In this document: positions 1-64,000 of the stretch, one piece after another
Position numbering within the stretch: the stretch's first letter is position 1
How the letters are laid out: the number at the start of each line of letters is the position of its first letter
Source of the DNA: Ciborinia camelliae
Taxonomy: Eukaryota; Ascomycota; Leotiomycetes; Helotiales; Sclerotiniaceae
Assembly (NCBI GenBank): GCA_025890175.1
Contig: JANPYM010000012.1
Coordinates: 913,388 to 977,387, forward strand
Direction: 5' to 3'
DNA length: 64,000 bases
Position numbers and translations under genes: made by a program
Notes under the pieces: model-generated
Seen by the model: the letters and a program-made list of their open reading frames with translations, nothing else
What the model was told of the DNA's origin: nothing
The model's database searches: none

Positions 1-466
1 GGTTTGAAAGAGGTTGGTTGCAACGGTGTCAGAAAGTTATGCGCGTTGGTAAAAGTTTAGAGATTCGAGAAATTGTGATGAACTCAGACCGAGTCCGCGC
101 CCATGAAAATTCGTTGATTCTTACTACACTGTCTCGACTACCTAGGGCACTCGGCTAGGAACAAAATTCGCCCTGACGACTCATACTTATGATTCACGAT
201 TTTACTACATAGTACCTAGCCATCGAGATATTCACCATGAAATAGACCCAGCAGTTGATTGTAGAAAGAAATGTAGATTATCCAAATTCTGATATCTATG
301 CAACCCCAGAAACTATTCTCCTCAATCCCAGCCTTTAAAACCACGTACCTACCTACACATTCCCAGGAAATCTATCACTGGATTAGTATTTCCACAAAGT
401 TCCCAACACTAATGTGCGACCGTAAAGAGATTCTGCTTCCCGTCACCATACTACATAGCCTTAACC

Positions 467-940
467 TCAACCTCGAAATTTGCGAAATGGTTTATCAGTG
501 GTGGCCAATGGTTGGGCACTTGTTAGAGTCGTTGTGGAAACCCGGCTGATGTTGGACATCGAAGTAGAGTTTGACATTGGGTTTGACGACGGAGTCGCGG
601 AGCTTTGAAACACTCCCGCGGCTGTCAAGGTAGTCGATGTCCCCATGGTCAAAGATGAGTAGATATCGACAGATGAGGTAATATTATTACCAGGAGTAGC
701 CAACGGTTGCGCACTCGATGAAGTAGTTGCGGGAGATGAACTGGTTATAAAGTAACTAACCGGATTACCAACATCTTTCTCCGCATTAAACGAACTAGAG
801 TGTCCAACAGCCACAGCTTTTGCAGGATTTTGATGCTGATTATGGGGGTGGAGGTGGGTAACAAAAAAAGCAACGAGGCTGCCTCCGCAAACAAGTATGA
901 TGGCAGAGAATACATAACGATCTTTGTGATTTCGATGCAT
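467..940 (-). CDS. small Ser/Thr-rich single-pass membrane protein (hypothetical)
   Basis: A 157-residue ORF that I do not recognise. It starts with a short basic N-terminus, then one hydrophobic segment at about residues 12-28 (AIILVCGGSLVAFFV), then a long Ser/Thr/Pro-rich tail with several N-glycosylation sequons (NIT, NST, NIS). This is the layout of a type II or signal-anchored, O-glycosylated surface protein. It lies 29 bases downstream of the stop of another small membrane-anchored ORF on the same strand, so the two may be tandem genes or pieces of one gene model. No family motif is visible. The reading frame is clean, but Ser/Thr-rich low complexity can arise by chance, so confidence is moderate to low. 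Confidence 0.4.
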   Translation of the reverse strand: MHRNHKDRYVFSAIILVCGGSLVAFFVTHLHPHNQHQNPAKAVAVGHSSSFNAEKDVGNPVSYFITSSSPATTSSSAQPLATPGNNITSSVDIYSSLTMGTSTTLTAAGVFQSSATPSSNPMSNSTSMSNISRVSTTTLTSAQPLATTDKPFRKFRG

Positions 941-969
941 CTTTGAGGTTGGATGGAGACTTGATGTGA

Positions 970-1350
970 TTATTTCTCTCTATCTTCGGGACTACTTGAT
1001 GATTGTCTAGGATGTCGAATGTGTGCTGAATGTGAGCGACTTGTATGTCGAGTGTGTGTTGAATATGAATCTCTTGGATGTCGGGTACGTGTTGTATGCG
1101 TTAAATGTGAATGTCTCCGTGAGTGTCTTGATTGCCGAGTATGTTCTGTATGTGTTGAACATGTATGTCTTCGTAGCCTCGTATGCTCTGCTAGTAGACG
1201 TCTTGGAGCTTGACCTAATTCCTGAAGGTTTGAAATAGAATTACCTCTGATACCAAAAGGTTTCCGAAAAGAGCAGTAAAGAACAAGAGCAAGTATAACT
1301 ATAAAGCATGCGCCTGTGATTGCAAATATATTACCCGAGCTAAATTTCAT
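970..1350 (-). CDS. small membrane-anchored protein with His/Arg/Ser/Thr-rich repeat tail (hypothetical)
   Basis: A 126-residue ORF that I do not recognise. Residues 8-28 form a strong hydrophobic segment (ITGACFIVILALVLYC), followed by a basic stretch. From about residue 55 the tail is made almost only of His, Arg, Thr and Ser, with recurring words such as HTRH, RHSR and TRHP. The DNA beneath it (about 1010-1200) is a decayed tandem repeat built on TGTCGAGTGTGTGTTGAAT-like units, which explains the composition. N-terminal layout resembles the ORF that follows it on the same strand. It could be a real fast-evolving membrane protein, or an ORF kept open by the repeat. Confidence 0.35.
   Translation of the reverse strand: MKFSSGNIFAITGACFIVILALVLYCSFRKPFGIRGNSISNLQELGQAPRRLLAEHTRLRRHTCSTHTEHTRQSRHSRRHSHLTHTTRTRHPRDSYSTHTRHTSRSHSAHIRHPRQSSSSPEDREK
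1010..1200. repeat. degenerate tandem repeat, GTGT/TTGAATGTG-rich
   Basis: On the plus strand the motifs TATGTCGAGTGTGTGTTGAA, GATGTCGGGTACGTGTTGTA and GCCGAGTATGTTCTGTATGT recur at roughly 30-45 base spacing, each followed by GAATGTG/GTATGTCTT-like words. Units are diverged. The repeat lies entirely inside the His/Arg-rich tail of the ORF on the minus strand. Confidence 0.5.
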
Positions 1351-2441
1351 TGACGTGTGTGAATGTCTTCTTTGTTCAGCCGAATGATATCGAGGCCAGA
1401 TGAAGCGCTCAAAAGAGAGATGGCTGCAATAGTGATTGTGTTTCAGCTCGAAAAATTTAACTTGTTGAATATAAAGCTTCTCGAGATTGTAATTGAGATC
1501 AAGTTAAAGAACGATTCGGCTATTCTCGTGTTTTGTATTGAAGATGTTGTTGCAATTGATCTATCTCGGAATGGCAAGGGAGACCAAATAAATACCTGAT
1601 GCAGTAGAAGAGGTTTGTCGACAGATACCTGCATGGGGTGCTTAAACAATTTCTGAATGATTGTGATTGTAATATTCATCAACAAGTCTACTGTATATCT
1701 CTCAACAGGATTTTTTAATCAAACCGAGACTCGCAAGATTCACAGTTAGGAGGTCTTTACATATGTATATATAACACAGTTTATAGAAATAGGTGAATGG
1801 CCACTTTACATGCTTGAAAGAAAATAGCTGACCGCTAGCCATGATCACAACTTAAGAATCACTGAACGGAAGCTCTTGTTGATCATGTTAATCTTAATTA
1901 CTGAAGACAGATGATTCCAAGGTGCAATTCTGGTCTAAACAACGCGGGCGACACTTACAGTCAACACGTACTCTGACGAAGACAGCCTATACAAAACAGA
2001 AGAACTTTCCCCGTGTAGCTATGTCAATCTAATTGCACTATACAAGATTAGCGAGACAGAGCTCGAGGAGTAGGCAGTCTAAACTGTTAAGACTCCTTCA
2101 AAGCAGAATTGAAATTTCGAACCCGTTGAGGTTTGCAAATACAGCTCAGATGTAACAGTTTGCAGCCATATCAATTTTATTCGCCACGCAGAGTGGCACA
2201 AATGTAGCCGCTTCTAAACTAGAAAAAACTGACATGTAAAATCATTTGCTTGTTCATTCCTCTTGCGTGTAAGCTTGTTCATAGTCAAGTCTGCTCTGTC
2301 TGCACTTGATATCTGCTCGTTCTATCAAGCTTCGAACTGTGACATGTAAAGCCAAAGAATGGTTGAACGGAGAATAAAAACCCAACGCCAGTTATTATCA
2401 TTATTGTCGTAAATTTCGTGCGCCCATATTCATTATCATCA
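1351..2441. other. intergenic, no gene seen
   Basis: About 1.1 kb between the small membrane ORF and the end of the dehydrogenase gene. Only short ORFs without recognisable features occur on either strand, and no RNA gene or long repeat was found. Confidence 0.5.
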
Positions 2442-3399
2442 TCACCATGGTAGTTGTAAAGGAGTAGGTAGATCCGTTCCGATCGTTACATCCGCGGTAC
2501 CAATATCTCTAGGACCTCTAGGTGCCCAGTATTGCCCTGACTTACTGATGTCTAACTTTTCTGCCCATTCTACTAAGCTTTTTGCCGCTTCATCGGGAGT
2601 AACTGCCCCTCCATCGTCCCAATATTTATCGAATCCGACGCCTTTGGTCATTTCTGTTCGCATGAATCCAGGATGCAAGATCGATATAATTATTCCATGT
2701 TCCTTCAAATCTAGGGAAAGTAACTTTCCAACCATATTAAGCGCAGATTTCGAGGCGTGGTGTCCATAGTTGCCGCCACCTTCTTTCTCATGACGTAACG
2801 TAATTGAGCCGGACTCGGACGATATGAGGAGGATTTTGGAACCTTTAATTATGTTCTTGGCGCGAAATAATGTTTGAACTATGAAGGGCGGGGAGATCGC
2901 TGATGTTGCTGGAGAAAAAGATGTTAGTAGGCGCAATTTGTATTTTTGAGATGCTGGAAAGTACTTACTATACATCTTCACCTGTTCATCCCATTTTGGA
3001 CCATTGACAAAGTCTTCTGTAGCAAAGTATCCAGCTGTGATAATCTAAAGATCAATCAGTCACTGTATGTTGATGTAATAAGCCCTAATGCAGCAGCTGT
3101 CCACGCAATCATTGGGCAAGTAAGACGGGCGGACATACAACAACATCAAATGTTACTCGTCCACCCTCAACCATTCCACCTCCACCTCCAAGCATACCCA
3201 ACTGATTCACCAACTTTCTGCCTACGCCCTCTTCTGCAACATCAATATTAGGGATCCATACAATCTTCTCGTTCAGATTGGACGGGCCAGCCGCAGCACG
3301 AGTGGTTCCGTAGACGGTTGTTGATTCTTGCGATGCGTAGTTGTTGGCAAGAGATGCCCCTAAACCACGAGTGGCGCCTACAATTAGGATATTGGCCAT
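2442..3399 (-). CDS. short-chain dehydrogenase/reductase (SDR), three exons
   Basis: Predicted NAD(P)-dependent oxidoreductase of the SDR family; substrate unknown. Exons (minus strand) are 3399-3139, 3044-2969 and 2908-2442, joined at GTATGT and GTAAGT donors and CTTTAG and CTCCAG acceptors, giving 267 residues. The Rossmann glycine motif is GATRGLG at residues 8-14. The NNAG-like strand reads VVIITAG across the first splice junction. ISSESGS (about 141-147) supplies the usual serine region. The active-site segment is YGHHASKSALN: Lys166 is in place, but Tyr160 lies six positions before it instead of four, and His162 sits where the catalytic Tyr normally is. Length and the C-terminal PGFMRTEMT motif fit the C-factor-like SDR group. 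Start chosen at the first Met, directly before the glycine motif. Confidence 0.88.
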
Positions 3400-4765
3400 G
3401 TCTATTGAACGGTTGATTTTCTTTGAGATATTTTAAAGAAGATGGCAAGCCAAGTATCTGAGGGAGGTCATTAAATAAATGTACGCGGAATGCTATTCTT
3501 GATTTAGGTGTAGAAATGACGTCTTTGGACCGCTGAATGATGACAAACACAGCGCCTTCGACCCCACCTCAACCTAGAATTCAGGGTCCAAATCGCTAAG
3601 GTTGACATGTCACATAGTGGTAGGTATGGTGATCAAAAATTAAAAATACCTACCGCAACGAAACCAGGGTCGACTCTAGAAGACCTTATATTACAGTACC
3701 CGAGGTAGGTACCCAGGTAGGTGTTATTGATGTTTCCAGGTTACACTTGTCTTTCGGCTACCTCCCATTCTATCGAGAAGGAAGATACTGTAGATATCTA
3801 GATGTACAGTATCCGAGTGAGTGGAGTGAAGGGTGTATATTATATAAGATTTGATTACAGTACCTATTTCTATATTAAAACGTTGAAGGAACAGTCTAAG
3901 TGGAGTGTCCTGCATAATATGGCTATTTTAACGTAGTAGCTGGAGGTATCGACTATCGAGGGCTACTAAGCCTGTGCCCCCCTTTTGATCCTCTATCTAT
4001 AAACGGTCGAGACTCGAGAGGGAAGGACATGGATGGAACACCTGCAGGTGGGCATACCTAGTCATCTCTTACCTACTACTGGGTACGGAGTGGGGAATCC
4101 AACATTCAAAACGCCCATCTTATCGAAATATGAGTCTTGGTACGGAAATAGTGTGCCGGTTCACAGAAATTACATGGGATGAAACAGGGAGGGAGAGAGT
4201 CCAAGGGACCTGGGACAATGATGCCGCGCACCCATCGAACCTGTAACTGGACCATTGATAGAAAGAAACTCAAAATATCGAACTCATCCATTTCGAATCT
4301 TCGATCCTAATTTCACAATACCTACCCTTCCTTACCCTTCCTAGTTACCCTTCCTAGGTAGTAGGTCTCTACAGTACACATACGCATGATAGCATAATGC
4401 CATCATGCCATAATCTAATGCCAGCATTATCATCACATCAGATTGGCTTGTTTTACAAAGATTTTCAGGCCACAATGCCACATTCATATTTTGGTGTGAA
4501 GATTACTCACTACCTACCTAGTACCTACCTAGTACACTTCTACTCAGCCAAGAGACAAATTTCCTTCCTTTCCGATCTCCGTACTAATAATAATTAATCT
4601 CTCTGCTCTTGTTTCTTCCACGATGTCTTCTTGATACATCACGTAACGAGTTTTCCCTTCATCTTCTCAGAACCGCGAGTTCATAAATCATTGTATATTT
4701 TTTGTCGGCCCTGTACTTACCGTCTCGACAAAAGATTGCAATCACGGCCCCCTAATATTTTCACT
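3400..4765. other. intergenic, divergent promoter region
   Basis: About 1.4 kb between the starts of the divergently transcribed dehydrogenase and DUF5672 genes, so it should contain both promoters. It has repeated TACCTACCTAGGTAGGTA-type words (near 3700-3720, 4320-4370 and 4500-4535) and no supportable gene. Confidence 0.5.
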
Positions 4766-6202
4766 ATGGCGTCGTCACACGAATCGACGTCTTTTCCATG
4801 GCACAATCGGAGGATGCACAGGAGTTTCATTTTCGCTATTTGTATTTTGTATGTCCGTTGTTTCCCTTAGATCCAGGAAAGGTTGTGCGCTCAGCGAGAT
4901 AAGAATCAACCCTGTCTGGGGAATTCTGACCCATATTTTGACCCCGGAAATTTGGCTCTCTGCTGTCGATGGTTTTGGTGTTATATCGTTTAGACATTCA
5001 TTCTAATACTTCGCAGAAGTTTGCTTATGTTAATCGTTTACCACCAATACGACTTATCGTCAATATCAGATTTCCGTTTAGACAACCTCGCAACTGGAGG
5101 GTCGGGTGCAGTCAGCGATTCTGTGACAAAAGAACCGAAGCCTTCAACTGCGACAATTGAGAATGGACATGGTAATGGGAAATTGAATCTTGGTGGAGCG
5201 ACATTGAAGACGGCGGACCACCCAATGACTAGCGTAGCCTCTACGGACTCCCCAAAGACAACCGTAGCCTCTACAGACTCCCCAAAGACTAGCGTAGCCT
5301 CTACGAATTCCCCAAAGACTAGCGCAGCCTCTACGGACTCGAAAGGAAGTTTGGCTACCACGAATGCAGGATTGGATCCGACCCGAGTTGCTCTCCTCCT
5401 CGAGACCCGCCCCTTACCTCATCTCCCCGCACTTTTGTCTCATTTCATATCTGTTTTACCGGCGCCATGGGTTTTCCGCTTTGTTGGATCATCGGAAGCT
5501 AACTCTCTAATTTCCTCCTCCAAATCTCTTTCCGCGCACATTAAGACCGGAAAACTAGTCATCACCGAGCTTCCCAAAAAATATGCCATCACAAGCCAAG
5601 AGACTATAAGCATGACTCTTACCGACCCGACCTTCTATAAAGACTTTCTCGCCCCTGCAGAATGGCTTCTTATGTTTCAAAGCGATTCCATGATATGCGC
5701 AGCTTCCGAGCGTAATATTGAAGAATGGATTTCCGCAAAGTATTCCTGGGTAGGTGCTCCATGGAATATGGACGTAAAAGGTGGAAATGGAGGATTAAGT
5801 CTCAGACATGTTCCTCCTATTATGAAAGTGCTAGAAAAAGAAGTTCGCAAGGAAGGTGAACCGTGGGAAGATCGCTGGATATGTGATCGCCTGTTAAAGT
5901 TGGAAGGTGCAAAGATGCCAGGACCGGATATAGAAGCGACATTCAGCGTCGAAAGTCAATGGCATGATAAACCTTTTGGTTATCATCTGATGGGAAGTGG
6001 TAAAAACTTGGTACCGGGGATTTGGGACAATAAGGAGCTCAAAGACCGTATCTTGCAATATTGTCCAGAGATTAAAATCGTCCTGGATATGGATCTGGTC
6101 AGAGAAACACAGAAACTAACCAAAGAACTGGAGAAGCTAAAATCTCCAAAAGTCGATGCAGAAAAGGAGAAGGAAACGGCGAAAAAGGAAAAGGGGACTT
6201 AA
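4766..6202 (+). CDS. DUF5672 family type II membrane protein, glycosyltransferase-like
   Basis: Two exons, 4766-4848 and 5017-6202, with a GTATGT donor and CGCAG acceptor, give 422 residues. The splice completes a single transmembrane anchor near residues 19-36 (SFIFAICIL joined to SLLMLIVY), so this should be a Golgi or ER type II protein. A Ser/Thr/Pro linker follows, with four 30-base repeats (peptide unit like STDSPKTSVA). The catalytic-like domain has the DUF5672 hallmarks RVALLLETRPLPHLPALLSHF, WLLMFQSDSMIC, SWVGAPWN and GGNGGLSLR. DUF5672 proteins are thought to be glycosyltransferase-like; the reaction is not established. The C-terminus is a Lys/Glu-rich tail (about 365-422) that may form a coiled coil. 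Without exon 1 the protein would begin inside its membrane anchor, which supports the splice. Confidence 0.82.
5216..5345 (+). repeat. 30-bp in-frame tandem repeat, about four copies
   Basis: Units built on GACTCCCCAAAGACTAGCGT followed by AGCCTCTACG are repeated about four times inside the DUF5672 gene, encoding a Ser/Thr/Pro-rich stalk between membrane anchor and catalytic domain. Copy number is likely to vary between strains. Confidence 0.85.
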
Positions 6203-6825
6203 TTCGCCAAATCAGGAGCGGGGAAGGCGGTATCAAAACCGACCATGCCATATAACAATGCAAATGTAAATAACACCCGCGACATAGTGATATGCCAGTT
6301 GGTAATTCATAGATAGAATTATAGGTATATCCAAATTCATATTAAATGGCAGGAGGTCAGACTATCCAAACAGTGCTGGCGAGCTGGTGTAAGGACTCGC
6401 AATGCAAATGTATAAACTGGTGGTGTATCGACCTACCTTCGACATCAATCCAGTACAGAGCTTTGCCACCGGAAACTATAGAAGCTTTTTCCGGATTTCA
6501 AATGTATATAGTCAAGGCCTTCATACTTGTCAACCATTTCTTTAATGCGCATGATATTACATGCAAATATCAGGTCGGGGTAAAACTCTAAAATGTTTCA
6601 ATGTTAGGTTACAGCGCTTATAACGCTGTAGAGCCACGCTAAGCCTTATTCGCGTAGCTATAATTTTTCAGAACGTAAAAAGCTTCCCTAAATCTGTGAA
6701 CTTTCCAACTACGGATTTTTAATTTCTAATTCCGATAGGGCGACCACACTTTCGATACTTTCGGAGTGAAAAGAAATTGCCTAGCCAAAGGTAAATTGAC
6801 AACATTTGTACCAAATCCATCAACC

Positions 6826-7380
6826 ATGGCCGAATCTCAACCCACGACCTCCTCCACTACCCCGCCAACTGCGTCGCCCGCAGCAGCACCGGATTCTTCA
6901 CTTTTCTCACAACGATCACGGCGTCAATTTGGTCTCTTCATGGGTGGTGCAGGATTTGTTGCCCTTTCGGCTTTCGTCACTCGCAGAGCACTCGTAAGAA
7001 AGTATCGGGCGATGTTGCCAAAATTCTATACGCCCAGCAATCGTGTTCACGAAGTCGATGGATCTATGGAGGCATTGGAAGCATTGAGTGTAGCGACTAT
7101 AAATGTGGCTAGCATCAGCGTAATGCTCAGCGGAGGACTGCTGTGGGCTCTCGATATTTCGACCGTCGCCGACATGAGAGAAAGATATCGGGCGAAGATG
7201 GGATTGCTCGCTCAAGAAACGAACCCAGAGGATGAAAAACAAATGGAGGAGTGGGTTGCTACGATGATGGCTAGGTTGAATATTGATCCAAAGGAGTATA
7301 CGGCTGAGAAGGGTGAGAATGCTCCTGGAGGAACCGAAGAACAAACAGATGACGTTACGGACCGGGCGAAGAAGCTATAG
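6826..7380 (+). CDS. aim11: AIM11 family mitochondrial membrane protein
   Basis: A single-exon protein of 184 residues, the size expected of fungal Altered Inheritance of Mitochondria 11. After a Ser/Thr/Pro/Ala-rich N-terminus it has two membrane segments, FGLFMGGAGFVALSAFVTRR (about 35-54) and INVASISVMLSGGLLWALD (about 91-110). Between them lies a basic linker with YRAMLPKFYTPSN and a DGSMEALEALSVAT motif, which is the AIM11 pattern. The C-terminal half is acidic and soluble. The start at 6826 was preferred over upstream in-frame codons because it has a good context (ACCATGGCC) and gives the family length. AIM11 is named from a yeast screen for mitochondrial inheritance; its biochemical role is unknown. 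Confidence 0.85.
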   Translation: MAESQPTTSSTTPPTASPAAAPDSSLFSQRSRRQFGLFMGGAGFVALSAFVTRRALVRKYRAMLPKFYTPSNRVHEVDGSMEALEALSVATINVASISVMLSGGLLWALDISTVADMRERYRAKMGLLAQETNPEDEKQMEEWVATMMARLNIDPKEYTAEKGENAPGGTEEQTDDVTDRAKKL

Positions 7381-7959
7381 AGGCTAGAGCCCGTTCAATT
7401 TAGAACATTCGGCGACTATAGAGAGATGCTGGAATGACCGCAGGGATAACCTTCACAATCAAGACAACGATCAGAAAGCCAGAGTGACAGAGTCAAAACG
7501 ACCCTGGTTCAAAATCATGAATATGGCACGCCAGGGTTATTTGATTGCTAATAGGTGCAATTTGCATTTCGGGGCTGAGATACATTTGCGGTAATTCGCG
7601 CGAATGCATAAATCAATCATTACACAACCCATCAACTTTGCTTTTCCAGAGCTTACTTTGGTGCACATCCCTTCAATCTTTCTTTTGCCGCGCATTCTGC
7701 GGTGAAGCCATGAGTTTCTTCCAGCTCTTCACCCGAGACTATTTCATTGGCGTAAAGGAAACGCGTGGGGAGAATTTCAGCCACATGCAAGGGCCACCCG
7801 TGAAAATGGGCTTGTGAAGGTTATCCGGCAATGAATATGGCAAGAAGTCAAAACTCGACGATGCCCAAAAGTTTGTCAAGTGGTTATGCAGCTCCAATAT
7901 TACCTTTGTACTCGGCTTTTTTAAGCTTGAGTACAGAATTTCTACTGGCAGTAGTCTCT
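7381..7959. other. short intergenic region
   Basis: Between AIM11 and the next gene. The frame of the downstream gene stays open upstream to 7831, so part of this may be coding. A 5' exon upstream is also possible but no convincing one was found. Confidence 0.4.
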
Positions 7960-9684
7960 ATGGATTGCAAAGTTCCAATACGCAAGTATGTTTTGATAGC
8001 GCGGCCCTCAAAATGGGCACAGAAAGGTGATCGAGTTGTCGTTCAATCTCCGGTTCAGAATATCACAAATGAGTCAGCTATACCTGTGAGACGATTCAAT
8101 GGCGATGACGAAAATTCAGTTTGTTTTATGCCCGTACAAGATATCGAAAAGGATGAAAGTAATGCTTACACGGGGGCGATGGTCACTAGCAAGGCCATAC
8201 AGATCGACACTCATGGCGTAGCATTATCCAAAAGCGAAAGCGACTCTGACTTTGAGTATCAACCTGGTGATAAATTTTGGCTATTCATTGCTGCTAAAAG
8301 AGGTGGCTATGAAAATGACGTTCCTGTTATTAACCTACGAACCATGGCAACGGGATCGGTGCCGATTTCCCATGTATGTTGGTTTCCAAAGATGCGTGGA
8401 CCAGGCAATGAAGTGTGGACATTTGGGGGCAGCATTCGGAAGCTTAAACGGTACGGGAGGAATCAATTCACTTTCTGGACTTGGGGCATATGCCAATATT
8501 TGGACGGAAAGCCAGCAACGACTAAGGACATCCAAATACCCGAAAGAAATACCAGTACCGATGAACAGCGGTGGTTATCATCTGCCGATGCCCGGCCACT
8601 ATTCTCAGAAATCTATAAGATGATGACCAAAGATCATGAACTCCTTTCCCCAATGTTGCCTTCACCTCAGTTATCTTTGGCAGAACGCTGCAGATTGCTA
8701 TCCAGAGGCTTGTACACGCCACCCACATCTCCAAGTACGGATGGTTTGAAGTTATCAGATGAAGCTGGCAGTTTCGCGCCGACGCCGATGTTTAACAAAC
8801 CGGACATGGCTAGCTGGAAATCTATCGTGGACTTGGCGTCGAAAGGAACATTAAGACCACCGCAGAGTAGTCTCATACACCCGCAGCGAACGCCATCCTC
8901 TCCCGATCGCAAGAAATATCGTCGTACGGAATTTGATATTGATACTCGAAGTAGTTCGGGCTGTTCACATAACGACGGTTTAAGGAAACCAATATTGAAT
9001 CAAGATGGAGGAGCAGAAGTCGCCAAGCAGTTGGACCGTGACATGGAATTGCCAGTACTTTCCGCTGCCCATCCGCTCCTTAGGAATAACCCTACGATAT
9101 TATCAGAAAGATATCAAATCAAGAAGAATACGCCGACCATAGAATTTCTCACCTCGAAAAGGAACTATGGCGCAGAATTGTGCGATCGTGGAAAAGACGA
9201 CTGCGAGTGGTCATTTCGTTTCACTTCAAAGCATTACCACCCCGACCATACGAAATGCCTTATCGCGAAGGATATGCCAGACCACGAGCATTGCGTATCA
9301 GCAGAACGAGCACTTCCTTGGGTTGCAGGACCCTGTCTTCTCAACGAAGGTGCACGCGAGCATGAATGTTGTATTTGGAAGGAAGAGGATATGGAAGACT
9401 GGCCCATTCCTACCAAGAAAGAATTCGACACGGAGAAGATAGTGGAAGCCAGAAAGTATCACATGGCTAGTTGCGACATGAGTCTTCAGATTGAAGATGA
9501 GAGTCTTCAGATTAAAGATGAGAGTCAGAAGATTATGGAAGAGATGCCCTGTCCTATCGTACCGGATAAGGTTTATAATGGACCTGGGAAATGGTTGAGA
9601 GATGAAATTCGCAAGGAGATTTATTTCAACGATATCTTAAGGTTGGGGGGGATGGAAGAGGATCATCGACATCATGCAGCGTAA
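7960..9684 (+). CDS. large hypothetical protein
   Basis: The frame is open from 7831. I place the start at 7960 because the 43 residues before it are low-information, while MDCKVPIRKYVLIARPSKW looks like the start of a folded region, giving 574 residues. I do not recognise a family. The N-terminal third (about 1-200) is rich in aromatic residues and Gly (KFWLFIAAKRGGY, VWTFGGSIRKLKRYGR), suggesting a beta-rich domain. The middle is Ser/Pro-rich and likely disordered. The C-terminal third has spaced Cys and His (LCDRGKDDCEW, KHYHPDHTKCLIAKDMPDHEHC, CLLNEGAREHECC) that could bind metal or form disulfides. Near the end is an in-frame 24-base repeat (SLQIEDE, SLQIKDE). No signal peptide or membrane segment is seen with this start. 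Confidence 0.65.
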   Translation: MDCKVPIRKYVLIARPSKWAQKGDRVVVQSPVQNITNESAIPVRRFNGDDENSVCFMPVQDIEKDESNAYTGAMVTSKAIQIDTHGVALSKSESDSDFEYQPGDKFWLFIAAKRGGYENDVPVINLRTMATGSVPISHVCWFPKMRGPGNEVWTFGGSIRKLKRYGRNQFTFWTWGICQYLDGKPATTKDIQIPERNTSTDEQRWLSSADARPLFSEIYKMMTKDHELLSPMLPSPQLSLAERCRLLSRGLYTPPTSPSTDGLKLSDEAGSFAPTPMFNKPDMASWKSIVDLASKGTLRPPQSSLIHPQRTPSSPDRKKYRRTEFDIDTRSSSGCSHNDGLRKPILNQDGGAEVAKQLDRDMELPVLSAAHPLLRNNPTILSERYQIKKNTPTIEFLTSKRNYGAELCDRGKDDCEWSFRFTSKHYHPDHTKCLIAKDMPDHEHCVSAERALPWVAGPCLLNEGAREHECCIWKEEDMEDWPIPTKKEFDTEKIVEARKYHMASCDMSLQIEDESLQIKDESQKIMEEMPCPIVPDKVYNGPGKWLRDEIRKEIYFNDILRLGGMEEDHRHHAA

Positions 9685-9691
9685 TTCATTG

Positions 9692-9711
9692 TTTTGTTTT
9701 GTTTTGTTTTG
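9692..9711. repeat. TTTTG microsatellite
   Basis: Four uninterrupted copies of the pentamer TTTTG lie just after the stop codon of the large hypothetical gene, so probably in its 3' untranslated region. Confidence 0.8.
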
Positions 9712-10292
9712 ATATGAAATATGATATAGATACCCCCGCTTCCCCAATCACGTCACACAAAAGTCAATACATGATGCTCGAGGTGCATCACGAACGAGGT
9801 TCTAGGTTCTTGAACATATTAACATTGCCATCTCCCTCGCCACACATATCATGCTATTCACATATCCATATCCTCACATTTCCATCTGTCCAAATATAAT
9901 CCTCGTGCGTTTTCTTTTTGGTCGTTGACTCTGAATCGCCCATCTCAGGCTATCCTATCTACAACCACATGATCCATGAAGCCGTGCTACGACTCCACGA
10001 GCCGTTTTTTCTTTTCTTTTCACCCGAATCTTTCATCTTTCTTTCTAGCGGTCTGGAACTTACCAATTTTTTTTTAAAACAAACTTCCCAGTCGTCTGAT
10101 CGATTGGCTTCTGCATTTGTGAATATGAATTGAGTACCTGGGTAGGTAGGTAGTTGGTTGGGCAGTAGGTAAGGATACATCGGATCTCAACTCATCAAAT
10201 TGCATCTCATCGCCAATCTCACACGACCTCGCGATCATAGCCTCATCAAGATTCTCCTGCATTGATATCGTATGATTCGTAAGATTGTTAGT

Positions 10293-11992
10293 TATCATTT
10301 ACTTCTGCATGTACGTTTAAATCGCATCGGTATCGGTATCCCAAAGGAGTCGCGGAGTCGGGGGTTTGATATTAGGTATGATATATGAATCGGGAGATGG
10401 TTGCGAAGGATGTTTATTGAGGTGTTTGTGTTTTGTCATTTGTTTGGTGTTTGGTGTTTGGTAGGTGTGTGATGGGTGTGTGATGGGTGTATGGTAGGTG
10501 TATGGTAGGTGTACCAGGTCGGTAGGTATGATAGGTGTACCGGGTGGGTGGGTAGGTATGATATGTAGGTGGGTAGGTATTTGAAATGAACGGATAATCA
10601 CCTACCTAGGGATGAGCAATGGGGAGATGGTTGCGAAGGATATGGGAATATGAATTAGACGCATGATGTATGGTGTATCCAATTTCCAATTTTCAACGAG
10701 CCCCCGCTCGTCTCGTCGGACTATGGCATAGGACAGGATTTGTTTTGGTCTCTGAAGGGTTGGGTTGCAGATGGATGGATGGATGGATGTTGATTCTACA
10801 GATAGATATCGATTTTACTGCATAGATAATTTATGAACACATGAGGAGGTAAGGAGGTAAGGAGGCAGTGATGATATGTATGGAATACATGTATACGCAT
10901 CGAGAATGGAAACAGAGAACAGAAATGAGATGCAGGGTGCAGGATGCAAGGTAGATGCAGAACCGATCATGGTTTGGTTTGGTTCGCTGGCGTGCGTGTG
11001 ATTTCTCCATACTTATCTCCACATCTCCATACCTTATCTTATCTCGTCTCGAGACCCTAGGCTCGAACACGCAACTTGCACGCATGTTGAAGTCGGGATT
11101 CAGACTCGGAGAGGAGACTGGGGACATTTCTTTCTTTCTTTCTTTTCCTTTTTTTGTTTTCTTTCTAAAAAGAAAAATCTGAGATTGGAAGTTCGGTCCA
11201 GCTCGGTTCACTTCAGTCCGGTCCCGTCCCGTCCCGTCTGCGAAGGTCTACTCCTACTTTCTTTTAGTTAGTTAATTAGTTAGCTAGGGGTTAAAACTTA
11301 ACTAAAGTAACATTTGAATATTCCTTACCTTACTCAGTACCAAGTAACAAATAACAAGAAATAAGAAGTAACAAGAAGCAAGAAGTAAGAAATGAGTATA
11401 AGCCTCAGGTGAGTGAGGAGTTAGAACCTGGAGCTCGCAAGCTTTTCCGGGCACGCCCCCAATTTCGCAATTAATCCTCCTAGCTCCTGGCTCCTAGCTC
11501 CTAGCTCCTAGCTCTGAGCTCTGAGCTCCCTATCCTAGTTCGCCACCTCCTAGCCCCTCACGGTTCATCGCATCGCATCGCACCGTACCGCATCGTACCG
11601 AACCGTACCGAACACCGGATGGAATGGAATTCCGGGGAATAAATGAATGAATGAATCTTCTTGTGGTTTAGTTTGGGAATGGGGGGATTGGGGAATTGGG
11701 GAGTTTGTGAAGGGGGAGTATACATTGTTACTAGGTAATTAGGGCTATCAGATTCATATGATTCATGTCATCATGTCCTCATGTCAGGCTGGAAAGTAGG
11801 TTGGTAGGTAGGTTAGGTAGGTTAGGTTAGGAAGTAGGTTTGAGTGTTTTGAAGATTAATGTGCATTGGGGAGAGGTGAGAGGTGAGAAATTATTCGGAA
11901 AGTTGGGTTGGGTTGGGTTGGGTGGGTAGTTCAAGGTTGTGTGTGGAGATGCAGATAGAGATGGAGATAATCATAATTCATTAATTTATACT
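10293..11992. repeat. 1.7 kb segment, copy 1 of a near-perfect direct duplication
   Basis: This 1700-base segment recurs at 12003-13704. By reading, the two copies are the same except for two extra T in a T-rich run (about 11150 here, about 12855 in the other copy). Copy 1 ends exactly at a run of ten N and copy 2 begins right after it, the usual sign of a gap whose two flanks were assembled from the same reads. The content is low-complexity and non-coding: GTAGGTGT and ATGG runs, TTTC runs, AGCTCCT tandem words near 11480-11530 and GCATCG/ACCG words near 11565-11615. Confidence 0.95.
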
Positions 11993-12002
11993 NNNNNNNN
12001 NN
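11993..12002. other. assembly gap (10 N)
   Basis: Ten ambiguous bases directly between the two copies of the 1.7 kb segment. The round length suggests a placeholder rather than a measured gap. Confidence 0.98.
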
Positions 12003-13704
12003 TATCATTTACTTCTGCATGTACGTTTAAATCGCATCGGTATCGGTATCCCAAAGGAGTCGCGGAGTCGGGGGTTTGATATTAGGTATGATATATGAAT
12101 CGGGAGATGGTTGCGAAGGATGTTTATTGAGGTGTTTGTGTTTTGTCATTTGTTTGGTGTTTGGTGTTTGGTAGGTGTGTGATGGGTGTGTGATGGGTGT
12201 ATGGTAGGTGTATGGTAGGTGTACCAGGTCGGTAGGTATGATAGGTGTACCGGGTGGGTGGGTAGGTATGATATGTAGGTGGGTAGGTATTTGAAATGAA
12301 CGGATAATCACCTACCTAGGGATGAGCAATGGGGAGATGGTTGCGAAGGATATGGGAATATGAATTAGACGCATGATGTATGGTGTATCCAATTTCCAAT
12401 TTTCAACGAGCCCCCGCTCGTCTCGTCGGACTATGGCATAGGACAGGATTTGTTTTGGTCTCTGAAGGGTTGGGTTGCAGATGGATGGATGGATGGATGT
12501 TGATTCTACAGATAGATATCGATTTTACTGCATAGATAATTTATGAACACATGAGGAGGTAAGGAGGTAAGGAGGCAGTGATGATATGTATGGAATACAT
12601 GTATACGCATCGAGAATGGAAACAGAGAACAGAAATGAGATGCAGGGTGCAGGATGCAAGGTAGATGCAGAACCGATCATGGTTTGGTTTGGTTCGCTGG
12701 CGTGCGTGTGATTTCTCCATACTTATCTCCACATCTCCATACCTTATCTTATCTCGTCTCGAGACCCTAGGCTCGAACACGCAACTTGCACGCATGTTGA
12801 AGTCGGGATTCAGACTCGGAGAGGAGACTGGGGACATTTCTTTCTTTCTTTCTTTTTTCCTTTTTTTGTTTTCTTTCTAAAAAGAAAAATCTGAGATTGG
12901 AAGTTCGGTCCAGCTCGGTTCACTTCAGTCCGGTCCCGTCCCGTCCCGTCTGCGAAGGTCTACTCCTACTTTCTTTTAGTTAGTTAATTAGTTAGCTAGG
13001 GGTTAAAACTTAACTAAAGTAACATTTGAATATTCCTTACCTTACTCAGTACCAAGTAACAAATAACAAGAAATAAGAAGTAACAAGAAGCAAGAAGTAA
13101 GAAATGAGTATAAGCCTCAGGTGAGTGAGGAGTTAGAACCTGGAGCTCGCAAGCTTTTCCGGGCACGCCCCCAATTTCGCAATTAATCCTCCTAGCTCCT
13201 GGCTCCTAGCTCCTAGCTCCTAGCTCTGAGCTCTGAGCTCCCTATCCTAGTTCGCCACCTCCTAGCCCCTCACGGTTCATCGCATCGCATCGCACCGTAC
13301 CGCATCGTACCGAACCGTACCGAACACCGGATGGAATGGAATTCCGGGGAATAAATGAATGAATGAATCTTCTTGTGGTTTAGTTTGGGAATGGGGGGAT
13401 TGGGGAATTGGGGAGTTTGTGAAGGGGGAGTATACATTGTTACTAGGTAATTAGGGCTATCAGATTCATATGATTCATGTCATCATGTCCTCATGTCAGG
13501 CTGGAAAGTAGGTTGGTAGGTAGGTTAGGTAGGTTAGGTTAGGAAGTAGGTTTGAGTGTTTTGAAGATTAATGTGCATTGGGGAGAGGTGAGAGGTGAGA
13601 AATTATTCGGAAAGTTGGGTTGGGTTGGGTTGGGTGGGTAGTTCAAGGTTGTGTGTGGAGATGCAGATAGAGATGGAGATAATCATAATTCATTAATTTA
13701 TACT
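12003..13704. repeat. 1.7 kb segment, copy 2 of a near-perfect direct duplication
   Basis: Second copy of the segment at 10293-11992, two bases longer through a longer T run. It continues without a break into unique sequence at 13705. No gene was found in it; the small ORFs it contains are duplicated with it and look like chance readings of repeats. Confidence 0.95.
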
Positions 13705-14033
13705 CGTAAATATCCAATACTAGTCCGAGAGTGTGTCCCCCCAAAAAATCCTTCAACATTAAGAATAAGATTGTGTTAATTCCTGCTTTCATAGATAGTT
13801 GATACCCTTCCTAGGTTTCCGGCCGTAAACATCATCATTACCATCTCGTAACCTTAACGTATATTTTCATAATTCATCATAGGCAACTTTATCTCCGAAA
13901 GATGAAAAAACAAACTCCAAAGAAGAACAAGAATGGATGCCCAAACTTTTGCTCTGCCTCTCGAATGGTACCTGTGTTCCCCGGCCTAGCTCGATACTCG
14001 CATATATCATAGATGATGGTGGAGTGGAGGTGA

Positions 14034-14056
14034 TGTGGTGTGGTGTGGTGTGGTGT
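14034..14056. repeat. GTGTG microsatellite
   Basis: Repeated TGTGG/GTGTG units lie immediately beyond the stop codon of the minus-strand hypothetical gene. Confidence 0.7.
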
Positions 14057-15018
14057 TACTGTAATCCAATATCAGCCATGAACGAATGGTGTAACGTGAA
14101 TTTGACGTCTGTGAGACGAGGAAAGAGATATTCTATAAATACCTTCATTCCACAAAGTGAAGCAGAACCCGAAATTTGCTGCCCTGTTTTCTGGAATGGA
14201 ACGTAGTAGTTCATTCCACCCATTCCATTTGCCCTTCGCTGGGATAAATAGCGTTCTTTCTTCAAGAAATAGGCTCGATTCGATGGGTGATTCCTATTTG
14301 GTAGGATTCTTTGTCCGTAAGGACCTGGGTTTCGATAATATTGTGGACAGACCGGCTTCCCAGGCTGCGCTCGCAGATGGCACGTGGGAGGGATTTGATC
14401 CGCGGGGTGTATACAATCACTGAGTGTTTGTTTACGCTTCTTGTACCTTTCCTTCGAGTGTGGGTCTTCATAATCCTGATTGGTATCCCATTTGAAACGG
14501 GACTCTAAATCGCCTTCGAGGGACTGCTCGTAGTAGTCGAGATGATCACATTCGTCTTCGGGAAAAAGGAGCCTTTGAAATATGATCGAGCAGGTAAAAC
14601 AAGACCTGAGGTATGCGATGCAACAATCTTTGAACGGCTGGGGCCGCGTTTCGAATTGAGGCTTTCTTTTATCGGTCAGCCTCTCGAATTGGCTAAATGC
14701 CTTGTAGATTGTTCTTAAAGCCTCAAGTACTCTATCGCTGGGGCCCGATTGTAAGGTGAAATGTCCAGAAGCCCATGCAATAATCTCCTCGGCAAGACCA
14801 GTGGCATGTATTAAGAGAACCACGATAGCATTGCACATTTCCTCTAGATCGTCGTCTTTGACCGTCTCCATTCTCATTACATGCGAGCAAAACATTTTCT
14901 CCTTGGGCTCTAACTCTCCGAGTATTTGGATAACTTCCAACTTAGAACGCGGAAGATCCTTTGGATAATTCAACATGGTAGCATTCAGTAGACTCATAAC
15001 ATTGGTTAATGAAGACAT
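14056..15018 (-). CDS. hypothetical protein, 320 residues
   Basis: Single-exon ORF of 320 residues, not recognised. The first 130 residues are predicted mostly helical with hydrophobic periodicity (LEEMCNAIVVLLIHATGLAEEIIAWA, RVLEALRTIYKAFSQF). A Cys-containing segment CCIAYLRSCFTCSIIFQRLLF (about 131-151) could be a buried helix. An acidic region and a Lys/Arg-rich region (DPHSKERYKKRKQT) follow. The C-terminal third is rich in Pro, Arg, Tyr and Asn and may be disordered. There is no signal peptide. The clean long frame with balanced composition supports a real gene, though 3' exons or an alternative end cannot be excluded. Confidence 0.6.
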   Translation of the reverse strand: MSSLTNVMSLLNATMLNYPKDLPRSKLEVIQILGELEPKEKMFCSHVMRMETVKDDDLEEMCNAIVVLLIHATGLAEEIIAWASGHFTLQSGPSDRVLEALRTIYKAFSQFERLTDKRKPQFETRPQPFKDCCIAYLRSCFTCSIIFQRLLFPEDECDHLDYYEQSLEGDLESRFKWDTNQDYEDPHSKERYKKRKQTLSDCIHPADQIPPTCHLRAQPGKPVCPQYYRNPGPYGQRILPNRNHPSNRAYFLKKERYLSQRRANGMGGMNYYVPFQKTGQQISGSASLCGMKVFIEYLFPRLTDVKFTLHHSFMADIGLQ

Positions 15019-16668
15019 TATCTAGAAGTTTTGATTAGTTTACTGTTCTCTATGATGTATAGGAACTTCGAGCTTACTTCTTGATGAACCTGACAAAACG
15101 TAAAGCAAGACAGTCCAATAAATTCTTAGAAAGATGTAGAATGAAACTCGGAACTCAACGTAGTAGTTTAGCGCTCGTTTCCGAAGTTTTAACATGTATA
15201 GTTGGATGACGTTTTGTAGACGTTTAATGTCAAATGTGCCCAATACGATCAATATGGCCAAGTTGTTCCACGGTAACTTATATGTACTACACAGGTGGGT
15301 GTTTGCTTCACGGAAGCGGGGTTGAAGGGAATGTCTGACCCGGTATGTGGAAACGTGCTCACCAGCCAATGATTCCCTTCAAATCATGGATCACTATGTA
15401 TCAGGACCAAAATGATCGAAGTTAATCAAGGCAGTAAGCTGGATGGAACATAGGCATCCCTCGACACCTCCACTTCAGCGCAGCACCGAAATTAGACGCA
15501 AAAGTCGTTGTATAGGAAAAATCTTTAATCGCCGATCTTTCTTACCTATTTTCTCGCATCTGCAGAATTTCCACTGCGGTGTGTATTATACGTGTATACG
15601 ATATCCCTAGTCATGGTTTCGGGGACCTGAACGGAAGCGAAACCATTCATCAAAGGTATCGGGCAGATCAACCATCCCAGGAGTGAGGACCCTGAAGGCT
15701 GAATCTTAGAGGGCTTGGGTATGTTGAAAAGTGCGCGGATGTTGGAATTAAATCAAAATCGTTTACTCATTGGCTAAGATTGTCTGATAACTTTACCAGC
15801 AATAAAAGCCATGGCTGGGGTAGGTGTTGAAAATTTGCAACCACCACCGCTCGCTGAAATTTCCCCAAACAGGAGATAGTTGACTTCAATCAATCTCGTG
15901 GTAAATGTTTTATTTTTCATAGGATGGATATTCGCGAATGTCGCGGCTATCAAAATATCAAAATATCAAAACAAATCAAGGGATCTCGAAGGCTTTTTGT
16001 GGTGGCTTACACAGCTGCACCGGCTGAGGAGTGTAACATCTTTCTATTTCTGTTGAGTTAATTAAGTTGGAATCTGGCGGTCTGAATTTGATCTATCAAG
16101 ATTCAAATAATGTCAATCAGCAAGGTGATTGAGCTAGTTTTGAACTTTGAAGATCGTGTCAGATTGTCAGTGTGATTCAAGTTAGAGAAGCTTCAAAGAC
16201 ATTGGATAAATTTTAAAGCCAACGTGGTGATCAAACAATCATACCCCGCACTTTGTGATACTGTACTGTAAATCATTCACGTATTGTGTGGTAGAAGATC
16301 AATCAATTGATATCTCGATCAAATTCTTGAGGTGTGTAGAGTTTAGACAGACTGTATGTATGTATGATAATGGAAGAATGTATGTATATATGTATATATG
16401 TATGTATGTATATATGTATGTATGTATGAGCAAAAAAAAAGGGAGATGTGAGTTGAGAGTTGAGACTTATGAGAGTATGAAACATTCAGCGGGGGTTCGA
16501 AATCCACAAGTCTTGGTGCGGGAGGATTTTCAAATCGATTTACCCCACCACACCAGAAAGAAACCACCTGCTGAGCCAGGGTTTGGACTTTGGAGGCTGG
16601 AGGCTGGCTGCCATGAGAAAAAAAAAGATTTCTTCCAACGGATTCAAACCGATGATACTCAGGGTAAC
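15019..16668. other. intergenic
   Basis: About 1.6 kb without a supportable gene. A short ORF just upstream of the hypothetical gene (15040-15369, minus) has no recognisable features. A TATG/TATA microsatellite lies near 16352-16428. Confidence 0.45.
16352..16428. repeat. TATG/TATA microsatellite
   Basis: An interrupted run of TGTATGTATG and TATATATGTA units, followed by a run of nine A. It makes spurious Met/Tyr and Thr/Tyr/Ile ORFs on both strands. Confidence 0.85.
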
Positions 16669-16762
16669 TCCCCACGCAGGATTCGAACCTGCAGCCTCAA
16701 GATTCACCATCGACCGAAGTCATTAATAGAAGTCTTGCGCGCTACCATTGCGCCAGCAGGGA
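16669..16762 (-). tRNA. tRNA-Arg (anticodon UCU) with 23-base intron
   Basis: Folded by hand on the minus strand. The acceptor stem TCCCTGC pairs with GTGGGGA (7 bp, two G-T pairs). The D stem is GCGC/GCGC around an AATGGTA loop. The anticodon stem CAAGA pairs with TCTTG. The T arm is GCAGG-TTCGAAT-CCTGC. The stretch between the anticodon stems is 30 bases: a 7-base loop (C-T-TCT-A, then A) plus a 23-base intron placed one base 3' of the anticodon, the standard eukaryotic position. Mature length is 71 bases before CCA. The D-arm sequence TGGCGCAATGGTAGCGC resembles arginine tRNAs. Confidence 0.95.
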
Positions 16763-17420
16763 AATCTTATGATATTTGCTTGCCGGCGTCACCATAGGTA
16801 AGATTATAATAGGATAGAAATTTCAAATATAAAAAGTGATTGGTTGATTAACGCTGGAGTTCCACCGGTTCCACCGTACCCCCCGAATTTCATCCGATGT
16901 CATTTCTAACGAGCAACGCAACGCAACGATGAACAATTGAAAATGCTCGCTTTAGAGACATCACTCTACTTTCTAAGGCTCTAGGAGGACGTTGTCCGAT
17001 TATCAAGAAGATATGGTTGACATTGTTTGCAAAGGGAGGTACTGAAGGATGCTCCGCCAGTCTTCAGGGTGCTACATATTGCCATTGAGTAGGAAGCTAT
17101 GGGACAGTCTATCATGGGTCTTTCTGGCCGCATACCACTTCTCTGGCTCTGATGGGGGATTCATTTGTCAAGAAGGGCGAGGTCAACGATTTGCAGTTGT
17201 ATGAAGAGGATGTTGCATTTGGGATTACAAATAAGGTTTGTCACGAAGGGCAGTAGCTCTTCCCCGAATCAACCAGAATCAGCTACTGGGTTGAGCCAAT
17301 GGATTAGTTATCCCCATACTGCAGTTTTTATATTTACTTCCGCTATCCTGCAATATATGCTATTGCCAAAGAAATCTTCCGCTTCCCAGATTCCACAAGA
17401 TTGACATAGATACCTACGAA
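16763..17420. other. intergenic
   Basis: Between the tRNA gene and the glutathione S-transferase-like pseudogene. No supportable gene was found. Confidence 0.4.
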
Positions 17421-18170
17421 ATGCCTCAAACTTCAACATACGGCAAAGAAAGTGCAGCCAACAAAGCCACCGGTGACATTATTTCGATTTCCAAACCCGG
17501 GGTCGAGGCCAAGTAGTTCGATTGTTGCTCATCGATGCGGGGGCTGCGTTTAAAGATATCCGATATGCATTTTCACCATGGCCAGAACATAACAATCATG
17601 GGAAGAAAGAGACAGAGATGAGCCCTATGGGAAATACGCCTGCGGGTGAGATGCCAGATGGAAAGATTTCAACACAAAGCTATGCCATTATTAGGCATTG
17701 GTCAAGAATGCTAGGTGCTTATGAGGGGAAGACCGAGGACGAGAAATACTGGGCGGATGTAATCTGTGATATTGTTGTTGATTGTAGGCAAACCTCCTTC
17801 ATTCAATATCTCGTTGGAACATGCTGACAAAATATTCTCACAGGGCGAACACTTTTCATTTCCGCATTCTTTTCCGACAATCGGGAAGAAGATTATCCAA
17901 AACATCAAGAAGGTGATCAAAAAAATATATCTTGATTCCATCGAAACACATTTAGAGAGCTCGGAGTTGTCTCAAAAGGGACCTTTTATAAATGGCACAG
18001 AGATCACATATGCAGATTTGGCTTTATACCAGTTGCTTCACGACGAGAGTCTGGTTCAAGATGGACGAAGGGAACTGGAAGAATATCCGAGATTGGTGCA
18101 ATTGGTTGATGCTGTGGAGGGCAGACTGAATATCAAGGAGTTTTTGTGCAGTGATGCTTATCTTGGTTAG
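17421..18170 (+). pseudogene. glutathione S-transferase-like pseudogene, two frameshifts
   Basis: The pieces read as one GST-fold protein only if the frame changes twice. The start is MPQTSTYGKESAANKATG. The frame then breaks near 17470 and resumes as HYFDFQTRGRGQVVRLLLID, the thioredoxin-like N-terminal domain (RxxxVRLLLxxAG). It continues through ISTQSYAIIRHWSRMLGAY (the glutathione-contact region), and a good 60-base intron at 17784-17843 joins VVD to WRTLFISAFFSDN. A second break falls in a run of seven A near 17920. After it the C-terminal helical domain reads GPFINGTEITYADLALYQLL, ending at 18170. The first break looks like a small deletion, the second like one extra A. It could be a recent pseudogene or assembly error; two independent breaks favour decay. 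Confidence 0.72.
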
Positions 18171-20558
18171 ATGTTACGCATCTCTTATACTGTACAATAA
18201 TAAATATTGATATTCCAAGTTTCCGGAGCGTTGGCCAAGAGTGAACCTGAATGTAGACCCCGTTGACTTCATATATACATTAATGATATGAAAACCGAAA
18301 GCATACCTAGCTTTCCAAGAGTCTGTTCTGAATTAAAGTGAGACGCTGAAGGCTTTGAGATAACTTGGGCGGAACAGGATTTTATCCACGTTTGAGTTGA
18401 AGTAGGAGAGTGAGAATCATAGGCTGGGCATTATAGAACGAGAACGCAGGAGCGTTCGAACTTTATGGGAGAACAAGCTTTACGGAATATTAGACATGAG
18501 ACGATAATTCATTGATATTCAAATCATGATAATAATCAGTTGGGATAGGACGGAATTGTTTGCTCTCCTCTCCTCTACTAATATTCGCATCGAAGTATTA
18601 GAATGGAACCACCGAGGCTCTCATGATATAGAGTAGATTCTTAACCACTTGGCATACTAGGGGTAGATTTGAATGAGAACTTTGTTGTTAAATAGAATGG
18701 GTTTGTAATACTCTGTAGGTACCTAGTTAGAGGGGGGCTTTTGATATACCGTAAGAAATTAACCTTAAAAGTTAACAATTGATGAAGAGGAATATATATA
18801 TCAACCATGTCTTGAGTCTTGTATATTAGTAACTAGATACCTAGGTAGATGTTAATAAATATGAAAGTACTTTTCTACCAATATATATAGAAGCTTATGA
18901 TGGGCTATCTCTCTCCATCTTGAAGACAACATGTGAAATATTTGATTTGATACCTAGGTACTTGTAGGATGAATGATTTTAAGTGAATTATAATTCGAGA
19001 TTTATAGGTTACTATTCACGATTTACGATTCACAATTCACGATTCACGTGCTCACACCTTACCCATACCTTTCTACCGAGCTACCTAGTACCTACTATTG
19101 CCTCGGCATCGAATGGATAAGTGCTTTTAGATTTTACTATAAGTCTCTTATTGATACCTAAATAGATAGTACCTATAATAAGAGTCGTTTTACTCTCTAT
19201 TAATGAACTTCAGCTGCTATTCTAGTATTAATATCTAGTATATTCTTTTACTTCGTTTTAGACATATAACCTTTACTCTTTTAAATCAACCACTTAGAGC
19301 CTGTTCGGATTAATTTTTTTAACCAATATTGTCTATATTTATAGTTAATATAAGCCAAACCGAATATAAATATTGTTAACAAAATAAATTATAGTAAAAT
19401 TTAATACCATTGTGGTATTATAGTATACAAACGTAGTTTGCCGAATACTAATATTTATAACATTAGTATTGGAATCACCATGGGCGATGGAGAACAAATG
19501 TACTATAGTATACAGTGTATTTGGCTCGAAGCTCTAAAAACTATACTACAGATCAACTATATATGCCCGCTAGCGCATGCTAGCGCCGTAGCGTGGGGGT
19601 GCCGTAGGCACGTGATTTATCCAACAATTAGTTTTACAAAATATGGATTTACAATTATTACAAAATATTTAAATTTGTATAATAATTTTGTTAAATCTCT
19701 AATAAAGATTTGATTAGCTTTTGCTTATAAAATGTTGCCAATATATATGTGAAGCCATAAATTTAGGCTAAATTAGCCATCACAAAAGCCCACAACCCTA
19801 TGTTTGCAACAATTTAAAAAATCGATCTAAACGCGCCCTTAGTGTTTGTATCTATTATATGATTTACAATTTTTTTCATTTTTATGGGCTAAAAACCCTT
19901 ATTGATTTTTTATTAACCAGTTATACCTAGCTAGCATATTCTTAAACCAATCGATAACATTATTAAGGTTTACTTATTGAGGTATAATAAGGGGTACTTA
20001 TCGCATAAACGTGATTATTTACGCCCTGTTAATCAAGCTCCTGTCACAACTTACAACTTGATATTGTTATACGAACATCTAACTGGGCATCATTTACTGG
20101 CAAAGGCTCTATGTACATGCTATAGTACGATATGTCGAGATATATATCTCAAGCAGGTCGTTTTGTTGTGAAGCCTCCGCAGCTTGTCCAGCAGCCAGCT
20201 CATGGATGGCTGTTACTTGATCTATGCTAAAGATTTACCTTAAGTTAGCTTCATCATAAATTAAGCTCTTTCCTATGTAGGAGCTATCAATTTATTATAC
20301 GTCAACTTACATCTTCAATTCACCATGTTCCTGCTTATCAAGTGGTTAACACGGATGTTATCGTTCATTCTTTCGTGTATGCATTTCCGACCTGCCTCAT
20401 TCAGTATGGCAGCGGGGATCAAAGAGCTAGGGTCTGCAGATCCGAGAGGGGCAATTGCAGCTGTGCCTGCCAAGGACCCAAGATATAAATCGGAGCTTTT
20501 ATTCTTCAGCCTTTTGAATTGGATCTTTCCATCGCGTCAATAAATTCCTTTCATAATC
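18171..20558. other. AT-rich gene-free stretch
   Basis: About 2.4 kb with no supportable gene. Composition becomes strongly AT-rich from about 18700 to 20150. It holds TACCTAGGTA words (18837, 18951), runs of ATTCACGATT (about 19013-19047) and a MITE-like element. The AT bias suggests old repeats altered by C-to-T mutation (RIP-like). Confidence 0.5.
19294..19841. mobile_element. MITE-like element, PIF/Harbinger (Tourist) type
   Basis: A 542-base AT-rich element (19297-19838) is bounded by TTA on both sides (19294-19296 and 19839-19841), the target-site duplication typical of PIF/Harbinger. The left end is GAGCCTGTTCGGATTAA plus a T run. The right end, read on the other strand, is GGGCGCGTTTAGATCGA plus a T run. 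These match at about 16 of 23 positions, and most mismatches are transitions, as expected after RIP. The GRGCNTGTTTGGAT-like terminus fits this superfamily. No transposase is encoded, so it would be non-autonomous. Confidence 0.5.
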
Positions 20559-22956
20559 ATGGCGAGGACGAAGATTTCGGGCCTTGTTGCCCTCGTGGCT
20601 CTGACACTTCAAGTGAGTGCGATTGTTGTACCGCGCCATTTGGAGGTTCATGAGAAGCGGGAAACTTTACACCCGAGATGGACCAAAAGAGATCGTGTCG
20701 AGTCACACATGTTATTGCCAATGCGAATTGGCTTGACACAGAGCAATCTCGACGACGGCTATGATCATTTGATGAGGATGTGAGTTTTTGAGCCTAGATT
20801 AACTTGAGGCCGAGCAGAAATTGATTGGCTATACATAGATCTGACCCTGCGTCACCGCACTTCGGACAGCACTGGACTCCAGAAGAAGTCATCGAGACTT
20901 TCCGTCCTACCAAGCAAACCGAAGATGAAGTTCGGAAGTGGCTGATTGACTCCGGTATTCCAGCCGGACGAATTACTCACTCAGACAACAAAGGTTGGTT
21001 CGCATTTTATGCGACTGCCAAAGAGGCAGAAAATCTGTTATATACCGAGTACCATGAGTATAAAGATTCAGTTACTGGTGGTGTTATGCCCTCATGCGAG
21101 GCGTACCATGTTCCCAAGAATATTCGAAAGCACATCGATTACATCAGTCCTGGAATCAAACTCCTTGCACCAATTGAACATCCAAGCAACAAGTTGAAGC
21201 GAAACGCTGAAATGGCAGAGCATGAACTCTACAAAAGAAATAGGCTATTAAAAAATGCGAAGCATAGCTACAGCAATTCCAATGCTACAGATTTGAGCAC
21301 TTGCGATGTTCTTATCACTCCAGCTTGCATCGCTGCTCTTTACAAAATTCCACCTGCGACTTTAGCTCATCCAAACAATTCCATGGGTATCTTCGAATCT
21401 GAGTTGCAATTTTATACACAAAACGATCTGGATTTGTTCTTCACAAACTTCACAAAACATATTCCAAATGGTACCCATCCAATTCCAGCAAACATCGATG
21501 GTGGAATGCAATCGACGACTGACCCTTACTACGCTGGCGGTGAGGCAAGTCTCGATATTCAGCTTGCTTATCCAATTCTTTATCCACAACAAATTACACT
21601 CTATCAAGTTGACGACTACATCGTCCAAGCGAATCAAAATGATACCTACACCTTTGGATTTAACACTTTCTTGGACGCGTTAGACGGGGTAAGTTGACCC
21701 TGACCTCGAATGTCAAGAAACAACCAATTAACATCTTTTAGTCATATTGTAACTTCACTGCCTACAACCAGACTGGCAACAATCCAAACTTAGATCAGGC
21801 CTATCCTGATCCTCTCATCGGTGGTTGGCAAGGAAACCTCATGTGCGGTACCTTCACCCCCACCAACGTCATTTCTCTATCATATGGTGGACAAGAATCG
21901 GACCTCCCAATATCATATCAAAAAAGACAATGTCTCGAGTACATGAAACTAGGACTTCAAGGAGTATCATTCCTTTTCGCATCGGGCGATGCCGGTGTTG
22001 CAAGTAAGTAGAAAATATCGGCGCATTCAAGCTAAACTTTCTTTTTGTCCTTCGGAAAAACTAACACAAACCCCAGACTACCCCGACAGCATCGACGGCC
22101 CAACCGGTTGTATCGGCCCCGACCTCAACATTTTCAACCCGACCTGGCCCAATACCTGCCCCTACGTAACATCGGTCGGTGCAACAAAACTCTACGCCGG
22201 CTATAGCATCCATGATAACGAATCCGCCGTCTACGATCCCGCCGGTTATCCATACTCTGTAAACTACTCCTCTGGTGGTGGTTTCAGCAACATCTATCCG
22301 ATCCCCGATTATCAAGCCTCCTTTGTTGCAAAATTCTTCGATGAACATAATCCTCCTTATCCTTATTACAGCGCGTTAAGCAATGATACGGATAATGCTA
22401 AAACATTACCCGATATCGCGGCGTTGGCGGGAAGTACGGGGGGTATCTATAATAGAATTGGGAGGGGTGTTCCCGATGTGGCTGCTAATGGGGATAATAT
22501 CGCTGTAAGAATTTTCCTCTTTTCCTCTTTTCTACTCTGATATATTGTTGTTCTTTACTGATGGATTTTAGACGTTCAATGGCAATGTCTATTCTCTCAG
22601 CGGTGGTACATCAGCCAGCACACCGATTTTCTCCGCTGTCATTAATCGCATCAATGAGGAGAGACTTCATGTTGGAAAGGGACCACTTGGTTTCTTGAAT
22701 CCATCGCTGTACGCTAATCCAGGCATGTTGAATGATATTGTCAATGGAACGAATCCGGGTTGTGATACACTTGGATTCTCGGCGGTGCCTGGGTGAGTTT
22801 TATTCTTATTTTGTTGTGAACTTGTGATTTGATTGGGTAATGAATGGTATGAGGAATGGATTGCTAATGCCTTTTCTTCACAGATGGGACCCTGTGACTG
22901 GACTCGGTACTCCTAATTACCCAAAGATGTTGGAGTATTATATGGGGTTGCCATAG
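20559..22956 (+). CDS. secreted sedolisin-type tripeptidyl peptidase (MEROPS S53), six exons
   Basis: Predicted acidic serine-carboxyl peptidase, secreted to digest external protein. Exons 20559-20779, 20839-21688, 21742-22003, 22077-22504, 22572-22792 and 22884-22956 join in frame with canonical donors and acceptors to give 684 residues. A signal peptide spans about 1-22 (SGLVALVALTLQVSAIV). The activation prodomain follows (SPHFGQHWTPEEV, Pro-kumamolisin type) to about residue 210. Catalytic residues are Glu309 and Asp313 (GGEASLDIQ), oxyanion Asp440 (ASGDAG) and Ser601 (GGTSAS). The calcium-site motifs NDIVNGTNPGC and WDPVTGLGTPNY are near the C-terminus. Several sequons indicate glycosylation. 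All key residues are present and no break was seen. Confidence 0.95.
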
Positions 22957-23436
22957 ATTTTGGTGTGGCGAGGAGTTTGATGGATGATTGATATCTCGTC
23001 ATGTGGGGTTGCAATCTGGATAATATGAATGCTGAAGTATATGGTCAAATCCATACGGTCCCTCTATCCGTATTGGGATGCTAGTTGCTAGTGCATTTAT
23101 ATCAAATAATCAACGAATTTAATGAACTATTCTCAATAATCCATCTCATCCGTACATGTTTCGTTCTCGTTTCTTGATTCTTAATTATCTATCAACTTTG
23201 GGCTGTTAATAGTGCCTGCAAAGAATCGGTCCACGTGCTATCTTTCCATACAACACTTGTTGCCCTCCAGGATTCGAAAGCGTTCTGTATATGGCTACGA
23301 TGTGTCCAATGTATCATAATTCAATCATGGAATATGATATCCTGCTTTGGAACATCTTTACGAGGAAAGTGTATGTCAATCTCCTCGCTGTAGGATGGAT
23401 TAACATCATGGTGACATCCAAATATCAAACCTGATG
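22957..23436. other. convergent 3' intergenic region
   Basis: About 480 bases between the 3' ends of the sedolisin (plus) and kinase-fold gene (minus). Nothing else was seen in it. Confidence 0.5.
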
Positions 23437-25704
23437 TTATTCCACATCCTTCCCCAAGAAAAGCCAAACCCTCCTCCTAAAAAGCCCTCCCCAACCTTCC
23501 CCCCCAAAAACCCCATCCCACCCCCCCGGCTCCCTTCCCAACCCCCTAAAATCGCCCACCCGCAAACCCTCCTCTCCAACCCTCATCCCATAACGATTAT
23601 CCACAAGCACCGCCTGCCCATCTCTCAAAACATTCCTCCTCTCCAAATCATCCAATTCCCTCTCCTCCGCCCCATCATCCACTCGAATCCTCATATCGAT
23701 TCTTTCAATCCCTGCGCCTTGCTCCTCTAACATCCCTTTGATCCGGAAAAATGCCGTGTCCGGCCCTAAGTCCCGGAGATATATGTTACCGATCTGTTGA
23801 CCGAAGAGATCGTCTCCGATGATGTGGCACACGAGGATGGAGGGGAGATGTGTGGGATGGATACCGGCTATGAGGTGAGGATCGTCGGGACCGGGCTGGA
23901 AACCTACGGGGAGATTTAGAGGAGGGGGAGAATAGTAACGAGGAGGTGGAGGAACACGAGGAGGTGCGCCGACTGCTCTCCGAGGAGGCCGTGGAATATG
24001 TTGTGCGATACCTCCCATTCTTTGAGGCCCACGTTGGGGTGGAGGCCTGACTTGATCTGGACGTCTTCCTGGGTATTCCGGTAGATCTTCGTAAGCAGGA
24101 GGTGGGCGCTCGAGAGGTCCGCCCCAGCCAGGTTGAGGAACTACCCGGCCTGCAGGGGCATGGAATTGATAAGCGGGAAGCTCCTCGTCAGGTTCGGCTT
24201 CCACTACTGCTCTGCGATCAAGGATGTCGGCTGGGATTATGTTAGGGTGTGGAGGTGGTGGTGCTTGTTGCTGGACGGGAACTTGAGGGGGTGGACGGCG
24301 AGGTGGTGGTGGGTGGACTAGGCGGGGCTCGGCTTGGAGTCCCCAATTTGGTGGTACTCCCAGAGGGTCGAATTCGGGGAGGTTTTGTTGAGGAGGAGGT
24401 GCTTGAGGAGGTGCTTGTGCAGGAGGTTGAGCAGGAGGTTGTGGGGCTATTCCAGCCGCAAGAACAGCTCGATCAAGTCCAGACCTTGTCGTTTCAAATA
24501 GCTCTGCAGCATTCGGCCGTTGCGACCCCTCAATCAAAAGACACTCCCGGATAGCCGATATCAAAGCTCGACTATATCCAAGAGTCTCTTCTCTTTTGGT
24601 TCTGCTCCCGATCGTATGCCCTCCTGCTTGCAGTGTAGGTGTATGGCGATCCCTGATTGCTTCAATGGTGTTCCAATCCACCTCGCTAACAACGTGGATA
24701 ATACAAAACATTATCAGTCCGACTTGCCAGACGTTCGTTTTCGAAGTGTAGGCGACAGAGCCAAGTGTATTACCTCTTCCGGGCCGATCATCGATTCGGC
24801 CATCTTTTAACCATGGTCTCAATTCCCTCATATCAGACGCGCATAATTGTTCTGGGGCACGCGAATTGACACTTCCTACTTGGTGAAATTGACGATGATA
24901 TAGTTCATCCTGGCGACGCTCGAGTTTAGTCGCTCGTCGAAAAGAACCAGGTTTCACGGCAAAGCCCAGTGAATGTAGTGGATCCGGATGTCTTGCATAA
25001 TAAATATTTCTTGGATTAAGATCGAAATGGACAATATCCACGGCGTTGAACCCAGGTCGGTCTGAACGATAATGAGTTGGGTCTTCTGTGCCGTGGTTCA
25101 TTATAAGAAGAGAACGGGCAAGACAGTGGAAAGACTCCCACGCTTCTCTTTCACTCAGTTTCATTCTTCGCCTTAATGCTTGGCTAAAATTAGTTTCGCA
25201 AGATTCGAGTATCATTCTCTCTACCTGGCCCACATCCTGGCTCAAAGTATTTTTCCCCTCATCCACCACAGCCCTTCTGTACATTTTAACAATATGATGA
25301 TTTGCGCCAGGTGGTAGTCGCGATTGCATACTTTCATAAAATTGTGACTCGTCTCGTAAATTCGGTCTAGGTGCTTGCTGCAGTCCCGTTAAACGACGTT
25401 GCTTAACAACAATATATTTCTTTCCAAATCGCGTATTCGCTTTCCATTGGCCAACCAAGGAATCAGGCGACGTTGAAAGTATTTTGAACCCCTCATATAT
25501 CGGATACAATGGCTCCTTCCACATCTGACCCGTCTGAAGCCAAAGTTTTCGTCGACGTTGTAGCCCCGGATCATCCCTTGCAACCCAATCTGGGGGAGGT
25601 TCTATTGTCGGTGGCATTCCACCATAGTCGACAGGATGTTGCCATTCGTAAAAATCGAGATCCTGGTCCTCCGGCTCAGGATAATTGGGATTTTCATCTG
25701 CCAT
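23437..25704 (-). CDS. protein kinase-fold protein, probable pseudokinase, with proline-rich region
   Basis: Single-exon, 755 residues. Residues about 68-420 follow a protein-kinase layout: candidate ATP-anchoring Lys101 (KKYIVVKQRR), catalytic-loop motif HFDLNPRN (226-233) with Asp and Asn kept, APE-like RAPEQ (282-286) and SKTNVWQVGLIMFCII like subdomain IX. The DFG motif is not recognisable; the expected site reads SLGFAVKPGSF, so metal binding may be lost. This suggests a pseudokinase or very diverged kinase. Residues about 420-640 are Pro/Gln/Arg-rich and probably disordered. The last about 120 residues form a separate acidic, hydrophobic domain (PSILVCHIIGDDLFGQQIGN) I cannot name. The start is the first Met of the frame. 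Confidence 0.8.
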   Translation of the reverse strand: MADENPNYPEPEDQDLDFYEWQHPVDYGGMPPTIEPPPDWVARDDPGLQRRRKLWLQTGQMWKEPLYPIYEGFKILSTSPDSLVGQWKANTRFGKKYIVVKQRRLTGLQQAPRPNLRDESQFYESMQSRLPPGANHHIVKMYRRAVVDEGKNTLSQDVGQVERMILESCETNFSQALRRRMKLSEREAWESFHCLARSLLIMNHGTEDPTHYRSDRPGFNAVDIVHFDLNPRNIYYARHPDPLHSLGFAVKPGSFRRATKLERRQDELYHRQFHQVGSVNSRAPEQLCASDMRELRPWLKDGRIDDRPGRGNTLGSVAYTSKTNVWQVGLIMFCIIHVVSEVDWNTIEAIRDRHTPTLQAGGHTIGSRTKREETLGYSRALISAIRECLLIEGSQRPNAAELFETTRSGLDRAVLAAGIAPQPPAQPPAQAPPQAPPPQQNLPEFDPLGVPPNWGLQAEPRLVHPPPPRRPPPQVPVQQQAPPPPHPNIIPADILDRRAVVEAEPDEELPAYQFHAPAGRVVPQPGWGGPLERPPPAYEDLPEYPGRRPDQVRPPPQRGPQRMGGIAQHIPRPPRRAVGAPPRVPPPPRYYSPPPLNLPVGFQPGPDDPHLIAGIHPTHLPSILVCHIIGDDLFGQQIGNIYLRDLGPDTAFFRIKGMLEEQGAGIERIDMRIRVDDGAEERELDDLERRNVLRDGQAVLVDNRYGMRVGEEGLRVGDFRGLGREPGGWDGVFGGEGWGGLFRRRVWLFLGKDVE

Positions 25705-26684
25705 GGTGTATCGCTCGTATACCAGAAATAATACAGGGAATAATGTAGATGAAGCTCAATTGATGAGCAGGAAAGTAAGAGATTGATTTGCATCCCGGTT
25801 TTGCGAGGTTCTGTAGCTTGCTTGGTGAACAAAGAAGCATTTCTGTACAAAAACCAAAAAATGTGAGGATAGTTTTGGTACCCCTTGTAAGGCACCGGAA
25901 ATGGAATCTTTCATCCTGAGTGGCTGCCCCCAAAGAAAAATATTGAATAGTCATTATACTAGATGGTTAACCATGGAAACTCCCTCCCCTCTCACCCCCA
26001 AAATGACTTTCCCACGTAAATTATTCAAGAGGTATTTGTGCTGTGACAGATTACCGTACATTCCCTAACCCAAACAGATGTTCCATAATTATATTTTGAC
26101 ATTCGCAAAATGACGAGTTGTGGGATGGTGTAGAAAATGGTTTGAGAAATTGATGTGGTGAAGACTTGAAGTAAATTTTTTTAAGAAAACCCCAAAGGGG
26201 GTTGAAAAGGGGGGAAGGTATCTATGCTTGTTCGTTTTTCCGTAATTCCAACTTCTTTAAATAAACTTTACTCGATTATTTTGATCTTCATTCGTAGTAA
26301 CCAAACTAAACATCTGAACGATTTTATCATTGCGTCATAACATAGAAAAGCTGTGTCTGTCGGGCAGCTCACCCCTAACATAGATGAAATGAAACAATTT
26401 GAATCAAGATAATGTAGTGGTAGAACTCATATATTTTGTACAATCGGCCACTTGACGTAAAAAGGTGGTTCTTGTACACTGACTGGTCTTGATAGGATCT
26501 TCTGTAACTTTATCCCTAAGTATTTACCCAATCCTTATCGCATATGCAATTCTACTTAACTATATCCTGTCAAGAAATACAATCTTTGTTTCATAAGGAT
26601 GCCATGAAACGATGCAGCGAATATATCACATGACACGATCACTCTGTCGTTCTTCTAACCTTGTCTAGCGTTTGGTTGTTGTGA
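25705..26684. other. intergenic
   Basis: About 1 kb between the 5' end of the kinase-fold gene and the 3' end of the sirtuin gene (both minus). Nothing supportable was found; it should hold the promoter of the kinase-fold gene. Confidence 0.45.
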
Positions 26685-28100
26685 TCAAGGATTTGTGGAG
26701 AGATTGGAAGAGTTCGGCATGTTTTGAGGCATAGTTGTATCGACCACAACACGTTGAGCCTCGTCGCGCTTCTCAGTGGAGGTGTATTCGTCCAAAAGAG
26801 TGGATTTCACTTGTACGTACTTTTCGTCTATAATCGGCGCCGATCGAACAGTAGTTGTCTCTTTCTTGAGTGGTATACCGTTCGTTATATCTACAAGGAG
26901 TGAGTCCTACGTTTAGTTAGTATTGCTGATTCAAGAGCTCCATGAATCACAAGACAGAGGTATAATTAAAGGAGTTTTTACCCTATCGGCAGCAATTTCT
27001 GCGGGTGGTCTCGTAGGTAGAGCTTCAGGAGCTGGAGGAGGGGGTGTTGGCTTTATAGTTGAGTTTTTCTGGAGAGTGGCGTTCACCCTTTGTGTATGGT
27101 TCTCGAAAAGCTTTAATGCTTCGTCAACTTCACCGGTCAGCTTTTCGATGTCTGCCTCAAGGAGTTCGTCTCTTGACATGTTGAGTCTGGCCGCCTCAAC
27201 CTTTTCAGCTTCCTTCTGCTTTGTATTCCCTCCAACTGAAATCCACATTTCTTCGAGTTCATCTCTCCAGCCCAAGGCATCGGCTAATTTCCTGACGCCA
27301 CTATCACAGTCACCAAGGACAATCACATCATCCAGCCTACTTCCAAAATCGCCAACCGAAACCATATTGAATAGCAATCTTGGTACCCCTGGAGCTGGAT
27401 AGGTTGGTAGTGAAGCAAATGGCTGAACACTTAAGCTGGTACCCATCACAATGACTAGATCAGCCTTTTCGGGGAGGTACTTATGAGTGTGGAAGGCTTC
27501 CGGAAGCTGTTCACCAAAGAATACAATGTCTGGCTTAACTAAACCACCACATTGTGGAACCAAACAAGTTGCTGGGTCTCCATCCTCCACAGCTTTCTTC
27601 ATCATATCATCGGGATATTCAGTCTTGCAATCGATGCATCTTTGGGTGGCAAAACTTCCGTGGGCTTCAATGATCTTTTCTGAAGAAACTCCAGCTCGAC
27701 GTTCCAAACAATCAATGTTTTGTGTAAACAGCATCCTAAGCAATCCTTTCTTTTCTATTAACGCAATGAAAGCATGTGATACTGTAGGGTAGAATTGGCC
27801 AGGATAGAGTTCTCTCGCCAGTACATAAAATGGAGCTGGGTTTTCGCGGAAGAAATCGATATCAAAAACGGCTTCTGCATAAGGAAGATCTAGAGCCGCA
27901 AGATTGGCGTATATGCCGGTCTCTGGTGAGCGGAAATCTGGTATACCTGCGCTGGTAGATATACCCGCCCCCGTCAAAACAACGATGTTCTTTGCTTTGC
28001 CATCTTTGATGAAATTCGCAACCCCTTCGATAGAACGGGCTGGAAGCGTGTGAGGAGGATCATTGGGATTGATTTGAGGATGAGACGCTTCCTGGCCCAT
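26685..28100 (-). CDS. hst2: NAD-dependent protein deacetylase, SIRT2/Hst2-type sirtuin
   Basis: Two exons, 28100-26982 and 26906-26685, give 446 residues. The intron has a GTAAAA donor, a TACTAAC branch site and a CGTAG acceptor; splicing in phase 0 replaces a short read-through tail with a 73-residue C-terminus. The sirtuin core holds NAD-binding TGAGISTSAGIPDFRS (about 43-58), TQNIDCLERRAG (126-137), catalytic His147 in EAHGSF, the zinc cysteines 155, 158, 179 and 184, and GTSLSVQPFA. Motifs and the long helical/acidic C-terminal extension fit class I (SIRT2/Hst2) enzymes, which deacetylate histones and cytosolic targets. The N-terminus MGQEAS matches an N-myristoylation pattern (Gly2, Ser6), suggesting possible membrane targeting. 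The hst2 name is by motif, not by tree. Confidence 0.92.
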
Positions 28101-29185
28101 CTTGGTGGTATAGGCGATGCTTGTTTGCGTTTATCACGTTTTGAGTTGCCAGAATGGCAAGGACGATGACGTTGATTGCGGCTTTGTGAGTATTTTCTGA
28201 CTGGCTTATCTAAATACTTTCCAGTCTCGTGAAAGTATGGAGGTTCTAGTAAAGAAATTGGATGATGACACTTTGAGAAACTGTGCTGGTTTTATATACA
28301 GACGTACCAGGCAACAGCAATGAGAGTAAAAGTTGAAACACCAAAATATTGAATTGAATAATTCTCGTACCATCCAACCGATTGAATAGAAGAAACCCGA
28401 TAAGCGATAAGATTATCACGTGAGTAGGTTAAATGAGAAGAGCGTACAACATTAAGAAGAGCGTACAGCATTAGGGCTTACCCTACCAAGAAGTCATATA
28501 TATTTTCAAGAGCTCTCAATCTTCAAGAGATTCTTATTATCTTTTTCCTCATTTTATTCATTTTTTGGTTCATTTCATAAATTGGTAGAAGCTTATCAGG
28601 TGATTCATTCAAATGAAGTCTGTCTTATACTGGTCCCTGGGCTGCTCTCCCCTCGCATTTGGACCAATCAGCGTTTGATCAAAACTTAGTCATTCTTCAT
28701 TCTCGTGTCTCCTCATAGTCCTCCGTACAGATAGGCAGCCATGCATTGACATGTTGTATGTATTACTACCCAGATGATTCGGATTTACATACATATATTG
28801 GATTGGTATGTATGTAAGATTTCAGCTTGACTTACTCCTTGATTGCGAATTGCTTCCAATGAATTTCCAAACCTTCAGCCACCCAGCCTTACTTTTGAAA
28901 ACGATGAGGTTACAGTGGCGGCGACAATCCTACCTAGGTATTTGTGACAACAGATGACGGGTGACGGATGACGGATGATAAGCTTATTGCCTTTAAGAAC
29001 GACAACTCTTCTCCCATTCTCATGTACCATAATATCATCCAAGAGAGTTTCTTGATGCATATTTATTGGTAAAAAGTATTCATGCTACTTAGGTTACTAA
29101 CCCTAACCTACCATTGCCTTGATTTCAAGCCGTTGAATCCATTTTCTTGATTTTCTTCATTTTCTTCGCAAACAGACAAAAGGTC
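28101..29185. other. divergent intergenic region
   Basis: About 1.1 kb between divergent starts of the sirtuin and the membrane protein gene. A repeated phrase AAGAGCGTACA(A/G)CATTA occurs at about 28438 and 28457. No gene was seen. Confidence 0.5.
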
Positions 29186-31263
29186 ATGCCGGGAATCCCT
29201 TTGGCTTCATTGAACAATTCAATAGCCAACAATACCACCGACACAAATGTTACAAGTAACGTCCTGCAAGTTGTATGTGCATGGCCAGTATCTGGTCAAT
29301 ACGGGCCAGGGTCCCGGGTTTTGTAGGTTTCTCCATTTCTCCACAGATTTCCCCAGAAAGCTCCACTCCACTTTACACATACCTATTGCAAGATGGGGGT
29401 TAGGCTTCTAACTTCTTGGTTCTTCTTCTCTTTATAGATACTATGTTCTCGTAGCAGCATGTGTCATTCTTCGAAAACAACAGTGGCTAAAAGAAGCTTG
29501 TTTGGCGGCTGCATTGCTTTTCCCCGCCGTTGCTGCACTTCATGGCATAGTTCTTGCATCTCTTCACGTGGATGGTGAGTGCCTACCTCATGACAAATAT
29601 TCCCTTACACTTTGTTTGACGCCTCACAATTAGGTGCGGTTGACATGGATATTTACGGGGCTTTTCAGCTATGTTCGATTGGCATTCTGGCCGCACCGGT
29701 AACTGTAAAGTTATCTTCAACATATTTTTTTGAAACCCCTGGTCGAAATACCATATTCTTATGGACTGGCTTAATATTTGCGGGTAAGTATTGGTCTTTG
29801 TTGATATCAGTGAGGCACTGCTAATGGTCATTTCCCTTTCAAGGCCTATTGAGCTTAACTGTGGAGTTTATCAGGATAAACACGAGTCCTTGTACAATCG
29901 ATGGTGACGGCCATCCAGCGTACTTCACCCTAAGCAACTTCACCTATAATTCTTCGTGTGGTCTTACTTGCGATGTTGATTCTGGCCCTTTCTCTCCAAT
30001 GCGAGGCGGATCGGCCAATAATATCTACGTTATTCCCGCACCAGACAAACTCACTTTTGACACGGCTACGCTTCTCTCAGCCGCATGCTGCATCCCTGCT
30101 ATACTGTCACTTGTATCCATGTGGAACAAGATTCGTGAGACAAATTGGAACAGTCGTTTCGGGCGTAAAGAAGAGCCAGCCGACGCAAGAATTGAGGGCA
30201 CCAACAATGCCACTGTTGGGCAAATGAAAGAGGTCAACAGCTTGATTGGGCTCTTCCTGAGCGCTATAGAAGTTCCTGTGTTCGTAGGTGCGGTGTTAGC
30301 CATTCTCATCCTCGGTGAGAGAAACTTCTTCAGTCGCCAAGTCTCATATCAAACTGAACCCATAGCAAGTATCGGTATGTACTCACTTTCATCATGGCCA
30401 TTGTTCATTGCTAACATAATTTGTTGTTGTTTGTAGGTCAGTGGGCACCAATTGTCGGTACTGGGCTTGCTGTTTTCGGGTCCTTTTACCGCCTCTTCGC
30501 TGCAAATATGGAAGCTGACGAAGAGGAAGTAAATCAAAATACTTCCAAGCATCATGGTTTATCAAAACGTGGAGTTAGAACAGTCCCAGAATCATCATCG
30601 TATGCCACCCCTGAAATGATGCGCCGAAGCCTTTCGAATAACAGCACAACGACGTCTCACGAGATGGGACACGAAATAGCGCAGACTATGAGGGTTCGAC
30701 CTTCACTTGGCCCAGCCAAGTCGTCCTCAGATGTGGGAAACAGACGCAAAGTGGCCAATATTTTAACCGCAATCGGCAACTATGTCGGTACCGCAGCTCA
30801 GTTTCGTCTAGACGATTCCGAATTTAAACATGGAAAAGCAGTTGACTTTCCAGAAATCCCTGGAGAAGATAACCGAAACCCAAATCTGCAACATATTAGG
30901 GAAACGTACAACCAACCCCGCGACCCCGATGGAAATACTACGCCCGCTTTTCGCCCTTCCAGAGCACCTAGCATCAATGGCAGTATTATCTCGCGGCTTG
31001 ACATAGAGGATGGCACGGCAATGGCCGAACCAACATCACCTTGGTCGCCTGCGTCACAACTATCGTCTCCCACTGCAAATGGTGATCGCCCACGACTTCG
31101 CCAGGACACCCTGGAAGTTCCTTCGCAGGTTCATCACAATCTTACACGATATGAAATATCCAGATCTGAGAGCCAGAATTCACCTGTTATTGTAGTCTCT
31201 TCGGAGACTACAGATATGCCTTCTTTAGTACACACACTTCCAAAACCATCTACACCCCCTTGA
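29186..31263 (+). CDS. fungal polytopic membrane protein with long cytosolic tail, five exons
   Basis: Exons 29186-29322, 29438-29574, 29634-29783, 29844-30374 and 30437-31263 join in frame to give 593 residues. Evidence is the continuity of membrane helices over every junction, with GTAGGT, GTGAGT, GTAAGT and GTATGT donors. The N-terminus is extracellular-looking, with several sequons. Hydrophobic segments include YYVLVAACVILR, ACLAAALLFPAVAALHGIVLA, CSIGILAAPVTV, NTIFLWTGLIFAGLLSLTV, TLLSAACCIPAILSLVSMW, VPVFVGAVLAILILG and VGTGLAVFGSFYRLF, so about seven. A Cys-containing loop (CTIDG, SSCGLTCDVDSG) lies between two of them. The last 240 residues are hydrophilic, Ser/Pro-rich and probably cytosolic. 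Seven helices suggest a receptor-like fold, but no family motif is recognised. Confidence 0.78.
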
Positions 31264-34200
31264 TCTTCTGAGCAGAACCAGAAACCCAGAAACAAGAGTT
31301 CCGATATCCCATACATAGAATCAAAACTTTTGATGAGTAAAGAATATAGACTCTAGGATCAGAGTACTATATCTAAGCTCTTCAAATACGGGAGCTCTAC
31401 GAAAACTGAGCCATACGGCATCTACAGGGACCATTCCATTTTCTGATGATTACTAGCACGAATATAAGTAATGAAATGAAGCGCAAGATGGTACAACGTT
31501 ACCGAACTAGAATGAACAAAGTACGAAGCTGATACCGAACTACTCTTTAATTAAAGATGGGACGTCGTTGTAACCCGACGTACTAGGTGTGGAGGACAGG
31601 AACTATGATTTCGAGGAAATGTCACACAACGACGTAAAATGCTAGTTTAGGAAGGAAACTTTGGCTACGTTTTGTCAAGGCCCTAATACTTTTACCCGTC
31701 ACAAATCTATTTTTGATTAGCGGCCAGTTCTATGACGGGATGATATGATCTAGAGATGTAATAAGGCTCAACAACTCCGAGGATTTTGTTGACTCGTTCA
31801 TCCCGTGGCACTGCCCCATTAGAATTGCAAGTCTACTAGGCTACGACGGATCCTCTCCCCCTTCTATCAGACGCCGAGAATTTTCTGATAACTACACAAA
31901 CCTTATAATTCAACGACCAGGAAACTCAGAATTACCAAACTAAAACACCAAGTAGTGGTGTGCCATCTCGACCATTACATATTTGTCCGTGGGTATGTAT
32001 GATGCATATGAGATTTTTGCACCGTTTCTTTGAATATCCACGTACATTGTTTCGATGACGGATATTCGCAAGACCTTTGGGGCATCTATTTGTGAAGTGT
32101 GGGGCCAGTATACCATCAATACGAGTATATGCAACATATCAAGTTTACGCGAACCGCACCTCGACATATCCCCTGGACCATCGAATCTTTTCTAAATGTC
32201 TAGGTTCAATTAAGCATCTTGTATTCCCCACTAGAGCTTTAGAGTATTGTAAATTTTAGTAACCTCCCCGATTACAAAAGAAATCTACAGCTCTGATTCA
32301 GTTGGCACCTTGAGCTTCCTACCGACATTAGCCCTCTTATACTAAAGCCGAGATAAACTTTCATCAAATCACAATCATAATAAGCGTGTTGTTGAACATC
32401 TTACTTTAGGTGCGAAGGAGATTTTGTCCATTTGTAAGATTTTTTAGCTAAGGCCGCATGTACGATTCACTAGTATCGCGATACTGATGGTCCAAAATAT
32501 CTATATAACATGAATTTCGTGGCCAGCAAAGAATCTTCCTCATGCAGGGAGTCGAATTCGACATATAAGGCGCTTGATAAGGATTGAGGGCTTCTATTTA
32601 TACACTCCTACTCCGAGTACGTTCGATGGTGTAAGGAGTTCACGGAGTACGGTGGAGCTGGGGAGGGAGAGAGATATGCTACTATGTGTACGATGAGGGA
32701 GGTACTGATGTCGGATTTTGGGATTAGGGAGGTAGATGAGGAGATGGTTTTCGGGGGAGGAGATTGACATCGGAAAAATTTGACAAATTCGATAGAGGGC
32801 ATGGCGTGGCCATTAAGAATTAAGAGTGATAGCACCAGAACGTTGCCCATTTCGATGATTTCGGCCAGGGGTAGCCGCTTAGGATGGGCAGTGATAGTGT
32901 AAGGACTTTGATTAGTTCTGCAGGTTCTTTGGGGTGTCCGAATGGAAATATGGTTTGGGTATTTGGGTATTTGGAACGCTTTTTTCTTAAAATTGCATGA
33001 AATTGGCTGGGAAAACGGATCAAGTGGATTTTGGCGTTCTGAGAGGAAGAAGGAAAGGAGTTTAGTTAAAAGGAGTTTTATTCATGGGAATAAAATGTAA
33101 GTTCATACATAGAAGGAAGTCAAGAAACTAAAACGAAAGAAAGATGAAGTTGTATACTAGTCGAACAGAAAAAAGAAAATACTTAAATTTTAATACTGTA
33201 CTCCATTCAGTCTCAGTCATTTACTTAAAGTACCATCTAAAAACACAACAAAATTCCAGAAGCCTGAAAACTTAACAGGTGGGGTCCTTGAAAAGGCTCA
33301 CCGGGAGCTAATAGATAGATAGAAATACATGGAAAACCCAAACCATCCAATCAATCAATAACCATCCCAACCCCCCCAAAAGCAAATCGATGAATCCATT
33401 AAACAGAAATTTCTACCACCGATGCTTAAATGGTGCTTAAAAATCTATGAACTCAAAAGACTATCTAGGTATCTATCTAGTAGGTATCCAACCACGAGAG
33501 AAAAATATCAACAGCAACCGAAGATTCCCCAAACTCACTCGCTTATATCGTTAGTGAGTGTCACTAACTGGTAGGTAGGTACCTATGCTACGCACGCTAC
33601 TCAGAATCTAACGCTCAGATCAAATTATGCTCAGCCTGAAACAAGATGTTGATATTTTCCACATGGATTGAAAGCTAATGAATGAATGAATGAATGCGAA
33701 AGCTAGTAAATGCTGAAATGAAACGTGGAGAGTATGAGAGTGCCGAGAGTGCCGAGGGTGATGAGGGGTACTCGGGGCTCTTTTGTTGTTGATACCTAGG
33801 GTATAGAAATGCTTTCTTCGAGAAGAACTTGGTGGATGGATGGATTTATGGATAGGAATTTGGGAATGTGGGATGGAGGTAGATATGGGTAGGTGTTGTG
33901 CGCAAATAAAGGGTCTGGATTTGGTGTTTAGAGTTTTGGAATGGATGCCAGTGGGAAAGTGGAAAAGTGGTACTGTAGGTATAGGTAGGTAGTATTTGGA
34001 TTCGAGGATCAATGTATGGGACGGATGAAGATTTGTAGGTCGACCTAATATTTCTCAAATGGTGTATTCACGATAATGGCAAGCCATGCATAGAAATCAG
34101 CACGATAGATAAGATCCAATACGTTCTTGCATTACTCATACATCACTACTTAGGTAAGTATTTGTGATAGCCAGCCATAATACTTGATTATATGTAGATA

Positions 34201-34405
34201 GCCAGCTATCTTATTATCTATCCGTCCCGATTCGAAGGAACCTCTATAATATAACCATCATTCTCATTATTGCACTTATGAAGTATGTAGACTTCTGCAC
34301 CGCATAATAGGTATTTTTGAATCTCGAATGCCAAAAACGCCACTTCTCTCATTATCCCTCCACATTAACACCCTCTCTAGCATATCAGAAAAGATCTCCA
34401 TCCCC
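31264..34405. other. large intergenic region
   Basis: About 3.1 kb with no supportable gene on either strand. Short repeats occur: TGAA runs near 33676-33696, GGATGGAT near 33833-33842, and TAGGTAGGTA words near 33570 and 33984. Confidence 0.5.
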
Positions 34406-35215
34406 TTAGAGTGCAAACGCGATAGGAACACCGACGGCGGCGATCATACCACCCCGAGCCAATCTCCTAGTGCTAGAGCCAGTGTATGTCGCAGGTACTC
34501 CAGTCGACGTACCATTTAGCCCATTGCTCGTAGTATTTGAATAGCCCTCATTGCTGCTGGCAGCAGGGCCATCCAACGAGGTGAAGTTTGCACAAGTGAT
34601 CCTCGTCTTGTTCGCAAAGTGCACAGTCACCGAAAGGTTTCCAAAGAAAGATCCCGAAGTAGGGAGTGTGGATGTGAATTCATCGACATAAGCAGTTTGG
34701 AAAGGATCGCTACTGATCTTGCCGTGTTTGCCAGCGAGATCGCCGACCTGACATGTTTGTGGGAGAGAAGGGTCGCAGGCGGGCACTTCTCCACGGAGGA
34801 AGGGATCCAGGTGGGCGAGGGTGCCGGTGCAGTTTCCGTCGGTGGGGACAGGGTGCGCGTGGATGTGGTAGGCTGGGTGGGGTTAGCGCGGGATGGAGAG
34901 AAATGTGCGTGATGGGAAGTACTTACAGAATGGTCCACCACTGGTGGGCAGGTTGGAGAATCCGACGTTAAATTGGATTCCAATACCATCGGGGTTTGCC
35001 TTAGCAGAGACGGAGCCTTTGACGTTACCGCGTGGGTCACTTGGGTTGAAGAACTGTGTCTCTGGAAGTGTGGCAACGTAGATTGGAACTACGGGGTTGT
35101 TTTCGGGGATGGTGGCATTACCCAAAGTACCGGTTACTGGATCTGTTGTGGTTTGCGCATTGGCAACACCGACTAGAATGGCCGCAAGGACTGATGGGAT
35201 CACGTTTGAATACAT
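34406..35215 (-). CDS. GPI-anchored extracellular superoxide dismutase, Cu-only type
   Basis: Exons 35215-34927 and 34872-34406 (GTAAGT donor, CACCCAG acceptor) give 251 residues. The junction creates GPFSYHIHAHPVP, the copper-binding HxH segment, which strongly supports the splice. Signal peptide at about 1-20 (IPSVLAAILVGVANA). Other probable ligands are His in CTGTLAHLDPF and His in SVTVHFANKTRITCANF; GDLAGKHGKI keeps the Asp/His region. The zinc-site His array and the electrostatic loop of classical Cu/Zn enzymes look reduced, as in Candida SOD5-like Cu-only enzymes. Cysteines that could form the subunit disulfide are present. The C-terminus is Ser/Thr/Asn-rich and ends in a hydrophobic GPI signal (MIAAVGVPIAFAL). 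Expected role: removing superoxide at the cell surface. Confidence 0.88.
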
Positions 35216-37960
35216 CTTGGTAGAGTGTAGATATTTGAATATATGCGGGACTTTCTTGTAAGATGTCCAGAAATATTCTTAAAGAAATTTGGGAGCGTAG
35301 AGATTTGGATATGTGTGAGGCTTTCTTGTAATGACGAGGAAACGATCTTAACAACTTATGTTGAACTGAAGAAGGAACGTTAGTATTCTCAAGGCTTTGT
35401 AAACATTCACATTAAAACACAGCCTTGTCTTAAAAAGGGTAGTGACATTAGATGTGAATGGTATTCAAGTGGAAACTTACCACAATCAAAGAGAATATTG
35501 AAATTGTTTGAAGAAGTTATTCTTATTCTTGTTCTTCCAAAAAAAAAAACAAAAGTGTATAATAAGTGACTGAATAGCTAGTGCGGAGGGGGTGAACAGA
35601 GGGATATATAAATTAGAGAGGCTGTGAATCATTCCAGCCTAAGGATTCACTTTTTCTCGCCTGGGTAAAGATCAACCCATACCTACCAGTGCCTCTGGCT
35701 ATCTAGGTTACACCGTGGGATGTACCCATGCCAGTGCCACAAAGCTTTTATTATTAGAGGCGTAGAATCGCCATAGGTGCGTATGACTACGTATGACTAG
35801 GTATCTGTAAGTGCAAGCGCAAGCGTTGAGAATAGTAAACCTTACCTAGGCTGAGGTTGTACGCGCTCCACTAAGGTTGTACGCCCTCCAAAAGAAACTT
35901 TGATTGAAGACCGGAAACTACGGCCATTCCCCGTGAACAAAAAACGATGGGTCCCGAAATATCAGTAATCAACCATTATGCCCGTTTCAATTTCAGTAGA
36001 GGGGGGTAAATTGTAAGGGATACAGTATATGCTTTCGGATCTTTCTACTTGATCTACCTACTTGATTCACCGTTTCATCGTTTCGTCGTTTCATCGCTAC
36101 GGCCCCCTCCTTTCAAAGTTTTGAGGTCGACGACCATATCAAAAGAAGGTGTGGTTGGTAAGTGTAGCATCAACATGTTGGTGATACCTGTAGTGCATAG
36201 TACATATCTCCTCCAACTGGTACAAACAATCATTTTTCATCCAGTAGTAACGTGAAATTGGAGATTTGATGTTGGAATTGTGATATTGTCATATTGATGG
36301 TATCCAATAGCATTGTGGTTGATATGTTGATCGAAACTCCCTTCATGGCTAAAAGAAGGTTTATACATATGTCGGGATTTGGGGTCAACATTAACTCACT
36401 AATTACTAATCAGGTACCTACCTACCTAGAGTAGTTAAGCTGTTCTTATGATTGAAACCCCTGAAAACCCCAAGCGTTTAGAACCCTGCGTCAATCATTC
36501 TGGGGCCCTACGAGTATTTGGGGAACGCTTTGATGGATCATGGTTGGTAGGATTATGGTTCCTATTATTTGTTAAGCTAGATGAGAATGTTCGTTGGTCT
36601 TAATTTCAAAAATAATGATATGGAAAAGAAATTGCAATATTGCTTTGTGTTTGCAAGTACCGCGCGCTACCTCGCTGTCCTTCTATAATTTCCTTACGAA
36701 TTGTATTACTTCACATAATTGTATAGTGGTGATATCTGTTGGCTGTCGGTGCCTGTGTTGGTACCACAGTAAGCGAATATGCAAGATGAGAGGCGCAGTC
36801 CTCAGTATGTACTATTCATAGTAGATGACTGCATATGCTGCCGCCAATACTACTGAATGAATTTTGGATTGTAAATAATTACCAAAGTTCGATACAAAGA
36901 GAGTTCTAAAGATACTGACTAGGCTAATGCCGACTCCCGGGTCGATTCGCCATTAGGTCTTTCGATATATTAGCTTTTCGATACAACCAGTTATCAGACA
37001 GAGGCAGCGTTTCACGAACGAACCTTCTATCCGAGCGAATTGCGGGTTACGAGTGATATACGACCGGGCCTTCATCGTTCGAACTTCAAAGTTCGAACAA
37101 TGGTAGTTTGTGATTCAAGCTTTTGCAAAGTCCGTGTCAATCAATTCGGACTTTTTGACAGGAGGCTTGGCAAATATTTGCAAATCGATTTTATTCCAAG
37201 AAATCAGACCGTTTACGCACATTTAAGTGGTTGGTGATATTGGCTGAATAGAAGAACAACATTTGGGGACGCTTACAGCATTAAACTTTTCCTCGGCAAG
37301 AAGAAAGGGGGAATCTAGATGGACATCGGAGTTCACCTTACTGACGAGTTGTCATCACAAAACCAGACCTGCGATGTATGGAATTGAAATATATTATGTA
37401 TCAATAACTACATTACCAATTTGACCCTCTCAGTTCCAACGTGACTCTTCACAGTTTGCCTGTTCTCGATAGAGAAAAGTCTCTTAAAGGGATTTTTAGA
37501 TTTCTGTTTTAGATTCAACATCAATACATTAATTGCGTAATAAAATCTTAATATTTTGTTTAAATCAAAATTCGAAGAAAAATAAGAATAAAAACATTCT
37601 TTATAAAGTTGAACACTTTTCAATTTTTAATTTTAAAGTTTGATATAATCTTAAGTTTCTTTTGATTTTATATCTTTATTAAACCTTTTATAGTTTTAGT
37701 GCCTTTGAAATAATTTTTATTAAAAAGGTCAATCTAAGTGGACAAAGGGTAGGTTAGGTAATATGTTTGAATAAATATTACATGATTTTATTAATGATTG
37801 TTAAAAAAAGTCAAAAAAGTTAAGAGAAAGAAGAAACCGGTACTGGATGAAGTCCGGCCCGTATAATAATGTGCCAACAAGCCTACCGCAAAAGAGAGGG
37901 TGTCGAAAAAGGTTATAAATAAGCTATTAATAGTACCGTAAAAACCTACTTATAATTAAG
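35216..37960. other. gene-free region, AT-rich at its right end
   Basis: About 2.7 kb. The first part should hold the promoter of the superoxide dismutase gene. No gene was supported. A perfect 10-base inverted repeat lies at 37077-37098. From about 37390 the sequence turns strongly AT-rich up to the minisatellite. Confidence 0.5.
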
Positions 37961-38695
37961 GTTCGTAGATTCGTAGATTCGTAGGTTCGTAGGATCGGAG
38001 GGAGGAGGTAGGATTGGAGGGAGGAGGTAGGTTCGTAGATTCGTAGATTCGTAGATTCGTAGATTCGTAGATTCGTAGATTCGTAGATTCGTAGGATCGG
38101 AGGGAGGAGGTAGGATCGGAGGGAGGAGGTAGGTTCGTAGGTTCGTAGATTCGTAGATTCGTAGATTCGTAGGTTCGTAGAATCGGAGGGAGGAGGTAGG
38201 ATCGGAGGGAGGAGGTAGGATCGGAGGGAGGAGGTAGGTTCGTAGATTCGTAGATTCGTAGATTCGTAGATTCGTAGGTTCGTAGAATTGGAGGGAGGAG
38301 GTAGGATCGGAGGGAGGAGGTAGGTTCGTAGATTCGTAGATTCGTAGGTTCGTAGAATCGGAGGGAGGAGGTAGGATCGGAGGGAGGAGGTAGGTTTAGA
38401 GGGAGGAGGTAGGTTCGTAGATTCGTAGATTCGTAGGTTCGTAGAATCGGAGGGAGGAGGTAGGATTGGAGGGAGGAGGTAGGTTTAGAGGGAGGAGGTA
38501 GGTTCGGAGAAAGGAATTGTACGATTTTTAGGTTTTTAAATTTGTAGGTTCGTAGGTTTGTAGATTTGTAGATTTGTAGGTTCGTAAATTTGTAGGTTCG
38601 TAGATTTGTAGATTTGTAGGTTCGTAGGTTTGTAGATTTTAGGTTTTAGGTTTGTAGGTTTGTAGGTTGTAGGTTTGTAGATTTGTAAGTAAAAT
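37961..38695. repeat. compound minisatellite (8-bp ATTCGTAG and 19-bp G-rich units)
   Basis: Two unit types alternate in blocks: ATTCGTAG/GTTCGTAG (8 bp, in runs of up to about eight) and GATCGGAGGGAGGAGGTAG (19 bp, in runs of one to three). After about 38516 the array decays into ATTTGTAG/GTTTGTAG units, consistent with C-to-T change. The block is flanked on both sides by strongly AT-rich sequence. One small ORF over it is an artefact of the repeat. Confidence 0.95.
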
Positions 38696-39819
38696 AGATA
38701 TATAAATTTTGTTGTTGCTACCCCTATCACCCAATTAAATTATTTAATTTTGAAAATTTTAACAACTTTTTCAAAATTGCTTATTTCGGATTGGGCTTAT
38801 CAATTTTCCGATCAAAATTTATTACTTTATATATATATATTATAAATTTGAAGAATTTCGAGTTGAAAAATTAACGAAAAAATATACTTAATCAATTACT
38901 ATTATATTATTTATCATCTACTATTTATTATATTATAATTTATAAACTATAAACTACCATAATAAACTATTATAGTAATCTATAAACTATAACGTTTTTT
39001 ATTTTTAGTCTAGTTTTTTATAATAGGAAATCTTTTATATTAGGAAATGGAAGCGAGATTCCTTATATAAAATTTTATGCTGAAGTTTATTCATACGGAA
39101 CCTATATTACTCCGTGGTATCAGGGCCCAGGCCAGGAGATCCTTGAGTAAGCGAATTGATGCTTCCATTCTGTAAGAATTGAAATAAAGGGGGCAAACTT
39201 CAAAGAGATAGAGCTAAAGCATTTGAAATAATATAAATAATATCAAGTTGACAAGGTGACAAGTTGATAACTCGATACCTACTAAGTATCTGGTAGGTTA
39301 GACATCGTAGGAATTCATTTCCCCGGCAAAATATGTCACGAGGAAGAATTAGATAAAAGAATCCAGTACAGTACTCCCTCCAATGCCTCGGAATTTGGCT
39401 CTGCAAACAGAACTTGCGATGGCGTTTAGATACCCTCGTGATGAATGAATGACGTGTCTTTCAATCGCAAATGAATAGAAAGAGGTCGTCTAAACTCCAT
39501 TTCGAGGATCAAGAAAAGAGAATAGGTAATTACTGTCATGATTTATACATCGTGAGATTCGTGAGGTGAAAAACACGTTGGAAAGTTTCAATCAATTTGA
39601 CAAGTGTGAATCTTGCCCGGGCGAAGGAGGATTTTGTAGCTTCGCTAGTGCCAAGCCTTATTCTAAGCTCCGACTTGCCGACTTTCAACGACAGCTTCAA
39701 TTCCATCATCACCAACCACCAACCACCGACTCTCACAACTCTATCGGAACTCCGCAGAGCTCACCCCCTTTCATTCGCCGCACATATTCGCTCGTAAGGA
39801 AAACCTCAACAACACCAAG
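38696..39819. other. AT-rich island and intergenic region
   Basis: 38700-39060 is almost only A and T, with ACTATTATA and TATAAACTA words. It is followed by ordinary intergenic sequence up to the V-ATPase subunit f gene. A TGGTATCAGGGC word at about 39115 resembles a retrotransposon primer-binding site, but no long terminal repeat pair was seen. Confidence 0.45.
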
Positions 39820-40246
39820 ATGAAGCCCGTCGTAGGAGTAATGCAAGCTTGGTCTTGGTTCGTTCCCCCATTTGCTACCTAGTGTTTAGCCTTCATTAAT
39901 CTCTAACTATTATGCAGTATTGTCATCTCTGTATTTGCTATTGTCATCCTCTCCATTATCGGGGCTCTCTTCAAGAGCAATAACCACGCACTTTTGGGTG
40001 GAAAGGAGGACCCTGTAGATGGTGCTGCGGTTGCAGCTACGGTTTTTTCTGCTGTAGTTGTTTATGCGGTATGTTTGTTCAAGACTCTCAATGGTCCCGA
40101 TGGAGATGGTCATTCGTATATATCGGTTTCTCCCCAATGTGCAAGCTAATTTATGTGCCAATCGTTAGCTTTTCATCGTCGGCTGCGGTTTCCAAGCTTA
40201 CCTACATTTCCGCGAAAATCGACGCGGAGCGATTTCCCTTTCTTGA
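39820..40246 (+). CDS. V-type proton ATPase subunit f (RNASEK / YPR170W-B family)
   Basis: A tiny three-exon gene that is easy to miss: 39820-39857, 39918-40068 and 40169-40246, giving 88 residues, close to the yeast protein. It begins MKPVVGVMQAWSC, then the first membrane helix IVISVFAIVILSIIGALF, a polar loop with EDPVDGAAVA, a second helix TVFSAVVVYALFIVGCGFQAYL and a short basic tail (HFRENRRG). This layout and the ALLGG-EDPxDGxAVAxTV region match the V-ATPase V0 subunit f family, related to animal RNASEK. The first donor is GTTCGT, a weak form, but splicing there gives the conserved AWSC-I junction. The role would be in the vacuolar membrane proton channel sector. Confidence 0.88.
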
Positions 40247-41933
40247 TAGTCGACTAGCAACCATCGAAGGCATATATGAGATACGCATAGAGTTGCGGGA
40301 TTGATTGAACGGCGTATGGTGTTCGTTATTTTGGACCATTTGATCGATGGAACGTGTTTGAAGGAGTGCTATGGGGGAGGGGCATGGAATAGAATGATAA
40401 TTACTGGTAATTGATCATATGAACTTTCACGGAAGACTCATTCGAGGAGCAGATACTGGCAAACTTAATCACGCCCCTGACCTGTCTACGTATTCTCGGC
40501 TGCGTCTGGTTGGGTAATTATTGGCGACTTTCATAAAGGCCGTTGATTGGTTTCCCATCAATATGAGATTCACGGATTATAATCGGAGGAATATCCTATG
40601 ATTTTGCTGCGCGCAATTCTATTCTCTATTCAAGATCTCTTCACAGTCCTACATTTCCGTTATGTGCATTGTCGCAAGACTTCCATTCTATTACAATTCT
40701 TATCGTCCCCACTGTGTCGCCGGTACTGCTAGTCACCACTATTGGTATTTTTTCCAGGAGCAATTAGCTGAACTCTTGGCTATCATCATATCCTACGATC
40801 AAGTCAATCCTGTCAATTGTTTGGGATATAGTCTATGCTCTCTTGTAGCTAGCATAGCTCTAGTTTTAATCCCAAATTTGGCTCTTCGGAGGACTACATC
40901 AATATCAACAATTTGGCATAACCTGCAAGCATATTACCGCAGTCATGTTTCTATATCTCTCGTGCTCTCAAATGATATCAAGCCACCTTCTAGCTAAACT
41001 CGAGAATCCAAAGAAGTCGCCAATATGATGGCCACAAAGAGTTGAAAGCTTTGAAGCCTTGCTTTTCTCATCAATTGGGGTGGCCCCAAGTGAAGTGTTT
41101 GAGCATATTGGAGTGAATGGATTGATGTTGGCTTGTTCTATTATTAGATACTCATGGGCTTTCACTAAAAATAGTGATTGCGAATCGATTCACATAGGGT
41201 ATTTTGTGGAATAGGGGTTTGGATTGAATACCCAAAGATCAAATCAAATTCACCAATCTTCTGTTAATATTGTTATATATCTATGGTCTTGCCTGTTGCT
41301 TCTCATCTTTACAGCAAGATGATATAAGGACTGATATTTCCAGATCCTTATGGGCCACTTCACTCTGCTGTATGAGGCCATCCTCGACAATCATATCATT
41401 GTTATGCCTCATCTCTGTGATTTGATAAGGTCCAATATCTATATTGTTGGCCTGCCTCTGTCCACTTGTATAAGGCTATGCTCAATGATTGTACCATTGC
41501 TATCCTTCATCTTTGTAAGTGTTCCAATATCTACCTTGTCGGTGTACCTTCCCTGTCCAATCATTGTTATGCCTCATCTTTATCCCTCATCTTTGCAAGC
41601 CGATACGTCTCAATATCTACCTTGATGGCCTACCTCTGTCCAAGTTTTCCTTCACCTAGCTCCATCTCGTCAATAATAATACAAACCGCCCTTCCGATAT
41701 TCGGAACATAAACAACTTTTCAACTTCTATAAACTCTCTTCTCAAATTCCTCGATCTCTGCTTCCTTTCTTCCCAAAACAACAAACAATCCAACCTCTAC
41801 CTTTCCACTTCCAGTCAAACAACAACACTCCAAGTCCTTCAAACACACTCTTCCACTCTATTCCACAATTCAAACACCTCAATCCTTCAAAATCCTACCC
41901 TTTTCAACTCACCTCACCTACTTTACGGCCAAG
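40247..41933. other. intergenic, with tandem repeat and CT-rich leader
   Basis: About 1.7 kb upstream of the repeat peptide gene. No other gene was supported. It contains a three-copy imperfect repeat (41394-41645) and, from about 41700 to 41930, a pyrimidine-rich CA/CT stretch of the kind found before highly expressed fungal genes. Confidence 0.5.
41394..41645. repeat. imperfect tandem repeat, three units of about 75-90 bp
   Basis: Each unit contains CAATCATTGTTATGCCTCAT-like sequence, then CATCTTTG, then CCAATATCTACCTTGT and GGCCTACCTCTGTCC. Units begin near 41394, 41487 and 41561. They lie 300-550 bases upstream of the repeat peptide gene. Confidence 0.75.
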
Positions 41934-42662
41934 ATGCATTTCTCAACCGTCATCAAGCTCTCCATCCTCGCTTTTACCTCCTTCTGCATTGCAGCCCCCA
42001 CTCCTGTTACTGTCCCAATGGGTGCAGCTATTCAGTACGCTCGCGCTGTTCAGGATTCCCCAATCAACCTCATTCAGCTTCCTGAGAAGCGTGATGGTCC
42101 TATCGATCTCATTCAACTTCCGTAAGTGTCCATTGGTTCTTTTATCTCACATTCCTCAATCTCAAATTCATACTCCATGTATTTTCAACTTGATAATCTA
42201 TATTTTTGTTTCCTCGTGTTCTACTGCTGAAAACTGTCTTTGATGCGCGGTTGCTGACTTCGTGATTTTTTTAGTGAGAAGCGTGATGGTCCAATTGACT
42301 TGATTCAGCTTCCTGAGAAGCGCGATGGTCCAATCAATCTTTTCCAACTTCCAGAGAAGCGTCAAGATTCCCCAATCAACCTCGTTCAGCTTCCAGAGAA
42401 GCGTCAAGACTCCCCAATCAACCTCATCGAGCTCAGCAACCGCGAAACCCTCAAGTACAAGACCATCCGCGCCCGCAATGCTCAAGATGCACCAATCAAC
42501 CTCATCCAACTTGATGAAGGTGAAGTCTTGGCGGCCAGACAAAATGATTGTGGTTCTTCTCCTTTCCAAAACCCCGATTGCAGTGCCGGTACGGGCTTGA
42601 GTGTTCCTACTATTGCTGTTATGGCTATGGCTATGGCTATGGCTGCTATCATGATGGTTTAA
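41934..42662 (+). CDS. secreted Kex2-type repeat peptide precursor (KEP)
   Basis: Two exons, 41934-42121 and 42275-42662 (GTAAGT donor, TTTTTAG acceptor), give 191 residues. Signal peptide 1-20 (LSILAFTSFCIA). Then come seven copies of a 13-14-residue unit: DSPINLIQLPEKR, DGPIDLIQLPEKR twice, DGPINLFQLPEKR, QDSPINLVQLPEKR, then QDSPINLIELSNR and QDAPINLIQLDEG. The first five end in Lys-Arg (52-53, 65-66, 78-79, 91-92, 105-106), the cleavage signal of the Golgi protease Kex2, so several short peptides should be released. The core has no Tyr, Cys or Trp, unlike ustiloxin-type RiPPs or the usual alpha-pheromone. The C-terminus has two Cys and a hydrophobic tail (171-191) that may be a GPI signal. 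The intron falls between Pro and Glu of unit two. Function unknown. Confidence 0.9.
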
Positions 42663-45523
42663 GAGGGCTTTTTTGTATTGGGATTTGGGATTGGAGGATG
42701 TTTGTGGGGTTTCTTAGGGGTATCGTGAATGGATGGATGAACATTTTAGCGGGATATCTTCACGGATGGATGGTTTAGTTTGAGATTCATGATACGCTCA
42801 AGGATTTCATTTCGTTTCTGCTCATTTCTTCTGCTCATAAACATTGCGCTTCTTACACATTGCTTTTTTCGGTATGGGATTCTACTTTTTTCGCATCATC
42901 TTTTGAGGGATGGCAGAATAGGTATTAGGGTGGATTACTTTATTTCATGCTTCATCAAATGGATTAGCATTTGGTAGAAAGGGAGATTTAGCGGTAATGC
43001 AATGCATGGTTTTCATAATTTTAAGCTTAAAAGGAAGTGACATCTATGCAGTCGTGATTCTATTTGTGTGTATAGAAGAATCATACATATATATGATGGG
43101 TTAATTCAAAGTGTTGATCATTGTTGATCATTCTCATCATCCATACCTATGATTAAAGTAAAGTAGGTACTATCAACGGTACATTGATTGATTGCATAGC
43201 CAAAATGCAATGCCAAGTGATAAAATGCGGGGTAACCCAATGCATCTCCATCAGCTCTTGCATCTCCCATAACACACAACCAAACCAAGCCAAACCACCA
43301 TGATTGATCATTCATTCATCAGAATCCAAACTATCCTGCAGAAAATCCGAAAAGCTACTCTCCCAAACAAAAATCCCACTACTCCATCCAGAATATCGAA
43401 ACACCACCCACTGCACTCCGATGCAGAACAAATTCCCACCTCATCACCCATCACATAGCATCGCATCGCATCACAACACATCATGTGTTATCCAGCCATG
43501 TGCGCATTTCCCAATCTGGTATCACCACGCCCGAGCGATTGGATAGCGGCACTACCGCCCCATCTGCCTGGGCCATCCTATATGGTAAATGCTGTCCTAT
43601 ATATTGATACCACTGTAAGCTTACCCCAAGCTTACCCAAATTCCAAATCCATCCCCTGCACCCACAATACTATACCATGACTCCATGAGATAATAACATG
43701 ATTATCCAAAGCATAAGACTTTTCTTCAAGGAGAATTGCTGGGTGGTTGGTGGAGGTGCGTGGATGGTATGGTACGTATGCGTGGTTAATCGTGGACTGG
43801 ATTGGATGATATGAATATCCAAGAAATCCGGGAAAAAGCCCAAACCCGAAGCCAACGCTTGTCTTACTCCCGAATACGTATTCTATTCTACAGTATCAAT
43901 TTGTATGATATGGTATATCCCCTCCCCCCAAAAAGGCTAAAAACACATGAACCGTTGTTTCAATCCCAGCCCGTGTGCGGGTCGGGAATCTCGGGACATA
44001 GAAGACGCAGATAGACGGTTTGTGATTTGTGAGCGATTTTTGTCCTCCTGGGAAACTGTGACTGTGGATTGCGAGTCGGTTTCGAGGAATGAGGGGTCGT
44101 GGACTCGCGAGGTTTATTGGATTAACATTAACGGGGGACATATAGCAGAGGTGGATGAGGTCAGAGTGACTCTCGGACCTAAGCGTCGTATGCCTCATGT
44201 ACCTCGTGTGTGCTTCGTAGGATTCGGATATGGATTCGGATTTAGATAAGGATATGCATGAGACTGTGATGGCGAAAACAATTATCAATACATGATGATT
44301 GATATAGGTAGGTATGAAACGATACATTCGGCCTTACTATCTTCAACCCAACAGTCAGTCTGGTGATTAATCTTATGCTTTGAAATCCGATTCATCCCAG
44401 TCTTTGCCCCCCGAAGATCAAAGCAAAATATCAGTCAGAAACCCGAAGTAGGATTCGGGGACAAGAAAAAACAGAGAAAAGTCCGATTCTAGCATGTTGG
44501 ACATCGGGAATTAGGTATATATCACATGAAATAATTTACAACGATTTACATACCTAGGTAATATTACGTATGATCGATGGAGTTGCAGCAGCCGTAAGGT
44601 TCCTCTCGTACCTACGTACCTACGTACTGAGTCGTGCCTGTACCAGCAAACCAGCAAACTCCGATAGCACATGTATATGCGAGATATACATGTACCTATG
44701 TACATCATATGTATCACCAGCTACGAAAACTGAAATCGCAACCAATACCCGGGATTCTGAATCTAGAACGATGTGCAGAACAAGGGGGGAAAAGGGGGGA
44801 TAACAAACCATACCTATATTATGTGATAACCTTATTTTATGTATAAAGATAGGTATGCATGCCAAAATGCATCGATGCAGGATGATTGGCTCTTCCCCCT
44901 CACCTAATATTTCTGCACCCAGTACGATAAAGATCCAGTTACACGTACATACATACTAGGTACCTACGTACATACACGATTTCCAAACATCCGACGGATA
45001 TTATGTTGGGAGCCTAATGAAAAGAAATCTTGGAACGACCAAATGCCGAAAAAGTACCTATTATTGAGTGTATTATACATGCATTACATGCTAAAACCAA
45101 CCAGCAGTGATCATGCATATGCAGTCTTCGCCTTCGCAGCACACAACAGCAACCAACCCAACGTACAACAACAAATTTACCACGATACACACGACCATGT
45201 ACATACATGACGAAGTATCAACGTATCATCTCACCAATAATCCTTCCTCGAAGCGCCTCCCCCATTACCACCCATACCACCCACTCCACCAAAAACTGCA
45301 ATTGATCTAGCGATATTGCGAAACCACGACTTGGTACCACAACCTTGGGCTGGCCACAACATTCATGCTAAAAATGACCGATCTACGGTTTATTAAAATC
45401 ACGTCCTAAGTTTACAAAGCATGCTTATATGTCCAAAAACTGTCCCAAAGAAGCATCATATGATCGTTCCAAGCATTCGGAACCGATCCCGAAAATGCAA
45501 TGCAACCAAGCACGGTATGATCA
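42663..45523. other. intergenic region
   Basis: About 2.9 kb between the 3' ends of the repeat peptide gene and the aminotransferase-like gene. No gene was supported. GTACCTACGTACC words occur near 44608-44630 and 44960-44975. Confidence 0.5.
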
Positions 45524-47672
45524 TCACCCCTTGCTCCGGCCCTTTACAACCTTATTCAAGCCCCAAAAACTTTTGGCTTTCGATAACGTCTTTTCCGGTC
45601 TTTTCCCCTTTTCCTCCGTCGCCCGTGACTCCGATTTTGCCTTTTCGTTTTCATTTTCATTCGAATGCCTTCGTTCCCGGTTTTCGGGCCAAGTTTCGTG
45701 GATGCGTCTCTTGTTAATATCGTCCCAATATTTCAATTCCGTGGCGGACATCACTATTGCGCTATCATTTGATCCGGTTGAAAGATGATGAACTGGCGAA
45801 TGGTACGTTGTTGAATGACTTGTCCGTGGTCTCTCGCGAGTAATCTCATAATCATACATTTCATGTCGTCGTAGTGGACGGTCCCTCGGGTATTGTTTCA
45901 ACTCCATGTTGGTGGGAAGAAACTCCCTAATAGGCCAATTCCCAGGAACTTTTACGACAACCGGGCAAACGACCCCCTGACTTCTGACTTTGGATGATTT
46001 ATTTTGGGGTAGCTCCTTAATGATAGCTGTTTGTCCACCTAGACTCAAGTTTATGTCTTCAATAAATGTTTCCTGCATGAATGCGAGAAATATTTCGACA
46101 TCAGAAAGGATTGACATGGCTCCTAAGCTGGCTCGCACCACGCCCGTAGGCTTACCATTGATTATCTCAGTGTTGTCAGATTCGCTGCAGCGATGACCGG
46201 CTGACCAAGCTCGCTTGAAGTGCCAGGGTGCTACCTTGAGATAACTTGCGATGCCCCCAGGATTGCAAAGCCCCCCAGCTCTTACATAAATGTCTTTCTT
46301 GTTGGCTAATTGTTCTACTGTCGTATACGGGACGTAACTACCGTCCGGGCGTAGAATATTGAAGGCTATAGTAGCACCCTGGGTAGTGGCGTCGGTATAA
46401 GGTTGGGTATTTGTTGCGTCCTGGTAAATTTCGCAAACAGGCCGGCCATTAGAGTGACGAATATCTGATAAGCCCTCGTAGAGACGCCGAGTAAGGAACA
46501 TGGTATGCTTGGATATGTTGACCATTGAACCATAAAGATCACGGTGCACATCGATGGCACAGCCAAGTGCAATGATTGAATGGAACGGCAATGTGCCATC
46601 CTCTAAGCCATCATGAATCGTGGCATCTTTTCTGTGGTAAGATGCTTCATGGAGTACTGTCAGAGATGACACTGTGCCGCCGCCAAAATATTTACGCCAA
46701 GTCAAGATATGCGCTGATTTTCTGCGAACTATCAGAGCTCCTAAATCGGGAAAGCCAAAGATTTTGTAAAATGAAAGGACAGTAAAGTCAGGGGCCGCTT
46801 CCGGATCACTGAAGTCAAGTTGGGTTGTTGTCGCGAGGCCTGCAGCATCCAAAAGGGAGTAAGTATTCTGGTGTGAAATGCGAGTAGATCTTCGTAGTTT
46901 TTTACTCCAGGAGAGTGGTAATCGACGGCCGGTCATATTTGATTGACCGGGAAATGCAAAGATTCCTGGCGTTTCATCGTCTTCCCGTCTCCCCGGAAGA
47001 GATCTGTAACCGAGTAACCAATCCTCCACTTCCTGATCGCTAGTGAAGCAGTGATGTTGTCCATTTGTATGCTCTCGTGGACCAACAAGACTCGTATGAG
47101 CATCTTTATGATAGCCGTACCAAAATGACCCTGATGTCGAGCTCTCTAGCGCAAGATCTCTGAAGCTTTCTGCAACCAATTTGATCGCTGCAGTAGCATT
47201 TGCGGTGAAGACGAGGTCAAAATGCGCAGGATCGGCTCCAAGAAACTTCAATGCCTTTTCACGGACAGAGTCAACGACAAATCCAGAAAGTTGCGCTGGA
47301 GCTGAGGCTGAGTGTGGATTGCCAAAGAGGTTTCCCATCATCTCACTGGAAAATTTGCCAATGAGAGACTTTGCGTGTACAGCTACTCATATGATTAGCA
47401 CTGCTTAATGTAGATAGTCCCCAAAGACTAAGAGAAAGAGTCTAGCCATCTGAATAACAGAAAGCCCGAATATTAAAAATGATGGCATAGAATCAATGGG
47501 AACAGGAATGATGTGGTAACGTCTTACTTGTGCCCGCATGGTCAAGATATGTTTTCCCTGTCCAGATTTAGCGATTGGAAGTTCTATCAGCTCGGAATCT
47601 TTGTGTGAACTTACCTCTCAGCATAGGATACTCTTCTTCTCTGAAGGCCTCGACCTGTCGGTTGTATGCCAT
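45524..47672 (-). CDS. molybdenum cofactor sulfurase-like class V aminotransferase, no MOSC domain
   Basis: Exons 47672-47615, 47557-47528 and 47382-45524 give 648 residues. The small second exon encodes TYLDHAGT, and splicing rebuilds the family motif YLDHAGTTVHAKSLI, followed by NLFGNPHSAS. Other family marks are VFTANATAAIKLVAE, LLDAAGL, the PLP lysine Lys236 in LSFYKIFGFPDLGALIV, and Cys402 in VRAGGLCNPGG, the region of the persulfide-forming cysteine. Fungal Moco sulfurases (HxB type) are usually longer and carry a C-terminal MOSC domain; here the last about 150 residues are instead charged and low-complexity (ENENEKAKSE). It may be a paralogue that supplies sulfur to another target, or a protein that has lost MOSC. 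Upstream exons beyond the chosen Met are not excluded. Confidence 0.85.
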
Positions 47673-50600
47673 AGTGTTGAATTTTTGAAAATTCGGTTGT
47701 ACATAGAGACAGTTACTAAAAAACGATGGTAACTGCCCACTTCTATATGTACAAGTTCGAAGGACTCGGAGCAAGACGGGATAAAAGAAAAAAAGCGCCC
47801 AGACTAATGGTAGCCTGTGACCTAAGAGAGCTCTAAACAGCTGATATTGGCAATTCGTTAACTTGGAGGCACAGCTGTGAGCATTCAGATGAGAGTGAAC
47901 GTTGGCCATGTTGGAGCAGTGGAGCAGGCTCAACGTCATGGAGCTTCTGGAGCGAGCATGGAGGGCTAATATTAGTCATCTAACGTACTGTTTAATCCCA
48001 TCGTTTTGAACCTGTAAGCAGCTGGGGCGTTGTCTTCAGTAAACTCTAAATGCTTACTGTATTAGAGGTAATAAGCCCAAAGCCATGGTAGAAAACGCTG
48101 ACGTGCCGTGTGGAAATAGAACCGATAGCAATTGGATGTCCCAAAAGGGTAGTGGACCGATCATGGAATGGCTGTGCACCAGCTATGGGATGATGCCTAT
48201 CACAAAGTGGTTCCTTTAGCGGATATACCCGCTACCACAAAATTTCTAGGCGGCGCCCGTCACTGGCTGCCATTTGTCCAATTGTCATGTTTCTTGCGAG
48301 TACCAACTGTAGTGTGGACCAACGCAATCAATATTGGACAGACCGCGATCTCGTAACCAAACCTGACGATCTGGATTTTTCAACGGGTGACATTCCATTC
48401 TAACTATCCCATTTGTTAACCGTGTGAATAATTTGAACGAACCGAGCGCAAAAATTCTGTCCAGCTGAAGGAAATAAGTCCAATTCAATTGTAAACAATG
48501 GCACCTTGGAAATTTTTAGTGAACATCGTGATCGATTCATAATTCATTACCCTAGTCATTGAGTAATATTTGTTGATTATAGACCCATGAACAAACTATT
48601 GATCTCAGGGATCGAGATATAAATTGGATGTATGACAACTTCGAAACGTCAATATTACACACTAAAAAGCACTTTTGTTGAAGATTAGAACGCCCTTTCG
48701 AGCAGATAGTTCCACAACGCTGAAGAATCTCCACTGAGCCGTGCATTCTTCGACGATGATTGATGACGTTTCAGAAATATCTCAGCTTGGTATGCAGTGC
48801 CGACATGGTAGTGGATGTTGAGCCAAGGGACATACTCATGATGATGAAAATTCAGCCTTGCTGTGGTAATCAATAGCGTGGTACAAGGGGGTACAAGTGA
48901 GAGATAGACGAGTTCGAGGCTCACGATATTTTCGAGTAGGTACCCAGGTATCATTGTTCCTGCGTTTGATCGTTGATAAGCATAAGCGCTTATCAGTGGG
49001 GAAAAGCTCCCAACGATACTGTGATTGTCAAGTTCAATAACGCTTCGATGCAAAGCAAGCGCTTGCGATAGACATCAGTCTGCGCTGAATGAAGCTGAAT
49101 GATGTTGATTGGTCGAAAATAGATAATAGTTTGCGTGAGGTCGGCGACCATGTCATGAGGTCCCCGATTTATAATATATTGTTATCGTATACAAAGAGCT
49201 TCTCGGAACATACAAAAAAAAGGAATATGTCGTGACAGTCGAGTGTGAATTAAAGTTTAGGTGTTACACGCCTCAAGCTTGCACCGCAACATCGAGTTTG
49301 TGGCGATGTCAATCACGTGGATGTGTGAGCTCCTAAGAATCTTTTTAGACGGAATGAAAGTGCTACAGTGTGGGCACGTCTTTCAAATCTCTCAAAAAAT
49401 GTCCGACTTGGTTGAACTAAAATCGGTATGTCTCCTTTGGGAATCCAGTACCGATAGAGCAATGCCCAATAAAACACGGCAAGAGAGATATGGTGAGAGG
49501 CTCGCCATGTTGATCAAAACCTGTGGTGATCATTTCCACTCATTCAATTCGCATTTAGACGTTGATTATCGGTGTCAATCCATTTGGTGATTCAGTATTG
49601 AATATCACCGTAAACGGCAGTAAGGGCGATCAGGCATGCTCTCTGACTGGTAGTAGATTCCCTCTGTCTCTGTAATTAGTGACCAAGACCTTTGCCCACC
49701 CAAATCTTACCACCCTCTTCAGACAAGCCATAATCAGTTACCCTACCTCCAAGTACTTTCCGTAAACGGACCTCGTGGAGCACGGGACGGTCTATGTGAA
49801 AGTCTGCATACCCAAGATTGGCAAAGGGGATCAGACTCTGCCACAAGACCTTCTAGCAAGGGGAAATCATGGCACTGTCTGTCGTAAGGTCTCCAGTCCG
49901 TATTCCAAATACGTGTAGGATCTCCGTGATCATGTATCGGTCGAACATTGAAAGGACTTTCATCTTCCGAAGCTCAGACAGAATCCCAGGACACTGGTCG
50001 ATGTTGAAAGAGGATTGTTCATCCGATAGTTAATGCTATATGCACCTGATGTGATATCTTCCACTGTAAAACATTTAGTCTCGAGGTCATATACGTTTAT
50101 TTGAATTGATCTTTGGCATACTCATCTTGCCCAGTCAAACCTTCTTTTATCCTGCTATGCTTTGCGAAGCTTGAACGATTGTTGAATTTGATCTTTAAGA
50201 AGGCCCCTCCACTGCGAAGAGATATACAAAAACTACGTGGAGTGCAGTGTGAAAAACGTTGAATCGAATGCCGACATCCATGCTATATGAGAAAACTGCT
50301 CCCGCCGGCACTTGGCCTGCATGATATACCTTCGGCGATTGAGTCCGGCGACTCTGATATTCTCGGAAGAATTCTGGATGGTCAAGATGTATTTAGACAT
50401 CTACGGGACAAGGAAAGCATGCAGGCAGGGTGCATTCTGCGAGGAAGTCGACCTGACAGTCAATTGTTATTTCTGCTGTGTAACAAACATGCAAGAAATT
50501 GATATTCGGCCTGAGAAGGCCGCACATTGGCGGCATGAAAGTACATCAACCGACCACCAACTAAGAAGAAGGAAGAGCAATGCGACGCTGCAATTCCAAA

Positions 50601-52473
50601 CGTGCAAATTACAGTGAATTGATCAAGAACTTAATTTATTAGCCTGGTGGTCTACCATGGCCAGTATAGACCGGATATCCCTTGCTAAACACGACAAATG
50701 CGGACATGCTGGCGCTGAATATTATGGCAAGAGAATTGGGTAGAGCTGATATGGATAAGAGTTTTGATATACAAAGTAGAACGATATTCAACTGAATATT
50801 ATATTGATGTTGATTTCGAGCTGCCTGCAAAGCACAAGATCGGTACAGGCAAGAACACGATAAAGATCCAGATATGCGTGAATATCAAGATTGCTACTGC
50901 AGCGAACATGACGGGATAGTCCGATAGCACCCCCATTCCAGCTTTTGAGTAATTTGATATGCATGGGAACTTGCATGAAGTCCCTATTCTATGCATCAAT
51001 CAAATGATATTCAAAAGTTCCTTTTGAAAGTAAATCCGGTCCCTGCTGGCACCACGACGTATGATCGTGAATCGACGACGTGAATGAAATGTCTCATGTT
51101 CATGTTTCTCGATGTCTATAAAATTACCTAAGCAAGCTCTGTGTAAGATCCACAGGAGTTATCGTGCGTTAGTTGTGTACCGCATCCTCGTGCTTTTGAA
51201 GCAGATGCAGTGTTCCAAATGTGATGACTGCCAATTATTGTCATCTCAAAATAGTGACACTATGCGGTGATTACGTCAAAACGGCCCTGGCATCTATTTA
51301 CCTTCATTCGTACATGACCGCAGATGTCAATCAGGATGAAACAAATAGTAGTTCAAGGCCCAATTTTTGGCGTCTCACTAAGATTTCCGGCCCTGCGGCA
51401 TTAAAGAGACTAAATCAAATCGGAAATATACGAAAAGAGCCATGAGGGCTGGGTGAAGATCGTAGCCTGGCCGAAGAATACCCCAAAAAGATGCCAAACG
51501 AGGAGGAAGGAATGTCTCACAATGATTCGCACGAGGTATGTAATCGCATCCGGCACTATCATGGATGCAAGGTCCAAGTTCATTTTTAGTGCGGTCGGAT
51601 ATTAGTATCATGCTGGCACTGTTCAGCTTAGTTTCCTCGCAAAGCTAAGACGATCCAGGAACAACAGATGTACAGTCGAGCAAATAAGTTATTAAGTGTG
51701 GACGATATGGCTGTCATCCCACCCCTCTAGTTTTCAGTGAGACTTTCTAGATGTTGACGCGTGCGGTTCCTGCAGATATTTTTTTCCAAAACTCCTAATT
51801 CTGCGGTCAAAGACTGAGCATCGTGATTGATATCCCCGCCATTAATGGCTGCCTAAGGATGAATTCCGATTGGCACCAAGGTTTTCATCACCGTTAAAGG
51901 CTTCATGCATCAAGATTACGTGGAAAATGTTGAAGCATAATGCCCTTAATTATGATCGTCTGAAAATCCATTCTTGACACAAGTCCTCTGGACCTGGAAG
52001 GAAAAGATTCAGGCAAGCTAAACCAAGACTTTTGCTTATCAGATTGAAAATCGGATAGATACGACTGTATGCTTCCAAAAATGGCATTGTGATGATAATA
52101 AGCTGGAGGAATTTGATTGTTTGTCTGATCGTATTCGCAATAAGCAATTCGGTGGATTTACCTCCAATACGGCCACCACGGAAAGTCCGAGGTGATGTAG
52201 TTGACCATCTTCACGAAAAACCAAAGAGCGACATTCGTTGTTGGTGTATGAAAAAGATTGAAGAAGGTATGTCGCATCTGCTCATGTTCTTTAGAAAAAG
52301 GTCGTGAATATTGCCGAATCTTCGTCTGCTTTCTGCATTCCCTTGCCCTTTCGTCTGTCATGCTATCCGCGACCCTGCTATGGATCGTCTCGCATCGTCT
52401 CAAAATATCAAAGCGAGCCCTGTGCCGTGAGAAATATATATATTCCATTGGTCAATCGGCCCGTCCAGGGGCT
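47673..52473. other. long region without an intact gene
   Basis: About 4.8 kb. The first part should include the promoter of the aminotransferase-like gene. Many short ORFs occur on both strands but none shows a domain, signal peptide or convincing splicing. One stretch (49680-50095, minus) looks like a decayed coding sequence. Confidence 0.5.
49680..50095 (-). pseudogene. possible decayed protein-coding fragment
   Basis: Protein-like sequence appears in pieces in different frames on the minus strand. One reads VYDLETKCFTVEDITSGAYS, the next (about 49976-49743) RPIHDHGDPTRIWNTDWRPY and FPLLEGLVAESDPLCQSW, and the last (to about 49680) VTDYGLSEEGGKIWVGKGLG before a stop. Each piece runs into stops, and no splice sites join them well. 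I do not recognise the family. It may be a relic of a gene, or chance; confidence is low. Confidence 0.28.
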
Positions 52474-53010
52474 TTAGGTCTCGAGCCTTATGGTCAATCC
52501 AATCAGTAAACAATAAGCCACAAGACTCAGCGTCGTCAAAATAACCACGGCATTCCCACTGGTCCTAAATTTCTTCCTTCCCATACCATCCCCATCGATT
52601 TCGCTGAAGAATTGCCTGTTGCCCTCATACCTCCTATACAAGCTGACCATTAAAACCCCGGCTCCATATGTCGCAAACAATGCCCCGATACTGTAAAATT
52701 CGGCCGTAAAGATCTTCAATACCACCAAAGCGAAACTGAATTGTCCCAAAGCGGTCCGTATATATGCTCCCTCAAAGGTTCTCTGCGCAGCTCGAATTTC
52801 CACAAGTCTATATGTTTCCCAGAAAATGTCAGCCAATACGTACAAATAGGGTAGATACATAACGTAACCCCGCATCCCGCCTTTCGAGGCTGCGGAGAAT
52901 AAAAAGGGGACAAACTCTTGCGCCGTTAGAATGACGGATCGCGCTCGATGTAAGCGTAGATGTAATCTATCTTCCGGATGGGGCTCCAGTACATTCAGCA
53001 TGGAGTTCAT
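52474..53010 (-). CDS. DUF202-like small membrane protein
   Basis: The ORF is open from 53232 (252 residues), but I place the start at 53010 (MNSMLNVLEPHPEDRL), giving 178 residues, because the upstream residues look non-coding and the context of this ATG is reasonable. Hydrophobic segments are GYVMYLPYLYVLADIFW, FSFALVVLKIFTAEFYSIGALFATYGAGVLMVSLY and AVVILTTLSLVAYCLLIGLTI, so about four helices. The segment EIRAAQRTFEGAYIRTALGQFSFALVV resembles the DUF202/YidH pattern (ERTFLAWIRTALA). The role is unknown. If the longer start is right, the extra N-terminus adds 74 residues without a clear domain. Confidence 0.65.
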   Translation of the reverse strand: MNSMLNVLEPHPEDRLHLRLHRARSVILTAQEFVPFLFSAASKGGMRGYVMYLPYLYVLADIFWETYRLVEIRAAQRTFEGAYIRTALGQFSFALVVLKIFTAEFYSIGALFATYGAGVLMVSLYRRYEGNRQFFSEIDGDGMGRKKFRTSGNAVVILTTLSLVAYCLLIGLTIRLET

Positions 53011-53232
53011 GGTGAAAATAGAGGTTGTAGGGGCGCCGGCAGAGGTAAATGAGATTGGATAAATACCTCGAACATACCGATGAATCGGCCCAATCCGTGA
53101 GAAGACATAAGGTTCCAAGGTTACCGCAAGTAATATATACCTAGAACAAGGGCATTTGGTGGAGGCTTTTTCCGAAGAATTCAGAGCGAATGAAGAGGAG
53201 TTTAGAGCACGCCACCTCCAGCTGCATTCCAA

Positions 53233-54086
53233 GGTTTGGAACCCAGGCGGAATGGATTACCTAAGAGCCACTACTTATGCCTGAGGCAAGAAGTAGATGA
53301 TTCGACGGGAGGTCCAGGTGCTGGTCCACGTGCAGGTGAGGTCCACCACCTACCACCTCGATCTAAATCATGCATTCGATAAATATCCCAATAGATTTCA
53401 CACATATATAAATACCTAGGTAGGTACATAAAGATATATAAAAGTTATTTTTTGTTTATTTTGATTCTTTTAACTGTGGGTGGGAAAGTAGTCGTATACT
53501 AATACTAACTCCCGCTACGGAGTATATATCTGCGGTTTGCTCATACAAAATGAGAAGAGATGAAGCTAGGTACCAATGTATCTGCTTAATCCCCGCTTTT
53601 TGGATAATGCATTCATTTCCCTTTCCTTTCGTTTTGTCTAGGCGCCGGCATGAGATTACCTAGGTGCATCCGCTTTGATATCTCCAAAAAGCAAAAAGCG
53701 CTCTCTCTTTTTCCTCCTAAAAATTCTAGAAAACCCATTATTCAATCCAATCCATTTCATATCGTTTTCGCATCAGAAGGTCCCGGTTGTTCCGAGGAAA
53801 GAAATTCTCAAACTTTCTGTGTTCGGTATATACAAAAAGGCGCTTTCGTCTTGTTGATGTGGTCTTCGGTGAGGTTACATTTACAATCATGCTGGTGAAA
53901 AAGCCCTTGTCGCCCTCGCTTTTCCTCCCGCCCTTCCCCCGCTCACATTCTTCCCCAATCGCAAAACTCGCAGGTGTCGATGTATGCTGGAAGAATAACC
54001 AATTTTCCATGCGCCAATAGTCCAGAAACGTAACCGTGATCCATGATGTGCTGTTGTTTGATTGAAATAATATATTCCTTGCTCCG
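53233..54086. other. intergenic region
   Basis: Between the DUF202-like gene and the 3' end of the Zn2Cys6 gene. It contains TACCTAGGTAGGTAC near 53413. No gene was seen. Confidence 0.45.
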
Positions 54087-55651
54087 CTAACGGCCTGCTG
54101 CATGTGGCTGGCTGGCATAATAGACCCCGCCTCCAGAATCTCCATATCCGCCGTACCCTGCCGCACTTTCTTCTTCTTCCATAATACGCTCTCCTCCTTG
54201 ACCGCCGTTCCAGGAAGCGTATGTATCGACTCCAGCTGAGACCTTTGCATATCCGCCAGGATACGGTTGATTCCAGCCTGTATAAGACCCGGCGGACATT
54301 GGAGTTGCGGAATGTGTATATGCTGTTCCTATTGTTGATGCGGATGAAATCTCAGCAGCTGAGTGTGGATGGGTAGTTGTAATATTAGGCGGATACATGG
54401 CGCCGTTGTGAGCATGGGTTCTCGCAGAAGTATATGATTGCGTTGGCTGCGGGAGACCATAAGCGGCGTGTTGATTGCTGTTCTGCATTCCCTCTAAATT
54501 GCCATACGAAACGGATCGCTGTGGTGCTGGCCATTCCGGCTCTCTTGGATTGGCTTCGGGTTGACCGTGATGACCTCTACTTTGCCAGTTTTGTGCACTG
54601 GTCATGTGCATATTGGGGGTAGGGTAAGGTGAGAAGCCTGGAGTCATTGGAGTTTCTTGAGAGTTGGCAGACCAGCAGCTTCCAGACAAATCTGCCGGGG
54701 TTTTGGTACCTGGAGAGACTTCTGGAGCCATCCAAGCGGTATGCCCACCATTGTAGTCAAAGTTTCGCGATGAAGTTATCACTAGGGGATTGTTAGTAGA
54801 AAACACCATCAAAGTCGCTAATACACACCCTTGTTCTCAGGAGAAAAACTCTCGGTCCTCTCCTTTTTACTTTGAGTTCCTCCTAGGTTCTGGATCGCCG
54901 GCATGTTTAGATTGTACGGAAGGTTAGACTGCATATCGGGTAGTTGACTGGGTGGAATTGATGGTGAAGATGATCGAGAGGCTCCTCCAGTTCCACTTTG
55001 GGCTTTGGAACCTCGGCGCTTGGGTTCTGGCTGAGGTTGCTGGTCAACGGGATAGAAGTTGCATTCCTTTTTCAATCTAATGCAATTTGAGCATCGATTC
55101 TGAGGATCTGCTGGGGCTGCTATGCATCTGATTTTGCGACGACGACAATGACCTATGAGTGGGAAGTTAGTATACTTATTAATTTTCTTTTTATGATTTG
55201 AAAGATCGATCACCTCCGGCTTCGACGGACGAGAACAAAGCTTACCACAAGCTACTGAAGTTCTATGATAACCCAGCTTGTTTCTTCTTTTGTCATTAAC
55301 CAAAGCCAAGGCAGCCGCGTCGGTATTGGTAGAAGTTCTGATGTTTGGAGTAGACATTGATCGTTTTCCTTTAGAGTCTTTTGATGACTTTGACAAAGAA
55401 GCTTCAAGGTCTCTGTTAGATGAAGATGGCACTTGTCCATGCAAAGGTGAGTGAGATCGAATTGGTTCCATATGATGATCATAGCTAGGCATCATGTTTT
55501 GATCGAGACCTGGATTCATGGAATGATACTGGTAGGCCATCGAGGAGATTTGAATTGGATTTCCTCTTGGGAAGTTATGATGCGGTAGATCGGCCATGCT
55601 CCAGAGACTGGACTTGGAGTTGAATGGACCTTGAACACAGACTGCCATCAA
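54087..55651 (-). CDS. Zn2Cys6 binuclear-cluster transcription factor, three exons
   Basis: Exons 55651-55246, 55152-54829 and 54781-54087 give 474 residues. The first intron splits the zinc cluster just after its first Cys; splicing rebuilds C135-x2-C138-x6-C145-x10-C156-x2-C159-x6-C166, the full fungal Zn2Cys6 pattern, with the basic patch RRRKIRC. The second intron has a GTGTGT donor and CTAAC branch site. The N-terminal 130 residues are Ser/His/Asn-rich; a Pro/Gln/Lys linker follows the cluster. The rest is Ser, Thr, Pro, Tyr, Gly and Gln rich, likely disordered activation sequence (about 300-474). The usual fungal_trans middle homology domain is absent, so this belongs to the short, cluster-only class. 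The target genes are unknown. Confidence 0.9.
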
Positions 55652-58244
55652 TTTTGGCTATTTTCGCGTATGATGTCGAGTGCCAGTGAATAATCTCTCT
55701 GGATAATTTCTTTTGAAAACTCTGAATCGCTAAAGCTTTTCACAACTCCGATGGCTGGTATTCAAACTTAAAAGTGATATCTGATATCTTTGAAAGACCA
55801 GAGAATAGGTCTACAAATATTCACTACTTGATGTTTTTCAAATTAAGTTAAGAGATACCACAACGGTGGATTAAATCCCATGCACTGAAGAAACGAGCTG
55901 ACGGCAGAACTGTGTTTGGTGAGGTCGAATTAAGCAGGCTGCGGCACTTTGTATTGGCACCGAAGAGTTGTAGAGAGATAGTCCAGCGGCAAGAAATGCA
56001 TTGAATCCAGTTGCGCATCGATTCCAGGGACTTCACGAGCCCATTATTATTCTTCTTCAAGTATGTAAGATGCAGGAGAATAGGTAAAGCGAAGAGAATC
56101 TGTGGCTTGGGGTGTGGTAGAAAGGACTGACTTGTGCCAGGTAATTCCAAGCGGAGAGAAACAATGCTTCTTGGGGGGGAAATAAGCAGCCCGTGGGAGT
56201 TCAACAGCCTCGATGACGAATGAGAGAAGAGGACTTCACGCCACAGCAGGACAGGCTAGAAGAAATCCTACTTTTTAGGGTTGGACGTTGAGATATCGGA
56301 AGTTATAAACGATGATTTCAATTCTTCAACAGCAAATTTGTGGCCAAGAAGAGGAGTGAGGAAAAACGTAAAAGAAATATGACGAGTCTAAACAATTTAT
56401 TGATGTTGGTTCTTCGGGAATATTTCTTCAGGAAACATAGCTATACAAACGGATCAACAAATCATTCTGGAGACATGCGACAACACCAACCAACTTCAAC
56501 CCCTGGGTATTGGCAACCCGGATCAAAATGAAATGCCTGTCAGCTCCAGCTCCATCTACAGCCCTAGCATGCCTTACTATGTACCTGGTATCCTGGTACC
56601 CTTGTTCTTCTGGCGCCATCGTTTCTATTCTGATGTCCTACCTAGTCTATATTCTACTGAACGCTGGTGGTTATCTTAGTCCGCCAAACCCATATGGCAC
56701 ACTCATGGGACATAATCATACCAGGACTAATCATGTCAAAGAGAGACAATGCTCATTGTGGCTCGATAAAGAAAGACTCTAGGGTGGAAGCATACCATGA
56801 TGGGGGTCAGTCCCGGTGAGATTTGGATCATTTGGGGAATGCAACAAGACTCGGAAGCAATTGCGATCAAGCCTTAGCAAACAAAAAAAGAATGACCCAT
56901 TTATTCGGTAATTATTTTTGGGATCTACCATGCGCAGAGTTGCTATATATATTGGTATTTGGTATAATGTAGAAAGTGGGCTGGATTAGAAGTTCATAAA
57001 GGGGATTGTTGTGCATACACCAAAGGTTGCTCGCATATTCATTGAACAAGGTATTTTCCTGCTTTGACTGATTCACTAACTCCAAAACTAATACTTCAAT
57101 GATCCATCCTATCACTAAAATCACTTAGGGACTGACCGATTGATCTTGAAGCTGTTAAAATCTAACAGTTGGCGGGTACCACCGCTTAATGCCTAGCTAC
57201 CCTGACATATCTGGGCAGTGTGTCCGAGAGTCCATATTTGGTGCTGACGACTCGTGCGAATCGGCGAGCTCATACTGTATGTAGCTCTTTTGTTTTTGTT
57301 CGATACTATTGCATTGCCTATCAAACGTTAGTATGCAGCCACACCAATAAAATTGAATTGGCTTTAATAGGCGTGACGAGCCCAAGTTGTAAAACTACTG
57401 TAAAACCATGTAGGTCCCGACTCCCCAACTACTATTTTCCTCAAGCGATGAATATATGCTACTATAGTGAAAGATGATTTGACAGCGGTTGATATATGCT
57501 CATATGGTTGCATTCCTTCTCCTTGATTTGATCTTTTATAACGCCGAGTGACGATGATTTGCAAGATGCATCGATGACTCCTTGTAAAATAATTAATGTA
57601 ATCCAGATCCGAGGAATAGCTCAAGTCTTCTCAAATGCACATTTAGTTCCGCACTATTGTGGATTTACCTCTCCACACATCATACATGGCACACATACGC
57701 AAATCCACTTGCTCAATACACCCCCTTGACCCTTGAACTTCTATGTAGGTGGTACCAAGATCCAAATGAGGTAATACTTAGGTATCATTCGGAAGCATTT
57801 GTGTTCTTCAGGAATCAGAATATTTTCTTTGCATGCATACATACAGTACCAACCTTTTAACTTTCTCTTGGGTCCGATACCAAAACAACAACCTAACTCT
57901 GAAACTTCAGGTCAGGCAAGTATTACGACAAGCATGAAATTGGTAAAAGGATTCTTGGCCTCTCTACCCTCCATCTCAAAGATAGTCTTCTCTTCTTCGT
58001 CCATCAATTTATTTGGGCTTGTGTCTCCTTTCCCAGTCCCAACAAGACGCTATGGGAGAAGCAACCCCGGCTCTAGTCTCCAAGTGTATCAGGCTGTCAG
58101 CGACTGGGTGCTCTTGGAGATGAAAGGTTCTGCATGGATCGTAAACACCCCTAAGGAAGGCCCTAACCTAATCTTACCAGACATTTCAATAACATCTTCG
58201 AATTCTCCATCAAGGCCGAAGCCTTGACCATTTGCTGCTGTCGA

Positions 58245-58490
58245 TCAATCTAAGCAATCATTATCATCTAATTTTCTAGGTTTCTTTGCCCAGGGTTCAT
58301 GGTATGAAGTTGGTTTGTGGGTGCACCCGGTGTGGTAGTACAGCCGTGATTTTTCTAGTTTAAAACACACCTTCACACGTGGGATTTCTCTTTTATTTGG
58401 TCTAAATTTCATGCAATACACCTGGACTGTACATTCAGCCATGTCGCACTTCGTTGCTGCACACAATACACAATTATCATCTGGTAATTG
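58245..58490 (-). CDS. possible exon of a Cys-rich small protein
   Basis: An 80-residue open stretch reads DDNCVLCAATKCDMAECTVQVYC and ends shortly after YHTGCTHKPTSY. It has eight cysteines, five of them in the first 25 residues, as in small secreted proteins. A TTACCAG acceptor-like site precedes it at about 58491. No upstream exon with a signal peptide was found, so it may be chance or a relic. Confidence 0.22.
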   Translation of the reverse strand, partial: QLPDDNCVLCAATKCDMAECTVQVYCMKFRPNKREIPRVKVCFKLEKSRLYYHTGCTHKPTSYHEPWAKKPRKLDDNDCLD

Positions 58491-61400
58491 GAACATGCCT
58501 AATCATGATGATAATATCATGATATTCATAAAAAATTGGCTTCTACATCACCTGGGAGCCTGTACGAACCCTTCAACCCTCCAATCTAATATTGATACAT
58601 GCATCACAAGCGAGCACACACTTCTGAAGATCCTTCTAAGCTATTTTTCTTGATAGTCCGATCCCTCATCCAAGCTCTCGGATTCCACACCCGGAAACTC
58701 TCACCTCTTATTATGAGAATTTGCGGGTATTACTTTATTCGTCCTCTTCGTATTTTATCCACACTGACAATGGGCGGCGAATAATCACACTTGTATGTAA
58801 TATCTCTATGTTGGTTGTTCATTTCATTATTATGCCCGGAATTGAACATTGCTACAGTATCTTCATCTGATCGCCGATGATTTGAAGACCATGCTCAATC
58901 AAAAGAGTGCATGATATTACTCTACGTCGTATGTAAACATAAAACATCAACTGATTTATTTATAGGATAATTCAAGTGTTACAGGCTTATGCAGACAGCC
59001 ACGGCGACCACCACACACTACCCCATCGGCCATTGAACCATTCTATGGGGTTGCATGAAGCATGAGAAGCGTGCTTTGCTCGTGGGTACCTTTCTTCAGG
59101 AACAATCTGAACGGGAAATATGTCTTGGGGGGGAAGTTAAACCGTTGAATATCGTATTCGAATCCATCACATTTTTAAATACAGGACGAAGAAAAGCGTT
59201 GTGGCATGACATTTTACTTTGTCAAGCCTGTCTAGCTAGATCTTCTGTCACTTAAAACGTCTGAATCAAAAACACCGAAACGCCATTCTCAGAAGGATAG
59301 CCCTTGGCTTTTTACAGTTCAGCTCAATAATACTAGGTAATAGCAATAATCGATTTCATCCGACCAAATTACCAAGTTGAGCGAGATTCAGCGACATTTA
59401 ACGATTTCTTTTCCAATATGAAATAGAAGCGATGACCGGATCGTCGCCTATTCGTGGGGTTTTGGTGGATTGATTTTTGACTGAACTGACTGGGTGAAAA
59501 GTGGGAGAAGACGCAGGTCACGCAGCTTTCCTACTAGTGCGTTATATCCACTATGTGGGGAGAATTTCATCGCAGTCAGCAGGAAATCTTCAAACGAGAC
59601 AAACGAAGAAAAATGCAACATCAATAATCATACAACATACAACATATCACACCGACTGTATTTACGGAGCTGTATACAATCACCAAAGTGTTCACTGAAT
59701 GTATGTAATCGATATATTTAACGACGATGATATATTGGTGCTAGCCAGTGGATACCTGGGTCCGTACGAGGACAAAAAGTCCAAATAGCCGACACTACAG
59801 TACAGTAGTTGCGGAGTATTGATCTATAATACCCTTCTAGTTTTCCCACATGGCATACATGCTACGGTCTTAGACCTCCGAAGCCACGATGATTACAATA
59901 CCAATCTAATTAATCTACTTACGACTAGGTAGACATCAACTAATAGATAATCTTCGGCTTTTGGTGGTAACACTCATAGTCTCAAGCTAGAGTATCATCT
60001 AGAAGTTTCAAGCGAAGATTCCAAGGGTTTTTTTGGTGTCTCCGAGCATCTAAATGGTTACAACGACCGAGAAAATCTCCGACCACATGGACAAAGAGAA
60101 CAAGCCCGAACAAGGAGAACAAGGAGAACAAGGACCCCAAGAAAATAATCCAAATTCATTTCAGCCTCCAAGAAAGCTGTCCTTTATATTGAACTAATTC
60201 AATTCTAGCACATTTCTCATGCCTAAAAGAGACGTACAACTCTGCAGTCGTCTGTAGTGGGTTCTCCTTTCATTGGATTTCAGCTCTCGTTGAAACAAGA
60301 GGCTTGGGAGATCATGCCCATTTGTAGAAGGTCCAGATGAGCCTTCCTTCAAAACTCTTATAGACTAATAAATATGGCCTGTCTTCTCTGTCTCCTTGTC
60401 TCGTTAGTACTGCGATATCCTTGATTGCCATGAGACTGCGACGATACCTAAGCATTACTGGATTCTAGAAAAATTGCCTAATCGTCGATCTTTCACGATT
60501 GCGGCTTCCTCCCGCAGGCCAAAACCTATAAAGGATTTTTAGGATGCTAAATTCCGTACAAGACATCCCTGGAGATATCCGACATCCTTCTTTTCTCGAT
60601 ACTTTCTTAGATGATCTTTGGATTTTTTAAGACTTTCAACAGAAACGGAAATGTTGTGGCTTCTCGAGGCTAGTTCGTCTCCATTCCGGTAATATCTCTT
60701 ATCTCGCCCCAGTTGCCCCTTCCATCCCCTTACTTTCTCCTCGCCTCGGTCCCATATTACCGGGCTTACGTGATAAGCCGAAATGTACAATGAACAAATC
60801 TTATAGCCATGGATAAGTATTGAGTGTTGCAGTACAGGGATTCCAGTCAATAATGAAAAACCAATCTTGAAATGCTTCAATCTACAACAAACCATACAAG
60901 AGCTTTCTCTGATCCCTCATCGGCACATCGTGATATCCAACATCGGCCAATGGATCACTCTCGCTACGGATCGTCCAAATCTCGACTTTCGAGGACAAAT
61001 AAATTTATGAAGCTTACTGTGCAAGGCCTAGATTGAATGCTTAAACTGCTGCCTGAATGCGAGGCCAAGGATTACAAGGTTCAATCACGCCCAGCTGTCA
61101 CCAGCTACTCCTCTCCTGAATATTTAACATGCGTCTTCAACGTATTTTGGCCAGTTTCGAAGTCACAACGACATAGTTTCCCGTCACAGGACATACTGTT
61201 ACAATTGCCAATCTTTTTACGCACTATATATATATAGATTCAAAACCGGGGCCATAGCGCTGTTCAGCCTGCCTCTGAGTCAAGTCGAGGGGGCGAAAAA
61301 GACTCCACAATCCATGGTATATCGCTACATGCGGGAGGCGGATTGTTTCACTCCATAACCATCTCCTATACATATAACTTTCATCTGTTGGTATAGGAGT

Positions 61401-62655
61401 ATTGGATGAAGGATTCGGCTTCAACTGTAGGCCCTGTCGCACCCCCTACGAACGATGAATCCGCAGACAAGATGATGGCTGGAAAAGCAAAAGAAGAGGA
61501 AAATACTTGGTGATGTAGTTCTTCAATGCGGAGATGTTAACGTGCGCAAACGTTCACTGTCTCAATGGAAGTCCATCTGTTGGTGAGGTTTCAAGCCCCC
61601 TCATGACGCCATGCAGTTTCATGGCACAAAGTGGCTCTCCCTCTTTTGTGCGGTTAATTTTTCTTGATTAATACTCTTATCATATCCTGACAGGAAAGGG
61701 TCGAAATTCTAGACAACTGGAATCTCATGAAGGTCATTCTGATATTGTAAGACAACGGCTTCAAAACATTGTCTTGATTGCCATGGCGCTGATGATGACT
61801 TCATCAATAATATTTACGTCGAGATTCTACATGTCTGAAAGTCTGTCACGTCACCCATCGAAAAGTGCCAGCAGTCGCACGAAGAATTGTGGATTTGCGA
61901 TGCGAGGGAAATGGCTGCCGTAAGGGACTTGATAGCTCGGGTCTTATTATACTCTTCTCCAACCATTGCTAGACACGACTTTGTGCGACGCCATACTTCT
62001 ACTTCAGCAGATGTTGCATTACGGTGAGATACAGAGGTGCGTTTAGAGTCGAAATGGCTCACGGGTCTGCAAATGATTTGCAAGTTTTCATTCCTCCACC
62101 TTTTTTCAATTTTCTTCTCTAATCTATCGATCATTTCGACTGAGCATCTAGGTACCTTTTCTGTATATTCAAGCGGAGGCTATTCAAGCATCCAACATTC
62201 GAGAGCAAGGGCAAGTACGTCGACCGCAAAGTTAAGTCCTTATTTCATCAATATTTTCCCTCGTTGTGGTGACGCTTTTGTTCTACTATGGGATTAGACC
62301 TTTTTACAAGGCATTTGTCTTACCATGCTACGGCAGAGCCATTATACCCAATTTAAACGACAAGTCGATAGGAAGAAGACTCACACCTATGAGATGACAT
62401 ATTGATTTGACGATAGCGACGACCGCATAGCATCTCAATGAGAGCTTAGCGACCCGAAACCTCTTTCCCCTAAGAACATCTTACTACCACCGATCTGTCG
62501 CCGTGCAAATTAACAATAGGCTCTAGTCTCGTCATCCACTGATACTTCTCCGTCATCACTTCGCACAATAGGGCGGGTGGATAATAAAATTTGCGGCAAA
62601 GTATCCATGAATGAGGATCCAACGAAGGACAGTCTTTATACAGTTATCATCATCA

Positions 62656-62987
62656 TGAGCAATAGTACATCTGCTTCGAAGGCCACGACTCCCGGGGAAA
62701 TATTCTTCCTAAACTCACCTTCAGAGTTACAAATAGTCATATTCAGCTTATCTGGGTTCATACTCGGAGGAAATAGCTACTGTGGATGGGAATTTCAAAC
62801 TTCAATAATCCAATCTGAACGTGCAACTCGGATGAGCGAGGTGCTGGGACCTGATTGGTATTGCTCTTTATTTGCCTCCTCTTTGGCATGCCGAACAAGG
62901 GCATTTAAATGGCCATCACTCCGCCCATGCATCCATCTACTGGGTGTGAATATGAAAAATGAGAGGATGGTCACTTGGAAGTGTTGA
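62656..62987 (+). pseudogene. possible F-box-like fragment
   Basis: An open stretch of about 110 residues starts MSNSTSASKATTPGEIFFLNSPSELQIVIFSL. The FLNSPSELQIVIFSL part resembles the first helix of fungal F-box proteins (LP-x-E-L-x-x-x-I). The rest does not look like a conserved domain and ends soon. It may be a relic of an F-box gene or chance. Confidence 0.2.
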
Positions 62988-64000
62988 AGGAGAAAGTGAC
63001 CATGGGGTTTGTAGTTGAGCAATCACGTAGTGCTCAATGGCATAAATGGCGTTGATCAATATCTATAATATGTAACAAAATTAGATGAACATTGCTAAAA
63101 CCACAGGTGAAATGAACAAGCATCATCATAAAATATCTAATATCTTCAAACCATTTCCAAAACTGGCCTTTTCTTGCAAATCAATCCAAATTGCTTAGAA
63201 GCCATCACCTCTCGTTCGACCTTTGTTTTCATGGCAGATTTGCAATCAACAATGAACCACTAATTTCCGGGTGGAGGACTTTGGGGGGGAGGGTGAGGGA
63301 GAGGGAGAGGGAAACCGAGGGAAAGTGAGGGAAAGAAGTTAGAAATGGTCAAAGGTATTCAAAGTTTAGGAAATAGGTTCTCGGGTAGGTATATATACAA
63401 TGAACTCTCTCATAACATCATATTTCATAAAAATAAAACTGGAAAGGAATTTCTCTCTTTGCCTCTCAGATGTGAAATTTTTGGAGGGAATCGGCTCAAA
63501 TGCCATTTCGTATTCCATCAGTTAGTTCCTTAACATCCAAGAAAACTCGCTCTCTGTAGTTTTCGCAAGTGCTATGAACATTCGTTGTATACTATCAAGC
63601 TTTATACCTCATATAATCCAAAGAAAGCTTTTAAATAATAAAATATTTCGATAATTTCCTTGGTATTTTTATCACTAATATGGACCTCACCGGGGATTAC
63701 ACGATTATGCTTGAGAGGATTTGCTATATATCTTCAACCAACATTTTCTTCCCACTCTATCAGTAACTAGGGAAATGATAACATGTGTATTTGACGACTT
63801 CATACACTGTACAGCCAACAAAAAAAACATAAGTGCCATTAATTACCCACCTAGGTACCTATATAATTCATACTCAGAGCCCTATCATCATCACCATCAC
63901 CATCACCTGGGACATGATTACCTAACTCCCACCTGAAAACTTTACTTTATGGGAAATTTGTGTATGTATATAAAAATAACAAAATGCCTCCATTCTCACA

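Follow-up and report, generated by a model that had tools for sequence, protein, structure and literature searches.

The gene at 41934-42662 on the + strand of the window (the 64-kb stretch C4:913388-977387 analysed here) encodes a 191-residue precursor, in which a signal-like start and a pro-region are followed by seven repeat units with five KR sites, a stretch free of dibasic sites, a stub bearing two Cys residues, and a hydrophobic end. We regard this protein as a Kex2-processed repeat protein (KEP) of Sclerotiniaceae, from which Kex2 would free linear acidic peptides of 11-12 residues and of which a GPI-held stub would remain; our confidence in this reading is somewhat better than even. 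As far as found, the family is single-copy and limited to Sclerotiniaceae, and a peptide with a conserved amino acid sequence and a likewise conserved surface-type stub make the gene a concrete target for deletion and peptidomics. If the stub is anchored, the gene would represent a KEP that leaves a part of itself on the producer cell, for which no example was found in the available text of PMC6339444, PMC7329392, and PMC9769878.

Gene structure and repeat array

Exon 1 (41934-42121, +) comprises the start codon, the signal-like residues 1-20, the pro-region (residues 21-40; APTPVTVPMGAAIQYARAV), unit 1, and unit 2 as far as ...IQLP, with its last codon split by the intron. The intron of 153 nt (42122-42274, +) runs GTAAGT...TTTTTTTAG and contains GCTGAC, which begins 22 nt before the intron end. 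Its removal restores PEKR of unit 2, and exon 2 (42275-42662, +) then supplies the remaining array, units 6-7, the Cys stub, the hydrophobic tail, and the stop codon. The joined exon frame gives the product of 191 aa; without splicing, the frame terminates at the TAA within GTAAGT. Three homologous ORFs recovered by a profile search (P0006, P0007, and P0008) all stop at ...DGPIDLIQLP, namely the residue that ends exon 1 of the window gene. As this common endpoint is what is expected from an unspliced donor, we took it as independent support for the intron, of which both position and phase appear to be common to the window gene and P0006-P0008. The coordinates, reading frame, and intron were recovered as in the original prediction.

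The units take the form D[SGA]PI[ND]L[IVF][QE]L, and PEKR closes five of them. They start at residues 41, 54, 67, 80, 94, 108, and 134 (steps of 13, 13, 13, 14, 14, and 26), with KR at residues 52, 65, 78, 91, and 105, in agreement with the earlier description of seven units with a period of 13 stretched to 14 and with five KR sites. The motif, with the leading D omitted, occurs seven times in the window protein and never in 20,000 shuffled versions of it. Units 1-6 with the five KR sites span 42054-42443 (+, intron included), and unit 6 (QDSPINLIELSNR), a basic spacer, and unit 7 (QDAPINLIQL) together occupy 42405-42512 (+), where dibasic sites are absent. As predicted, Tyr, Trp, and Cys are absent from all seven units; the Cys residues are located at positions 18 (in the signal), 155, and 165. 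Basic residues are likewise found in none of the seven nine-residue cores. The precursor is completed by the Cys stub RQNDCGSSPFQNPDCSAG (residues 151-168; 42537-42590, +) and by a C-terminus that is hydrophobic and, by a home-made rule, GPI-like (residues 169-191; 42591-42659, +).

The nucleotide differences between the units are mainly silent. Over nine codons, the between-unit comparison gave a pS of 0.64, a pN of 0.13, a dS of 1.4, and a dN/dS of ~0.10, the last being an indication rather than a test as the unit pairs within a gene are non-independent. Variable sites were found at nine of the nine third codon positions, five of the nine first positions, and one of the nine second positions (P ~0.001 for random placement). 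Thus, the peptide is conserved among the units. The unit copies are, to judge from silent sites near saturation, old, and the peptide has been kept nonetheless. A pattern scan of nine proteins yielded 44 units, in which D precedes the pattern in 37 and Pro stands at position 2 in 37, both being places that the pattern left free. A dibasic site lies within 6 residues after 26 of the 44 units, a single Arg within 5 residues after 10, and neither after 8, albeit three of these 8 are cut off at an ORF end.

Homologues and block-by-block conservation

Two protein searches detected eight homologues, every one with E <1e-18; exact shared words were needed and the second search scored only 7996 candidates sharing most words, so that distant relatives may be missed. 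The S. borealis sequence (P0001) is 60% identical across 91% of the query, the B. porri sequence (P0002) 61% identical, and the S. trifoliorum sequence (P0003), whose record is partial and extended upstream, 48% identical. All of these three species belong to Sclerotiniaceae, on which basis the window is assigned to this family, and P0004-P0008 are five further homologous ORFs. A protein search with the tail only, which again depended on exact shared words and is weak for that reason, returned the source protein itself alone among three candidates and thus revealed no wider family of such tails. Two classes of units were recognized, ...PIDLIQLPEKR and ...SPINLVELSN(K)KR, both of which occur in S. 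borealis and also, alongside variants, in B. porri.

Mean pairwise identity, in which the alignment of the repeats is partly arbitrary, was 0.47 for the signal, 0.62 for the pro-region, 0.67 for units 1-5, 0.77 for unit 6, 0.45 for the spacer, 0.68 for unit 7, 0.32 for the linker, 0.81 for the Cys stub (261 residue pairs), and 0.47 for the hydrophobic end. The stub is therefore the best conserved block, although it is shorter by one residue in P0001 and P0005. The two C-terminal Cys residues and the GPI-like tail were present as predicted, but they had been put down as an oddity of a peptide precursor, which does not fit a region holding the best conserved block of the protein. The home-made GPI rule looks for a small-residue attachment site, a short spacer, and a hydrophobic C-terminus; five of six homologues passed it (P0004 failed) versus 4 of 1536 ORF ends, a background that may include the end of the gene itself. 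We infer from these features that the C-terminus is GPI-like. By eye, the wording of the stub in the relatives, CGSSPYQNPDC, resembles CGRPGQPC.

Unit 6 is KR-less in all of the six aligned proteins, ending in NR, or in NH in P0004, and its columns are ungapped; P0004 carries a 3-residue insertion in this unit. Since the KR is lacking in all six, we regard unit 6 as a conserved KR-less unit rather than a product of recent decay. The original prediction stated that the last two units had lost the Kex2 site: KR is indeed absent at units 6-7, but the decay that this wording implies is at odds with the uniform lack of KR at unit 6 and with its high identity.

The dibasic positions (overlapping pairs counted) number 5 in the window protein, 10 in P0001, 6 in P0002, 5 in P0003, 3 in P0004, and 0 in P0005. 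In S. borealis, B. porri, and the window protein, most units are closed by KR. In P0003 and P0004 the arrays are degenerate and the stub is intact, with EKH and EKN in the places of KR in P0004. P0005, a protein of 106 aa on an 806-base contig, possesses one unit, no dibasic site, and the full Cys stub and tail in one uninterrupted frame; it might be incomplete given the contig size, yet the frame opens with a signal-like start and continues into the tail. The array is thus not essential to every member. P0005 may have arisen by contraction of the array or may preserve the ancestral state, and it seems that some lineages let the array contract or degenerate but retain the stub.

No Pfam family was found in the window protein; of the five homologues scanned, two gave matches, none of them above the level of sub-threshold noise. 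NCBIfam gave one noise match, in one of six members, and the single match of a PDB profile search (E 1.6) was disregarded. AlphaFold2, run on B. porri P0002 with seven other homologues, yielded a mean pLDDT of 42 and no confident fold, with helices only at residues 3-19, 124-127, 138-155, and 175-190 of the P0002 model; such a picture is expected for a precursor with a signal and a hydrophobic tail. The N-terminus of the window protein is hydrophobic with CIA|APTP discernible by eye, and the helix 3-19 of the same low-confidence model lies at the corresponding end of the B. porri homologue.

Predicted processing and alternative readings

Cleavage by Kex2 after KR and removal of KR by Kex1 are established (PMC6339444, PMC9769878). 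KEPs are defined by at least three tandem repeats, each of 8-100 aa, between KR, KK, RK, or RR sites (PMC7329392), and units 2-5 of the window protein, 11-12 residues each, lie between KR sites. By the definition in the available text of PMC7329392, the window gene is a KEP gene, subject to the signal-peptide call. The earlier proposal of a secreted Kex2-type precursor releasing near-identical short peptides is supported, with predicted products of 11-12 residues. The precursor would enter the ER and be cleaved by Kex2 after the five KR sites, and trimming by Kex1 would then yield DGPIDLIQLPE (two copies), DGPINLFQLPE, and QDSPINLVQLPE, the N-terminal Gln of which could cyclise. Unit 1 would remain attached to the pro-region unless cleaved at Arg37. 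The remainder, units 6-7 plus the two-Cys stub, would be displayed at the surface by means of a GPI anchor, with further cuts possible at single Arg residues (SNR, RAR, and AAR|QNDCG). KEP-derived peptides that are linear, bear pyroglutamate, and are apparently cut at single Arg were reported (PMC9769878), and the single-Arg products described there would suit these three sites.

As none of the predicted peptides starts with XA or XP, trimming by STE13 is not expected. The genome encodes a single Kex2-type P domain. The soluble peptides would most likely serve extracellular signalling, either among fungi of the same kind or towards other organisms. The three predicted peptide sequences have calculated neutral monoisotopic masses of 1208.63, 1241.63, and 1351.70 Da (17.03 Da less for the pyroglutamate form of the heaviest), carry a net charge of -3 to -2, and show hydrophobic moments of 0.25-0.32 at 100 degrees; these moments are weak, so that the surface activity entertained in the original prediction found little support and an amphipathic surfactant was rejected. 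Against our preferred reading stand the single unit of P0005, which has no dibasic site, and the degenerate arrays of P0003 and P0004. A further point against it is that unit 6, after which there is no Kex2 site, is nearly as conserved as the stub, and the release of peptides would leave this unexplained.

The ranking of the stub above the units (0.81 vs. 0.67 for units 1-5) raises the possibility that the product proper is the Cys stub held by GPI; the array would then be a removable propeptide or spacer, and the freed peptides would have no role of their own. P0005, with the stub and tail but one unit and no KR, and the degenerate arrays beside intact stubs in P0003 and P0004 fit this view, and a Kex2 peptide of Candida Ywp1 was proposed to be a spacer (PMC12578311). 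On the other hand, a mere spacer need not hold PI[ND]L[IVF][QE]L at such a low between-unit dN/dS, nor would it have to retain KR at the ends of most units, as is the case in S. borealis, B. porri, and the window protein. We therefore consider the stub-only product possible but rather unlikely. Still more tentatively, and with doubt prevailing, both parts may count: a two-product precursor would supply soluble acidic peptides and a GPI-tethered two-Cys stub on the producer surface, which act together. The stub would then, for instance, label the producer or let the producer's own signal dock there, and the lineages of P0005 and S. trifoliorum would lose the peptides and keep the stub.

Tandem repeats and GPI ends are frequent in fungal wall proteins, and units 6-7 are without a dibasic site, both of which would agree with a repetitive GPI cell-wall protein that stays uncut and carries its KR pairs incidentally. 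We give little credence to this explanation, as all five dibasic pairs of the window protein are found at unit ends and none within units, no Ser/Thr-rich stalk is present in the window protein, and dibasic pairs recur in the relatives though the residues preceding them change (PE, SN, PK, SK, TE, and PS).

A signal, a pro-region, and KR-separated repeats are also the architecture of precursors for mating (alpha-type) pheromones, but we see next to no chance that the window gene encodes one. Its cores are devoid of Trp and Cys, XA or XP follows none of the five KR sites (DG, DG, DG, QD, and QD follow instead), and WCGRPGQPC-type precursors were found elsewhere in the genome. C7:163800-166800 harbors a WCGRPGQPC gene with 13 copies and KREA/KRDA-type trimming sites, and C6:489500-492500 a second frame with 4 copies (one being WCGRPGQLC), three of which follow long Ser/Glu/Gly-rich spacers; one further single pattern match, on C3, is a different peptide. 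With two such precursors elsewhere, the role of the mating peptide looks taken, and the earlier exclusion of an alpha-pheromone holds. Precursors of a-type and h-type pheromones have a C-terminal CaaX, and this candidate was rejected because the window protein terminates in AIMMV.

The earlier note had likewise set the protein apart from cyclic peptides of the ustiloxin type, and our results are in accord with this. A dikaritin-type RiPP precursor could be cyclised by UstYa (DUF3328) proteins encoded elsewhere, and the genome does give 58 UstYa-family match rows (57 over the cut-off; these are at the exon level and stand for fewer genes). None of the 58 falls in the window, the sole match on the same contig is at C4:2080715, >1.1 Mb away, and no Tyr exists in any of the seven cores. 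We thus regard this origin as highly improbable.

With known KEPs the window gene shares a signal-like start, dibasic-separated repeats, and products of 11-12 residues, and the class of 9-24 residues is the commonest in most Dikarya (PMC6339444). A UstYa gene is located near 22% of KEP genes (PMC7329392), and the window gene, like most, is without one nearby. In contrast, nothing comparable to the conserved Cys stub and the GPI-like end appears in the available text of PMC6339444, PMC7329392, and PMC9769878, in which no words beginning with 'GPI' occur. The core PI[ND]L[IVF][QE]L is absent from the conserved KEP motifs named in the portion of PMC6339444 covered here, of which the supplementary tables may list it, and SBOR_3760, EAF01_009255, PINLIQL, PIDLIQL, PINLVEL, and PINLVQL were not mentioned in the literature searched. 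Among 7878 fungal KEPs, PMC7329392 describes types common to Botrytis, Sclerotinia, and Rutstroemia (its Table 2); the repeat logos and member lists lie in its figures and supplements, so that the gene family may already be counted there. The functions of KEPs are largely unknown (PMC9769878).

The closest precedent found for the combination of a peptide and a GPI anchor is Rbt1 of C. albicans, a GPI-anchored protein; two of its KR-flanked peptides (61-72 and 227-242) turned up in culture fluid, and the former was active and dependent on the KR sites (PMC12578311). Rbt1 belongs to a hyphal-wall family and gives two different peptides, whereas the window protein has tandem copies and a small stub, and we liken the two by architecture, not by sequence kinship. 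Ustilago maydis Rep1 is likewise a Kex2-cut repeat precursor, and its peptides control hyphal wall properties; however, they are 37 residues long (PMC6339444), while those predicted here are 11-12 residues, acidic, and weakly amphipathic. With the ascomycete alpha-pheromone precursors, including those on C7 and C6, the window gene shares secreted KR-separated repeats, but the WCGRPGQPC core and the KREA/KRDA sites of C7 are theirs alone.

Genomic surroundings and the C11 patchwork

The nearest ORF with a Pfam family encodes a class-V aminotransferase on the opposite strand (45527-47386). Among 30 of the 113 stop-to-stop ORFs of at least 90 aa in the window, Pfam families were assigned to 7 and nothing to 23; those found were aminotransferase V, SIR2, a sub-threshold kinase, pro-kumamolisin, Zn2Cys6, DUF5672, and short-chain dehydrogenase. 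A biosynthetic cluster was considered and dropped, as these 30 ORFs gave no sign of one, though multi-exon genes may be missed in such a scan.

In the genome of origin (46.2 Mb, 27 contigs), the gene is present once; a 106-bp shred on contig C11 is the one further trace of it and was rejected as a second gene copy, as it lies within a patchwork. Where sampled (single shreds at 55 kb and 316 kb, a tiled stretch at 147-155 kb), C11 (536,084 bp) looks like a patchwork of ~92-base shreds that match other contigs. Within the examined C11:146000-155000, 82 tiles cover 7176 of the 7659 bases of C11:147342-155000; they were picked greedily from 91 non-self match rows, nine overlapping rows being dropped. 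The tiles are of 37-154 bases (median 92), with an identity to the source of 96-100% in 68 and of 83-95% in 14, and they derive from both strands (44/38) of 18 other contigs and none from C11. Of the 81 joins, 65 bring together tiles that overlap or lie no more than 3 bases apart, the mean overlap being 3.2 bases, a value inflated by alignment overrun.

Three window segments were matched on C11, namely 41975-42080, 53713-53847, and 55363-55415. The search of window 44001-64000 against the genome listed two perfect matches, each of them on C11 (at 55 kb and at 316 kb), with two of three candidates scored and the self match unlisted. Extrapolated to the whole genome, the 188 bases matched within this stretch of 20,000 amount to ~430 kb, which is not far from the 536 kb of C11. 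The search of window 24001-44000 was swamped by a dispersed repeat (39 of 152 candidates scored, the known shred unlisted) and is uninformative either way. Five of 15 source places lie in open frames of at least 300 nt vs. 42% of random segments, and there is thus no sign of an mRNA origin for the shreds. C11 also holds dispersed repeats longer than a tile, suggesting that it had time to take up transposons. C11 is possibly a whole accessory chromosome of genomic confetti, and possibly an artefact of the library or assembly. No description of such a patchwork appeared in the titles or abstract openings among the literature matches listed.

A dispersed repeat of ~1.25 kb (37876-39120), with a minisatellite inside, lies 2.8 kb upstream of the gene and recurs at >30 places in the genome, four of them on C11, with long matches of 71-82% identity. 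The window further contains a direct tandem duplication of ~1.7 kb, of which the two copies (10293-11992 and 12003-13704) are 99.9% identical over 1702 aligned bases.
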